Shown here one piece after another: positions 1 through 49,302 of a stretch of DNA of 49,302 nt. Both the position numbers and the translations under genes were made by a program. Source of the stretch: a virus. Below the pieces are notes generated by a model, which was given only the letters and a program-made list of their open reading frames with translations, was not told the origin of the DNA and made no database searches. The stretch spans positions 1-49,302 of the IMG/VR virus record IMGVR_UViG_3300015245_000014, one strand, 5' to 3'. The stretch's first letter is position 1. Each line of letters begins with the position of its first letter.

Positions 1-77
1 CTTAAAAATATTTTGAATATTTCTTAACAAAAAGTGTTGACAATATAATTTGCAATGAGATATAGTTATAAATGTAA
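1..77. repeat. 77-bp direct terminal overlap (left copy)
   Basis: Bases 1-77 are identical to bases 49226-49302. A perfect repeat of this size at both contig ends is what a k-mer assembler leaves when it closes a circle (77 is a common k). I read it as an assembly overlap showing a circular or circularly permuted genome of 49,225 bp, not as a physical terminal repeat. The overlap contains a 7-bp inverted repeat, AAATATT-ttg-AATATTT (6-22), and a promoter, so the contig is simply broken inside an intergenic region between the replication gene and the next early gene. Confidence 0.9.
37..66 (+). promoter_or_regulatory. sigma70-type promoter for rightward early genes
   Basis: TTGACA (37-42) is followed after 18 bp by TATAGT (61-66). 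The start of the first gene is 45 bp downstream, at 111. The same element appears again in the overlap copy at the right end. An inverted repeat, AAATATT/AATATTT, lies just upstream (6-22) and could be an operator or the end of a terminator for the replication gene. The match to consensus is good, but activity is inferred. Confidence 0.65.
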
Positions 78-110
78 GAGATACACAACTAACAAACACG
101 AAGATGAAAG

Positions 111-911
111 ATGGAAAATATAGTTCCAGTTAAAGAAGTAAAGTTCTCACACAAGGAGAATATAGGGTTATATGGTACCTTGGTTTTAGAGAATGGGGAG
201 ATATTACGCTGGGAATTAATGGAGGAAAATCATGATGATAATTGGCCTTCACATGATAATAATTGGAATAAAGTAGAAGTATTTTCTGTAGACAAGGACG
301 AATTCAAAGAGTGTCACGATATAGATGATCCCCTTTATCTCTCTGCTGTTGAGCAAGCATTAAAGGATAATAACTACTACCGTGATCAATGGGATAAATC
401 ATTCGAAGAATTCAATGAACTTAATATAAAAACTAATAAAAAAAATATTATATCTAAAAATGAAATTATATTCTTATTAAAAATTAAATTGAAGCCTATG
501 ACCGCAACGATGATTTTTGATGGGATAAGAAATAATCATCAATCTTCTATATCTTATTCATATTTAATTTTTATACTTAATAAGTACGATGTTTTTGTAA
601 ATAGAATTGTGAATGGCGCTAAATTATGGTATGTGAAAGAATATGAAAATGAGATAAATTGGGAAACTTTAGAAATAGGAGGAAGAACAAAAAGAAATGT
701 ATTTTCAATTAAACATTACATCTCTGAAATATTAAAAAATAAAAAAAAATTTATGACCAAAGAGGAAATAGAGAAAGAAATTATAAAAATACCAAATATT
801 ATATATAAAAAGTCCAGTATAGGGCCTGTTTTAAGTCAATATTTTATAAAGGGTGATTATAAATATTGGGGATTGCCGGAATGGAAGAAAAATAATGAGA
901 GTAATGAGTAA
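111..911 (+). CDS. hypothetical early protein, 266 aa, possible winged-helix parts
   Basis: Not recognised. The protein is highly charged and Asn/Lys-rich, with an acidic N-terminal half (about residues 25-100) and a basic C-terminal half. Two segments, around residues 115-170 and 205-262, have the alternating helix/strand look of winged-helix domains and end in similar WYVKEY and YWGLPEW strands. This suggests a duplicated DNA-binding fold like the HARE-HTH seen in the gene at 2306. The gene lies 45 bp behind a good promoter and its stop overlaps the next start (TAATG), so it heads a translationally coupled early operon. A regulatory role is inference only. Confidence 0.8.
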   Translation: MENIVPVKEVKFSHKENIGLYGTLVLENGEILRWELMEENHDDNWPSHDNNWNKVEVFSVDKDEFKECHDIDDPLYLSAVEQALKDNNYYRDQWDKSFEEFNELNIKTNKKNIISKNEIIFLLKIKLKPMTATMIFDGIRNNHQSSISYSYLIFILNKYDVFVNRIVNGAKLWYVKEYENEINWETLEIGGRTKRNVFSIKHYISEILKNKKKFMTKEEIEKEIIKIPNIIYKKSSIGPVLSQYFIKGDYKYWGLPEWKKNNESNE

Positions 912-1360
912 TGGAAGAACTTAAAGAAGTACGCATAAAAAGAAGGCGCAGCAGGGCAGACGTGGTAAAGATAGGATTTTCTTCTACTTATAAGTACGTA
1001 GGGACTGAAGATACTAACCTACGGTGTCATATCAGCATAGGCAACGAGATTATAGAGCAATTAGGGTGGCAGACTAGATATAACATTCATTTATATGAAT
1101 CTAGAGGAGAGAAAGAAAATAACATTCTGATATTAAAGGCGTTGCCTATAAATATAATATCAAACCCTATTCTGCCTCCTAATAACAGTTATGTGTTGCA
1201 GCATGTTAAAAATACTTTTTCCCACATGATAAGCATTCCTTTCTTAAGGGAAGTAGAGTCAAAAAAAATAAGGACGGTTAAGCATGAAGTGGTGGAAATG
1301 GAAAAAGGTAAGAAGGTACTTAAAGTGTTTTTGGATGAGGCTATAGATAATGACCGATAA
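911..1360 (+). CDS. hypothetical early protein, 149 aa
   Basis: Not recognised. The N-terminus is very basic (KRRRSR near residues 10-16) and the remainder is a mixed alpha/beta domain with no membrane segment. Its start overlaps the stop of the upstream gene (TAATG) and its end overlaps the next small gene by 11 bp. This tight coupling supports it being a real gene in the early operon. Nucleic-acid binding is possible from the Arg/Lys-rich start, but this is not shown. Confidence 0.75.
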   Translation: MEELKEVRIKRRRSRADVVKIGFSSTYKYVGTEDTNLRCHISIGNEIIEQLGWQTRYNIHLYESRGEKENNILILKALPINIISNPILPPNNSYVLQHVKNTFSHMISIPFLREVESKKIRTVKHEVVEMEKGKKVLKVFLDEAIDNDR

Positions 1361-1514
1361 ATCAAAGTGGAAAGTTATTATTACCACGCGATCCGGCCAA
1401 ACAATGGAGATTACCTCTGATGTTCCTATATCTAAATCAGAGGCCATTACTAACGCTATAGCGGGTGTAATTTTGGTGGTGAGGAATAGTGTTGATAAAG
1501 AAGGAGACACATAA
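1350..1514 (+). CDS. small hypothetical protein, 54 aa
   Basis: ATG at 1350 lies inside the end of the upstream gene, and the stop TAA at 1512-1514 overlaps the ATG of the next gene. The product begins MTDKSKWKVIITTRSGQT and has a beta-hairpin start followed by a hydrophobic segment (ITNAIAGVILVV). The next gene also begins with MTDK. Coupling on both sides is the main evidence that it is translated. Function unknown. Confidence 0.65.
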   Translation: MTDKSKWKVIITTRSGQTMEITSDVPISKSEAITNAIAGVILVVRNSVDKEGDT

Positions 1515-1747
1515 TGACCGATAAGCCAATTACCGTGGGGGATTTAAAAAAGAAACTTTCTAATTGCCGTGATAGCGATAGAATTATGTTCCATTTTACC
1601 TTAAAAGGTGAGGGATTGGATGGGGAAGACCGAGGCCTTTTCAGAGAAAAAATTAATAAAGTTAAGGTTGAAAGCTTTAGCGAAGTCCAACTCAGAACAT
1701 CCAAACCGATTGAACATTATAAAGCGGTGGTAGTTTATGTTGGATAA
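1514..1747 (+). CDS. small phage protein with N-terminal MTxxxLxxxL module, 77 aa
   Basis: The start MTDKPITVGDLKKKLSNC followed by D-S-D-R-I-M-F-H-F resembles the short phage domain with a 'T-V-x-x-L-x-x-x-L-x-x-x-x-D-x-x-V' pattern, in which an N-terminal helix is followed by strands. The lone rightward small gene at 43723 starts in the same way. AAGGAGA (1501-1507) lies 6 bp upstream of the start. Function unknown. It is in the rightward early operon. Confidence 0.75.
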   Translation: MTDKPITVGDLKKKLSNCRDSDRIMFHFTLKGEGLDGEDRGLFREKINKVKVESFSEVQLRTSKPIEHYKAVVVYVG

Positions 1748-1770
1748 TTTGACATTATGGAAAACGAGAA

Positions 1771-1845
1771 ATGAAAATGTGGTTCTTGGAAAGGATGCCT
1801 GAGATTAAATGTGATAGCTGTAATAAGACCGTCATGCGGGGATAG
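1771..1845 (+). CDS. possible very small CxxC peptide, 24 aa
   Basis: A 24-codon frame starting at ATG 1771 is preceded by GGAAAACGAGAA, which resembles the AAGGAGAACGAGAA before the next gene. It contains one C-x2-C pair (CDSC). The gap 1748-1900 holds nothing else I can name. The frame may be a decaying remnant, and translation is uncertain. Confidence 0.3.
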   Translation: MKMWFLERMPEIKCDSCNKTVMRG

Positions 1846-1900
1846 CCAGCAAGATGAAGTATCACAGCCACTGACATCTAGATGATAAGGAGAACGAGAA

Positions 1901-2110
1901 ATGTTTCTTTTTTACGGACAAAAAATTAATAAGGATAATAAAAAACCTGTCTTAATTGGCTTTCGAAATAGGACTATCAGGAATAGTTCCTCTCATTGTA
2001 AAAAACCTCTTGAGACTCGTAAAAGAAAATACCTTGTCTCTAGTGGATCAAAATTCTGCGTGGGTATACTGTGTTCCAAGGCATGTTTAAAAATGGTAAT
2101 GGAAAACTAG
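1901..2110 (+). CDS. small basic hypothetical protein, 69 aa
   Basis: ATG at 1901 follows a strong ribosome binding site (AAGGAG at 1886-1891). The protein is basic with four cysteines (residues 33, 53, 58 and 62). The last three are in a C-x4-C-x3-C spacing that could bind metal or be incidental. Not recognised. The next small membrane protein starts 3 bp after its stop. Confidence 0.6.
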   Translation: MFLFYGQKINKDNKKPVLIGFRNRTIRNSSSHCKKPLETRKRKYLVSSGSKFCVGILCSKACLKMVMEN

Positions 2111-2112
2111 AA

Positions 2113-2241
2113 ATGTTTGTTTACAATCACAAAGATGTTTTAGATTGGATAGGAATAGGGATGCTCTTTCTAATATTCTTATTACTTGGAATGAGCTGTC
2201 TGGCAAAATTATTATATGAGAAGTTTAAGAAGAGAAAATAA
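2113..2241 (+). CDS. small single-pass membrane protein, 42 aa
   Basis: ATG 2113 begins MFVYNHKDVLDWIGIG. One hydrophobic segment of about 20 residues (12-31) is followed by a basic tail (KLLYEKFKKRK), giving a predicted N-out/C-in inner-membrane protein. It directly follows the upstream stop. Function unknown. Possible roles include superinfection exclusion or host membrane modification, which the sequence does not decide. Confidence 0.55.
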   Translation: MFVYNHKDVLDWIGIGMLFLIFLLLGMSCLAKLLYEKFKKRK

Positions 2242-2305
2242 TTGTTTCATTTATAGAAAATTTTGTTTAAATTGTTATGAATGAAAATAAAAGATGGAGA
2301 AGGCT

Positions 2306-2848
2306 ATGAGTTTTTTAGATAAGTTTAATACTGTTATGGATTTTAGAGCAAAGGTTACTCCCGATCCTATCGGAACCCCCTATAATGATAATGATGCTAA
2401 AATGGATTCTTTCTTTAGCATCCTGAACGAGCGGGAACGCCAATATTTTACAGCTAAGGCGCGTTACGAGGAGGCTTTGAATAATTTTGAAAGGATACTT
2501 CAAGAAAAGAGAAATAAGTTCGGGGAAAAATTAGAGAAACCACAGGTCATCCCTACCTACCCCTTTAAAGTGTCCGAGACAGTTAATGAAATAGGTTCTA
2601 TAAAAAAACAAAAAACAAAAAAATATACAAGGCGTAGCAACTCACTTAACAAAAACACTCTTAAAAAAGACATTATTAATGTTTTGAAAGATAGGGGCCC
2701 AATGCATCATAAAAATATATTACTGGAGCTAATTAAAAATGGCAGGAAATTTTCTGCAAAACGGCCAACTGATGTAGTATATCAGGAAATAGTGAGATGG
2801 AAAGATAGTGCATTTATTAAGAATGGGAAGCAATGGTGTTTGAAATAA
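2306..2848 (+). CDS. HARE-HTH (winged helix) domain protein, 180 aa
   Basis: The C-terminal 60 residues (about 120-180), with the pattern L-K-x-D-I-I-x-V-L-K, G-P-M-H-H-K-N-I, F-S-A-K-R-P-T and an aromatic end, fit the HARE-HTH winged-helix domain found in RNA polymerase delta, ASXL proteins and restriction endonuclease-associated proteins. The N-terminal 60 residues are helical (a coiled coil ending in LQEKRNKFGEK), and a basic linker, KKQKTKKYTRRS, joins the two. I place the start at 2306 because GGAGAAGG lies just upstream; an ATG at 2294 would add four residues. It is probably a DNA-binding early protein. The target is unknown. Confidence 0.75.
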   Translation: MSFLDKFNTVMDFRAKVTPDPIGTPYNDNDAKMDSFFSILNERERQYFTAKARYEEALNNFERILQEKRNKFGEKLEKPQVIPTYPFKVSETVNEIGSIKKQKTKKYTRRSNSLNKNTLKKDIINVLKDRGPMHHKNILLELIKNGRKFSAKRPTDVVYQEIVRWKDSAFIKNGKQWCLK

Positions 2849-2874
2849 ACCCATAAATATAGAAAGGAGATAAA

Positions 2875-3180
2875 ATGATAGGACAAGAATTAATTGGAAA
2901 ATATGTTATTGTAAGGTCAAAAGCAGGAATATTTGCCGGTACTTTAAAAGAATTGGAAGGTCAAACTGTAGTAATAGAAAACTCTAGAAGATTGAGATAT
3001 TGGGATGGCGCGGCAACTCTATCTGAATTAAGTCAAAAGGGTGTTTCTCGACCTAAAGAATGCAAATTCCCAGCGGAAATACCCTATGAATGGTTACCGG
3101 AGGTTTTTGAAATAATACCATGTTCTATAGAATCAGAAAAATCTATTAAGGATGTAGAGGTATGGACAGAACACAATTAG
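2875..3180 (+). CDS. DUF6948-like phage protein, 101 aa
   Basis: The sequence IGKYVIVRSKAGIFAGTLKE, then RRLRYWDGAATLSEL, RPKECKFPAEI and EVFEIIPCSIESEKSI, matches the small conserved phage/prophage family known to me as DUF6948. The family is predicted to be beta-rich. Its function is unknown. AAAGGAGAT precedes the start. The last 19 bp overlap a Gly/Ser/Asp repeat gene, and I recall the family occurring next to, or carrying, Gly/Ser/Tyr-rich repeats in other phages (from memory, not verified). Confidence 0.75.
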   Translation: MIGQELIGKYVIVRSKAGIFAGTLKELEGQTVVIENSRRLRYWDGAATLSELSQKGVSRPKECKFPAEIPYEWLPEVFEIIPCSIESEKSIKDVEVWTEHN

Positions 3181-3401
3181 AAAAATATGATTTTTTCGGC
3201 TACATTTTAGGTTCCGGTTCCGGTTCAGATTCCGGAGACGGTTCCGGAGACGATTCCGGCTACGGTTTCGGCTACGGCTTCGGTTCAGATTCCGGTTCCG
3301 GTTCAGATTCCGGTTCCGGCTACGGTTCAGGTTCAGATTCCGGAGACGGTTCCGGAGACGGTTTCGGTTCCGGCGCGCATACGGATTCAACCTTGAAATA
3401 A
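3162..3401 (+). CDS. Gly-Ser-Asp-Tyr low-complexity repeat protein, 79 aa
   Basis: After 15 ordinary residues the protein is about 55 residues of G-S-G, D-S-G, D-G-S-G and Y-G-F/S units. The DNA (about 3211-3375) is a run of six-base words such as GGTTCC, GATTCC, GGAGAC and GGCTAC. No other amino acids intrude, so the frame is under selection or expanded by slippage in frame. The product should be disordered. Only a weak AGAGG lies one base before the ATG, so translation probably depends on coupling with the overlapping upstream gene. A DUF6948 C-terminal extension reached by frameshift is an alternative. Confidence 0.6.
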   Translation: MDRTQLEKYDFFGYILGSGSGSDSGDGSGDDSGYGFGYGFGSDSGSGSDSGSGYGSGSDSGDGSGDGFGSGAHTDSTLK

Positions 3402-3420
3402 AGCCCCTGATGAGCTATAA

Positions 3421-3819
3421 CTAATACCTTTTCGGGTAATGTTTGCTTTTTTTTGAGCTGTTCTCTCTTAATTTTGGTAACCATAGCTTGTGATTCCCCT
3501 TGTCTTCAAGCTTTCTTAAATTTCCATGTATCATGAGATAATCATTATTATGACAAAACAATATGATAAGCTCATCAAACCTGTCCTGGCATGTTTTTTT
3601 CATCTGTGATTCAGTAGTATTATGGCAGATGAAAGTATTTTGTGGGTTAGAATCATCTATCGATAGGGTAAGGTTCAAATTATTATACCGGTATCGTAGG
3701 TGACCTACCCATTCATTTTCTTCTTTTCCCTTTAAAGCCCATATATAAACTTTCCCCAATGTAACGCGCTCTGCGTACCATATTCCCAAAATATAATCAT
3801 CTTTTTTTATATTAATCAT
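3421..3819 (-). CDS. hypothetical protein, 132 aa, leftward
   Basis: Not recognised. It is a beta-rich N-terminal half (YILGIWYAERV, VYIWALKGKEE) followed by a helical part with three cysteines and a very basic C-terminus (KKSKHYPKRY). It is a single leftward gene between the rightward early operon, with which it converges with 19 bp between stops, and the terminase gene, from which it diverges. It may be a separately controlled accessory gene. Confidence 0.6.
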   Translation of the reverse strand: MINIKKDDYILGIWYAERVTLGKVYIWALKGKEENEWVGHLRYRYNNLNLTLSIDDSNPQNTFICHNTTESQMKKTCQDRFDELIILFCHNNDYLMIHGNLRKLEDKGNHKLWLPKLRENSSKKSKHYPKRY

Positions 3820-3914
3820 TTAAATCCATGCCTAAATATATTTTAATTTGATTTAATTTTAGTAAAATGCCAGATTTATATCTATGAAAATTATTAGGAG
3901 AATCAATAAAAGTT

Positions 3915-5558
3915 ATGAGAATGAATGGCGCTCTCAAGCTACTCAACAATATTGATCAGAGATTATCGCAATATAACCCGCAGAGGGAACAAAGGTTTAT
4001 TGATGAAGCTTCTATTATGGAAAATGATTTCCATTCATTCTTAAAGGGATGTTGGCAAGTCATAGAGGGAGAGAGGCCATTCATAGATGGGTGGCATATA
4101 CAGGCATCATGTGAGCATTTAGAAGCCCTGTATCGCCTTGAAATTAAAAAGCTTCTGTGGAACGTACCTCCTGGTACATGTAAATCAACTATCTTCTCCG
4201 TAGCCTTCCCTGCGTGGGTATGGGCGAATGAGCCCTCCCTCCAATTCATGTATTCATCGTATGGTGCCAAGCTCTCCACGCGGGATAACGTTAACTGCCG
4301 CCGTATTATCGAATCAAAATGGTTTAGGGATAGATGGGGTCATAAATGCCAGTTAACTGAAGATGTCAACACGAAACTAAGGTTCGATAATAAACAAGGA
4401 GGCTATCGAATTGCGACCAGTATCAAAGGCGCAGCAACGGGTGAGCATGTAGACTTTATAGGTTTTGATGACCCTAACAATGCCAGTGAAACGGAATCCG
4501 AAGTAAAGCGTGAGGGGACCAATGAAACATGTGACCGTGTTATGTCATCACGTTTTAACAATCCTAAAACAGGAAGATTGTGCATTGTCCAGCAAAGGCT
4601 TCATTCCCAAGATTATTCCGGCCATACCCTTGCAAAAGAAATAAAAGATTTGGTTCATCTTTGTTTGCCAATGGAATTTGAGAGGTCACGCAGATGTATA
4701 ACTGTTCCTCTCAAGAGCACGGGCGGAAAAAAATGGCATGATCCTAGAATTGAGGAAGGGCAGTTACTTTGGCCTGAGTTTTTCGATGAGGAACATGTTG
4801 AAAAATTAAAAATTGATCTGAAGGGTGAGTATAATGTGGCAGGGCAGCTACAACAAAGACCATCCCCAGGAGAGGGAGGAATCCTCAAGAAAGATTGGTT
4901 CCAATGGTGGAAGGAACCTGCACCACCCCGTTGCCATTATGTCATTCAATCTTGGGATACAGCATTAAGCACGAGACCAGATGCTTGTTTTAGCTGCTGT
5001 ACAACATGGGGTGTGTTCAAAGATCAATATGGTGTGTCGCAAGTTATGCTTCTGGATACGTGGCATGGTCGAGTTGAATATCCGGACTTACGCAGAATGG
5101 CGATTCGTTTAGCCCATAATTATCATGATACTCATATTGACCATCCTGTACCGGAGGATTCTGTCATGAAACCGGATATGATCGTAATTGAAGCAAAAGC
5201 AAATGGGTTATCCCTGATTCAGGATTTATCGCGTGCCGGATTAATTGTTAACCGTTTTGATCCTGTTAAACATGGAGGAGGGGATAAAACAGTACGGGCG
5301 CGCTTGATGAGCCATGTTCTTGAAGCTGGACGTATATGGGTACCATCTAGACCACCAAATTATACGGCTCTTCGCCCTTATGCAGATGTCTTCGTGGAAT
5401 CATGTGCAAAATTCCCAAATGATGCAGATTCAAGGGATTATGTTGATAGTATGAGCCAAGCTATAATCAGGTTAATGATGTCTGGACTTATCGGCAATCC
5501 TGATGATGCAGAGATAAGTAAACAGTATAACAGGTGGGAAGGTGAGAAATTCTATTAG
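3915..5558 (+). CDS. terL: terminase large subunit (packaging ATPase-nuclease)
   Basis: This is the motor ATPase and nuclease that packages DNA through the portal. The ATPase half shows a Walker A variant, VPPGTCKST (84-92), with Cys in place of the usual Gly before Lys-Ser. A Walker B, FIGFDD (181-186), and a likely coupling motif, SSRFNNPKTGR (about residues 211-221), follow. The nuclease half shows acidic residues in QSWDTAL (about 346-352), IVIEAKANG and DYVDSM (508-513), as in RNase H-fold terminases. Length 547 is normal. The only Shine-Dalgarno-like AGGAG (3895-3899) is about 15 bp from the ATG, so initiation is probably weak. No small terminase was recognised nearby. Confidence 0.93.
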   Translation: MRMNGALKLLNNIDQRLSQYNPQREQRFIDEASIMENDFHSFLKGCWQVIEGERPFIDGWHIQASCEHLEALYRLEIKKLLWNVPPGTCKSTIFSVAFPAWVWANEPSLQFMYSSYGAKLSTRDNVNCRRIIESKWFRDRWGHKCQLTEDVNTKLRFDNKQGGYRIATSIKGAATGEHVDFIGFDDPNNASETESEVKREGTNETCDRVMSSRFNNPKTGRLCIVQQRLHSQDYSGHTLAKEIKDLVHLCLPMEFERSRRCITVPLKSTGGKKWHDPRIEEGQLLWPEFFDEEHVEKLKIDLKGEYNVAGQLQQRPSPGEGGILKKDWFQWWKEPAPPRCHYVIQSWDTALSTRPDACFSCCTTWGVFKDQYGVSQVMLLDTWHGRVEYPDLRRMAIRLAHNYHDTHIDHPVPEDSVMKPDMIVIEAKANGLSLIQDLSRAGLIVNRFDPVKHGGGDKTVRARLMSHVLEAGRIWVPSRPPNYTALRPYADVFVESCAKFPNDADSRDYVDSMSQAIIRLMMSGLIGNPDDAEISKQYNRWEGEKFY

Positions 5559-5569
5559 AAGGGGGAACC

Positions 5570-5656
5570 ATGAAAAGGATAGTTTTATTTTTATTTTGCG
5601 TACTGATGGTCTATGGCGTGTTATTAACCTATTTGAGTTTTATGCTGCCTAATTAA
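5570..5656 (+). CDS. very small hydrophobic peptide, 28 aa
   Basis: ATG 5570 has a good ribosome binding site (AGAAGGGGGA, 5557-5566) and encodes MKRIVLFLFCVLMVYGVLLT plus eight residues, which is one transmembrane helix with a basic start. It follows the terminase stop by 11 bp and ends 2 bp before the stop of the converging leftward gene. A holin-like or regulatory membrane peptide is possible, but there is no direct evidence. Confidence 0.5.
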   Translation: MKRIVLFLFCVLMVYGVLLTYLSFMLPN

Positions 5657-5658
5657 AT

Positions 5659-6252
5659 TTAATGCAGTGTCCTTGAACTGTGGGCTAAACGGTAACATTC
5701 TATTACATTAAATTTTTCCCTTAAGGATTCAAATTCTTGTGAAAGAAGGAATGCCAATGTTGCTTGCGCCCGTGCCACAGGTATATCATTATCACTGCTT
5801 CCAGCCTTTACAATCATGCCAGAACTGGTGTATTTGAGCATTTTAATGTGGTTTATAAATCCGCAATAATAAGAGAATACCTCGGCAAGAAAAATGATAA
5901 CGAAACAATAAGAGGAGCCATTTAGTATGATATCATGCTTAGACTCCTTGAGTAGGGAAAGGATATCTGATATTTGATTTAAGGCATAACCAACAATTGA
6001 AAGGGAGTTTAAGAAGTAATCTTTGATTGCCTCAACAGCTTCATTATCAATAATGGTACAAACATCTGCAAACATAAGCATTAAATCTGAACCACTCATA
6101 TCAGCAATAGAATTAATAGATTCTAAATAATTTTTGTATTCTTCAATATTATCTTCATTTATTAAAATAACAGGTAGATTATTGCAATACTCATATAACA
6201 ATCCGCCACTCTTTATCTTGTGTAATTCTTTATTATTACTTAAATCAATCAT
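5659..6252 (-). CDS. hypothetical protein, 197 aa, leftward
   Basis: Not recognised. It is largely helical and acidic, with a moderately hydrophobic central region (around residues 100-135, containing YCFVIIFLAEVFSYYCGFIN) that could be one membrane helix or a buried core helix. It lies alone on the minus strand inside the rightward late cluster, between terminase and portal. A long imperfect inverted repeat (6287-6363) sits in the gap upstream of it. Such an isolated reversed gene is typical of a morphon acquired by transfer. Confidence 0.6.
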   Translation of the reverse strand: MIDLSNNKELHKIKSGGLLYEYCNNLPVILINEDNIEEYKNYLESINSIADMSGSDLMLMFADVCTIIDNEAVEAIKDYFLNSLSIVGYALNQISDILSLLKESKHDIILNGSSYCFVIIFLAEVFSYYCGFINHIKMLKYTSSGMIVKAGSSDNDIPVARAQATLAFLLSQEFESLREKFNVIECYRLAHSSRTLH

Positions 6253-6286
6253 TATATTTTCTTAAATATTTTATTTTTAAATTAAA

Positions 6287-6363
6287 AAGTGACAGCAAAA
6301 TAGTGCAATGAGAATACTGCAACCTTTATGAGCGGTTGTTAATATAATATTTTGCTGCCACTT
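6287..6363. repeat. 16-bp imperfect inverted repeat with 45-nt spacer
   Basis: AAGTGACAGCAAAATA (6287-6302) and TATTTTGCTGCCACTT (6348-6363) are inverted with one mismatch in 16. The spacer holds a smaller hairpin, CAACC (6320-6324)/GGTTG (6334-6338). The element lies in the divergent gap between the leftward 5659-6252 gene and the portal gene, so it is not placed like a terminator. It could be an operator, an mRNA leader structure or a packaging site. Confidence 0.7.
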
Positions 6364-6467
6364 CTCCTATGTTAGATAGTAATTTCTCGTCTTGTAAAGT
6401 ATCTTCTTCTCATTACAGTAAAATTTTCATATAATTTTAAATATATATATTTTTCTTAGGACAGAAC

Positions 6468-8792
6468 ATGACTGAAGAGCCCGAAGTATTTCAAGAAGAT
6501 TTTCTATTTCAACTCCCCTCCATTCTCCAACAAATTAATGAAGAGCCTCAAGATGAGGAGGATTTTTCAGATCAATTCATCCAGCCCACATATTCAGGTC
6601 ACAATGAAAATCTGGCGGAAGTTCTCCCTGAGGTAGTTATCCAGAAAATATCTGCAAATCTGATAGATGATATAGAAAATGATATTTTATCCCGTAGCGA
6701 TTGGGAGAATGGCCTTTCTGAAATTTTAAAAGAATTAGGGATTAAGGTTGATAAAAGGAACTTCCCCTTCGACGGCGCGAGCGGTATTTATTCCCCTATT
6801 GTCATGAGGACAGTTGTTGAGTTCTTTGTTAATGCCGTCCCCGAACTGCTTCCCTTGGAAGGCCCTATTAAACAACGCATTATCGGAAAAGTTACTGAGG
6901 AGCTTCAAGATAAAGCAAACCGTGTAGAACAATGGACAAACTTGTTTTTTACAAAAGAAGCCCCTGAATATTACAGCGATATGAAAAAAATGTTGATATG
7001 GCTCGTAATCGGCGGGGACATGGTTCGCAAAACTTACTTTGACCCTATCTTGAAGCGCCCAACATCCCGCTATCTCATGCCACAAAACTTTATTGTCAAA
7101 TACGGAACTACTGATTTAGAAACATGTACCCGTATGACAGAACTCAAAGATGACATGAGCAAGTTTGATATTGCAAAGTATCAACAGATGGGAATTTACA
7201 GGGATATTGAGTTATCAGACAATGATGATGGGGATAATTCAAATCTCAAGAAAACCATTGATTATGTTGAAGGAATGAGTGTTCCTAACTATGAAAACAA
7301 TGATATTTACCCCATTTATGAATGCCATGCTAACCTTGATATCAAAGAATTATCCGAAGATCAAAACGGTGAAAATGATTCATCTGAAAACCTGAAGGAA
7401 AGCAATTACAGGCCCTATATCGTTACGATTGCCAAGAAATCCAATAAAATATTGGCAATTTACCGGAATTGGGAAGAGGGAGATAAGGATTATAAGCGTA
7501 TAGATTCCTTTACTAACTATGTCTACATGGAAGGATTAGGCTTCTATGGATTAGGAGCAGCGCATTTAATATGTGGTCTGGCACAAGGAAGCACCCAACT
7601 GTTGCGTCAGACATTGGACGGCCAGACCCTTTCGAACTTTCCAGGTGGGTTACGTGCAAAAGGGATGCGCGATACGGACAATAATATCAAGGTAGGTCCT
7701 ACTGAATTTATTGAAATTGATACAGGGGGGCAACGTATTCAGGATGTGATTATGCACATGCCATATAAAGAGCCTTCACCTTATATAAATGAATTGCGTA
7801 AAGAATTAGAAGCGTCTGCGGCGGGTATTATGGGCGCAGCTAATTCACAGATTGCAGATTTTAACCCAAATGTTCCTGTAGGAACTACTTATGCCCTCCT
7901 AGGTTTACTATATAAAGTTCAAAGTACTGTTATCCGTGGGATCAGGGATTCTATGGAGAAAGAATTCAAGATTTTTTATAGGCTATTTGAAAAGCATTTG
8001 CCTGACGTTGAATATCAGTTTGAAGGTAATGGCTTATCTTCATTTATCAAATCAGATGACTTTAATGAAAATATCAATATTATCCCCGTTGCTGATCCAC
8101 ACGTCACATCTGAAGTGCAACGCCTCATTCGGAGCCAGTTAATAGTAGATAGTGCGAATCAAGCCCCTGACCTTCACGACCGATATATAGCTTACAGGAT
8201 GCTTTATAAATCAATGAAGCTTACTGATACAGAGATTGATAAACTTCTTCCTCCTGAAGATAAGTTATTGCCTCTTGATCCTATTACGGAAAATCAAAAT
8301 TTAATTCAGGGAAAAGCTGCTGTAGCTTCTATAGTCCAAGATCATGCATCCCATAAAATAATTCATAATATTATTTTGAATGACCCTAATTCTTCTCCTC
8401 AAATCATTGCTGCGGTCATGGCACATATCGCTGAACACACAGCCTTTGAATCTTTGATGAATATGGAGCAAATTATGGGTTTCCAGATGCCTTCTAACCC
8501 CTATGATTTGCCTATGGAAGTTCAAAATCAAATTGCGATGCTTGGTGCTCAAGCTCTGATGCAACAGCAGCAACAACAGGCAGAACAAGCGCCCCCTCCT
8601 CCGCTTGATCCAGCCCTTGTGATGCTTGAAGAGGTAAAAGTTAAAGATAAGGGAATTGATGAAAAGGCGAAAGCGGATCAACTTAAGGCACAAACGGAAG
8701 CTTTCAAGGCTCAATTGAACTATGAGGCTGAGATGAAGAAGATTGAATTAAACGAAAAAGAACTTGAATTAAAAGCCCAAGGAATTATCTAA
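6468..8792 (+). CDS. portal protein (P22-like, podoviral)
   Basis: At 774 residues it has the size of P22-type portals (about 725) and lies directly downstream of terminase. Recognisable stretches are the acidic N-terminus, FPFDGASGIYSPIV (about residues 102-115), a long helix-rich middle and the late helical tail. The tail is Gln/Pro-rich (QQQQQQAEQAPPPP, about 695-708) and followed by a Lys/Glu coiled coil to the end. The portal ring docks terminase, nucleates the procapsid and connects to the adaptor and nozzle encoded downstream. Weak AGGA lies 9 bp before the ATG. The gap upstream (6253-6467) carries the inverted repeat and a TAAAAATTTTC motif. Confidence 0.88.
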   Translation: MTEEPEVFQEDFLFQLPSILQQINEEPQDEEDFSDQFIQPTYSGHNENLAEVLPEVVIQKISANLIDDIENDILSRSDWENGLSEILKELGIKVDKRNFPFDGASGIYSPIVMRTVVEFFVNAVPELLPLEGPIKQRIIGKVTEELQDKANRVEQWTNLFFTKEAPEYYSDMKKMLIWLVIGGDMVRKTYFDPILKRPTSRYLMPQNFIVKYGTTDLETCTRMTELKDDMSKFDIAKYQQMGIYRDIELSDNDDGDNSNLKKTIDYVEGMSVPNYENNDIYPIYECHANLDIKELSEDQNGENDSSENLKESNYRPYIVTIAKKSNKILAIYRNWEEGDKDYKRIDSFTNYVYMEGLGFYGLGAAHLICGLAQGSTQLLRQTLDGQTLSNFPGGLRAKGMRDTDNNIKVGPTEFIEIDTGGQRIQDVIMHMPYKEPSPYINELRKELEASAAGIMGAANSQIADFNPNVPVGTTYALLGLLYKVQSTVIRGIRDSMEKEFKIFYRLFEKHLPDVEYQFEGNGLSSFIKSDDFNENINIIPVADPHVTSEVQRLIRSQLIVDSANQAPDLHDRYIAYRMLYKSMKLTDTEIDKLLPPEDKLLPLDPITENQNLIQGKAAVASIVQDHASHKIIHNIILNDPNSSPQIIAAVMAHIAEHTAFESLMNMEQIMGFQMPSNPYDLPMEVQNQIAMLGAQALMQQQQQQAEQAPPPPLDPALVMLEEVKVKDKGIDEKAKADQLKAQTEAFKAQLNYEAEMKKIELNEKELELKAQGII

Positions 8793-8795
8793 TCG

Positions 8796-8872
8796 TATAA
8801 AATTTTATATAATATTGTGATATTATCCGGATATGAGGTGCACTCATACTACGGGGTAATTTACCTTCGTAG
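8796..8872 (+). promoter_or_regulatory. palindrome plus hairpin leader before 8903 gene
   Basis: A perfect 14-bp palindrome, TATAAAATTTTATA (8796-8809), lies just after the portal stop. It is followed by a hairpin-forming stretch, CTACG-g-GGT...ACC-tt-CGTAG (8849-8872). The same palindrome recurs in other gaps (see findings), and the combination of palindrome and structured leader is also seen before the capsid genes. It may be a late-promoter or processing element. Activity is inferred from recurrence only. Confidence 0.45.
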
Positions 8873-8902
8873 GCTTAATGTTAACATAAGAGGATTTAGT
8901 AA

Positions 8903-9256
8903 ATGAATAGAAGTCATCGGGAAGAAGGGCAGAAAGAAGGCCGTGGCCCTGGTTTAATCGGCGAAAAAACAGAAAAGACAAGCAGCTATGATCATGCTGG
9001 ATGGGGTGCAGTTGATAAGATGCTGAAAGGTGAACATCCAACCACAAATATAGCAACAGTAGCTTGTGCCAGTTCCAAGATGGGACATTATAAAAATGGT
9101 GGGTCAGTAGAAAATGAGCAACGTAAAATGGTTGAAGGAAGAGTAGACCACATGCGTGATAATATGAAAAATTTCGGTCACGCAAAAAAGGGCGGCTCCA
9201 TGAAGCAGAAATTTGCTCAAGGTGGTGTCGGAAAAGTTCGCAAGGGCGAATATTAA
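8903..9256 (+). CDS. small Gly/Lys-rich structural-region protein, 117 aa
   Basis: A hydrophilic, basic protein rich in Gly, Lys, Met and His, with short repeats such as KKGGSMKQKF and KNGGSVENEQ. Similar small Gly/Lys proteins are common beside portal genes of podoviruses with uncertain roles. An AAGAGGAT motif precedes the start. A 10-bp hairpin (9263-9308) follows its stop, so this gene may be transcribed with the portal or from its own leader. Function unknown. Confidence 0.7.
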   Translation: MNRSHREEGQKEGRGPGLIGEKTEKTSSYDHAGWGAVDKMLKGEHPTTNIATVACASSKMGHYKNGGSVENEQRKMVEGRVDHMRDNMKNFGHAKKGGSMKQKFAQGGVGKVRKGEY

Positions 9257-9262
9257 AGAATA

Positions 9263-9308
9263 TGAAATGGGGCGGATGGAAATATGCGGAAATCAACACC
9301 CCATTTCA
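9263..9308 (+). terminator. long-loop hairpin, possible terminator
   Basis: TGAAATGGGG (9263-9272) pairs perfectly with CCCCATTTCA (9299-9308) across a 26-base loop. The downstream sequence is T-rich but is not an unbroken T tract. It follows the 8903-9256 gene and precedes a promoter at 9368, so it plausibly separates two transcripts. Confidence 0.5.
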
Positions 9309-9367
9309 CTTCTATTATATCATAATGAATCTTATATACTAATCTATAAAATTTTCAAAAAAATTTA

Positions 9368-9397
9368 TTGACATTTAATTTACCCTCCTTATATCAT
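9368..9397 (+). promoter_or_regulatory. sigma70-type promoter before the chaperonin/capsid cluster
   Basis: TTGACA (9368-9373), an 18-bp spacer and TATCAT (9392-9397) form a good consensus promoter 42 bp upstream of the 9440 start. A TATAAAATTTTA motif lies 7 bp further on (9405-9416), around the expected transcription start, and another (TATAAAATTTTC) is at 9345. This promoter would drive the 9440 gene, the GroES-like gene, the scaffold candidate, the 11237 gene and GroEL. Confidence 0.65.
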
Positions 9398-9439
9398 GGT
9401 GAAGTATAAAATTTTAACCAAATTATAAATGAGGTAAAT

Positions 9440-9676
9440 ATGTCCATTGAACAATTCAAAGAAAACTTGGTTATTCCATTAAAGAGAACAATCGAACAAC
9501 ATAAAGCTCCTACCCTTTCTCAATTCCTTTCACGTGATGACCTGACAAAACAGTGGGATCGCGCAGAAGGTATGGTAATGACATTGAACCATATAGAATC
9601 TACTTATGCGGCGATGCAGAATGCTAATAATCCTGAGACTGCACAAAACGTAGAAGTTCTTCCACCACAGAATTAA
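9440..9676 (+). CDS. small hypothetical protein, 78 aa
   Basis: Mostly helical, beginning MSIEQFKENLVIPLKRTIEQ. The middle segment is LSRDDLTKQWDRAEG and the end is a Pro/Gln/Asn-rich tail. GAGGT lies 6 bp before the ATG. It precedes the GroES-like gene by 9 bp and is the first gene of this transcript. In other podovirus head clusters a small helical protein occupies this place, but I do not recognise the family. Confidence 0.7.
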   Translation: MSIEQFKENLVIPLKRTIEQHKAPTLSQFLSRDDLTKQWDRAEGMVMTLNHIESTYAAMQNANNPETAQNVEVLPPQN

Positions 9677-9685
9677 AGAGAAAAA

Positions 9686-10093
9686 ATGCGAGAATTACCT
9701 ACTAACGATATAATTCGTCAGGTATTGGGGGAAGATCATTCCGTTTCGGTGGGATGGCGTGTCCTTATCAAAATTCATAACTTTGGTGATCATTATATTA
9801 TGGAAGACGGCTCAAAAAGCCTTCTTGAGAGGCCTGATATTGCCAAAGATAGGGACAAAACCCAAATGCCAGTAGGCCAGATTCTCATGATTGGTGGTGC
9901 TGCCTTTAAGGGGGATAAATTCAAAGATTGGGATGTTATCCCCCAAGTAGGCGATTACGTCTTATGGGAAAAATATTCTGGTTCTTTTGATACAGAATAT
10001 GGTGTCGATTTATTAGACATTCATGATTATCAGATTATTAGAATTGTTAAAAATCCAGATCGGGCAAACTACCATAATTGGAGAGGCAACTAA
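9686..10093 (+). CDS. GroES-like co-chaperonin, 135 aa
   Basis: The cpn10 fold is recognisable. GWRVLIKI (23-30) matches the first strand, and residues 31-60 are a polar stretch where GroES has its mobile loop. PVGQILMIGGAAF (62-74), PQVGDYVLWEKYSG (86-99) and DLLDIHDYQIIRIV (108-121) match the conserved 'G-x-V-x-x-V-G', 'V-G-D-x-V' and terminal 'D-I-x-A-I-V' elements. It is longer than bacterial GroES (about 95) because of a 22-residue N-terminal extension, a longer mobile-loop region and a 14-residue tail. It would cap the GroEL encoded 1.7 kb downstream. A hydrophobic binding tripeptide is not certain; YIM (37-39) or SLL (45-47) are candidates. Confidence 0.75.
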   Translation: MRELPTNDIIRQVLGEDHSVSVGWRVLIKIHNFGDHYIMEDGSKSLLERPDIAKDRDKTQMPVGQILMIGGAAFKGDKFKDWDVIPQVGDYVLWEKYSGSFDTEYGVDLLDIHDYQIIRIVKNPDRANYHNWRGN

Positions 10094-10104
10094 AGGATTA
10101 TTTA

Positions 10105-11229
10105 ATGATTCCAGAAGATAATGGCACTAACACAACGCAGCAAATTTACCAACTTGCAACACAACCTATCTTTGCAACCGACCATAATGTAGAACCAGAA
10201 AATGTATCTTGGGAAGTATCAGATGGGTCTCTTGACCATCTTGCAACCCCTGTAGAAGATAATACAGGACAAGAAGAATCTCCTGTTCATCCTGATAATG
10301 AAGATGTTGAAAAATCACGGGATATTGCATCAGAAAGCAATGATCCTTTATCTGAAGATGAAGAAGAAAAAACAAAGAAAAAGAATCGTATATCCGAAAG
10401 AAAAAGGATAGCGCAGCTAACACGTCAGTTAAAACAAGCTCAGTCTGTGACCCATGATGTTTTAGCCCGCAATCAATATCTTGAAACGAAATTAACAGAA
10501 AAACAAAAGGAAGCCTTTGCGAGCGAGGAAAATTTTCTCTCTTCCCAAAAAGAACGTGTAAAGAAAATTCTTACAGATGCAATTGAAGAGGGTGATGCGC
10601 CTAAGATAGCAGAAGCACAGGATTTATTAAGCCAGTACAATGCTCAGATACAATTAAAAAAGACGCAAGCAACCACATTTCAAAATACTCCGCAAAATAC
10701 ATATACTCCCCCTTCACAAGACGTGGGAGAACATGACGATGATATTAATGAAGAAGGGCGTACGTGGCTTGAGACTAATAGCTGGGCTGATCCTAAAGCA
10801 GATGATTTTGATGAAGACCTTTATAACGTTGCGGATCAATACTCCATAAAATTAGCTAAAAAATATACCCTGCAAGGAAAAAAATCAGATATTGGCTCTC
10901 CTAAGTTTTGGAATGAAATAACCAATTATATGAACGAGAGTTACGATATCAGTGATGAATCTTCCTCTGAGGATTCTTATACTCCTCCCCCTAAAACACA
11001 ACCGAAGGGGCGTACTCCCATGAAAAATACATCATCCAATACGGTTGCGCCTGTTTCAAGGCAAAGCGTTCCTGGAGAATCACCAAGAAAACAAAATGAT
11101 ATTGTTCTTACACCAGAGCAACGCGATGCAGCCTATGCAATGCGAGGATATGTAAGAGACCCCAAGACAGGGCAGCCAATTAATGACCGGAAAGTTCTAG
11201 AAGAAGTTTATAAGAGAAACATGAGGTAA
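10105..11229 (+). CDS. probable scaffold protein, 374 aa
   Basis: The protein is very acidic and Gln/Asn-rich. A long predicted coiled coil (about residues 95-200, including KRIAQLTRQLKQAQ and NQYLETKLTEKQKE) is followed by a disordered Pro/Thr/Ser region. A short basic C-terminus follows (EVYKRNMR, the usual site for scaffold-capsid contact). Its position just before the capsid genes and this composition are typical of scaffolds. I start at 10105 because AAAGGA (10092-10097) is well spaced from it. The in-frame ATG at 10078 lies inside the GroES-like gene and has no ribosome binding site. Confidence 0.75.
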   Translation: MIPEDNGTNTTQQIYQLATQPIFATDHNVEPENVSWEVSDGSLDHLATPVEDNTGQEESPVHPDNEDVEKSRDIASESNDPLSEDEEEKTKKKNRISERKRIAQLTRQLKQAQSVTHDVLARNQYLETKLTEKQKEAFASEENFLSSQKERVKKILTDAIEEGDAPKIAEAQDLLSQYNAQIQLKKTQATTFQNTPQNTYTPPSQDVGEHDDDINEEGRTWLETNSWADPKADDFDEDLYNVADQYSIKLAKKYTLQGKKSDIGSPKFWNEITNYMNESYDISDESSSEDSYTPPPKTQPKGRTPMKNTSSNTVAPVSRQSVPGESPRKQNDIVLTPEQRDAAYAMRGYVRDPKTGQPINDRKVLEEVYKRNMR

Positions 11230-11236
11230 ATTAACA

Positions 11237-11791
11237 ATGGTAAAAAATAAAAATGAAGATGTGCAGGATGTTTCTATATTTCCAGATGGAATGACTTTAA
11301 ATTCATGGAGTGATGGGGGCAGAGAAGTTGATATTGCGGCTGAACGTACCCGTGTTGATGATAAGAGGGTATATGCACAAACTCCAACGAATAAGCGTGG
11401 TCATTTATGGTTTCCTCTGGATCAAATTCCCGAAGGCTGGAAATATGGATGGTTTACGGAAAGACTTTTAGGAGAGCCTCAAAGTGATAACTTGCAAGAA
11501 GCCTATGAAAATGGTTGGGATTTTGTCAAGCAAAGTGATCACCCTACCTATCAGGTGAGAGAGCTTTATACGAATCCAGATAATAGAATTAGACGCCGTA
11601 ACAATGTGTTAATGAAAAAACCGTTACATGAATACGATAAAGCTCAACAGGAATATGTAGAAGAGAGCGCAGCCAAACAACGGGAAATTTCATTTTTAAC
11701 AAATCATTTCAGTGATGGTTATAACGACCCGCGATTTGTTGTAGAAAACAGTGGCTCTTATACACCAGCTTATACGCATAAAAGAGGTTAA
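11237..11791 (+). CDS. capsid-cluster protein, 184 aa
   Basis: The stretch GHLWFPLDQIPEGWKYGWFT (55-74), followed by LLGEPQSDNLQEAYENGW, then a His-Pro, then NNVLMKKPLHEYDKAQQEY, resembles a family found next to capsid genes in several podoviruses ('W-P-L-D-x-x-P-x-G-x-x-Y-x-W', 'G-W-x-P-V', 'L-M-x-x-P'). The function of that family is unknown to me; a minor head or head-associated role is inferred. It sits between the scaffold candidate and GroEL and its stop is 1 bp from the GroEL ATG, so the two are coupled. Confidence 0.7.
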   Translation: MVKNKNEDVQDVSIFPDGMTLNSWSDGGREVDIAAERTRVDDKRVYAQTPTNKRGHLWFPLDQIPEGWKYGWFTERLLGEPQSDNLQEAYENGWDFVKQSDHPTYQVRELYTNPDNRIRRRNNVLMKKPLHEYDKAQQEYVEESAAKQREISFLTNHFSDGYNDPRFVVENSGSYTPAYTHKRG

Positions 11792-11792
11792 T

Positions 11793-13451
11793 ATGTTTCC
11801 AAAAATTATAAAGTTTGGTGATGAAGGTCGCTCAAAGATCATTGAAGGTGTTAATATCCTTGCCAATTCCGTAAAGGCAACATTAGGGCCTCAGGGAAGA
11901 AATGTATTAATTGGTAACAAAGGTGCACAAGCCAGATTTACCAAAGATGGTGTTTCCGTAGCCAAGGAAATTTGCCTTGAAGATGCAATTCTTGATACGG
12001 GGGCGCAAATCATCCGTGAAGTTGCCCTGAATACATGTAATACGGCTGGTGATGGTACCACGACGGCTACTGTGATAGCTCAGATCATCATTAATCAAGG
12101 AATGGGATTTATCACGCAAGGGGATAATCCAGTTGAATTAAGGCGTGGTATAGAAATTGCAGTTAATGAAATGGAGATGTTTTTAAAGCATCACTCCAAA
12201 CAAATTACGACTTCTGAGGAAATTTGTAATATTGCCACAATAGCTGTCAATGGTGACAGGGAGCTTGGTAAAATCATTGCAGATACTTTTGAAAAGGTCG
12301 GCGCAGAAGGTGCGATAACTTTGGAAGAATCCGCATCCGGGAAAACAGAATCTAAAATTGTTGAAGGATTGCAACTCGATAAAGGATACATTTCTCCATA
12401 CTTTGTCACAAATCCTGCAAAGATGACTTGTGAATTAGAAAATCCATATATTCTTGTTTATGACAAGAAAATATCCACCCTTCAACCTATGATAGCTCTA
12501 ATCCAATCAATCGTAGCCTCTAATGATCCTCTTCTCATTATTGCTGAGGATGTAGATTCAGAAGCTTTAGGGATGATGGTTCTCAATAAGAAAAACGGAT
12601 TTAAATTTGCCGCCATTAAGATGCCTTCTTTCGGGGATCATCGTATAGACCTGATAAGCGATATGTCTATCATGACCGGGGCTACAGTATGTTCACAAGA
12701 TTCCGGAATTAATCTGGAAAGCATCCGCAAGGAAATGTTAGGACGTGCAAAGAAAGTCATCATTACCCAAGATAAGACAACCATTATGGGGGGAGAAGGT
12801 AATAAAGATGAAATTGAAAAAAGATGCCATTACTTGCGGGAAGAAATTAAAAAATCAGAAGATCAGAAGGCAAAGAAACAATTAGAAGAACGTCTCGCCA
12901 AGCTGACCAATGGGATTGCCATTATTAAAGTCGGGGGTGAAAACGATCTCGATATGAAAGAGCGCAAGGACAGGGTTGAAGATGCTGTGCATGCAACCCG
13001 TGCTGCCCTTCAGGAAGGGATATTACCAGGTGGGGGTGTTGCTTTATTAAGGGCATCCGAACATCTATTATCCCTTGATGATTTGCATCAATTTTATAAA
13101 AATAGTCCATCTATTATGAATGGAATTTATTTGGTAGAAACAGCCGCTAAAGCTCCTTGGCAACAAATACTTGAAAATGCGGGCAAGATTCCCGAGGAGA
13201 TCATGGAGGAATTAAATTCCCATGAAAGGAAAAGTGAGTTTGAATTAGGATATGATGCCTTGAATTTCAGGATTGTTGATATGATTGAGGCGGGTATCAT
13301 AGACCCTACAAAAGTAGTGATGAGTGCCTTGAAAGATTCAGCGTCTATTGCGGCCCTGCTCCTTACAACCCAAGTTATCCTTATTGAAGAAAATGAGATA
13401 ACACTTAATACGGTTAATGGCCCCTCAAATTCTATCAAAGTTAGGGTGTAG
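11793..13451 (+). CDS. groEL: phage-encoded 60-kDa chaperonin GroEL, 552 aa
   Basis: A full-length group I chaperonin. ATP-site residues are kept: LGPQGRN (31-37), D52 in FTKDGVSVA, D87 in AGDGTTTATV, and D397 in EDAVHATRAA (E. coli D398), followed by LPGGGVAL. Apical substrate/GroES contacts are kept in GYISPYFVTNP (E. coli Y199, Y203 and F204). At the ring-ring interface the residues equal to E. coli R452, E461, S463 and V464 are Q457, I466, E468 and E469; these are the four positions changed in single-ring mutant SR1. The Gly-Gly-Met C-terminal tail is absent. AAAGAGG lies 5 bp before the ATG at 11793. It probably folds the capsid or other virion proteins. Confidence 0.97.
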   Translation: MFPKIIKFGDEGRSKIIEGVNILANSVKATLGPQGRNVLIGNKGAQARFTKDGVSVAKEICLEDAILDTGAQIIREVALNTCNTAGDGTTTATVIAQIIINQGMGFITQGDNPVELRRGIEIAVNEMEMFLKHHSKQITTSEEICNIATIAVNGDRELGKIIADTFEKVGAEGAITLEESASGKTESKIVEGLQLDKGYISPYFVTNPAKMTCELENPYILVYDKKISTLQPMIALIQSIVASNDPLLIIAEDVDSEALGMMVLNKKNGFKFAAIKMPSFGDHRIDLISDMSIMTGATVCSQDSGINLESIRKEMLGRAKKVIITQDKTTIMGGEGNKDEIEKRCHYLREEIKKSEDQKAKKQLEERLAKLTNGIAIIKVGGENDLDMKERKDRVEDAVHATRAALQEGILPGGGVALLRASEHLLSLDDLHQFYKNSPSIMNGIYLVETAAKAPWQQILENAGKIPEEIMEELNSHERKSEFELGYDALNFRIVDMIEAGIIDPTKVVMSALKDSASIAALLLTTQVILIEENEITLNTVNGPSNSIKVRV

Positions 13452-13469
13452 TGTAGAAATACACCCTAA
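13441..13469 (+). terminator. 10-bp hairpin overlapping the groEL stop codon
   Basis: TTAGGGTGTA (13441-13450) pairs perfectly with TACACCCTAA (13460-13469) over a 9-base loop. The GroEL stop (TAG, 13449-13451) lies in the stem. A run of T does not follow, so it may be a weak terminator, a processing site or a 3' stabiliser that sets GroEL expression apart from the very abundant capsid proteins downstream. Confidence 0.6.
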
Positions 13470-13544
13470 AAATATAAAATTAATTTAAAATTTTATCTTT
13501 TATCCTTATTATACCTAAAATTATATGATAATATACCGAATATA

Positions 13545-13645
13545 AACTACCTAGCAATCCTCGGTAGTTCGTCCCTTCGGGTTGACGTCCCTGAAATAGT
13601 AGGTATTGGAACCTCATTATTTCTTTACCGCACATAAAGCTGCGG
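13545..13645 (+). ncRNA. structured 5' leader of the capsid operon
   Basis: Three hairpins can be drawn in the 240-bp gap before the decoration and capsid genes. The first is AACTACC (13545-13551)/GGTAGTT (13563-13569). The second is CGTC-CC (13570-13575)/GG..GACG with a TTCG tetraloop (13576-13579) and a two-base bulge. The third is CCGCA (13628-13632)/TGCGG (13641-13645). The 5' strand of hairpin 1 (TACCTA, 13548-13553) can instead pair with TAGGTA (13600-13605), giving a mutually exclusive fold. A TTTAAAATTTTAT motif lies upstream (13484-13496). It is probably a cis-acting leader for stability or translation control. Confidence 0.5.
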
Positions 13646-13690
13646 AAAATCCTCAACTATACAATTTAATATTTTTTCAGGAGTTTAAAC

Positions 13691-14293
13691 ATGACTTATG
13701 GTGTTAATGCGCCTTTGGGATTGCAAGCTTCATCCTACGGTCTTTCTGCACCATGGACAGGCGCTATCCAAGAATTTCCTATTACAGCAAATTATGGGAC
13801 ATCTTTGTTCCTTGGAGATTTGGTTACTTTTACAAATGGTCAATTAGTTCGATATAACACAAGTGGTAGTTCTACCATTCCATCCGGTGTTTTTTGGGGA
13901 TGTGAATATACGGACCCTACTGGTATTTACCAATTTCAAAAATTCTGGCCCGCAGCTCAAGCTGTCAAAGTTGGCACAACACCTATTGCCAAAGTAATTG
14001 TTGATACAAATACAATCTTTACAATTCAATCTAGTGCTGCTTTTGCGTGGGCAAATTTGGGTAAAAACTTTGACGTTACATTTGCAACACCTGGGAATCC
14101 AGCTACCGGAGAATCTGGCATGATGTTGGATTATACGTCTGTAGGAACCACGGCTACCCTTCCTTTGCATGCAATTGCTTTTGATACGGTTCCTGGAAAT
14201 GCACCATCTGTTGGTGGAACAAGCGTTGCATTCGCGAACATTCTCGTCAAATTAAACAACACAATCATAAATGCTGGCGCAACAGGAGTATAA
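13691..14293 (+). CDS. head decoration / capsid-associated protein, 200 aa
   Basis: A beta-rich, Gly/Thr/Ala-rich protein of low charge. The elements SLFLGDLVTFTNGQL (about residues 38-52), GVFWGCEYTDPTG and FWPAAQAVKVGTTPIAKVIV fit the phage family in which a short beta domain decorates the head. It lies 5 bp before the major capsid gene, behind CAGGAG and the structured leader, as expected for an abundant virion protein. The exact role (decoration or minor capsid) is inferred from position and composition. Confidence 0.65.
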   Translation: MTYGVNAPLGLQASSYGLSAPWTGAIQEFPITANYGTSLFLGDLVTFTNGQLVRYNTSGSSTIPSGVFWGCEYTDPTGIYQFQKFWPAAQAVKVGTTPIAKVIVDTNTIFTIQSSAAFAWANLGKNFDVTFATPGNPATGESGMMLDYTSVGTTATLPLHAIAFDTVPGNAPSVGGTSVAFANILVKLNNTIINAGATGV

Positions 14294-14298
14294 CAAAC

Positions 14299-15204
14299 AT
14301 GGCTATCATCACATTATCCAGTATTAGAGACCTTTTACGGCCTGGTTTAGCTGCCGTGTTTGGGGACTATTTAACTTATCCGGATCAGTGGAAAGAGATT
14401 TTTACATCCCACATTTCCGATAAAGCAGTGGAATACGAAGTCGAAATGCGGCTATTACCAATGGCGCAATTCAAGGCTGATGGTGGAGCGGTTTCCTATG
14501 GAGACATGGCACAGCAATACACTACCTCTTATCACCACCGGAATTTTGGCATTGGCTTTCAAATTTCAGCCAATTCGATTCGTGATAACCTTTACAAGGA
14601 TTCGTGGCCTCGTGCAACGCAGTCTGGCAAGGATTCCATGCGTCAAGCTAAAAACATTGAAGGCGCACAAATTATTAACAATGGGTTCAATCCTAACTTC
14701 CCCGTGAGCGACGGTCAGCCATTGTTTTCAACGACTCACCCTGTTCAGGGAAATGTGGTTCCAAATACATTTGCGTTGCCAACTCAGTTGAATGAGACCT
14801 CCTTACAAGATGCATTAATTGGCATCCAGAAGTTCTTGAATGCTGCTGGTCTTCGTATTGCATTGAACTCTACAAAACTTATTGTTCCCCCTGAGCTTCA
14901 GTTCACGGCAAACGTATTGTTGGAAAGTAAATATCGTACGTCAACAGCTAATAATGATATATCGGCTATTTATAACTTAAGTAGTGTTCCAATGGGTTAC
15001 AGAACAAATCAATTTTTGACAAATCCTCAACAGTGGACATTACTTAGTGATGAAAGTAATGGCTTCAAATATTATGAGCGTGACCCATTAACTATTGATA
15101 TGTTCACAGATACGACTACCCGTAACTTGAACGTTACTTTCGTTGAGCGTTATTCATTTGGTTGTTCTAACTGGCGTGCAGCCTTTGGATCAGCAGGAGT
15201 ATAA
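14299..15204 (+). CDS. major capsid protein (HK97 fold, Mu gpT-like), 301 aa
   Basis: The order of motifs matches the Mu gpT-type capsid family of about 305 residues. These are FGDYLTYPDQW near the start, GGAVSYGDMAQQYTTSYHHR (58-77), the long helix with MRQAKNIEGAQIINNGFN, PLFSTTHPV, LRIALNSTKLIVPPELQF, GFKYYERDPL and the terminal ERYSFGCSNWRAAFGSAG. There is no N-terminal delta domain long enough to be cleaved, consistent with the separate scaffold upstream. It forms the head shell and is the likeliest client of the phage chaperonin. Confidence 0.88.
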   Translation: MAIITLSSIRDLLRPGLAAVFGDYLTYPDQWKEIFTSHISDKAVEYEVEMRLLPMAQFKADGGAVSYGDMAQQYTTSYHHRNFGIGFQISANSIRDNLYKDSWPRATQSGKDSMRQAKNIEGAQIINNGFNPNFPVSDGQPLFSTTHPVQGNVVPNTFALPTQLNETSLQDALIGIQKFLNAAGLRIALNSTKLIVPPELQFTANVLLESKYRTSTANNDISAIYNLSSVPMGYRTNQFLTNPQQWTLLSDESNGFKYYERDPLTIDMFTDTTTRNLNVTFVERYSFGCSNWRAAFGSAGV

Positions 15205-15207
15205 AAT

Positions 15208-16308
15208 ATGAGTATTTCTACCCCACCACAGGGTACTCATTTTTCCGACGGTGTAAGAGTTGGCCCTATCTTGGGGTCAACTTTTACAGCTGGGGAAAAT
15301 GTATTTGCCCCATCAGTTGTTGTCCCTTCCCCTATTGATCAATTGCCTCCTGGGATTTATGACACTCCCATGTCATTACTTGATATAACACCTTTTCAAG
15401 CTATTGCAAATTCAATAGCTGATGATTATATCGTTCCCGCAGCGGGATATGTTCCAATTGTAACAACAAGTGGCAACGGCTTACTTGTTGTTACCTTTCA
15501 ATCGATTCCGAATGTTATCCAATTGGATTGTGCTCGTGTCCTTGCATTTACGGGAGGGGCTGGCACTCTTTTTCATAATTTTACGATATTTGGGTGGGAT
15601 CAATATGGTATCCCAATGGTTGAATCCGTATCAGGGCCTACCGGAGTTGATCAGACATTTGGAAAAAAGGCATTTTTGTATATTAGGGCTATTTATGCAG
15701 ACGGTGGTACCGTCGGAACCATATCGATTGGGACAGGCGATGTCTTTGGTCTGCCATATTTGATTAATTTTGAAAATTACATAATGGCTCCAATATGGAA
15801 TGGGTCTGTTGATAACGGTACACGAGTTGCCGGTGATCAAAGACCCGCACAAATTGATACAGGAGATGTGAGAGGTACCTATGATCCTTCTAACGGTTCT
15901 GACGGGGCTAAAAGGCTAACTATTAATTTATATAACGGTAGTGGTGATATAAGAAATTACAACAACTCCAATAGTGGTAATCGATTATTACCATTTGAAC
16001 CGCTTACAACATTGAATGGATCCGCAGTAATAAGGGTTCATGCGCCTAATCATCAAATGGTAGAAAATGAAAAAGTTACCATTTCGGGTGCAATTAATTT
16101 CAATGGGATTCTTGCCTCACAGTTAAATATCACGGCTCCTGTAAGTGTAATTAATGGAGATACATTTACTTATCAATCAAATGGTGTTGCTAATTTCTCT
16201 GATGCGGGAGGGGGTGGATCGGTATTTATGACTCCTGGAAACGGAAGATTATATCAGACTACCGTGGGAAGATTTGGTGTATCTCAATTCAATATGCCCC
16301 TAATTTAA
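15208..16308 (+). CDS. beta-rich virion protein A of a tandem pair, 366 aa
   Basis: Starts 3 bp after the capsid stop with AGGAG well placed. Domain order: an N-terminal part with GTHFSDGVRVGPILGS (residues 9-24); a beta domain with FTIFGWDQYGIPMVESVSGP; and a C-terminal 80-residue inserted domain (about residues 262-342) with VTISGAINFNGILASQLN and FTYQSNGVANFSDAGGGG. The next gene is a clear paralogue over its full length. Abundant expression and position suggest a head or connector surface protein. No enzymatic motif is seen. Confidence 0.7.
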   Translation: MSISTPPQGTHFSDGVRVGPILGSTFTAGENVFAPSVVVPSPIDQLPPGIYDTPMSLLDITPFQAIANSIADDYIVPAAGYVPIVTTSGNGLLVVTFQSIPNVIQLDCARVLAFTGGAGTLFHNFTIFGWDQYGIPMVESVSGPTGVDQTFGKKAFLYIRAIYADGGTVGTISIGTGDVFGLPYLINFENYIMAPIWNGSVDNGTRVAGDQRPAQIDTGDVRGTYDPSNGSDGAKRLTINLYNGSGDIRNYNNSNSGNRLLPFEPLTTLNGSAVIRVHAPNHQMVENEKVTISGAINFNGILASQLNITAPVSVINGDTFTYQSNGVANFSDAGGGGSVFMTPGNGRLYQTTVGRFGVSQFNMPLI

Positions 16309-16319
16309 AGGGAAATATT

Positions 16320-17426
16320 ATGAGTACAACTCCTTATTCATCTGGAACCCATTTTTCTGACGGCATAAGGACTGGCCCTATATTAGGATCGTCCTTTGTG
16401 CCTGGAAAAAATATTTTATCTCCTTCTTCTATGGTAGCAACCCCAATTGATCAAGAGCCGCCCGGGATTTTTAATGCTCCCATTTCGGTTATGAATGTAA
16501 TACCTGTTGATCCATCATTTGATAGAATTGTTGCGCCTGTTCAAGCCCTTCCTGGATATCTTGATATAGCTAATACAAATGCTTTTGGAATAAAGATAAT
16601 AACTTATCAAGGAATTCCGAATGTTATTCAATTGGATTGTGCCAGAAATATAACTATTGATGGGTTAAATTTGGACACCACTCAATCTCAATTTGATATA
16701 TACGGGTGGGATCAGTATGGCATTCCAATGGTTGAACGTATAGGGGGACCCGAAGGACTAGAGACGGTCTCTGGGAGAAAAGCATTTTCCTATATCCGTG
16801 CCGTATTTTCTTCGTCAGATACGGTTGGTTTTATTTCTATTGGTGTAGGAGATACGTTTGGATTACCTTATTTTATCCCTACTATACAAGCGATAATTAA
16901 TGTTCTATGGGAAAATCAAGTTGATGATGGGGTATTGATTATTGGGGATCAAAGCGATGCAACAGCGATTACAGGAGATGTAAGAGGCACTTATAACCCG
17001 ACTACCGGTGCCAATAATGAAAACATGTTAACTATCTATTTTTATAATTGGAGTGGAGACGCCCAAAATTATAATATGGCTAATAGTGGGACAAAAATTC
17101 TAGCTGCTCAACCATTATCAACTATATTTGGAGAATCAGTCATCACTGTTAAGGCTCCCATTCATCAATTAATATTGGGTCAGCAAATTACAATTAGCGG
17201 TGCTGCAGGATTTGCCAATATATCTGCTGAACAATTAAACCTTACAACCACTGTAACCGCGATCATTGATGAAAATCAATTTCAATATAATTCTTTAGGG
17301 ATTGCCAATCTCACTGATACGGATGGAGGAGGTGAAGAGGTTGTGCTTTCCCCTTCACGTGGTAATTTATATGCCACTCCTATAGGGAGATTTGGTGTCC
17401 AACAATATAGTATTGAGCCAGTTTAA
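16320..17426 (+). CDS. beta-rich virion protein B of a tandem pair, 368 aa
   Basis: Full-length paralogue of the preceding protein. Shared blocks are GTHFSDGIRTGPILGSSF at the start, GIPNVIQLDCAR, FDIYGWDQYGIPMVERIGGP, FSYIRAVF, GVGDTFGLPYF, TGDVRGTYNP and the closing GRFGVQQYS. It also keeps the C-terminal inserted domain (QITISGAAGFANISAEQLN, then DTDGGGEE). Divergence in the linkers shows the duplication is old. The two probably form neighbouring or alternative surface subunits of the head or connector. Confidence 0.7.
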   Translation: MSTTPYSSGTHFSDGIRTGPILGSSFVPGKNILSPSSMVATPIDQEPPGIFNAPISVMNVIPVDPSFDRIVAPVQALPGYLDIANTNAFGIKIITYQGIPNVIQLDCARNITIDGLNLDTTQSQFDIYGWDQYGIPMVERIGGPEGLETVSGRKAFSYIRAVFSSSDTVGFISIGVGDTFGLPYFIPTIQAIINVLWENQVDDGVLIIGDQSDATAITGDVRGTYNPTTGANNENMLTIYFYNWSGDAQNYNMANSGTKILAAQPLSTIFGESVITVKAPIHQLILGQQITISGAAGFANISAEQLNLTTTVTAIIDENQFQYNSLGIANLTDTDGGGEEVVLSPSRGNLYATPIGRFGVQQYSIEPV

Positions 17427-17437
17427 GGATAAATGAA

Positions 17438-18370
17438 ATGGCCAGATTAATAACATTATCGTTCTTTCCATCAAATACCCAATTATTGTTGCCCACAACA
17501 GTTGCGGGAGGAGGAGCAACATTATCAATCCCTCTAGCTAATCCATATCCTTTTGTCTTTGAAAATCTTGCAAGATTAATAACATTTAATTCTTCTGATG
17601 ATTTATCAGGTACCAATTTTACAATTTCAGGAACAGATCAATTTGGGAATATTATTTCGGAAATTTTAGCAGGGCCAAATGATGGAACTGTTCAATCTGT
17701 TAATCAATATAATACGATAACAAATATTTCAAGTGATGATAATTACACAAATTTTAGTATAGGAAGTGGCTCTGAAGGTACTTTTCAATGGATAAAACTA
17801 AATACATTAAGTTTCTACCCATCAATTAGTGTTACTATTGAGGTATTATCTGAAGCTGAATCTCCTATTACTTATTCTTTATACGGAACTCTTGATGATT
17901 TAGGTTTTTATAAAACAATTGGATCAACTTATACATATATTCATCCAAAAGCGCCTATTCTTCTGGGAAATGATCCATTGGCAACTACTGATGGATCATT
18001 AATTATCACTGTCACAGTACCTTCTACAGGAGAAATGAATAGTGGTGATATTGTTCAAATATTGGGTGCAACTGATTTTAACGGACTTACGGCAGATCAA
18101 ATTAATACCAGATCAATGATTACTGTGATTGATGACACTCATTTTACTTATGCTGCAAATGAAGAAGCAAATGCTAGTGGATCAGGAGGTGGTAATTTGG
18201 TCACTTATACAATACCTGCATTGCCAAATCGCATTGTTTTAATTGATGGGGAAGATACATCCTCATACAATGAATATCAACCTCCACTTACTGCCTTACA
18301 AGTTGTAGTTACGGATTCGAGAATGGGAGTAGGATTAAAAGTTGACATATTACAACAGGGAATTCATTAA
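17438..18370 (+). CDS. beta-rich virion protein C, distant relative of A and B, 310 aa
   Basis: Shares with the two upstream proteins the block FTISGTDQFGNIISEILAGP followed by N-D-G-T-V (about residues 60-85), and the 80-residue C-terminal insert (about 175-258) with ILGATDFNGLTADQIN, FTYAANEEANASGSGGG. It lacks their N-terminal THFSDG region. The 'I-x-G-x-D-x-x-G-x-x-x-x-E-x-x-x-G-P' block is common in phage structural proteins that bind head or tail surfaces. Its stop abuts the next start. Confidence 0.65.
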   Translation: MARLITLSFFPSNTQLLLPTTVAGGGATLSIPLANPYPFVFENLARLITFNSSDDLSGTNFTISGTDQFGNIISEILAGPNDGTVQSVNQYNTITNISSDDNYTNFSIGSGSEGTFQWIKLNTLSFYPSISVTIEVLSEAESPITYSLYGTLDDLGFYKTIGSTYTYIHPKAPILLGNDPLATTDGSLIITVTVPSTGEMNSGDIVQILGATDFNGLTADQINTRSMITVIDDTHFTYAANEEANASGSGGGNLVTYTIPALPNRIVLIDGEDTSSYNEYQPPLTALQVVVTDSRMGVGLKVDILQQGIH

Positions 18371-18562
18371 ATGGCGAAAGATAAATGGATACAAAAAGCA
18401 ATAAATCCAGAAAATAAAGGTAATTTGCATCGTTCTTTAGGGGTATCACTTGACAAGAAAATACCTGCAAAGAAGTTAGAAAAAGCTACTCATAGCCGCA
18501 ATCCAACTATAAAGAAAGAAGCTGTTTTAGCAGAAACCTTAAAAGGTCTTCGCAAGAAGTAA
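18371..18562 (+). CDS. small basic virion-associated protein, 63 aa
   Basis: The sequence is lysine-rich: AKDKWIQKAINPENKGNLHR, then LGVSLDKKIPAKKLEKATHS, then N-P-T-I-K-K-E-A-V-L-A-E-T-L. This W-I-x-K-A-I ... I-P-x-K-K-L ... A-x-L-A-x-T-L pattern is seen in small conserved phage proteins encoded near adaptors. Its start directly follows the upstream stop (TAAATG). DNA binding inside the head is plausible from charge but unproven. Confidence 0.7.
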   Translation: MAKDKWIQKAINPENKGNLHRSLGVSLDKKIPAKKLEKATHSRNPTIKKEAVLAETLKGLRKK

Positions 18563-18573
18563 CAGGAAATGGT

Positions 18574-19617
18574 ATGGCATACAGTCAGACATATAATTTT
18601 GGCCAAACTACACTTGTGGAAACATTTGTTAAAGATGCTTTTGAGCTATGCGGAATTGTGGGCGCGGAAATTAGTGGTCTCCAGGCCGATTCTGCTCTTA
18701 CAAGTCTAAATTTTCTTCTATCTGACTGGGTAAACAAGGGATTAAATCTTTTTACCGAACAGAAAGCCATGTTCCAAATTAATGTTGGGCAGCCAAGTTA
18801 TATATTGAATTCCTACACTGTAGAAACAACGGAAGTTACAGCCAGTAATAATAAAAGGTTGTTAGGCGGAACTCCATTTTCAAGCGAAGGTGGGGTGGCC
18901 ACAAATGCTTTTTCTGGGACGCCAGGGGTTGCATGTACTCAAACTTCCCCTAATGGTTATATTTCTTATACCTACCCAACTGGATATACGCCTGCAGTGT
19001 ATTATGTGGGAATTCAATCGAATATAAGCATAAATTATGACCTTGTTTTTGAATATTCTTATGACGGGATTACATGGCTTAATTCTTTAACCATTGGCTC
19101 CGTTTATTATCCTGCGGGTCAAATAATCTGGGCTGTTGCTTCTACACCTATCAATGCTAGGGCCGTACGTATCAGAGAAATAGGAGGGGCAACCCTTGAT
19201 GTTCAGGAAGTATACTTTAGTATGCCAGACCAGAGCAGGATATTGACACCCATATCAAGAGAAGAATGGACATCATATCCTAATAAGCAAGTCCAGGCTA
19301 CTCCCTCAAGTTTTTACCTGGATCGTCAAATTAATCCGAAGATCACTTTATGGCCTACTCCGGATAATAGTTATGAGACTATAGTTTTTAATCAGGCAAT
19401 CCAGATTATGGATGTCACATCTTTGAATCAAAATATATTTATTCCACAGCGTTTTATGAATGCATGCCGATTTGATCTAGCGGCTGATATATCATTTAAA
19501 TTCGCACCGGATAGATCGCCTAATTTAAGGATGAGGGCGGATATATTATACGAGACGGCAGGAAGAGAAGACGAAGAAAAAGTACCATTAAGGATACAGC
19601 CAAATATGTATCCTTAA
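18574..19617 (+). CDS. head-tail adaptor (P22 gp4-type) with inserted beta domain, 347 aa
   Basis: The N-terminal helices ETFVKDAFELCGIVGAEISG and LTSLNFLLSDWVNKGLNLFT are typical of gp4-like adaptors. The C-terminal part is SREEWTSYPNKQVQATPSSF, YLDRQINPKITLWPTPDNSY, then RFMNACRFDLAADISFKFAP and a final EDEEKVPLRIQP. Between them (about residues 90-210) a discoidin-like beta region is inserted (SEGGVATNAFSGTPG ... YDLVFEYSYDGITWLNS ... ARAVRIREIGG), which ordinary gp4 proteins (about 165-200 aa) lack. It forms the ring below the portal, and the insert would point outward. Confidence 0.78.
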   Translation: MAYSQTYNFGQTTLVETFVKDAFELCGIVGAEISGLQADSALTSLNFLLSDWVNKGLNLFTEQKAMFQINVGQPSYILNSYTVETTEVTASNNKRLLGGTPFSSEGGVATNAFSGTPGVACTQTSPNGYISYTYPTGYTPAVYYVGIQSNISINYDLVFEYSYDGITWLNSLTIGSVYYPAGQIIWAVASTPINARAVRIREIGGATLDVQEVYFSMPDQSRILTPISREEWTSYPNKQVQATPSSFYLDRQINPKITLWPTPDNSYETIVFNQAIQIMDVTSLNQNIFIPQRFMNACRFDLAADISFKFAPDRSPNLRMRADILYETAGREDEEKVPLRIQPNMYP

Positions 19618-19765
19618 GTAAAATATAAAATTTTAGAATAATTATTTTTATATTACATAAAATACATTTTTATACGCAGTTTTTGATTTATTGAAATATT
19701 TTTTCAAAAAGTCGGAGTAGGGCAGGGGGCTTTCAAACAATTGTTGTTAATTTTTAGGAAAACAG

Positions 19766-20107
19766 ATGTTTCCAAAAGGTAGATGGGTAAAGATTAACGA
19801 GAATAATCCTGATGCAGTCGCACGTTGCGATAGATCAGGGCAACTCTGTAATTACAACGACCTTGTAAAACAAATGGATTACCGAGGAACAGGTCTTCTA
19901 TGGACTGGTTTATACGTAAATAAATATTTTGTAGATAAACCTAATCCGCAAAGTTTAAATCCGATTATAAAGCCTGATCCTGTTCCCGTAGATCATCCAC
20001 GTCCCTGGCAGACAACTCAGGATACATGGACGAATCAAACAGGTGAATGGCAAAATCAACAGACTCCACCGTGGTTTTCATGGGGAGATTGGGAGGGACA
20101 ATTTTAA
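19766..20107 (+). CDS. small virion protein with degenerate zinc finger, 113 aa
   Basis: Residues 17-60 (DAVARCDRSGQLCNYNDLVK and DYRGTGLLWTGLYVNKYFVD) match a small phage protein family in which two C-x2-C pairs surround R-Y-E-W-T-G-L-R-V-C. Here the cysteines are mostly replaced (C-D-R-S, and N-K-Y-F for the second pair), so metal binding is probably lost. The C-terminus is Pro/Trp/Gln-rich (DPVPVDHPRPW and GDWEGQF). The 148-bp gap upstream has a TATAAAATTTTA motif (19624) and TTGAAA/TTTCAA hairpin (19691-19707). Confidence 0.65.
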   Translation: MFPKGRWVKINENNPDAVARCDRSGQLCNYNDLVKQMDYRGTGLLWTGLYVNKYFVDKPNPQSLNPIIKPDPVPVDHPRPWQTTQDTWTNQTGEWQNQQTPPWFSWGDWEGQF

Positions 20108-21883
20108 ATGTCAAGTATATCTACATTATCACCCGCATCAACATATCCTGATTTATTTCAGATAGCGAATAGTGGGCAAGCTCTTAATAATACTCCGTCA
20201 CAAATTCAGGATGGTTTGGGCAATCCTACATCTATGACTATCAGTACGAATTATATCAATTTTGACAGGTCTGTTTCTCAATTTCAGATCGATAGCATTC
20301 CCCTCACAGCAGATATTAATACCCTTAACGCTATATCTGATACTGCAAATGCCAAATATGTTCTTTTATCTCCTAATTCACAATTGGCAAATGGGTCAGT
20401 TCTAACGGCGGCTCCTGGTATTTCTATAACTCAAAATGCGGGACAAGTACTTATAGCTCCATCTTCTGAATTGGCAGGTATCCAGCAATTATTTTCCGGA
20501 CCAACCGGAATGGTCGTTAATTTGGGAGGAGGTATATATGATACCCGTGACCTTATTTCTGATGCAACGATTAATATCGTTAATGGTAGTGGAGTAGGTG
20601 GTAATCCAACCTTTAATGTAATTCCTGATACATCGGTTCAGAGAACTAATGTGCAATTACATGGGATATTCCAAAGCCGAAAATCACAAATGAACTTTAT
20701 TCCAGGCGGAGGTATTGGAATAAATATCCTTGATAATCCATCCCAAAATAGAACAGATATCATCTTCTCAGGAACACCTGGAAGTGCATTTACATTTAAA
20801 GGGGTAGCTTATGCTAAATCGACAGCTAATTTAAATGCAATATATGATAATGGAGCAAGCGGTGTAGGAGCTACATTAACAAATAATGGAGTTAATGCAG
20901 CATTAACTCTTGACTCAGTACTACCTCCTGAAGATTCTCTTGTATTGATCAATGATCAAAATAATATGACAGAAAATGGAGTCTATTTTGTTACCAATGC
21001 AGGTGATGGTGTCACCCCCTGGGTTTTGACAAGACCATCATTTTATGATTCACCATCTTCTATTATTCCTGGAACCTTCTTTGGCGTAATAAATGGGGCA
21101 ATATATGGTGGCACAGGTTGGGTGGAAACCTTAACAGTCGATTCCGTCGGATCAGATAATATTCTTTTTGTACAGTTTGGGGTATCTGGATCGGTTACAA
21201 GTGTTAATGGTACACCAGGAGAAATTGTTGTTACGAATAATAACACCACTCCTATTGTTTCTATTGATCCCACCTATTTAGGTCAAACATCAATTACTAC
21301 TCTTGGGGTGGTGACAAATGGAACCTGGAATGCCGATCCTATCGATGTTGATTTTGGAGGAACTGGCCTTACAACAACTACACCTTATGGAGTTATAACT
21401 GGCGGAATTACTCCTACGGGACCATTACAAAATGTGGGTACAGGAAATGAAGGTGAAGTACTAACTGCACATGGTGCAGGTGCTCTCCCTACCTGGGAAT
21501 CTGCAGGATCAGATACTTTTCGGATTAGAGTGAATCAAGTAGCCCACGGCCTTCTACCAGGTGATGCTATCCGATGTAGTGGTGATAACACTTATGCCCG
21601 TGCATTTGCTTTCTCAGTCGATGATTCTGAATGTATAGGAATAGTTGTCTCCGTTAGCGATGATGATAATTTTGTTTATCAATTCGGAGGGGTTATAGAT
21701 TTTTCGGGGGGATTAGTTCCACCAAATGTATATTTTCTTTCTGAAGAGGTTCCAGGTGAAATAAAAGATACACCACCTATCGTAGCTAATCAGGTTGTTA
21801 AGCCATTAATAGTTGCCCTAACTCCCATCACCGGTCTCTGGATTGCAAGTCGTGGACAAAAATTAGGGCCACCAACTATATAA
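20108..21883 (+). CDS. tail fibre / appendage protein, 591 aa
   Basis: A Gly/Asn/Thr-rich beta protein. Around residues 230-350 there is a beta domain (FTFKGVAYAKSTANLNAIYD ... NDQNNMTENGVYFVTNAGDG) typical of phage fibre modules. It is followed by VTSVNGTPGEIVVTNNNTTP and GGTGLTTTTPYGVITGG ... VLTAHGAGALPTWES, a linker repeated in the two other fibres. The final 120 residues form a small beta domain (DAIRCSGDNTYARAFAF). It starts next to the previous stop. It is probably an appendage subunit used in host contact. Confidence 0.7.
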   Translation: MSSISTLSPASTYPDLFQIANSGQALNNTPSQIQDGLGNPTSMTISTNYINFDRSVSQFQIDSIPLTADINTLNAISDTANAKYVLLSPNSQLANGSVLTAAPGISITQNAGQVLIAPSSELAGIQQLFSGPTGMVVNLGGGIYDTRDLISDATINIVNGSGVGGNPTFNVIPDTSVQRTNVQLHGIFQSRKSQMNFIPGGGIGINILDNPSQNRTDIIFSGTPGSAFTFKGVAYAKSTANLNAIYDNGASGVGATLTNNGVNAALTLDSVLPPEDSLVLINDQNNMTENGVYFVTNAGDGVTPWVLTRPSFYDSPSSIIPGTFFGVINGAIYGGTGWVETLTVDSVGSDNILFVQFGVSGSVTSVNGTPGEIVVTNNNTTPIVSIDPTYLGQTSITTLGVVTNGTWNADPIDVDFGGTGLTTTTPYGVITGGITPTGPLQNVGTGNEGEVLTAHGAGALPTWESAGSDTFRIRVNQVAHGLLPGDAIRCSGDNTYARAFAFSVDDSECIGIVVSVSDDDNFVYQFGGVIDFSGGLVPPNVYFLSEEVPGEIKDTPPIVANQVVKPLIVALTPITGLWIASRGQKLGPPTI

Positions 21884-21956
21884 TCTGAAAGTAGGGATAA
21901 TAATGTTTTTTGGAGATATATATAAAATTTTAATTAAATTAAGTGGAGAATAATTA

Positions 21957-24900
21957 ATGCCTTCAACTAGTGCATTTGATGCTTTAGACGTCCTTACGGT
22001 AAGTGGTAGTGCAGTCGTGGAAATGGGAGAAGATACTGCAATAATAACAGGTAATTGGGAAGCATCCCCAGTAATGACCCAATGGGGAGGAACTGGAAAT
22101 ATTGGAATGGACCCTTTTGCAGTTATATGCGGAGGCATTACAGATTTTGATGAATTTCAAAGTGTCCCTCAAACTGGAATTATGGGTTACGTTTTAACTT
22201 ATACAGGGGATACTTCACTTCCCTCATGGCAACCCGCTGCTGGTGGAGGGGGCGGAAGTACACTTCCTGATGCTGCCCTGGATAATCAGCTTTTGGTTTC
22301 TGTAGCAGGAACAGACCCAGTGTGGAGAAGTAATTTTATTGATACTTTATCCCCAACTTATAATTTATTTTTAGGTACTGATGCTGGAAATGCAGCTGTT
22401 GGGGGGGATTTCAATACAGCAATGGGAGGAAAATCTCTCATGAATATTGATCCCGCGGGAGGAGACAGCAATAGCGCATTTGGTTATCAAAGTGGTTCTA
22501 CAATACAAAGTGGGGATGGTAATTCATGTTTTGGATATTCATCTCTTAAATCTGAAAAAGCGGGCACATTTATATGTTCATTTGGTTATTCAGCACTTTT
22601 TTCACAGTTTAATGCGACCGGAATATCTCCTGGAAATGATGCGTTTGGTGCTTTTGCAGGTCAAAATATTACAGACGGACGTTTTAACAGTATATTTGGA
22701 TACAATTCTCTTTCAACCGAAGTTAGCGGATCGTCAAATTCCTCTTTTGGTTATCAATGCCTTAAAAATCAGCTTGATGGAGCCGACAACTCAGCATTTG
22801 GAAGAGAAGCCGGAACATCCATAATAAATGGATTTGGAAATAGTATTTTTGGTAAATGGGCTTTAAAAACCGAGACTACAGGGCAAGATAATTGTGCTTT
22901 CGGGAGAGGTTCCCTTACATTACAAAATGGAGCAAATTTCAATTCTGCTTTTGGTTCATTTTCTGGGGATAGCCTGAGTACAGGGTCAAACAATTGTATT
23001 TATGGATACTTATCTCTTCAAAATGAGACTACCGGATCAAATAATTGTGCATTTGGTGTTAATTCCCTTGTAAATCAAGTTGCACAATCTGGATCATCAG
23101 CATTCGGTTTTGAGGCCGGTAAGCATATAACAAATGGAAGTAATAGCTCAATTTTTGGCTATCAATCTCTTTTGAATGAAAATACAGGGGACAACAATTC
23201 ATCTTTTGGATACCAAGCTTTAAAATCTCAAGTTGGCGTAGATGGGAGTTCGGCTTTTGGGCATTTATCTGCAACTTCACTTACTACCGGAGTAAGAAAT
23301 TCTTCTTTTGGTTACCGATCTCTTGCGAGTGAGAATGTCGGAATAGAGAATTCGGCCTTTGGTTACCAAGCTCTTAGCAGCCAGGTAGGCGGTACAAGAA
23401 ACGGCGCATTTGGTGCTCAAACTTGTCAAGACCTTACCTCTGGAGATTTCAATAACGCTTTTGGAGCTTATTCTCTTTCAAACGAGACGACCGGATCATT
23501 AAATACCACTATGGGTGAAAGTTCCCTTTTTACACAGAATGGCGCATCACACAATACAGCATTTGGCGCAGCAACGGGTGGATCATTAACCACCGGAGGA
23601 CAAAATAGTATTTTTGGTTGTACAGCCTTACAATCTGAAAATATAGGATCAGCAAACTGTTCATTTGGACACGAGAGTTTGTTAAATCAAGTAGGTGTAA
23701 CTGGAAATTCAGCATTTGGTTTCCAATCGGGAAGCGAATTAACGACAGGGAATCAGACTTGTATATTTGGTTATCAATCTCTTCAAAATGAGACCACCGG
23801 AATAAACAATTCATCTTTTGGGTATCAATCACTTAAAACCCAGATTGGCGCATCTGCCAATACTTCTTTTGGCGCTTTTTCTGGAGCTGCGATTACGACT
23901 GGAAGCAACAACGCAATATTTGGTGTTGCCGCTCTTAATAGTGAACATAGCGGTAGTGATAACTGTGCATTTGGAACCTTTGCACTCCATGACCAACAGG
24001 GAGTTAGTGAAAGCTGTGCATTTGGTCATTTTGCCGGAACAAATATCACCACTGCAATTGGATCATGCATTTTTGGTGCTGAAGCTTTATTAACGGAAAG
24101 CACAGGAAACTACAACTCTGCTTTTGGGTACCATGCAATTAGAAATCAAAATGGCGTAGTAGGCACTTCAGCATTCGGCGCATTTGCAGCTTCAAGTTTG
24201 ACCACCGGAATAATGAATAGTGCTTTTGGTTTTAGAGCGTTAGAAATTTCTACTACCGGGCAACACAATTGCGCTTTTGGTGATAATTCTTTAAGCCTTT
24301 TGACGACCGGATTCGATAATTGTGCTTATGGATCATCAAGTGGATTCGCAATCACAACCGGATCACAAAACTCAATGTTTGGACTTGCAGCAATGGGGTC
24401 AGAGCGAACAGGATCATCGAATAGTGCTTTTGGATTTAATTCTTTATTATTACAAAATGGAGCAAGTAATAATAGTGCATTTGGAGCATTTTCAGGAGAC
24501 AGAATTACTACTGGAAATAACAATAGTATTTTCGGTTTTGGTGTTTTAGTTAATGAGACTACCGGATCAAATAATTGTTCTTTTGGGGTAGGATCATTAA
24601 GCAATCAAAATGGTGTAAGTTTCAATTCAGCATTCGGTAGCAATGCTGGTCTTAATTTAACAACAGGTGGCGATAACAATATATTTGGTTATCAAGCTCT
24701 TTTTCATGAGACTAACGGTCAAGGAAACTGTGCATTTGGGAATGAATCTTTGAATGTTCAGGTCGGCACAAGTTTCAATTCAGCATTTGGCTGTTTTACT
24801 GGTTCCCACCTTACAAATGGTTTTGAGAATTCAATATTTGGCAACAGTGCTTTGCAAACTGAGACCACCGGATCATCGAATAGTGCTTTTGGATACCTTG

Positions 24901-25721
24901 CTTTGGCAAATCAGATTGGACAGAGTGGTTCATGTGCATTCGGACGTACAGCGGGTGTCAACATTACCACCGGAAATAGTAATTCAATATTCGGAACAAA
25001 TGCCCTTTCAAATGAAAATGTAGGCTCACAGAATTGCGTATTTGGTTATGAATCATTTCTTAATGCCGTAAACTCAAGTGGCAACGTAGGAATTGGCTAT
25101 CATACAGGTGTAGGATTTTTAAATTATACGAATTGTACCTTTGTTGGTAACCTTGCTAATACTTTATCATCTGGCCTCACAAACGCAACGGCAATCGGCT
25201 TTAATGCCAAAGTTGGCATAAGCAATGCTCTGGTGCTTGGGGAGGGTGCGAATGTTGGTATAGGTACCTCTACTCCTGCAAGTAAGTTACATTTAGTTGG
25301 AACAATGCAGCAGAAAGGTATTACCACAGGATGGACGAATACCGATAGATTCAGAGGACAAACCTCTGTGCAAACAACTAATGGTACGACTACTACGATT
25401 TTGACTATTCCTGTGGGAACAACAAATGATCCGGTTCTACAATGTACAGCTTCGATAGTTGGGGTGCAAAGTACTGGGGCAAATGCTTGCTATACAGCAG
25501 TTGAGACTGCTGGTGTCTGGTATAATGGAACCACGACAGCCTCAATTGGTCTGCTTCCTGGAGTTTCCATGAATACGACGAACATATTAACTTTTGGCGT
25601 ATCAGCATCGTGGTCAATTTCTGGAAATAACTTGCTTCTTCGTGTAAATGGCGTAGCTGGTCTTACCATTAATTGGGTGTGTACCTATACTTATTATCGT
25701 GCAACCACATCTACTGCTTAA
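21957..25721 (+). CDS. giant repeat fibre / adhesin-like appendage, 1254 aa
   Basis: After an N-terminal attachment part (with WGGTGNIGMDPFAVICGG, a fibre linker shared with two neighbours), about 40 repeats of some 23 residues run from about residue 140 to 1075. The core is N-S-A/I-F-G-Y-x-S/A-L/G, arranged in cycles of three units ('SIFGYxSLxxETTG', 'CAFGxxSLxxQxG', 'SAFGxxAGxxITTG'). This is a YadA-head-like beta-roll design. A stalk-like end follows (TNATAIGFNAKVGISNALVL, NVGIGTSTPASKLHLVG), then a 120-residue C-terminal knob where other proteins of this design carry a peptidase S74 chaperone. It is probably a trimeric receptor-binding fibre. Confidence 0.8.
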   Translation: MPSTSAFDALDVLTVSGSAVVEMGEDTAIITGNWEASPVMTQWGGTGNIGMDPFAVICGGITDFDEFQSVPQTGIMGYVLTYTGDTSLPSWQPAAGGGGGSTLPDAALDNQLLVSVAGTDPVWRSNFIDTLSPTYNLFLGTDAGNAAVGGDFNTAMGGKSLMNIDPAGGDSNSAFGYQSGSTIQSGDGNSCFGYSSLKSEKAGTFICSFGYSALFSQFNATGISPGNDAFGAFAGQNITDGRFNSIFGYNSLSTEVSGSSNSSFGYQCLKNQLDGADNSAFGREAGTSIINGFGNSIFGKWALKTETTGQDNCAFGRGSLTLQNGANFNSAFGSFSGDSLSTGSNNCIYGYLSLQNETTGSNNCAFGVNSLVNQVAQSGSSAFGFEAGKHITNGSNSSIFGYQSLLNENTGDNNSSFGYQALKSQVGVDGSSAFGHLSATSLTTGVRNSSFGYRSLASENVGIENSAFGYQALSSQVGGTRNGAFGAQTCQDLTSGDFNNAFGAYSLSNETTGSLNTTMGESSLFTQNGASHNTAFGAATGGSLTTGGQNSIFGCTALQSENIGSANCSFGHESLLNQVGVTGNSAFGFQSGSELTTGNQTCIFGYQSLQNETTGINNSSFGYQSLKTQIGASANTSFGAFSGAAITTGSNNAIFGVAALNSEHSGSDNCAFGTFALHDQQGVSESCAFGHFAGTNITTAIGSCIFGAEALLTESTGNYNSAFGYHAIRNQNGVVGTSAFGAFAASSLTTGIMNSAFGFRALEISTTGQHNCAFGDNSLSLLTTGFDNCAYGSSSGFAITTGSQNSMFGLAAMGSERTGSSNSAFGFNSLLLQNGASNNSAFGAFSGDRITTGNNNSIFGFGVLVNETTGSNNCSFGVGSLSNQNGVSFNSAFGSNAGLNLTTGGDNNIFGYQALFHETNGQGNCAFGNESLNVQVGTSFNSAFGCFTGSHLTNGFENSIFGNSALQTETTGSSNSAFGYLALANQIGQSGSCAFGRTAGVNITTGNSNSIFGTNALSNENVGSQNCVFGYESFLNAVNSSGNVGIGYHTGVGFLNYTNCTFVGNLANTLSSGLTNATAIGFNAKVGISNALVLGEGANVGIGTSTPASKLHLVGTMQQKGITTGWTNTDRFRGQTSVQTTNGTTTTILTIPVGTTNDPVLQCTASIVGVQSTGANACYTAVETAGVWYNGTTTASIGLLPGVSMNTTNILTFGVSASWSISGNNLLLRVNGVAGLTINWVCTYTYYRATTSTA
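22375..25160 (+). repeat. about 40 degenerate in-frame ~69-bp repeats
   Basis: The DNA encoding the beta-roll carries recurring words such as GAGACTACCGGATCAAATAATTG, GCATTTGG, TTTGGTTATCAA and AATTCAGC at about 69-bp spacing, with a 207-bp higher-order period. Repeats differ at many third positions but share stretches long enough for homologous exchange, so copy number could vary between isolates. Confidence 0.75.
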
Positions 25722-25740
25722 AATTTTAGGATAATTTTAA

Positions 25741-26667
25741 ATGTCGTTTATCCTTACATACGATACATTGGTTCAAAAAACCATAAATTATCTTGAGCGT
25801 AATGATTCGGTTGTTACGGGTGATATTGATGCATGGATAAAATTTGCCCATGAGCGTATTGGAAGGGATTCCAATACGCAATTGTTTGAAGTGTATGCAG
25901 GCAATTCTTTTACAGCTGGTATTTCTGTAATACCCAAACCGGCAAGGTGGCAAAACACGGTTACCTTTAATTATGGTACGGGGGGGAATACGGTTAAATT
26001 AGCAAATAATCCTATTGTTACTGATGGATCAACCAATGAAATTTTTGTATTAATGCCTTCCATAGAAAATTTGGTATTAGGACAAACGGTAATAATTTCA
26101 GGTGCAGATTCTATTTCAGGGACTTTAGGCGGCCTCCCGTTATCAGAAATTAATATAATTTCACAGATTGATAGCTTAGCAAATGCCCCTAATCCTGGGT
26201 TTTTTTATAAAACAATAAATAATACCACTTCCGCTGATATAGGTGGAGGTTATTCTGTAAGTGCATTTTTCCCAACTTATAATAATTATACACCTCTATT
26301 ACTTCGTTCTTATGAGTATGCAAGGTCATTTTGGCCTGACCAATCTCAAACAGGAACGCCAAAGTTTTATGCAGATTTTGGATATAATAGCTGGTTGATA
26401 TCTCCAACTCCTGACCAAAATTATCCTTTCCAGTTGGCTTACCTCGAAACCCCACAGGTAATTGATAGTACCTACCAGACAAATTATTTAACGGAATTCA
26501 TGCCGGAAGTCCTATTTAAGGCAGTCCTTTTGGAAGCCATGCTTGATCTTAAAAATGATGAGAGGATTCCAGTTATAGAACAGGAATATTTAAAAGTTCT
26601 TTCATCATGGAATGCAAAGGATGAATTGAGAAAAGTTGACCGTTACACAACAAGAAAGGCTGATTAA
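25741..26667 (+). CDS. SU10-type adaptor protein with inserted domain, 308 aa
   Basis: The N-terminus LVQKTINYLERNDSVVTGDI, then WIKFAHERIGRDSN, and the C-terminal LRSYEYARSFWPDQ, GTPKFYADFGYNSWLISPTP, LTEFMPEVLFKAVLLEAMLD and QEYLKVLSSWNAKDEL match the adaptor family found in SU10/phiEco32-like podoviruses. An 80-90-residue domain (about residues 85-175, with TVIISGADSISGTLGGLPLS) is inserted, related to the C-terminal domains of the capsid-cluster proteins. It joins portal or gp4-type adaptor to the nozzle. A TTAAAATTTTA motif and AGGAT lie directly before its start. Confidence 0.75.
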   Translation: MSFILTYDTLVQKTINYLERNDSVVTGDIDAWIKFAHERIGRDSNTQLFEVYAGNSFTAGISVIPKPARWQNTVTFNYGTGGNTVKLANNPIVTDGSTNEIFVLMPSIENLVLGQTVIISGADSISGTLGGLPLSEINIISQIDSLANAPNPGFFYKTINNTTSADIGGGYSVSAFFPTYNNYTPLLLRSYEYARSFWPDQSQTGTPKFYADFGYNSWLISPTPDQNYPFQLAYLETPQVIDSTYQTNYLTEFMPEVLFKAVLLEAMLDLKNDERIPVIEQEYLKVLSSWNAKDELRKVDRYTTRKAD

Positions 26668-26669
26668 AT

Positions 26670-28802
26670 ATGAGTTATACAAATATATTTGGCGGCTATA
26701 ATATAAATACGTCTTTTCCTTCTTATGCTTTTTATGGGATAGCAGATGGAGAAACATTAAAGCTAACATGGGCCTCCTCTTTTGTTGATAATTCTAATGT
26801 AACAGCTAATATTAATGATCTTATTGCGGAATCCCTAGAAAATAAAGTTCAACTTGCTGATGCGACATTAATATCAGTAGGGCAAACTATCCAGTTTAGT
26901 AACAGAGGCAACTTTGAAATCAATATCGTAGATTTTGAGGGGACGCTAATTGCTGATATTCCCCCCACAGATGAAAATCAAATCATTTTATATTTAAGGG
27001 ACAATACTACGAAAGCAGGTGAGTGGGCTATAATTCACCTTGGTTCCTCAACTTCATCAGCGGATGCAAGTGTTTTGGCCGGATTTGGCCTTATTCCCCT
27101 TGATAGTAAACTTAATACGAATTTTCCTGGAAAGTCTTTATCCGGAGATTATCAAGTACAATTAAGTGACCGGTCATCGATCTTAGTGTGGAAAGGTGGT
27201 GCTGGAACAATAACATTGCCTCCTCAGCTTGCAGGATTTGCAGTTGCCATAAATAATGAAGGTTCTGGAGCTGTTGTTGTGACGACAAATGATGGTTCAA
27301 CAATTGATGGAGAAAGTAGTTTCGACCTTAATCCATCTGAATCATCTTATTTTATTGGCGTGGAAACCAACTGGAATACTTTGGGATACGGGGTTGAATC
27401 ATTTTTCCAAGTCAATGTCCTTTCACCTCTTGATTTATCGGCAGTAGGTCCTTCTATAACATTAACAAATCAACAGGCATCCCGATTAGTCCAGCAATAT
27501 ACTGGCCTCCTTACCCAAGATGTAACGGTCTTTTATCCGGCGGCCGCAGGTCAATGGTATATATGGAATAATACCACAGGCCCTCATACAGTCACGGCTC
27601 AATTAAGTGGGCCTACAGGAAACCCTATTATTATACCCCAAGGGGAAAGAGTCATCCTCTATTCAGATGGGGTGAGTATATATAATACTCCCACGATTGC
27701 AACTAGTGCTGTCTTCCCTGATGGGACTGTGGGGGCTCCTGGCATAACATTTCAATCCGATAGCACTACTGGCTTTTACAAACCACCCACTCCTCCTGCT
27801 GGTGTTATTAGTTACTCCTCAGCGGGAACTCAAAGTTTAACATTTGGGGGTCCCGCCTCAGGAATTGCATTAGGGGTAAATGGGGGACTACCTGGAGTTT
27901 ATTGGGATACAGCAAATACCTTTTATGCAGGGTTCAAAGCACCAAATACTTTAACTGGTAATCTTACATGGGAACTTCCAAATAGAGACGCAACTGCATT
28001 TGGTCAACTTTTATACGGACAAACTGGTGGAACATTAGATTTTACAACAGCTACATATCCAAGAGTTACACAAATAAATAGAATACTTTATTCATCTGCG
28101 GCTAATGTCGTTGGCCAAATAAGCATGTCTAGTAATGGGGTTTTGGTTACTGATAATACATCTGCCCCTTCGATTGGAAATACCCTTCCAAATCAGGTAC
28201 AGGATAACATCACAAGATTAGGGATTGTTACTACAGGAACAGTCACGGTTCCCGCAGGTGGTACGGGATTAAATAGCACAACTCCCTATGGTGTAATTTG
28301 TGGTGGTACAACCTCCACGGCAAATTTCCAAAATGCTGGTACAGGAACCGCAGGACAAGTTTTAACTTCTAATGGTGGAGCAAGTATTGCAACGTGGCAA
28401 TCTCTGCCGTCTGGTCTTTCAGCGGCTACACAAGCTCAACAGGTAGCTGGAACATCACTCACAACGTTTGTATCTCCTGGAAGACAACAATTTCATAAAA
28501 GTTCGGCTAAAGCTTGGGTAACTTTCCAGGCAAATCCAGTTAGTATTAATAATCAATACAATGTGTCAAATGTTGTGCGGAATAGCCAAGGCGTATATAC
28601 AATAACTTTTTCCATTCCTTTTAATAGCAGTAATTATGCATCCGTAGGAATTTCTGAATCTAACTTAGGATCACGCTGTCTTATTTCAGTAAATTTAGCC
28701 TTCATTCCTACATCTAACACTATACGGTTAATATCAAATTCGATTGGGGGTCCTGTCGATGATCCAGCCTATATTTCCTGTGCTTTCTTTGGGAATCAAT
28801 AA
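26670..28802 (+). CDS. tail fibre, 710 aa
   Basis: The N-terminal 150 residues resemble a phage fibre attachment domain (YNINTSFPSYAFYGIADGET ... LADATLISVGQTIQFSNRGN ... GEWAIIHLGSSTSSADASVL). A beta-rich shaft with Gly and Asn follows (ITLPPQLAGFAVAINNEGSG), then the shared linker GGTGLNSTTPYGVICGG ... AGQVLTSNGG. The last 100 residues (KAWVTFQANPVSINNQYNVS ... ending in FFGNQ) form a tip domain of the kind found at the ends of many phage fibres. It is the likeliest receptor-binding tail fibre, encoded between the adaptor and nozzle. Confidence 0.75.
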   Translation: MSYTNIFGGYNINTSFPSYAFYGIADGETLKLTWASSFVDNSNVTANINDLIAESLENKVQLADATLISVGQTIQFSNRGNFEINIVDFEGTLIADIPPTDENQIILYLRDNTTKAGEWAIIHLGSSTSSADASVLAGFGLIPLDSKLNTNFPGKSLSGDYQVQLSDRSSILVWKGGAGTITLPPQLAGFAVAINNEGSGAVVVTTNDGSTIDGESSFDLNPSESSYFIGVETNWNTLGYGVESFFQVNVLSPLDLSAVGPSITLTNQQASRLVQQYTGLLTQDVTVFYPAAAGQWYIWNNTTGPHTVTAQLSGPTGNPIIIPQGERVILYSDGVSIYNTPTIATSAVFPDGTVGAPGITFQSDSTTGFYKPPTPPAGVISYSSAGTQSLTFGGPASGIALGVNGGLPGVYWDTANTFYAGFKAPNTLTGNLTWELPNRDATAFGQLLYGQTGGTLDFTTATYPRVTQINRILYSSAANVVGQISMSSNGVLVTDNTSAPSIGNTLPNQVQDNITRLGIVTTGTVTVPAGGTGLNSTTPYGVICGGTTSTANFQNAGTGTAGQVLTSNGGASIATWQSLPSGLSAATQAQQVAGTSLTTFVSPGRQQFHKSSAKAWVTFQANPVSINNQYNVSNVVRNSQGVYTITFSIPFNSSNYASVGISESNLGSRCLISVNLAFIPTSNTIRLISNSIGGPVDDPAYISCAFFGNQ

Positions 28803-28806
28803 ATTT

Positions 28807-29397
28807 ATGAAAAAATTTACAATATTATCATTGTTAATTTTAAACAGCGAATCTTATTCAATGGAAGAAAATTCAATATATAGAGGAGAAAATACCGTGA
28901 GGGAAGTTTGTCAAGAGTTTAGTCAGATTATATATATTAGAGAAGACAAAAGTATAGCTTCTGGATCAAGGATTAAAAGGGAATACCTTGATCCTATACC
29001 TTCCGAAGAGGAATATAAATATTTAGTAAAAAAAACAATGGGAAATGAATTTGTAAACTATCGGTTTGTCTCAAAGGAAGACTTTCCTATGAACTATATT
29101 CAATATTCGGATGCATTTTGTGATGTAACTCCGGAATCGCGAATTGATATTGATTGCACGAAAGCCAAACAAATACAGTTAAATTTGATGAGGGAGCAAC
29201 GTCAACAGAAATTTATAGAATTAGGATTCCCTACGCATCTTCACCCTGAATTTGAAGCATCTATTTTAAGTAAGGAAACCATAGAAAAACTCCAAAAATT
29301 AAGGGATATCACCGAACCTTTAAAAGCATTGGATACTACCGGAAAATTTAATGATGAAGAGTTGTTGAATCAAATTAAAAGATTAGGTTCTTTCTAA
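28807..29397 (+). CDS. putative secreted/periplasmic protein, 196 aa
   Basis: ATG 28807, four bases after the fibre stop, starts a Sec signal peptide (MKKFTILSLLILNSESYS, then MEEN). The mature part is helical and charged with three cysteines (positions about 35, 102 and 113). I prefer this start to the upstream in-frame ATG 28744, which lies inside the fibre gene. No lysin motif is seen. A secreted protein in the virion cluster may act at the envelope during entry or release, but its function is unknown. Confidence 0.65.
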   Translation: MKKFTILSLLILNSESYSMEENSIYRGENTVREVCQEFSQIIYIREDKSIASGSRIKREYLDPIPSEEEYKYLVKKTMGNEFVNYRFVSKEDFPMNYIQYSDAFCDVTPESRIDIDCTKAKQIQLNLMREQRQQKFIELGFPTHLHPEFEASILSKETIEKLQKLRDITEPLKALDTTGKFNDEELLNQIKRLGSF

Positions 29398-29400
29398 ACT

Positions 29401-31479
29401 ATGGCCGCAGACCACATCATTGATATATTATCTCCCCTTCCAGGGATTCAAAGGGACGGCACGGAATTTGATTCCAGAGGTATGTGCATAGATGGTCAAT
29501 GGGTGAGATTTTATGAGGGTAGACCTAAAAAAATAGGAGGCTATGTTCTCCTTGATCCTGGAAATAATGAAATTATTCGTAATATCTACAATGTCGATAA
29601 ATCTAATGATATTACAGATTGTTACTTAGGGAGGCCTTCGACTTTGGCAGTAGCTCCTGTCAGCGCTGGAATTGCCAATCCTGAGTTTGACAGGACACCA
29701 GTAGGATTTGTAGCTGATCCCAATAATAACTGGACTTTTGACCGATATACTATCTTAAGCGAATCTGTAAGTTTAGGAAATGATCCCATAGCTACTACGA
29801 ATGGGTCTGGCGTGGTAGTGGTTACAGTTCCTTCAACAGTGGGTCTTTCTACGGGTGAAGTGATCACTATATCGGGGGCAGTTGATACGAATGGGATAAC
29901 AGCCGCGCAATTAAATATTAATGCCTCAATCACGGTATTAACTCTCACAACATTTAGCTATGTAAGCGGAGGGATTGCAACCTCTACCGGAAGTGGGGGA
30001 GGGACATTTGTAAGTTATAGTACCGTAAGTCCCACCAATTATATTATTGCCCATGCTGCCCCTAATGTAATGGATATCAATAATTCTGTATCTAGATTGA
30101 TCTATTGGGGGGATGTAGATGTAACAACGCCTTTAACTCCCATTTCCATATCAAATCCCGTTGCATCCGGTGGAATCGTCGTCCTTTATCCTTACTTCTT
30201 TTTCTATACAAATGATGGGGTTGTGGGATGGACTTTAAACCCTGGAGGGGATTGGACGGACTTACGGGTCGCTTCCATAACGGGCACTAAAATTGTAAAA
30301 GGGTTAATTTCTCGTGGTGGTAGTAATGCTCCAGCTGGTTTATTCTGGTCTTTAGATTCTCTCATTAAAGCAACTTTTATTGGGGGGGATGAACAATTCC
30401 GTTTTGATACAATCCAGGCAGACCTTTCTATACTCTCCCAAAATTGCATTGTAACCGTCAATAATGTATTCTACTGGATCGGAAGAACCCAATTTTATCT
30501 TTATAACGGTGTTGTAAAACAGATTAAAAATACGACAAACAAATTAATGTTCTTCAAGAACTTAAACTTGCCGTATAGAAATAAAGTTTGGGGAGAATAT
30601 AAGGAAGAATATAATGAGATATGGTGGCATTACCCTTCAGGTGATAATACAGAATGCTCCCATGTTATAATATATAACATCGAAGGTGACTTTTGGTTTG
30701 ATACTGAATATGCAAGGAGTGCTGGTACTACCATAGGCTATGAATTCCCTATGGCAACTGATTCAATTGCTATCCTGAATAAATTTACCCCAACATCAAC
30801 TATATCTGTTGATCTGGCCAATAACCCTCTTTCAACGTCTACTGGAAGTAATGTTATCATTGTAACCATTCCCTCAAATACTCAGCTTCAAAATGGTAAT
30901 TTGGTTACGATATCTGGTGCAACAGGATTTAGTGGTTTATCACCGGCTCAATTAAATCAGGCATCGGTTCCTATTATCGTTATAAGTAATATCTCTTTCA
31001 GCTATATAGCAGGAGGGAACGCAACAGGTAATGATGTAGGGGGTGGGAACGCAGTCTCCTATAGTTACCTTGTCCCTAACCTGTGTTATGGCTTGTGGCA
31101 GGAAGAAACTGGTCTTGATCGCGTGTTATATGGGCAATCCTTGGCAATTGATTCTTATGTCGACACGAATATAACAACATGGTTCGAAAAAGCGCCGACT
31201 GATGACAGGCAATTACGCAATAGGCGTATTGAGCCAGATTTTGTGCAGAAAGGTGAAATGTCCATGATTATATATACGCGGGATTTTGCACAAAGTATCC
31301 CAACTCCTTCGCAAACTTATCCATTTTTTCCAGGCCAGGAAACAATTGAACTCGCAAAAATAGATACTACGAATATGGGGAGATTAGTTAACTACCGATT
31401 TAGAAGCAATGTTTCTGGTGGGGATTATCTAATGGGTAAGGTAATCCGTAACTATGCACCAGGAGATGTACGACCATGA
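29401..31479 (+). CDS. tail nozzle / DNA-stabilisation protein (P22 gp10-type), 692 aa
   Basis: The start IQRDGTEFDSRGMCIDGQWV, then RFYEGRPKKIGGYV, and internal ITGTKIVKGLISRGG, FYWIGRTQFYLYNG, VWGEYKEEYNEIWWHYPSGD and CSHVIIYNIEGDFWFD fit the P22 gp10 / podovirus nozzle family. Two copies of an 80-residue domain are inserted, at about residues 123-207 (VITISGAVDTNGITAAQLN) and 469-553 (LVTISGATGFSGLSPAQLN), which explains the length of 692 against about 470 in P22. It closes the tail tube below the adaptor. Its end overlaps the next start by 4 bp (ATGA). Confidence 0.8.
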   Translation: MAADHIIDILSPLPGIQRDGTEFDSRGMCIDGQWVRFYEGRPKKIGGYVLLDPGNNEIIRNIYNVDKSNDITDCYLGRPSTLAVAPVSAGIANPEFDRTPVGFVADPNNNWTFDRYTILSESVSLGNDPIATTNGSGVVVVTVPSTVGLSTGEVITISGAVDTNGITAAQLNINASITVLTLTTFSYVSGGIATSTGSGGGTFVSYSTVSPTNYIIAHAAPNVMDINNSVSRLIYWGDVDVTTPLTPISISNPVASGGIVVLYPYFFFYTNDGVVGWTLNPGGDWTDLRVASITGTKIVKGLISRGGSNAPAGLFWSLDSLIKATFIGGDEQFRFDTIQADLSILSQNCIVTVNNVFYWIGRTQFYLYNGVVKQIKNTTNKLMFFKNLNLPYRNKVWGEYKEEYNEIWWHYPSGDNTECSHVIIYNIEGDFWFDTEYARSAGTTIGYEFPMATDSIAILNKFTPTSTISVDLANNPLSTSTGSNVIIVTIPSNTQLQNGNLVTISGATGFSGLSPAQLNQASVPIIVISNISFSYIAGGNATGNDVGGGNAVSYSYLVPNLCYGLWQEETGLDRVLYGQSLAIDSYVDTNITTWFEKAPTDDRQLRNRRIEPDFVQKGEMSMIIYTRDFAQSIPTPSQTYPFFPGQETIELAKIDTTNMGRLVNYRFRSNVSGGDYLMGKVIRNYAPGDVRP

Positions 31480-31691
31480 TTGTCTTGCCGTTAGGCATAA
31501 ACTTTGAAGAATGGGCGGCTACTTTATATATTGATTTACCTAACCTGAATATACCGTTAGCCCCTTCGCAGGAACTATGGAAAGAATGGGCACAAAATCT
31601 CCTCTTGGATAATAAGCTTGTTGATATCCCTCTCCCACAAAATTTCAGTGATTGGCGAATTTGGGCTGAATATTTTGTGAATAACGTGTAA
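31476..31691 (+). CDS. small Trp-rich tail-region protein, 71 aa
   Basis: ATG overlaps the nozzle stop (ATGA). The protein is built from two and a half copies of a W-x-x-W/A-x-x-L ... L-P-x-x-N/D-I-P-L unit (FEEWAATLYIDLPNLNIPL, WKEWAQNLLLDNKLVDIPLP, WRIWAEYFVN). Similar short proteins occur after nozzle genes in related podoviruses from memory. Function unknown. It is followed by a GTAAAATTTTATA motif. Confidence 0.65.
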   Translation: MIVLPLGINFEEWAATLYIDLPNLNIPLAPSQELWKEWAQNLLLDNKLVDIPLPQNFSDWRIWAEYFVNNV

Positions 31692-31724
31692 AATTTTATA
31701 AAAATTATATGGATTATAATTATC

Positions 31725-33251
31725 ATGAATTTCCCTCCCAATTTTAATGATCAGCAACCGCAATCTTCTATGGATGGTTTACCAATGATGGAAGATCAAG
31801 AATCGGATTCAACCCCTATTATAGGTCATTTTAAGCTTCCGGAACTTATTGAACTTGATGAGGCACAAGGAGGAATAAATATAGACCCTGAAACCAAGTT
31901 AAGAGATTATAGGCCTTTATCTAAATTTATTCAAAATCCTGAAATTCGTGAGGCTATAACACATGCCTTTTCTCAAGAAAATAAACAATCTTATGCGCAA
32001 GGCGGACAGGTTGAAGAAATAGGAAGACCAACTGACCCTGAATTAGAAAAATTAAGAATAGAAGGACGTCACGGAGATACTGAATTAGCAATTATCACAC
32101 CTGAATTATTAGAAATGTTTACAGTATGGAGTGGAAAAAAACCTACCACAAATCCTGAAACAGATTGCCCAGAGTTCTTTAAGTTTGGTAATTTTTTTAA
32201 ATCATTAGTCCGCGTGGTCGGAACCGCATTAGGACCTATAACTGGATTTTTAGGCAGTAAGTTAACAGGACAGTCAACTGGAGCAGCTTTAAAGAATGCT
32301 GGTATAGGTTTTGCACTTCCCCTTGCAGCAATGGCAGCCCCTTCGATAATTGGCGCATTGGGAGGAGGAGGAGCGGGCGCAGGTGGCGCAGGTGGTTTCT
32401 TGGGAAATTTATTTTCTGCGGGAGCAAGCGGAGGAGGTGGGGGTCTTCTGGCTAATCTGTCAAGTGTAGGAAATATGATGCCTGGTATGGGCGGACAAGC
32501 TGCCATGCAAGGAGTTTCACAAATGGCATCTCAAGCTGCTCCTCAAGCTGCGGGTCAGATGGGTGGAGGGATATTAGGATCACTGGTTAAAGGTCTACCC
32601 TTGTTAGGCGCAGGATTAATGATGGCAAAAGGACATCAGGAAGATAAAAGAAATGCATCTGAGTTCGAAAACAAGCAAAAGCAAGAATCAGAAGCAATCC
32701 GAAATCGATTAGGATTTAATTCATCTCTTAAACCTGCAAAACCATTTGAATATGGAACTCCTAATTTTAATATTTCCAAAGATGACTATGAAAGGGGCCG
32801 TATTCCCCAATTCTTTAATTATGATTTGGCTGAACAACATGCAGCCCAAGGAGGGGCAATACGCGGGAATGGAAAAGGACAGCAAGATAACATCCACCGC
32901 AAGATTCCTGATGGAAGTTATATCATTGATGCCTCAACCGTATCCGATATGGGAGATGGATCAACTGAAGGGGGATTTCAGGAATTAGACGGTTATTTTG
33001 GCAAAAGTACATCCCGTAAATCCACACATCAGTCCGGTGGAGGTTATATAAACGCTATGGTATCCAATGGGGAATATGACATCCCTCCCTCCAAAGTAAG
33101 TGCATTAGGAAAAGGTTCAAATGAACGTGGGGCAAGATTACTGGATAAACTTGTAAAAGATGTCCGCAAGATAAAGCGTAATAGCGGGGAGAAGTTGCCA
33201 CCAAAATCAAAAGGTGTACATGGGTATCTAAAGAGGCTTAAAGCTGCATAA
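31725..33251 (+). CDS. internal virion / ejection protein 1, 508 aa
   Basis: An acidic N-terminal third is followed by a long Gly/Ala-rich hydrophobic region (about residues 155-310, including GIGFALPLAAMAAPSIIGAL and repeated GGGG), suited to membrane or tail insertion. The C-terminal part has two copies of a motif: IPDGSYIIDASTVSDMGDGS and VSNGEYDIPPSKVSALGKGS, each followed by G-x-x-x-L/D-x-L/Y. This known phage motif occurs in internal/structural proteins. It is first of three large genes in the place of the P22 gp7-gp20-gp16 ejection proteins. Confidence 0.65.
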   Translation: MNFPPNFNDQQPQSSMDGLPMMEDQESDSTPIIGHFKLPELIELDEAQGGINIDPETKLRDYRPLSKFIQNPEIREAITHAFSQENKQSYAQGGQVEEIGRPTDPELEKLRIEGRHGDTELAIITPELLEMFTVWSGKKPTTNPETDCPEFFKFGNFFKSLVRVVGTALGPITGFLGSKLTGQSTGAALKNAGIGFALPLAAMAAPSIIGALGGGGAGAGGAGGFLGNLFSAGASGGGGGLLANLSSVGNMMPGMGGQAAMQGVSQMASQAAPQAAGQMGGGILGSLVKGLPLLGAGLMMAKGHQEDKRNASEFENKQKQESEAIRNRLGFNSSLKPAKPFEYGTPNFNISKDDYERGRIPQFFNYDLAEQHAAQGGAIRGNGKGQQDNIHRKIPDGSYIIDASTVSDMGDGSTEGGFQELDGYFGKSTSRKSTHQSGGGYINAMVSNGEYDIPPSKVSALGKGSNERGARLLDKLVKDVRKIKRNSGEKLPPKSKGVHGYLKRLKAA

Positions 33252-33262
33252 GGAAATAAATC

Positions 33263-35371
33263 ATGGTTGAAACTTTTCAAGGTACCCCAGATTGGTATGG
33301 TGGATCAGAAGGAATAATAAAGAAATTAGTTGAAAGGGCAAGAAACGAATCCCTTGCTAATTACCAACCTTACAAGGGGCAAAGGATTGCACCATTCAAT
33401 CCTTTGCAAAATAATAGCTTTCGTTTAGCAGAACAGGAAGTGAATAACCCTCTTTATCCTCGTTTATATGGGGAGGCTGGAAATGCTATTCGTAATGCAT
33501 TGGGGGAAGATATTTCTCAAGTAGTTAATCCCTATATCCAATCAGCTACAGCCGATCCGACGGCAAATATTGGTCAATATATGAATCCTTATACAGAAAG
33601 GGTTGTTGATCAAATTTCACAATTAGGTAATCGAAACCTTCAGGAAAATATTTTGCCTAATATTAATACGAGATTTATAGGCGCGGGGCAATATGGGTCT
33701 AGTGGGCATCAAGACATTACTAACCGAGCCATTAGGGATACAACCTCCGGTATTGCTCAAGCTCAAGGGCAAGCATTGCAGGGAGGTTATAATACAGCTC
33801 TACAAACGGCAGTTGGTCAGCAGGAAAGAAATTTACAAGCAGGGCAATTAGCAGGATCAACTGCGGAACAAGATTTAAAAAATAAAATTATAGGGGCTGA
33901 TTCTTTACAAAACCTGGCATCAAACCAGCAGTCTCAAGCATTGAGGGGTTCGGCAATTTTAGGTCAATTGGGAGGGCAACAGCAACAACAAGCCCAGAAC
34001 CAGGCTAATACGGCTTATCAAGAGTTCCAGAATCAAAGGAATTATCCTTTCTTCCAAACGGCTCGTCTGAATGAAATTGCGAGGGGACTTCCTGTTAATA
34101 CACAGCAGTTCCACAATGTAAGTGGCCCACAGGCTCCTCAAGCCAGTTCATGGACACAAGGGGGAGGACTATTGGCAAGTGCAGCCGGTGCTTTCAATCA
34201 AAGACCTCAAGGATTTGCGGCTGGAGGAGCAGTTAAGAAACTAACTTCATATCGGCATTATGCGGCTGGAGGAGCAGCAACAAATCCTATCCAGGCAGGT
34301 GTTAATGATGCAATGGATACTGCAGAACTAAAATCTATGCGCGATGAAGCGGCTCGATTGCAAACCCCTCAAGTTGATCCATTTTGGGCTGCGATTGCAA
34401 GAGGCGGAGCATCTATTGCCGCTAACAGACAACCAGGCGTTCTTGCGGCCTTAGGACAAGGGATGCAAGAGGGATTAAATGAATATCAAGGCCAATTAGC
34501 GAATCAAGATAAACGTTCTCTTGGAAGCGCAAAAATCATGAATATGATTGATAACACGAGACGTTTGCAAGCTGACCGGGATCGCAGTCATCAATTAAAT
34601 TTAGAGAAGTTTTCTCAACATCAAAAAGAATTTGGGATGTCACACGGAGTACATCAAGCCCAATTAGGATTAGCACAGGAAAAGTTTGAATTAGATAAAC
34701 AACTTTATGAAGAGGGAAAAAAAGGTAAATCCACTCCTGATTTTTATAAAAAATCCAATGAGGCTGCGATAGAAGAAGCCCGAAAGTCTTTAAGCAGCCT
34801 TCCTGCACTAAAAAGTAACTTGAAGAATTTGAAAAAATTAGCTGATTCATTGGATACAGGTCCAGTCAGAGGAACGATAGCTAAAGGTAGCTCTACGGTA
34901 GGATCACTTCTTGGAATGGGTAAGGCTGAGGATATTGATAATTTTGACTCACTAACAAATCAATTGGTATTAGACTTGAGCAACCAGTTGAAAGGTTCAA
35001 CAGTAGCATTAGGTAAATTAAAAATTATTGAACAGTCCAAACCTCAGTTAACGAAAGTTAAAGGAGCAAACCAGGAAATTATTAATCACATGCAAGACCT
35101 GACAACGCTTGCTGAAGAAAAAGGTAGGTTCCTTAAAAAATCTCTTCAAAATGGTATAAATGCATTGGATGTAGAAGACGCCTTTAATCAATACGCAGAT
35201 GCTAAATTGGATTATGAAGAAAAAGAAGGTAAAAAATTCCCGAACAAACCAGAGGATTTTTTAGATGGAATGATATTTGAAAAAGGTATCCAATCCAGTG
35301 AGCCTAAGACGGAAGGAATAGACATTCAATCTATGTCTGAGGAAGAATTAAGGAAAATTGCAGGAGAATAA
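33263..35371 (+). CDS. internal virion / ejection protein 2, 702 aa
   Basis: The N-terminal region (YMNPYTERVVDQ, NINTRFIGAGQYGSSGHQ, then D-I-T-N-R-A-I-R-D-T) belongs to a family of large internal virion proteins of podoviruses. A Gln/Ala-rich helical middle (LGQLGGQQQQQAQNQANTAY) is followed by a short GG-A repeat (FAAGGAVKKL, YAAGGAATNP, about residues 319-345). A long coiled coil follows, ending in a helical domain (about 500-650). No transglycosylase motif was found. It is probably ejected with DNA. Confidence 0.7.
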   Translation: MVETFQGTPDWYGGSEGIIKKLVERARNESLANYQPYKGQRIAPFNPLQNNSFRLAEQEVNNPLYPRLYGEAGNAIRNALGEDISQVVNPYIQSATADPTANIGQYMNPYTERVVDQISQLGNRNLQENILPNINTRFIGAGQYGSSGHQDITNRAIRDTTSGIAQAQGQALQGGYNTALQTAVGQQERNLQAGQLAGSTAEQDLKNKIIGADSLQNLASNQQSQALRGSAILGQLGGQQQQQAQNQANTAYQEFQNQRNYPFFQTARLNEIARGLPVNTQQFHNVSGPQAPQASSWTQGGGLLASAAGAFNQRPQGFAAGGAVKKLTSYRHYAAGGAATNPIQAGVNDAMDTAELKSMRDEAARLQTPQVDPFWAAIARGGASIAANRQPGVLAALGQGMQEGLNEYQGQLANQDKRSLGSAKIMNMIDNTRRLQADRDRSHQLNLEKFSQHQKEFGMSHGVHQAQLGLAQEKFELDKQLYEEGKKGKSTPDFYKKSNEAAIEEARKSLSSLPALKSNLKNLKKLADSLDTGPVRGTIAKGSSTVGSLLGMGKAEDIDNFDSLTNQLVLDLSNQLKGSTVALGKLKIIEQSKPQLTKVKGANQEIINHMQDLTTLAEEKGRFLKKSLQNGINALDVEDAFNQYADAKLDYEEKEGKKFPNKPEDFLDGMIFEKGIQSSEPKTEGIDIQSMSEEELRKIAGE

Positions 35372-35372
35372 A

Positions 35373-37469
35373 ATGAATATCACTCCTGAAATGGCACGTG
35401 CAGAATTGCAAAGGCGACAATCTTTGTCTGGAAGTTCTTCATCAACTATTACCCCAGAAATGGCGCGTGCAGAGTTGGAAAGAAGAAAACTTTTAAATAG
35501 TTCTTCTCCGAAACCAGAGGCTTCTCAGGAAGAAGGATTTTTAGATTATGCAAAACGAGGGTTAGCAAGACATGCCAGAAATCTGGCCATTTCTCCATTA
35601 GATCAATTAGATTTTCTTGCAACTCCTGTGCGCGGTGCTCTTAATCTTGGAGCTAAAGCATTAGGAATGGATTATGAATTTAAACCTGTGGGAGAAGAAG
35701 TAGCTAAAGGGATTGATACCTTAACAGGCGGATATACAGCGCCACGAACACCCCAAGAAAAAACATCCGCAGAGTTTGTGCGCGGAGCCGGTGCAGTTCC
35801 AAGTGGGTTTGCGCTTGGAACCGTACTCAAAAATATTAAAAATGCACCGAATGCCATTAAATCTTTAGGGGATTTTTATAGAGGATCAAATGTAATTAAT
35901 CCTACAAATGTACTTACCGCTGGAGCCGTACCAGCGATAATACAATCCACCCTTAATGAAAATCCTGAAAATGTAGGAGAAGCAGTAGGAAAAGGAGTTG
36001 CTGGTGGGGTAGCAATTCCTTTAGCTCAGGGACTTCTCAGCACATTAACAAAAAAGGGAAGGACTTCCGCCGCAGCAAGAACAGGCGAATTTTTCAAGAT
36101 TAATCCGGAAGCCGTAGAAAATTTTGAGAGAGCAGGCGTAACCCCCACACTTCCTGATGTATCAAAAGGAAAAATACCAAAACTGGCTATTTCCACATTG
36201 GAAAATACCCCTCTATCTTCTGATCCCATAATAAAGGCAAGGAATCTGCAAAGGGAGGAAATTTTATCTCAATTAGGCCAAGGGGATTTTGGAAAGAATT
36301 TAAGTAGGGGAGAAGCTGGTAAGCTTGCCGTCAAAGGTGCTAGGGAATACCAAAAAGGCAAACAAAAAGAATTCAGTTCAATGTTTTCTAAAGTGGAAAA
36401 GGATATTGAAAGTTTAGGTGATGATACAATTGGCCTTGAAAATACCAATAAATATTTTGACAGTTTATTAAAGAATATTAAAACCAAATCCCAGCAAAAG
36501 AGGTTTGAGTCTTCACCTTTAGGTAAAATGTATGTTGATCTGTATGAAACTGCTCAGCAAAATGGAGGGAAGATTCCTTACCATGATATGAAGGAAAGAT
36601 TAGATCATATTAATGATATGATTACAACACATGGGCAAATAGGGAAGGTAACTCAAGGAAAATTAAAACAATTTTCTTCAACCATTTCAAAGGATATAGA
36701 AGATTCCCTAGATCCAAGGTTTAAGGGATTAGGAGATGAGTCATATAAAAATTGGAAAGAAGCCAAAAAGTATTATGCACAATATGCACAGGAAGATATC
36801 CCCAAACTTAATGAACTTTATAAAAAAGATAAAAAGGGAGCAACTGACTCTTTTATTGATATTATCACAAATCAAAAGAAAGGTGCAGAGAAAGCTAAAA
36901 TTGCTCTTCAGGGACTTTCCCATCCAGATCAAATTGATCTTACAGATGCAATTCATAAGCATTTAGGTCGCAAAACGGATGGTACATTTAGCCCTTTAAA
37001 ATGGTCACGTGAATTTAAAGCATTAGAACCCGAAGCACAGAAGATTCTCTTATCTCCTATGAATGAAGGCAACCGTGAGAAAATAAAATATATTTCAGAT
37101 GTTATGGATCATCTTAAATCTACATTGGAAGAAGCTAATACATCTAAGACAGCATATCATACTGCATTGGGCGCTTTAGGAACGGCGGCATATCATGGCA
37201 CCACAAGCCTAATTAGTGGAAATCCCTATCCAATTGCCAAATTAGCAACTGGTCTTTTTATGGGACGCTTAATATCTGATAAAATTATGACTAACCCTAA
37301 ATTCATAAATTGGATGTATAAGGGAATGAAAGCAAAAAACATGGATCATTTTGAGAGGAATTTAAGCCGAATACCTAAAATTGGTAAATTAACCAAGGCT
37401 CTTCAGAGGTCAGCTCAAACATTCCAACATGATCTTAGTTCTGCAAGGAATGAAAAAGAAAAGGAATGA
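35373..37469 (+). CDS. internal virion / ejection protein 3, 698 aa
   Basis: Starts with two copies of ITPEMARAELQRR / ITPEMARAELERR (residues 2-14 and about 25-37), a short motif found at the ends of phage internal proteins. It continues with an amphipathic Ala/Gly region (about 50-230) and then long charged helices to the end. TEM-like hydrophobic segments at about 594-632 (ALGALGTAAYHGTTSLISGN) could insert in membrane. I start at ATG 35373, preceded by AGGAG, not at the TTG 15 bp upstream. It probably forms the DNA channel with the two preceding proteins. Confidence 0.7.
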   Translation: MNITPEMARAELQRRQSLSGSSSSTITPEMARAELERRKLLNSSSPKPEASQEEGFLDYAKRGLARHARNLAISPLDQLDFLATPVRGALNLGAKALGMDYEFKPVGEEVAKGIDTLTGGYTAPRTPQEKTSAEFVRGAGAVPSGFALGTVLKNIKNAPNAIKSLGDFYRGSNVINPTNVLTAGAVPAIIQSTLNENPENVGEAVGKGVAGGVAIPLAQGLLSTLTKKGRTSAAARTGEFFKINPEAVENFERAGVTPTLPDVSKGKIPKLAISTLENTPLSSDPIIKARNLQREEILSQLGQGDFGKNLSRGEAGKLAVKGAREYQKGKQKEFSSMFSKVEKDIESLGDDTIGLENTNKYFDSLLKNIKTKSQQKRFESSPLGKMYVDLYETAQQNGGKIPYHDMKERLDHINDMITTHGQIGKVTQGKLKQFSSTISKDIEDSLDPRFKGLGDESYKNWKEAKKYYAQYAQEDIPKLNELYKKDKKGATDSFIDIITNQKKGAEKAKIALQGLSHPDQIDLTDAIHKHLGRKTDGTFSPLKWSREFKALEPEAQKILLSPMNEGNREKIKYISDVMDHLKSTLEEANTSKTAYHTALGALGTAAYHGTTSLISGNPYPIAKLATGLFMGRLISDKIMTNPKFINWMYKGMKAKNMDHFERNLSRIPKIGKLTKALQRSAQTFQHDLSSARNEKEKE

Positions 37470-37510
37470 TAAATGATTATGTCGGAAAATTGTTTTCGAA
37501 AGAGAATCGT

Positions 37511-37642
37511 ATGTCAACGATTCGAGGAATTATATTAGTAGTATGTTCTGTTCTCTATGTTCTGTGCGATGATCATACAGATAAGATTATCACGGCTGTA
37601 ATGAGTATTCTGGCTCTGGATAATTTCGCACGGGCCAAATAG
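37511..37642 (+). CDS. small two-helix membrane protein, holin candidate, 43 aa
   Basis: ATG 37511 encodes MSTIRGIILVVCSVLYVLCD, a short polar turn (DHTDK) and a second hydrophobic stretch (IITAVMSILALDNFARAK). It is a small membrane protein directly after the ejection genes, where podoviruses often place lysis genes. An AAAGAGAA motif lies 4 bp upstream. A holin role is inferred from size, topology and position only. Confidence 0.5.
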   Translation: MSTIRGIILVVCSVLYVLCDDHTDKIITAVMSILALDNFARAK

Positions 37643-37725
37643 ATAAAATTTTATAGATATAGGGTGCAATCTATACTATAAAAAGTATGTGTGAATTGGT
37701 TATCCATTATTTTTAGGATGAAACA

Positions 37726-37842
37726 ATGAATAAATTAAATCGTGTTCTTTTTATTTCAGTATGGGCTATGGCGTTTGGGGTTTTATGGTTTTGTCTATCT
37801 GGTTGTGCAATGCCTATCTATGAAAATATATCAAATAAATAG
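37726..37842 (+). CDS. small lipoprotein, 38 aa
   Basis: ATG 37726 (AGGATGAAACA upstream) starts MNKLNRVLFISVWAMAFGVL followed by WFCLSGC. The LSGC sequence is a classic lipobox, so Cys27 would be lipidated and only about 12 residues remain (CAMPIYENISNK). It follows the holin candidate, which recalls the outer-membrane spanin component Rz1, but it is shorter than usual and no inner-membrane partner was identified. Confidence 0.6.
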   Translation: MNKLNRVLFISVWAMAFGVLWFCLSGCAMPIYENISNK

Positions 37843-37880
37843 ATATTCTATGGATAGAACAGTTTGAATTTGATATTAGA

Positions 37881-37947
37881 AAAAATGAGTGGCTGTGATT
37901 TTCGCCTGTACCTGAAAAGCCATTTGAACATCTTGCCACTCATTTTT
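37881..37947. terminator. long hairpin, bidirectional terminator at end of late genes
   Basis: AAAAATGAGTGGC (37881-37893) and GCCACTCATTTTT (37935-37947) are perfect 13-bp inverted repeats around a 41-base loop that itself can pair (TTTTC/GAAAA). A T-run ends each strand's stem. It lies between the last rightward late gene and the converging leftward gene at 37981. Confidence 0.75.
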
Positions 37948-37980
37948 AGATATCGTTATCACCGTAACGTATATAGGATA

Positions 37981-38343
37981 TCATAAAAACCTTGACCAAA
38001 AAGACTTTTTTTCAAATTTATTATTAATTTTAAGATCATATATTTGAACTGCGATACTGGCGAGTTGAGTTGTGATATCTTCCAGCCTTCTATCGATACT
38101 AAATATTAGCGCTTGGTCAACGATACCTTTCAGATTTGGAAATGGATCATCTTTAATAGATTTTGATAGGTTATCATTCCCAGCTTCTTTTAATACAATG
38201 GGATGATTTTCATCCAATCCCTCAATTAATTCTCCCAACCATTTGCCAATATTTTTTTTTGCTTTCTTAGCTAATTTTTTCGCCTTATCTTTTGCTTCAT
38301 CAGGCATATCTAATACAGCCCATATATTTTTCTTATCGTTCAT
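37981..38343 (-). CDS. hypothetical helical protein with alphaproteobacterial-type motif, 120 aa
   Basis: The N-terminal part IWAVLDMPDEAKDKAKKLAK, then KAKKNIGKWLGELIEG, resembles the short helical motif 'A-x-x-A-x-x-x-G-x-x-x-G-E-W-L-x-x-x-I' common in alphaproteobacterial plasmid and regulatory proteins. The rest is helical (SIDRRLEDITTQLASIAVQI), with a basic, aromatic end. It has its own strong promoter (38387-38415) and GTAGGAG before its ATG. It is a single-gene transcript opposite to its neighbours, so it may be expressed in lysogens. Confidence 0.65.
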   Translation of the reverse strand: MNDKKNIWAVLDMPDEAKDKAKKLAKKAKKNIGKWLGELIEGLDENHPIVLKEAGNDNLSKSIKDDPFPNLKGIVDQALIFSIDRRLEDITTQLASIAVQIYDLKINNKFEKKSFWSRFL

Positions 38344-38386
38344 TATTTCTCCTACATATTTTTTGGATATTGTTTAAACATCATGG

Positions 38387-38415
38387 CTTATAGCATCCCT
38401 ATATTTCTTTGTCAA
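38387..38415 (-). promoter_or_regulatory. sigma70-type promoter for the leftward gene at 37981-38343
   Basis: On the minus strand TTGACA (38415-38410), a 17-bp spacer and TATAAG (38392-38387) form a near-consensus promoter 44 bp before the ATG at 38343. The rest of the gap to 38596 is very AT-rich (divergent from the 38597 gene), and I see no other element in it. Confidence 0.7.
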
Positions 38416-38596
38416 AGTTATAATTTTTCTTATAAAAAATGTATTTTATACCCCTAATTTAAATAGGTAATTAATATATTTAATCTAAAATAAATATTGA
38501 ATTAATATAAACTTTTATATTTAAATTATTGTTGATTTTAACATTCGATTCCTCTATATGTGATAAAAAATAGCATAAGTTTAACTTTGGATTTAT

Positions 38597-38971
38597 ATGT
38601 TTATTGAATTATCAGATGATGTGATCATTAACACAAGTAATATAGACCATATATTTAGTCTCCATAAATGTATGGAATCGGAGGGCATGGAATTTGTCGT
38701 AATTTTCTCTGGTAAAGTACCATTGGAAATTAACATGGATGATTATAATCAAATATTTAATGTTATAAAAAATTCTACAGATATTTTTCATATTTTAGAG
38801 GATGGTCAAATTATTAACATCCTTCATATAAGTTATATATGGTGTATAAAAAATAACCTATCGACTTATCAAGTAAGATTTAAGGGCACTCATTCCGTGG
38901 ATATTCTTCAAACGGATTTAATTAACATACAAAAAAAAATGTGGGAGGCGAACACGATTTATGAGGTATGA
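38597..38971 (+). CDS. hypothetical protein with internal duplication, 124 aa
   Basis: Two halves of about 55 residues share the order beta-beta-beta-helix. The first runs FIELSDDVIINTSNIDHIFS ... FVVIFSGKVPLEINMDDYNQ, and the second FHILEDGQIINILHISYIWC ... QVRFKGTHSVDILQTDL. This is a duplicated small beta domain of unknown function. It overlaps the next gene by 11 bp. Both lie alone on the plus strand between leftward genes and end at a strong terminator. Confidence 0.65.
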   Translation: MFIELSDDVIINTSNIDHIFSLHKCMESEGMEFVVIFSGKVPLEINMDDYNQIFNVIKNSTDIFHILEDGQIINILHISYIWCIKNNLSTYQVRFKGTHSVDILQTDLINIQKKMWEANTIYEV

Positions 38972-39350
38972 AAATAATATTTTAAATGAAGCCATAGCAG
39001 ACAAGAAAAAATTCTATGATATCTTTATCATGGCTGTAAAATTAATGAATAATTCTTATAGAGATGAATATAGTTTTTATACAGAGGAGGCATTGGAATT
39101 ATATAAAGAAATGTCTCCTGTATTGATCCAGATGGGATATTCATACGATATGCATATAGATCAACCAGGTTTTAGAATGACTTTACTTCATATAATGTCT
39201 ATCGTGTGGATGTTACAAGAAAAGGATAAAAATTCAGACCATATTCCTGAAGTCAGGGAATTCGAAGGCGATAATGTAATAGATTTTTTCAAATATAAAA
39301 ATAAGAGTAATGGAAATAATATTACCGCTTTAAAAAACACGAGGGCATAA
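38961..39350 (+). CDS. hypothetical helical protein, 129 aa
   Basis: Not recognised. The first 95 residues are helical (NNILNEAIADKKKFYDIFIM and YTEEALELYKEMSPVLIQMG), and the end is charged. It is coupled by overlap to the preceding gene and is followed within 10 bp by a bidirectional terminator. The two genes make a small separate operon next to the recombinase, a common place for accessory (morphon) genes. Confidence 0.6.
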   Translation: MRYENNILNEAIADKKKFYDIFIMAVKLMNNSYRDEYSFYTEEALELYKEMSPVLIQMGYSYDMHIDQPGFRMTLLHIMSIVWMLQEKDKNSDHIPEVREFEGDNVIDFFKYKNKSNGNNITALKNTRA

Positions 39351-39356
39351 GGCATA

Positions 39357-39388
39357 AAAAAGCCGTACCTTCGTAGATACGGCTTTTT
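39357..39388. terminator. bidirectional intrinsic terminator
   Basis: AAAAAGCCGTA (39357-39367) pairs perfectly with TACGGCTTTTT (39378-39388) around a 10-base loop. It separates the rightward gene ending at 39350 from the leftward operon ending at 39395. Confidence 0.88.
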
Positions 39389-39394
39389 GTTTTA

Positions 39395-39661
39395 TTAGAT
39401 AAATCCAATGGATGTAAGGTATCCAAAATAAATTAATCCAGATGATGTACTTACCTTGATTGTTATGCAGTGGTCATCTAAAGATATATCCACATAAAAT
39501 AACATATCCGGAAAGTCTTGATAAAATCCCAATTGGTAGGGGAGTATCCCCAACCTGCAAAGCTGAGCTAAACTCATATATAATTTTATTCTTCTCGAAA
39601 CATATCTTATAAAATGTCTCTTGGCTTTTATCATCTTCGAACTATAAAATTCGTGATGCAA
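39395..39661 (-). CDS. hypothetical protein, 88 aa
   Basis: Not recognised. A basic N-terminal helical region (MIKAKRHFIRYVSRRIKLYM) is followed by a beta region (MLFYVDISLDDHCITIKVST). The frame opens with TTG at 39661; the first ATG is at 39634 and would give 79 residues. It is last in the leftward operon, just before the terminator. Translation is less certain because the ribosome binding site is weak. Confidence 0.45.
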   Translation of the reverse strand: MHHEFYSSKMIKAKRHFIRYVSRRIKLYMSLAQLCRLGILPYQLGFYQDFPDMLFYVDISLDDHCITIKVSTSSGLIYFGYLTSIGFI

Positions 39662-39676
39662 ATTGGGTGGGTGTCG

Positions 39677-40171
39677 TCATCCTTCCAGATTAAATTTAAT
39701 TTGTTTTAGTTTTTGATGAGAGGTGGTTAAATCAGCATTCTCTATCTCAAACTTCATTATATGTTTTAAATCCTTTATAAGCTGATCATTTGGCTTACTG
39801 GCTTTTTTCACCGCTTCTTTTTTTGCCGCCTCAATGTGCTCTTCCACTAATTCATTTGTTAATCCATAGGCATCAAATATATTAAATAAGTGACTTTGAA
39901 TCGAATACAATATATTAGGTACGTCCATTGAAGCAAGAAGCATCTTGTAATGGTCTGGATTACCAGTAATTAAATAACTCATCCTTTTTAAGGATTCTAC
40001 GGAGGCTGCCACTTCATCAGCATATTGTTTCATATCATTTTCTATTTTATATAGGTTAATATTGGGAGCGGATATGGCCTCTTCTTTAATTTTTTGCATA
40101 CTTTGGGAGCTATTAATTAGACCAAACATAACAAAAACAAATAAACTGAAGATAAAAATAATTTTACGCAT
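39677..40171 (-). CDS. putative secreted helical protein, 164 aa
   Basis: A clear Sec signal peptide (MRKIIFIFSLFVFVMFGLIN, then SSQS-MQ) is followed by an all-helical mature protein of about 135 residues with no cysteines. AAGGAG lies 7 bp before the ATG. The gap between it and the recombinase (40172-40310) contains the TTTAAAATTTTATA motif (40255-40268), so it may be transcribed separately. Because the gene sits beside the integrase, an exported lysogenic-conversion factor is possible, but this is speculation. Confidence 0.65.
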   Translation of the reverse strand: MRKIIFIFSLFVFVMFGLINSSQSMQKIKEEAISAPNINLYKIENDMKQYADEVAASVESLKRMSYLITGNPDHYKMLLASMDVPNILYSIQSHLFNIFDAYGLTNELVEEHIEAAKKEAVKKASKPNDQLIKDLKHIMKFEIENADLTTSHQKLKQIKFNLEG

Positions 40172-40310
40172 TCTAAAACTCCTTTCCAGACAATATTAAG
40201 CACCCTTAATGGTGCACATTTATCATACACCATAACATCAATAAATAAAATAGATTTAAAATTTTATATATAAGGATAATTAATATTGGTATCAAACAAG
40301 AGCACGTTAA

Positions 40311-40922
40311 TCAGTTAAAGATAGAATTATCGTTGATACTTTTGAATCTATTGGCAGCCATGTGTGTGTATAATTCTGTAGAAGAGACACGAACATGTCT
40401 TAGCAAATCTCTTATTTTTAACAGGTGAACATCATTGTTGGCAAGGAAAGTACCACGGGAATGCCTGAGCATATGAGGAGTAAAAGGAAAATCAAATCCC
40501 GCAATCTCACCAAGATTTAATGTTAACTTATAAAAGTTTGGACGCTCAAACTTTGTGCCCCATCTGCTGGATGTAAATACATATTTATGATCTTCCCTAA
40601 AATTGTTATTAGCATATTGGGCTTTGTCTCTCTGATTTTTCAATTCGAGGAGTAGTGTTTTTTCCATTTCCCATAGGGGCTGTAGTGAATCTTTCCCCCC
40701 TTTTTGACCTTTGGTAGATATAACATTGTTTTTAAAATCAATCTCTTCCCATTTTAGGCTGCATACTTCTGCTGCACGATAGGCATGCATATAGGTAACA
40801 AGTACTAAAGTCTTGTTTCGTAAAGGAAAAGGAGTCTCATTACAAGCCTCAAGGACTTGTTCTATCTCATTTTCGTAGAGGAATTTTCGTTCTTTTTTAT
40901 GTATCTTTTTCGGATTCGTCAT
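40311..40922 (-). CDS. short tyrosine recombinase (FimB/FimE-like), 203 aa
   Basis: The catalytic set is complete: R49 in AYRAAEVCSL, a Lys in KGQKGGK (71-77), H150-x2-R153 in HMLRHSRGTF, H176 in LLRHVRVS and the Tyr185 nucleophile in STELYTHM. There is no arm-binding or core-binding domain. At 203 residues it matches the FimB/FimE class (about 200), while ordinary phage integrases are 330-400. It would catalyse site-specific integration or inversion. It is at the distal end of the leftward operon like lambda int, and overlaps the preceding gene by 26 bp. Confidence 0.85.
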   Translation of the reverse strand: MTNPKKIHKKERKFLYENEIEQVLEACNETPFPLRNKTLVLVTYMHAYRAAEVCSLKWEEIDFKNNVISTKGQKGGKDSLQPLWEMEKTLLLELKNQRDKAQYANNNFREDHKYVFTSSRWGTKFERPNFYKLTLNLGEIAGFDFPFTPHMLRHSRGTFLANNDVHLLKIRDLLRHVRVSSTELYTHMAANRFKSINDNSIFN

Positions 40923-41217
40923 TGTAATTATATATTACTCCAAAAGATTTGCCCTCACCAAAATCGATGACTTCATATCCAAAAGTCCCATCACTAACGG
41001 GAAGGATATGAAGGAAGTCTTCACAAGTTAAGTCAGTTTGTAAATCCTGATAGAAATAATAGAAATAAATTGTTAACCATAAGGATATCCCTACTATCCA
41101 TGAAATCAACGATTTATAAGTAAAAATATCAAATCTTAAGAAGATTTCACTAATAATTACAAAAAATAAAGTATAATATATAATATTAAATAAAGTATGT
41201 TTGATTTTTGTCTTCAT
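40897..41217 (-). CDS. membrane protein upstream of recombinase, 106 aa
   Basis: Two transmembrane segments (about 7-26 and 34-54: FNIIYYTLFFVIISEIFL and SLISWIVGISLWLTIYFYYF) are followed by a 50-residue acidic cytoplasmic or periplasmic tail ending in NDESEKDT. I start at ATG 41217 (AAAGG upstream); the frame is open 20 codons further, but those lie over the neighbouring gene. Function unknown. Confidence 0.6.
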   Translation of the reverse strand: MKTKIKHTLFNIIYYTLFFVIISEIFLRFDIFTYKSLISWIVGISLWLTIYFYYFYQDLQTDLTCEDFLHILPVSDGTFGYEVIDFGEGKSFGVIYNYNDESEKDT

Positions 41218-41233
41218 TTTTAACAACCTTTGT

Positions 41234-41446
41234 CTATGAAATACCATAGTCATCAAGCATATTATTGAATTCATCACGAATAAGGATCAATGCATCTTGA
41301 CGGGTCAATATATTTTCTGGCATGCCGTGCTTATAATAATTGCGCAATCTTTGTTTAAAATCTTCTATAAAGCACATGTAATCGGATGCTTTCGCATGAA
41401 CAATTAATTCATCTTTATCCTCGCATGTGATTGTTAGATGGTACAT
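41234..41446 (-). CDS. hypothetical protein, 70 aa
   Basis: Not recognised. A beta strand pair (MYHLTITCEDKDELIVHAKA) followed by two helices (SDYMCFIEDFKQRLRNYYKH, ALILIRDEFNNMLDDYGIS) suggests a small compact domain of a beta-beta-alpha-alpha order. It is one of a row of small genes in the leftward operon, separated from its neighbours by 12-20 bp. Confidence 0.6.
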   Translation of the reverse strand: MYHLTITCEDKDELIVHAKASDYMCFIEDFKQRLRNYYKHGMPENILTRQDALILIRDEFNNMLDDYGIS

Positions 41447-41458
41447 ATATTTTTATTC

Positions 41459-41653
41459 CTATTCTTCGTTAAAAAACATTCCCCCATCAAATTGAGGGGA
41501 TAAGTCAGGTTGAGGATGAATGTTTTCCCCCCATACCGTTGTACCGTTCTCCCCACTGCACAAAACATCTCCTGGTTTCCCCCTATGAGGAATTTCTTCA
41601 GAAGAAGGAGGGTAATACCATACAATTTTCTTTTCATTATAGGGATGGGGCAT
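41459..41653 (-). CDS. hypothetical protein, 64 aa, phage small early gene
   Basis: Pro/Gly/Trp-rich (IVWYYPPSSEEIPHRGKPGD ... NGTTVWGENIHPQPDL). AGGA lies 7 bp before the ATG inside a repeated leader (41661-41687). I prefer this frame to the overlapping 41434-41637 frame because of that ribosome binding site and the start position. Function unknown. Confidence 0.55.
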   Translation of the reverse strand: MPHPYNEKKIVWYYPPSSEEIPHRGKPGDVLCSGENGTTVWGENIHPQPDLSPQFDGGMFFNEE

Positions 41654-41660
41654 TGTTTTA

Positions 41661-41687
41661 TCCTAAATTTTTATCATTCATGTTTAT
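41661..41687 (-). repeat. conserved 27-bp translation-leader repeat (copy A of 3)
   Basis: Minus strand ATAAACATGAATGATAAAAA-TTTAGGA, placed 8 bp before the ATG at 41653. Copies B (42043-42069) and C (42585-42611) differ at one or two bases. Each contains the ribosome binding site of the next gene. In copies A and C the sequence also encodes a start (ATG-AAT-GAT-AAA-AAT-TTA-GGA/G, MNDKNLG). Confidence 0.75.
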
Positions 41688-41702
41688 TACATAAATTACA
41701 TC

Positions 41703-41966
41703 CTAATCATTATATATTTCAATTGTATATGAATAACCATATACGGGAGGAGATTTATAAATTCTTACCTCATTTGATATTTTTTCTATTAAGTTAAATA
41801 ATTCTTCCAAAGAATTAATTTCTCTTTCTATATCCCCATCTATAATTATACGTTCTTTACCGTGGAAATTTCGGGATGAAAATGTGAATCCTAAATCGGA
41901 TAAAATAGATATCTCTTTGCATTTATCATTATATATATCTTTAGAGGTCGTAATTCTAAATTTCAT
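41703..41966 (-). CDS. hypothetical protein, 87 aa
   Basis: Not recognised. An alpha/beta protein with the segment REINSLEELFNLIEKISNEV, a strand-plus-helix piece common in small phage proteins, and a C-terminal beta hairpin (GYSYTIEIYND). Its start overlaps the end of a possible 23-codon frame (41956-42027). Confidence 0.6.
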   Translation of the reverse strand: MKFRITTSKDIYNDKCKEISILSDLGFTFSSRNFHGKERIIIDGDIEREINSLEELFNLIEKISNEVRIYKSPPVYGYSYTIEIYND

Positions 41967-42027
41967 TTTTTGAGATTTTTTTTAGATTTTTCATCATTTG
42001 ATCTTTTTGATCGTGTACAATAAACAT
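41956..42027 (-). CDS. possible short peptide, 23 aa
   Basis: ATG 42027 gives MFIVHDQKDQMMKNLKKISK plus three residues. The stop overlaps the next start, and the leader repeat copy B with AGGAG lies 15 bp upstream. The spacing is too long for efficient initiation, so it may be a remnant of a former gene served by that leader. Confidence 0.3.
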   Translation of the reverse strand: MFIVHDQKDQMMKNLKKISKNEI

Positions 42028-42042
42028 TTCCACAGATAATTC

Positions 42043-42069
42043 TCCTAAATTTTTATCATTTATGTTTAT
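42043..42069 (-). repeat. 27-bp translation-leader repeat (copy B)
   Basis: Minus strand ATAAACATAAATGATAAAAA-TTTAGGA. The MNDKNLG start codon of the other copies is changed to ATA here. It lies between the 42085 gene and the possible 23-codon frame. Confidence 0.7.
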
Positions 42070-42084
42070 GGTACATATTTGATC

Positions 42085-42315
42085 CTAAAATTTTTTCTTA
42101 TTATACTTTTGCAACAATTCACCTAATTTATCTATTGCATTAGAAACTTTTTTATATCTCCATCTTTCCAGACAAACGCCTATAACAATACCTAAAATAT
42201 AATAAATTACTCCCGTATGAAATATATTAAATAAAGTTAATATTATTTTTAATAAATATAATGGTATAAATAATAAAATTATTATTTTAAGAAATATTTT
42301 GAATTTATAACTCAT
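42085..42315 (-). CDS. small membrane protein, 76 aa
   Basis: Two hydrophobic helices (about 6-26 IFLKIIILLFIPLYLLKIIL and 31-48 IFHTGVIYYILGIVIGVCLE) are followed by a basic amphipathic tail (RWRYKKVSNAIDKLGELLQK). It starts 11 bp inside the end of the upstream gene. Membrane proteins of this type in early operons often act in exclusion of other phages; no specific evidence. Confidence 0.6.
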   Translation of the reverse strand: MSYKFKIFLKIIILLFIPLYLLKIILTLFNIFHTGVIYYILGIVIGVCLERWRYKKVSNAIDKLGELLQKYNKKKF

Positions 42316-42577
42316 CTAGCATATCTTCATTTATTAAGTCATCAATAATAGATTGGTAATCTTTCCCAGTGTATTCATTAAAATTATTTAACTGGGGGCC
42401 TTTTTTTCTCATAGTACTCCTTAATTTAATAAGTAAAGCCTGATCAATTTCACCATATTTGTCTAATAAATATTTAGCATCCGGATATAAATCATGATAA
42501 TGAATATTTTTAGATAACGGTTTGTTGTCTGAGATTTTCATTAAAGTACAATTACCTTTCTTCCATTTTTTAGTCAT
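42305..42577 (-). CDS. hypothetical protein, 90 aa
   Basis: Not recognised. Basic N-terminus (TKKWKKGNCTLMKI), helical middle and acidic C-terminal end (SIIDDLINEDMLDEL). AGGGGA from leader repeat copy C lies 6 bp before the ATG. Overlaps the membrane-protein gene downstream, so the two are probably co-translated. Confidence 0.6.
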   Translation of the reverse strand: MTKKWKKGNCTLMKISDNKPLSKNIHYHDLYPDAKYLLDKYGEIDQALLIKLRSTMRKKGPQLNNFNEYTGKDYQSIIDDLINEDMLDEL

Positions 42578-42584
42578 AGCTTTC

Positions 42585-42611
42585 CCCTAAATTTTTATCA
42601 TTCATGTTTAT
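42585..42611 (-). repeat. 27-bp translation-leader repeat (copy C)
   Basis: Minus strand ATAAACATGAATGATAAAAA-TTTAGGG. The short frame inside it continues as MNDKNLGESYD and stops over the start of the 42305-42577 gene, which would couple the two. Confidence 0.7.
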
Positions 42612-42626
42612 GGCTGGATTGTTGAA

Positions 42627-42866
42627 TCATACAATTTTATTTGAATTAAGCCTGAATTCTCTATACTTCCTATGCTCTTTTATCGTAGGTTCTTTCAATT
42701 CATCCAATAAGGATGGTATTATTGTTTCTGGAAGATGAACTAATATATTGGCTAAAAACATAGGCATAGAATCTATAATTTCTCTATTATTTTCGTCAAT
42801 ACATACCTTTAATAGTTTCATATATAGGAGGTGTTCGTTATCCTCTTTTAATTGTTTATCACTCAT
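42627..42866 (-). CDS. hypothetical protein, 79 aa
   Basis: Helical protein (MSDKQLKEDNEHLLYMKLLK, FLANILVHLPETIIPSLLDE). I start at ATG 42866, 8 bp after GAAGGA; an ATG at 42893 has no such site. Function unknown. Leftward early operon. Confidence 0.55.
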   Translation of the reverse strand: MSDKQLKEDNEHLLYMKLLKVCIDENNREIIDSMPMFLANILVHLPETIIPSLLDELKEPTIKEHRKYREFRLNSNKIV

Positions 42867-42867
42867 G

Positions 42868-43098
42868 TTATTTATCCTTCTCACACATCTCATAATAATT
42901 TTTTAAGAATTTTTCTTTAATATTATCTGCTGTATATTCCGGAGTGGCATTATTTGGTTCTTCTTTGTGCATAAAAGACAAAATAAATATTAAAGATGAC
43001 CATATAAGATTAATGTCATAACCATTAATAAGTTTTAATATTTTATAAGAAAGTTCTATCCCTTTTTCTCTTTGTTCTTTATCCATCATCTTTTCCAT
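42868..43098 (-). CDS. hypothetical protein, 76 aa
   Basis: Helical, with one hydrophobic stretch (GYDINLIWSSLIFILSFMHK, about 28-47) that could be a membrane helix or the core of a small domain. AGGA lies 9 bp before the ATG at 43098; ATG 43086 is an alternative. The stop is 1 bp from the next start. Confidence 0.55.
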   Translation of the reverse strand: MEKMMDKEQREKGIELSYKILKLINGYDINLIWSSLIFILSFMHKEEPNNATPEYTADNIKEKFLKNYYEMCEKDK

Positions 43099-43404
43099 CT
43101 ATTTTTTCCTATTTTTATTATTATAAGAATCCGTATAAACAGTAGTTACCATGTTATTAAAATCTTTAAATAATTTCATCGCCCCATCTAACGTTTTTTC
43201 ATCTTTTGTTAAAAATCCAATATAGTTAACTAGGGCTTGCCCAAAAGCTGAAAAACACATTCTTCTATTGTCTGCTCCATGCCTAATAAGGGAGGATGTT
43301 ATCTCATTTGATAGAGAAGTAAATACGTGATTAAATTTTTCGTATTCTTCTTTGTTATCTTGTATAAGTTTTTTGTATTTATCTTCAATCATTTCTTCAT
43401 TCAT
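43099..43404 (-). CDS. hypothetical helical protein, 101 aa
   Basis: All-helical, charged (MNEEMIEDKYKKLIQDNKEE, HVFTSLSNEITSSLIRHGAD, YIGFLTKDEKTLDGAMKLFK). I start at ATG 43404, which has AAAAGGAT upstream; the frame is open to 43443 over the previous gene. The family is not recognised. Confidence 0.6.
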   Translation of the reverse strand: MNEEMIEDKYKKLIQDNKEEYEKFNHVFTSLSNEITSSLIRHGADNRRMCFSAFGQALVNYIGFLTKDEKTLDGAMKLFKDFNNMVTTVYTDSYNNKNRKK

Positions 43405-43669
43405 CTTTTGTATCCTTTTTATCATTTTTTTTATATATATCAATTACCCACCCTGATGGAATGTATTGAGATATTCTAGGATTCTCCATTTTTAATATGG
43501 ATTCAATTGATCTATGCAATAGTTGGATATCATCTCGGATATCAAGGTTGGATTCAATCATGATTAATACACGAGAATTTTTTGAATATAGATCAAAAGC
43601 ATATTTATAAGCCTCCGTATAATCAAACTCATGTGTTTTTCCAAATGCATCCTTAATTGTATGTTTCAT
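43397..43669 (-). CDS. hypothetical protein, 90 aa
   Basis: An alpha/beta protein (YTEAYKYAFDLYSKNSRVLI, SIESILKMENPRISQYIPSG). AAGGAT lies 6 bp before the ATG. It overlaps the next gene by 8 bp. Upstream, the 54-bp gap holds the promoter-like sequence of the oppositely directed small gene at 43723. Confidence 0.6.
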   Translation of the reverse strand: MKHTIKDAFGKTHEFDYTEAYKYAFDLYSKNSRVLIMIESNLDIRDDIQLLHRSIESILKMENPRISQYIPSGWVIDIYKKNDKKDTKDE

Positions 43670-43722
43670 GTTGCATCCTTTATATATGGTGGTATCATTA
43701 GATAATCTTAAAGGAGAATCCT

Positions 43723-43857
43723 ATGACTGCCAAAGAATTAATTGCCCAACTTGAAAAAGCATTACCTACAGACCAAGTACTTGTTGGTGGTAAATCAGAG
43801 TTTACGGTAGAGATCATCGACAGTGATAGTACTGTTAGTCTGATCCCCCTTAGCTAA
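43723..43857 (+). CDS. lone rightward small gene inside leftward operon, 44 aa
   Basis: ATG 43723 has a strong ribosome binding site (AAAGGAGA, 43710-43717). The product MTAKELIAQLEKALPTDQVL, then VGGKSEF..., has the same helix-then-strand start as the 1514-1747 protein, a pattern of real small phage proteins. A weak promoter, TTGCAT (43671-43676) and TATCAT (43693-43698) with 16-bp spacing, precedes it. Its last 63 bp overlap, on the opposite strand, the end of the gene at 43795-44067. Confidence 0.55.
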   Translation: MTAKELIAQLEKALPTDQVLVGGKSEFTVEIIDSDSTVSLIPLS

Positions 43858-44067
43858 ATCTTTCAGAATTTCTATTGATGGTTCAGTTATAGAACAATCA
43901 ATAAAATCTTGAGGATTCCCTGATCGCTTGAAATAATCCTTCCCTCCATCAATTATTGCTATTGATCCGCATGAGCATGTAACATAATTATGTGTATGAG
44001 TGGATTCTATTTCATCTCCGCATTTCTCGCACTTGGCTGCATTCCTTATTATTTTACGTATTTTCAT
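43795..44067 (-). CDS. DUF7695-like zinc-ribbon protein, 90 aa
   Basis: The first 55 residues (IIRNAAKCEKCGDEIESTHT, then HNYVTCSCGSIAIIDGGKDY, F-K-R-S-G) fit a small phage/bacterial zinc-ribbon family known to me as DUF7695, with C-x2-C and C-x-C pairs that should bind one zinc. The remaining 35 residues are a helical tail. Function unknown. Its 3' end overlaps the opposing 43723-43857 gene. Confidence 0.7.
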   Translation of the reverse strand: MKIRKIIRNAAKCEKCGDEIESTHTHNYVTCSCGSIAIIDGGKDYFKRSGNPQDFIDCSITEPSIEILKDLAKGDQTNSTITVDDLYRKL

Positions 44068-44095
44068 ATATTTTATTCATCCTCTACTAAAATAG

Positions 44096-44302
44096 CTAAA
44101 AACTTCTCATCCTTTCCATACCCAATTCATATTGGCTTACAGAGCCATGCATACGTCCATATATTCCAGGGTCGTGCGCTAGGATTGATCTAATATCACT
44201 AAATTTTTTTCTTTCAATGTGTTGTTTATTAGATAAACTAAATATTTCAATCCGATCTTTAATTTTATCTTCTGAAATTTCTTTATTTGTACATTCTTTC
44301 AT
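44096..44302 (-). CDS. hypothetical protein, 68 aa
   Basis: Hydrophilic helical protein (MKECTNKEISEDKIKDRIEI, HIERKKFSDIRSILAHDPGI). AAAAAGGAA lies upstream of the ATG. The family is not recognised. Confidence 0.55.
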   Translation of the reverse strand: MKECTNKEISEDKIKDRIEIFSLSNKQHIERKKFSDIRSILAHDPGIYGRMHGSVSQYELGMERMRSF

Positions 44303-44373
44303 TTATTTTTTCCTTTTTAAAATTAAATCATTAATAATTATTTATATTAAATTATGTTATTATATATTTATTA

Positions 44374-44469
44374 TCATTTCCTCTCTTTCCAAAAAACTAT
44401 ATATAGACCAAATAATAGGCCCATACCATTTACAGTCCACAAGAAATACAGAAGGGTAGTTTTAATCAT
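44374..44469 (-). CDS. small single-pass membrane protein, 31 aa
   Basis: ATG 44469 overlaps the stop of the upstream gene, with AGGAG 8 bp before it. The product MIKTTLLYFLWTVNGMGLLF, then GLYIVFWKERK, is one transmembrane helix with a basic C-terminus. The ribosome binding site and overlap make translation likely. Function unknown. The following gap to 44303 is AT-rich with nothing else seen. Confidence 0.55.
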   Translation of the reverse strand: MIKTTLLYFLWTVNGMGLLFGLYIVFWKERK

Positions 44470-44845
44470 CTGTTAACTCCTGTAATTGAGATAAAATCTC
44501 AGACATAAAAATATTTTTAATACAAGGATATACAGATATTGGAACAACATTAACCATCCCAAGGGGGTAATTATCTACGTGCCCTAGTAGTATTTCAGTT
44601 AACCTTAATGCCTTTACCTCTAATTTCTTTAATGTCAAAGTTTTTTTATTCTCATCCATCCTTTCTTCCCTCAGACTTATAAGCTTCTCAAGCTTTTTCT
44701 GAATATTATATACAAGCATTAACGCTCCTTCATAATCTGGTTTACCTCCATGATATACACAACTTCCCGGAGCCTTTATTGCCTCAAATGATTTTTGAAG
44801 CATATCACAAATGTTTGCATAATAAAGTTTTTCTAGATCAATCAT
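44462..44845 (-). CDS. hypothetical helical protein, 127 aa
   Basis: Not recognised. Largely helical (MIDLEKLYYANICDMLQKSF, ALMLVYNIQKKLEKLISLRE) with a central Lys/Glu coiled-coil segment (about 55-85). AGGAGG lies 8 bp before the ATG inside the end of the preceding small gene. It is separated by two small membrane genes from neighbours in the leftward operon. Confidence 0.65.
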   Translation of the reverse strand: MIDLEKLYYANICDMLQKSFEAIKAPGSCVYHGGKPDYEGALMLVYNIQKKLEKLISLREERMDENKKTLTLKKLEVKALRLTEILLGHVDNYPLGMVNVVPISVYPCIKNIFMSEILSQLQELTDD

Positions 44846-44846
44846 T

Positions 44847-45017
44847 TTATTTCCTCCTACCTATACCAATAGTAATTTTATTGGATTTTAAACCGTTTAT
44901 ATCAACAATATTTTCTATTTCTTCCTTTAATTTATCAATTTTTCTTTCATTCTCTTTATTCGAAGTAATTATAAAAATGGTTAAGACAGTTAAAATACAA
45001 AAAGTAATATAAGACAC
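44847..45017 (-). CDS. small membrane-anchored coiled-coil protein, 56 aa (GTG start)
   Basis: A GTG at 45017 is well spaced from GGAAGG in the end of the MarR gene. The product has one hydrophobic helix (SYITFCILTVLTIFIITS), a charged coiled coil (NKENERKIDKLKEEIENIVD) and a basic end. Its own last codons carry the AGGAGG of the next gene. Topology resembles an i-spanin or phage inner-membrane protein. No further evidence for function. Confidence 0.6.
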   Translation of the reverse strand: MSYITFCILTVLTIFIITSNKENERKIDKLKEEIENIVDINGLKSNKITIGIGRRK

Positions 45018-45020
45018 AAA

Positions 45021-45515
45021 TTAATTCCTTCCGTTCAAAAACTTTTCTATTGATTTAAATGACTCTTCTATATCATATAAAGTTTGTTCGCCTACAGAAT
45101 AATCACGGGATAACGTTTCAGCTTGCGCTCTTAAAAATTCATGTAATTTATGGCTCAATTCATGGCCCTTCTGAGTTAGGTTAATATCACTTTGGCGTCT
45201 ATCATTTCTACTTGGCTTTTGCGATAAATAACCATTTTCTACCAATTTTCGTAAGTTATAAGAGACGTTAGAGCCCAAATAATAACCCCTGTGGGTTAAA
45301 TCTCCTACGTTTACCTCATTATCACCGATGTTGTAAAGGAGCAAGCATTGAACATTATTGATATCATATACCCTCATTCTAATAAGTTCTCTTTTAAGAT
45401 CGTCCAGGAAAAGCCTGTGTAACCTCTCTATCATTACAATTGTTCTGTAATATGAATTTGTAATTGGTAAATTTTCTATATCACTTGATTGATTGTCATT
45501 AATATTGCTTAACAT
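45021..45515 (-). CDS. MarR-family winged-helix regulator (LdtR type), 164 aa
   Basis: MarR fold: dimer helix RTIVMIERLHRLFLDDLKRE (24-43), then INNVQCLLLYNIGDNEVNVG (52-71), HTH recognition helix with HRGYYLGSNVSYNLRKLVEN (75-94) and wing GYLSQKPSRNDRRQSDINLT (95-114). The 'R-G-Y-Y-L-G-S-N-V-S-Y-N-L' recognition helix and 'S-x-x-D-R-R' wing are those of LdtR-like regulators of Alphaproteobacteria. GGAGG precedes the ATG. It follows the annealing-protein gene by 14 bp. It may control the divergent early promoters or host LdtR targets (inference). Confidence 0.85.
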   Translation of the reverse strand: MLSNINDNQSSDIENLPITNSYYRTIVMIERLHRLFLDDLKRELIRMRVYDINNVQCLLLYNIGDNEVNVGDLTHRGYYLGSNVSYNLRKLVENGYLSQKPSRNDRRQSDINLTQKGHELSHKLHEFLRAQAETLSRDYSVGEQTLYDIEESFKSIEKFLNGRN

Positions 45516-45529
45516 TATTTCCTCCGTGT

Positions 45530-46468
45530 TTATGCTGCTTTTTCATGGGTTGTAGTAATTTCGCCTGGTTTCTTGTAAGTAGGTGAGGCTTCCAATCTAA
45601 GATCGTCGTTTAATGTGTTGTATTCGGATATCTTCATCTCTTCCAATCTGGTCAATTTATATTTCTGCAAAATCTCCAGTAACCTTTCTGGAGTCACTAG
45701 TCTTTTGATAAAGTTAACTTGGAATTCAGTAACTAAAATGTCTGATTTGGCAATACTTTCCTGAATAATCCCAACATCATTTTCTTTTGCTTCTTGTTCT
45801 AATCTTTTGATTAAAATCTCATACTGACCGATAGATAAATCATCAATTTTGTTAACTTTTGCCCATTCCAATGTTTTTTTAATTCTTTCCTGGTCTCCTT
45901 TAAATAATTTGGTAAGGTTTGCAGACATATCACCATTTATTTTCTGTGGAGTAGTATTGTTATTAATAGTTTCCTTGGAATTTGACTTTCCTACGTTTTT
46001 CTTATTTTGATTATCATCATCTTCCTGAGACATCCCTAAAGCACCAGCTCTAGAGTATCGACGGCCATATGTAATTGCGCTTCCTGTAGACTGACCCCAA
46101 CTCATACCAGCAAGCTTTTCTACTAATATATCCATTGCTCCACTAATGAATTGTCCTGACTCATGGCCAATCCAGGTTATAATCGTTTGCTTTGGCATCT
46201 TGTATGAATTTATGTTGTAGGTTTTGGTCTTTTCATCATAAACCTCCTTAGAAATCTCAACTATTTCCATAGAAGTAGGTAACTGCAATACCACAAGGCC
46301 ATGTTCAGCTAACAAGTCTTGGGATAAATCAATATATTGGCTTAAGTCTGCAAATTTATAATTGTTCTTGTATCCAGATTGATCCTTTTTTGCTTTCTCA
46401 ATTTTTCCTTGCAGTTTTGAAAGAGCTGAAAATAACTCATTAAGCTCATCTGATCTTTGAATAGACAT
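45530..46468 (-). CDS. ERF-family single-strand annealing protein, 312 aa
   Basis: The ERF core is clear: FADLSQYIDLSQDLLAEHGL (39-58), VVLQLP, the IITWIGHESGQFISG strand region and the family signature GSAITYGRRYSRAGALGM (129-146), followed by the acidic QEDDD. ERF proteins anneal complementary single strands in recombination-dependent replication and genome circularisation. The C-terminal 150 residues are a charged tail typical of variable ERF ends. I start at ATG 46468 (GGGAG 8 bp upstream) rather than the TTG at 46483. It is coupled to the preceding gene. Confidence 0.85.
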   Translation of the reverse strand: MSIQRSDELNELFSALSKLQGKIEKAKKDQSGYKNNYKFADLSQYIDLSQDLLAEHGLVVLQLPTSMEIVEISKEVYDEKTKTYNINSYKMPKQTIITWIGHESGQFISGAMDILVEKLAGMSWGQSTGSAITYGRRYSRAGALGMSQEDDDNQNKKNVGKSNSKETINNNTTPQKINGDMSANLTKLFKGDQERIKKTLEWAKVNKIDDLSIGQYEILIKRLEQEAKENDVGIIQESIAKSDILVTEFQVNFIKRLVTPERLLEILQKYKLTRLEEMKISEYNTLNDDLRLEASPTYKKPGEITTTHEKAA

Positions 46469-46469
46469 A

Positions 46470-46937
46470 TCAGATACTCCCAATATTTATATGATTATAA
46501 ACAGGAGGCGCAATAAGATATTTTTTGCACCATTCCCCTGCATTCATTGTATTTTTACCCGTTTCATCCAAAGATTCCTGAAGATGGGCGCAGTCGTATC
46601 TTGTCCATGCTTTAAGAACTTCTCCGCCTTCATTTTGATAGGGGAGTGGTAAATAAATCCTCATAACTAGAGTTTCTTTTTTTACGTTAACAATATAATG
46701 AGCGCCCCATATATCAAAAGGTACAAACTCTGCCTTTTCACTATCAAACATCTGTTTGGCCTGAAGTGGAATTTCTTTTGTTTGTACCTTATCTTCATTT
46801 TTTGCGATAGCCTTTATTAAATTTCTATTTAAATTTCTTATATCTTTTCCACTAATATTCTCCCAAAGGCTTTCAAGTTCTCTTTCCGGTAAACTGTCAT
46901 ATTTTCTCTTGGGATTCAGGTGTATTACATTTGTCAT
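46470..46937 (-). CDS. hypothetical protein upstream of the annealing protein, 155 aa
   Basis: Not recognised. A helical N-terminal part (SLPERELESLWENISGKDIR) and a beta part (FDIWGAHYIVNVKKETLVMR, IYLPLPYQNEGG) with two cysteines. Its stop is 1 bp from the start of the ERF gene, so it is probably co-translated and may act in the same recombination step (for example as an exonuclease partner). No nuclease motif is seen. Confidence 0.65.
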   Translation of the reverse strand: MTNVIHLNPKRKYDSLPERELESLWENISGKDIRNLNRNLIKAIAKNEDKVQTKEIPLQAKQMFDSEKAEFVPFDIWGAHYIVNVKKETLVMRIYLPLPYQNEGGEVLKAWTRYDCAHLQESLDETGKNTMNAGEWCKKYLIAPPVYNHINIGSI

Positions 46938-46983
46938 TTCTTACTCCATATTTAAATTAATTGTATTAAAATTGTTTCATTTT

Positions 46984-47265
46984 TTAGTATGTAAAGCAAC
47001 AAGGATAATTCTTCGAAAAGACCATGTTGTTTTGAAAATCACATGCTTCTTTCTCTGATGGTAGATAATGCCAGATTTCATAAGCTGTCTTGATAAACAA
47101 GCACCGCAAGTTAGGGATGTAATGAAATTCCCACTGGTTTTCGTATGCTTGCTCAACTATTTTTTTTACTACATCCCCTGAATATTTTTTTATCTCCTTA
47201 CTATCAATCCCATCGGACTTGATGCTGAAACCCCATAAGTCTGTGCCGTATGCGATTGCATTCAT
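46984..47265 (-). CDS. hypothetical protein, first gene of the leftward operon, 93 aa
   Basis: Not recognised. Alpha/beta with several aromatic residues (TDLWGFSIKSDGID, QWEFHYIPNLRCLFIKTAYE, IWHYLPSEKEACDFQNN). First gene behind the leftward promoter, the position of a fast early regulator in lambda-like phages. AAAAGGAA lies 5 bp before the ATG. No HTH motif is recognisable, so no repressor role is claimed. Confidence 0.65.
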   Translation of the reverse strand: MNAIAYGTDLWGFSIKSDGIDSKEIKKYSGDVVKKIVEQAYENQWEFHYIPNLRCLFIKTAYEIWHYLPSEKEACDFQNNMVFSKNYPCCFTY

Positions 47266-47307
47266 TTCCTATTCCTTTTCTTATGTGTACAAACATTTAC
47301 AATTACA

Positions 47308-47336
47308 TATAAACACGTATAAAATTGTACTGTCAA
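47308..47336 (-). promoter_or_regulatory. leftward early promoter
   Basis: Minus strand TTGACA (47336-47331), 17-bp spacer, TTTATA (47313-47308), about 45 bp before the first leftward gene. The symmetric half sites GTACAA (47287-47292) and TTGTAC (47325-47330) flank the -10, so a repressor or MarR dimer could bind here. Confidence 0.6.
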
Positions 47337-47354
47337 CAAAAAAATTTACAAATG

Positions 47355-47381
47355 TTGACAAATTTTTGTAGTTATTATACT
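47355..47381 (+). promoter_or_regulatory. rightward early promoter (divergent)
   Basis: TTGACA (47355-47360) and TATACT (47376-47381) with a short 15-bp spacer, 35 bp before the HTH gene. TACAAA (47348-47353) and TTTGTA (47365-47370) form an inverted repeat over the -35, possibly an operator. The short spacer suggests an activator or weak basal activity. Confidence 0.5.
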
Positions 47382-47415
47382 TTCTTGCCTAGAGCTTTAA
47401 AAATTGGAGATAAAA

Positions 47416-47658
47416 TTGCCCCTAAATAATAAGAATGACTGGATTGATGCTAAGGAAGCAGCTAAGTTGCTTGGTCTTCATCATTACACCCTATATGGGC
47501 TTATAAAAAAAAATGAAGAGATGAAAAAGAAGAATCCGGATGAGCTTACAGAGTCAGAAAAGAATTTTCGATGCCCTCCCTATGGGCGTATAGGTAGTCG
47601 ATATCGTTTTATAAGGGAAGATATAGAGAAGTTCATTGAGGAATCAATGAGGACATAA
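47416..47658 (+). CDS. excisionase/AlpA-like helix-turn-helix protein, 80 aa
   Basis: The HTH is DWIDAKEAAKLLGLHHYTLY followed by GLIKK (residues 8-32), and the wing-like end YGRIGSRYRFIREDIEKFIE fits MerR-type excisionase/AlpA domains. An insert of about 20 charged residues (EEMKKKNPDELTESEKNFRC) lies between. I start at TTG 47416, 6 bp after GGAG; the TTG at 47404 would include that site. First rightward gene, in the place of Cro or Xis. It probably regulates the divergent promoters or directs the short recombinase. Confidence 0.7.
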   Translation: MPLNNKNDWIDAKEAAKLLGLHHYTLYGLIKKNEEMKKKNPDELTESEKNFRCPPYGRIGSRYRFIREDIEKFIEESMRT

Positions 47659-47737
47659 TAAGCAGTCAGATCATCTTGACAAGCAATAAGCCGATATGCA
47701 GAATGAGTCACTATTATATTCGAAAGGAGAGAAAAGA

Positions 47738-47758
47738 ATGAGAAGCAAGAAGGCATAA
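47738..47758 (+). CDS. six-codon ORF just before a terminator (leader peptide?)
   Basis: AAGGAGAG followed 6 bp later by ATG-AGA-AGC-AAG-AAG-GCA-TAA (MRSKKA). The stop lies 4 bp before an intrinsic terminator stem. A minimal translated leader in front of a terminator is the layout of an attenuator, but the pairing of an antiterminator is not evident. Confidence 0.35.
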   Translation: MRSKKA

Positions 47759-47762
47759 AAAA

Positions 47763-47786
47763 ACCCCCATTGCCGGGGGTCTTTTT
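47763..47786 (+). terminator. intrinsic terminator between the HTH gene and replication gene
   Basis: ACCCCC (47763-47768) pairs with GGGGGT (47775-47780), loop ATTGCC, followed by CTTTTT. The preceding A-run makes it able to work in both directions. Rightward transcription from the early promoter must read through it to reach the replication gene. Confidence 0.85.
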
Positions 47787-47941
47787 AATCACTAACAATA
47801 CATACATCAAATATGAAAAAAAACATTACCACGGAGGTAATAAGAGTTTATAACACATCTTATTCCCCCCTTCCAAATGTTTTTTTCTGGTTAGTGAATA
47901 AAAAGTTAATTTATTTACAATTTAATCAGGAAATAGAAATT

Positions 47942-49195
47942 ATGATAAAATCAGATACAAATTCGTCTAAAATTTTAACAATGACAAAGGGGGAGAGACC
48001 TATCGTCTACAAGCCCATATACGTTGATATAACAGGGTCAAAAAATTCGGCTATCCTTCTATATCAGATTCTATTCTGGTGTGATTGGGTGAACGGGGAA
48101 TTCTATAAAAGCGACAAGGAATTCGCCCAAATGATAGGTCTATCTTTTGATGAATTCAGGATAGCCAAGAAGAAGTTGAAGGATTTAGGATTCATCAAGG
48201 CCATTAAAAGAGGATTCCCCCCCAAGACCTATTATTCCATTGGGGAGCAAGAATTCCTGAAAATCAGGGAAGCTTTGATAATACAAAATAGCTATCTGGA
48301 TCAACCTGTGGATAACTCCCCACCATTCTGCGTAAATTCCACACATCATTCTGCGGGAATTCCACAGAATGGACATTATATACAAAGATCAATAAAAGAA
48401 AATCCATCCATAGGTTTCCTTAAGGATACAAGCGCTGATGATACCATTCAGTCCATAGGGGGAGGGGATGGATTAAATCAGATCAGGGAGGAGGAAAAGG
48501 TACTAAACCAAACTGTTGATGAATCTGTGGATAATTTTAATAAAATCACTTATGACTCCGAATTGGATAGACAAACCATGGAGTTCATCAATATATTTCC
48601 GGATATATCTAAAAAACCCGGATTTAAGCTTGTCAGGGAGGCTCTTAGGATTGCATTGACCAAGAAGTCATTTGCAGGCCTCTGTGAGCATGCCAGGGAC
48701 TTCGTAAGCGTACAGAGGAGGCAAAGGTCGGATGAATATATCACATGCGCTCATACGTGGCTAAATCATGAGAAATGGCCTAAATTTTCTTCATTGGGAA
48801 ATCCTAACGCCACGAATCCTTATGCCGAAAAGGTTAAGGAAGAATCATCAAGGCTTGAAAATGAAAAGCAATTACGCGTTTCAATCGAGAAGGCTTTAAA
48901 CAGAAAAATAGGGGATGAGGAATATAACCGATATTTCCACTGGAAAGTTTGTTCTATCTCCCTTAAATCGGACCCGATAGTTTTTATGTTTGATTCAGAT
49001 ATCATTCGTAAAGAAGCCGAAACAAAATTCGCCACTGTGATTCATGGTATTATCCGAGAGTTGGGTGCAATGGATATGCGTACCATTTCTTTTGCTGCGA
49101 AGGAGCAAAAAGTAACCAAGAATATTTTTGAAGGATTTTCATCCCGAGGAATTTTGGCACAAATAAGGGGCAATAATTTAAGGAGAGCCGCATAG
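47942..49195 (+). CDS. replication initiator-like protein, 417 aa
   Basis: The N-terminal 110 residues (RPIVYKPIYVDITGSKNSAI, LLYQILFWCD, FYKSDKEFAQMIGLSFDEFR, LKDLGFIKAIKRGF) form a winged helix like phage replication proteins that bind an origin. A polar linker follows. The C-terminal part (about 190-400) is helical with a DnaD/DnaA-loader-like look, including YITCAHTWLNHEKWPKF. I start at ATG 47942 because AGGAAA precedes it. The frame is open to an ATG at 47813, but that extension has no ribosome binding site. With no primase, helicase or polymerase in the genome it must recruit the host replisome. Confidence 0.7.
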   Translation: MIKSDTNSSKILTMTKGERPIVYKPIYVDITGSKNSAILLYQILFWCDWVNGEFYKSDKEFAQMIGLSFDEFRIAKKKLKDLGFIKAIKRGFPPKTYYSIGEQEFLKIREALIIQNSYLDQPVDNSPPFCVNSTHHSAGIPQNGHYIQRSIKENPSIGFLKDTSADDTIQSIGGGDGLNQIREEEKVLNQTVDESVDNFNKITYDSELDRQTMEFINIFPDISKKPGFKLVREALRIALTKKSFAGLCEHARDFVSVQRRQRSDEYITCAHTWLNHEKWPKFSSLGNPNATNPYAEKVKEESSRLENEKQLRVSIEKALNRKIGDEEYNRYFHWKVCSISLKSDPIVFMFDSDIIRKEAETKFATVIHGIIRELGAMDMRTISFAAKEQKVTKNIFEGFSSRGILAQIRGNNLRRAA

Positions 49196-49225
49196 ACCAA
49201 GGTAAATTTTGTCACTTTTTACCTC

Positions 49226-49302
49226 CTTAAAAATATTTTGAATATTTCTTAACAAAAAGTGTTGACAATATAATTTGCAATGAGATATAGTTATAAATGT
49301 AA
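49226..49302. repeat. 77-bp direct terminal overlap (right copy)
   Basis: Identical to bases 1-77, including the TTGACA/TATAGT promoter. Between the replication gene stop (49195) and this copy lies only GTCACTTTTTACCTCC-type sequence with no recognised element. Confidence 0.9.

Follow-up and report, generated by a model that had tools for sequence, protein, structure and literature searches.

The T4 capsid protein gp23, of about 56 kDa, is served by gp31, a phage cpn10 that has a longer mobile loop, is linked to head assembly and uses the GroEL of the host. gp31 is built without roof loops (PMC6318259). Phages EL, OBP and AR9 encode a Cpn60, and their chaperonins act without a co-chaperonin (PMC9598537, PMC7185714). 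Phages carrying both GroEL and GroES are also on record (PMC7185714), and both genes are present in the GenBank records of the Flavobacterium phages immuto and elemo and of Cellulophaga phage phi38:1. In these phages, groES and groEL are adjacent or one gene apart, and their location is not a Mu-gpT head cluster. The docking loop of the immuto pair is still hydrophobic (G-x-I-I-I-PD), and the loops of elemo and phi38:1 read SSGLYL and GSGMTF. Finally, podoviruses of the HTVC023P/CRP-901/MinM2 type have portal, scaffold-position gene, p184, p200 and a Mu-gpT-type major capsid protein (MCP) in the same order as our locus, with GroES between portal and scaffold, and a GroES has been annotated in CRP-901-type phages (PMC10149686). 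We analysed a viral DNA stretch of 49,302 nucleotides (IMG/VR record IMGVR_UViG_3300015245_000014, hereafter the window), in which a first-pass annotation had noticed both chaperonin genes and called such a phage rare, a view that immuto, elemo and phi38:1 do not support. We give a probability of roughly 0.66 to the reading that the window encodes a group I chaperonin system that serves head morphogenesis, with a lid re-addressed to the GroEL of the phage.

Layout of the head module

The order of the genes, all on the plus strand, is portal, small gene, GroES, scaffold-like gene, p184, groEL, p200 and MCP. This confirms that, unlike the bacterial and organellar pair, the two chaperonin genes are non-adjacent, and that they lie inside the head module between portal and MCP. 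The portal gene (6468-8792), SU10-like and matching PHROG 1216, was identified by profile matches and the portal tree. A small gene conserved in relatives (78 aa, 9440-9676) stands directly 5' of the GroES-like gene (135 aa, 9686-10093). Before both, a near-consensus sigma-70-like promoter (TTGACA-18-TATCAT, 9368-9397) is a weak candidate, because such promoter-like sites, like the terminators counted, are no more frequent than expected by chance. Always immediately 3' of GroES comes a gene for a protein of 374 aa (10105-11229), called scaffold-like from its position and composition (pI 4.8, with a Lys/Glu-rich, helical-looking middle); family profile searches, including Pfam and PHROG, gave no match for it. 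Its start was taken as ATG 10105, the listed TTG 10078 overlapping GroES. The following gene, p184 (11237-11791), encodes a conserved protein of the head module without assigned function, whose predicted structure (pLDDT 69.5) was too poor for a fold search. Then comes groEL (11793-13451), separated by a gap of 239 nt (13452-13690) from p200 (13691-14293), a gene recognized by PHROG and conserved order that lies 5' of the MCP gene and forms the right border of the groEL slot. The MCP (14299-15204), of Mu gpT type according to profile matches, has 301 aa and a mass of 33.6 kDa.

The GroEL and the GroES-like protein

The groEL start is the ATG at 11793 (AAAAGAGGTTAATATG), 1 nt past the p184 stop and preceded by a good Shine-Dalgarno sequence; the GTG at 11751 is not the start. 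The protein of 552 aa matched Pfam Cpn60 with an E-value of 6e-67 (226.8 for a cut-off of 34.3), scored 610.5 with TIGR02348, above the equivalog cut-off of 582.1, and gave a 498-bit match with the structure 1iok. Judged by its sequence, it is unambiguously a full-length group I GroEL. Like bacterial and organellar GroEL, it has an intact ATP site: D52, D87, T89-91, D398 and D495 were invariant in the alignment of 10/10 clade GroELs (the clade is defined below). The apical groove is hydrophobic (Y199, Y203, F204, I234, I237, L259, V263, L264 and N265), with conservative changes at positions 234, 237 and 264. Residue 264 is L, I or K in all ten clade members and V in 79 of 80 bacteria. In contrast to the bacterial protein, the GGM tail is absent and a conserved EENEITLN..PSN..K(I/V)R stands in its place. 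The inter-ring contacts R452, E461, S463, V464 and A109 are altered in the window: R452 is lost in 10/10 clade GroELs (R in 80/80 bacteria), and the other four drift within the clade alignment. Such changes may weaken ring stacking; a possible change of ring-ring contact is, with the phage-encoded Cpn60 itself, what the window shares with EL, OBP and AR9. Since it is only 24% identical to the EL chaperonin, the window GroEL falls outside that sequence group. Among the matches listed, bacterial GroELs reach up to 49% identity, and the best-scoring ones are mostly from Alphaproteobacteria. Despite this, we dropped a host assignment through GroEL and claim no host, because the clade has a long branch in the tree and is placed next to other phage GroELs. 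The dN/dS of the clade GroEL (0.09-0.13) indicates purifying selection, which supports that the protein is functional.

The GroES-like protein was harder to recognize. A Pfam search with it alone gave no match; PHROG 3188 ("co-chaperonin GroES") matched it at an E-value of 0.0032, and the NCBIfam GroES match (0.001) stayed under the cut-off. However, its ortholog in L002, 51% identical, exceeded the Pfam Cpn10 gathering score (22.4 for 21.1), and the relative L021 also scored above a curated Cpn10/GroES cut-off. PHROG 3188 matched the orthologs of L001-L004 (4/4), and a whole-record search with it found a GroES-like gene in every relative tested. An AF2 monomer model was obtained with a pLDDT of 89.4 and a pTM of 0.84, and each of its 27 best PDB fold matches was a Cpn10, with E-values from 7e-6 to 5e-4 and a probability of 1.00, T4 gp31 coming far down (E 0.014 versus 7e-6 for the best Cpn10). 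Thus, the comparison with GroES and gp31 proposed in the first-pass annotation returned a predicted cpn10 fold nearer GroES, and the presence of both chaperonin genes is upheld, by cut-offs for GroEL and by the ortholog's Pfam score and the model for the lid. Given its replaced docking motif, we class the product with divergent relatives of cpn10 fold and not with canonical GroES. It differs from bacterial GroES by its 135 aa, the absence of the IVL tripeptide, a longer loop and clade-specific additions, namely a conserved N-terminal helix (PTN..I...LG..H) and a C-terminal tail. The mobile loop (residues ~31-63) carries the docking motif S45-L-L-E-R49-P-D51 and, counted from the alignment between the flanking strands, has ~33 residues versus 23 in E. 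coli GroES, which supports the long loop described at first sight. A gp31-style enlarged cage, also proposed at that stage, was rejected: the roof segment (residues ~70-90, about 20 residues between barrel strands) is conserved in the clade, unlike in gp31, the fold is nearer GroES and the MCP is small compared with gp23. The clade GroES is under purifying selection (dN/dS 0.065). A search for bacterial genomes with this GroES-like gene confirmed none.

Distribution and history of the two genes

An IMG/VR search with the portal gave 65 loci, whose head modules were annotated with HMMs. Their common module is portal, GroES, scaffold-like gene, p184, p200 and MCP, and GroES occupies the portal-scaffold interval in about 55 related contigs. 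The same order was found in the annotated phages CRP-902, MinM2, ct2G2228, HTVC027P, DSL-LC04 and QDWS535, and it is probably shared by Caulobacter phage GB2A, whose gp089c matches PHROG 3188. Whole-record searches detected GroEL in 0/7 of these phages, which include the complete genomes of HTVC027P, CRP-902 and MinM2. Neither was it found in the larger GroEL-minus IMG/VR contigs searched, with one exception, the L067 genome, in which a divergent GroEL of 571 aa with a Met/Gly-rich tail is encoded at another place. Since GroES-bearing relatives lack GroEL, the lid gene belongs to the head module and the barrel gene does not. These comparisons indicate that GroES is an old fixture of the module, predating groEL. 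Tandem GroES copies are present in L008, L041, L044 and L050.

In all 12 GroEL-bearing contigs (the window, L002, L003/L076, L004, L013-L018, L066 and L071), groEL sits at the junction of p184 and p200, 1-5 nt past the p184 stop. L016, L017 and L018 are near-identical and were therefore counted as one lineage; L017 ends inside groEL. Where groEL is absent, p184 and p200 lie close to each other: 35 relatives have 16-267 nt between them, with one overlap. The gene order of the window, which the first-pass annotation had suggested looking for in metagenomes, is shared by independent contigs, and this excludes chance or an assembly error. In the portal tree, the groEL-bearing loci form one clade with L001, which breaks off before the groEL slot (13 contigs including the window, support 100). 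The GroELs of the clade are monophyletic (support 99) and repeat the main portal branching, and GroEL and portal distances are correlated (r 0.72, Mantel p 4e-4). Altogether, these results point to a single insertion of groEL in this lineage, followed by joint inheritance with the portal. A joint entry of both chaperonin genes into the cluster is not supported, GroES being ancestral to the module and GroEL a later single insertion.

These data also bear on whether groEL is cargo in an insertion-prone p184-p200 gap, either selfish or of use for fitness in host stress or superinfection, with no tie to head assembly. The gap 3' of groEL is indeed variable across the clade (186-1158 nt) and holds a YoeB/YefM-type toxin-antitoxin pair in L002, and the groEL of L067 lies at a wholly different place. 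However, groEL is fixed in the clade at its close spacing to p184, was co-inherited with the portal and is under purifying selection, whereas the adjacent cargo varies. We consider this explanation very improbable.

The lid gene had a partly separate history. A mirror-tree comparison of GroES and GroEL gave an r of 0.36 and a partial r of 0.15 (p 0.14), which lends no support to a coevolution of the two apart from their common phage ancestry. The GroES tree rejects the grouping of the window with L013 and L015 (AU p 8e-7), although GroEL and portal trees both show it. This indicates that GroES was swapped between sublineages independently of GroEL; the docking interface must therefore be at least interchangeable within the clade.

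The docking motif and the proposed function of the pair

In the GroEL-less relatives, the mobile loop is mostly GGI-x-[LVM] (GGIQLV, GGIILT, GGIIMP), as in bacteria. The canonical GGIxL loop occurs without GroEL in HTVC027P, CRP-902 and L021, and in the tandem-copy genomes the hydrophobic residues of the docking site are mostly kept in both GroES copies. In contrast, GGI-V-L-PD is replaced in 13/13 clade GroES by S/T-[LIVA]-[LF]-[EVI]-R-P-D, aligned gap-free to the next barrel strand, on a loop some 10 residues longer than that of E. coli; the window has SLLERPD and lacks the hydrophobic GGIVL tripeptide. In E. coli, the GroES IVL contacts L234, L237 and V264 of GroEL, and L27 is essential, since the L27A protein does not bind GroEL (PMC3514286). 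An Arg occupies the L27-equivalent position in the clade. As for position 264 of GroEL, human mHsp60 has L there, and this residue alone does not set specificity (PMC3514286). The loop of MinM2 is GGIIRPD and that of QDWS535 lacks GGIxL, both in complete genomes without GroEL, suggesting that odd loops can occur with a host GroEL. Arg at the L27 position was therefore rejected as a sufficient mark of pairing with a phage GroEL, MinM2 having it without GroEL. Moreover, loop change and GroEL gain are each a single event (phylogenetic n=1), so their coincidence is no more than suggestive.

The loss of the canonical motif could mean that the GroES-like protein is a head structural or assembly part of retained cpn10 fold (a minor capsid protein or a scaffold-associated ring) and not a lid, GroEL being an unrelated passenger. 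Its strict position beside the scaffold gene in all relatives and the conserved terminal additions of the clade would fit. However, the mobile loop is kept and lengthened, not deleted, many relatives retain the GroEL-docking GGIxL, and the roof segment is conserved, which makes a purely structural role improbable. A somewhat less improbable alternative, still unlikely to our mind, is that two systems work in parallel, the phage GroES capping host GroEL and the phage GroEL acting lidless like those of EL, OBP and AR9, perhaps as a single ring. GroEL-less relatives get by on GroES alone, the swaps of GroES were independent of GroEL, the contacts between rings are altered (R452, E461, S463 and V464 in the window, R452 throughout the clade), and EL does not respond to E. 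coli GroES (PMC7185714). Against this, the window GroEL keeps the apical groove (Y203, F204, L259, hydrophobic 234/237 and N265) and is much nearer classical GroEL than EL by its 1iok and TIGR02348 scores, and the host-type tripeptide was lost in precisely the clade that has GroEL.

A dedicated, partly re-addressed chaperonin is thus our best reading, and the capsid-folding machine first imagined for this locus remains plausible in view of its single origin, co-inheritance, purifying selection and changed docking motif. In the ancestral head module, the resident co-chaperonin presumably capped host GroEL through its canonical GGIxL loop. In one lineage, a group I groEL of bacterial descent would have been inserted once behind p184, in the same direction. 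The resident GroES would then have lost the tripeptide and gained the longer S-phi-[LF]-x-R-P-D loop, with which it would cap the phage GroEL. Expressed late from the head operon, as we infer, the pair would drive ATP-dependent folding of capsid-module proteins without competing for host GroEL/ES. Physical pairing of the two phage proteins and their independence from the host chaperonin are likewise what we infer. The MCP is assumed to be the main client, by its position and by analogy with T4 (PMC3012670); the portal, of 88 kDa, and the scaffold are other candidates. That the pair is orthogonal, the inherited lid having been switched from host to phage GroEL by the S-phi-phi-x-R motif on a longer loop and possibly acting on a GroEL with weakened ring stacking (a single ring), is a tentative proposal with somewhat less than an even chance.

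We found no prior description, in the open-licence literature, of groEL within this head module or of a clade-wide rewriting of the lid motif. These results bear on the question of why some phages carry a whole chaperonin and others the lid only. Within a single syntenic module, the family shows the stages before and after the change (lid only, tandem lids, lid with GroEL), and exchanging lids between the lid-only and the lid-with-GroEL groups makes the questions of specificity and capsid client directly testable. If our reading is true, this would be a natural GroEL-GroES specificity switch whose earlier state is kept in related phages, and a naturally orthogonal pair would serve as a folding tool.

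Further phage groEL genes

What looks like a second, independent acquisition of groEL in the window's phage family was located in L082 (2491-4206), part of the genome of the relative L067. Over 20 kb separate this gene from the head cluster, and it has no neighbouring GroES. Its product is a divergent GroEL with a Met/Gly-rich tail, and the head-module GroES of the same genome reads TENGFELS. Another groEL was found between terL and portal in the uncultured siphovirus ctf1B273 (L171, 5640-7208), a record in which no GroES match was detected anywhere.

Phages with two GroES-like lids

In four relatives, tandem GroES-like genes were found in the head module: L008 (7806-8252 and 8264-8695), L041 (13527-14519), L044 (12973-13893), and L050 (12963 onward). 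One copy has a long loop and the other a short loop. GroEL was not found in these four records, and the tandem copies could possibly form a mixed-subunit lid capping the host GroEL. Two lids per phage also occur outside the family, in Flavobacterium elemo phages, which have an adjoining GroEL-GroES pair and also encode, within a run of structural genes, a cpn10-like protein of 180 aa (L169, 3306-3848 on the minus strand and 9001-10814), and in Cellulophaga phi38:1, where an additional GroES-like match lies at 50.2 kb.

Cargo and structural-region genes

Pfam searches revealed type II toxin-antitoxin genes (PemK, YoeB/YefM, YafQ, and ParE-like) between structural genes of two contigs of the window's clade, L002 (4746-5631 and 9802-10313) and L003 (357-617 and 4914-5514). 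L002 also encodes an OmpA-like beta-barrel (3879-4640), which an L003 ORF resembles (4162-4872). In the window, an antisense gene without family assignment lies between terL and portal (5659-6252, minus strand), and similar ORFs of about 200 aa occur at the matching place and orientation in L001, L002, and L003. Tandem paralogous genes of 366 and 368 aa (15208-16308 and 16320-17426) share N- and C-terminal motifs and are replaced in L004 by one longer copy (468 aa). A 1254-aa protein (21957-25721) without Pfam match, made up over nearly its whole length of the degenerate repeat NSAFGYQSL..TG, is likely a receptor-binding or fibre protein.

Lifestyle genes

The window encodes an integrase catalytic domain alone (40311-40922, 203 aa), the N-terminal half not being seen in upstream ORFs, an Erf-like annealing protein (45530-46483), and a replication initiator (47813-49195). 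Together, these three genes indicate that the window virus is probably a temperate phage.
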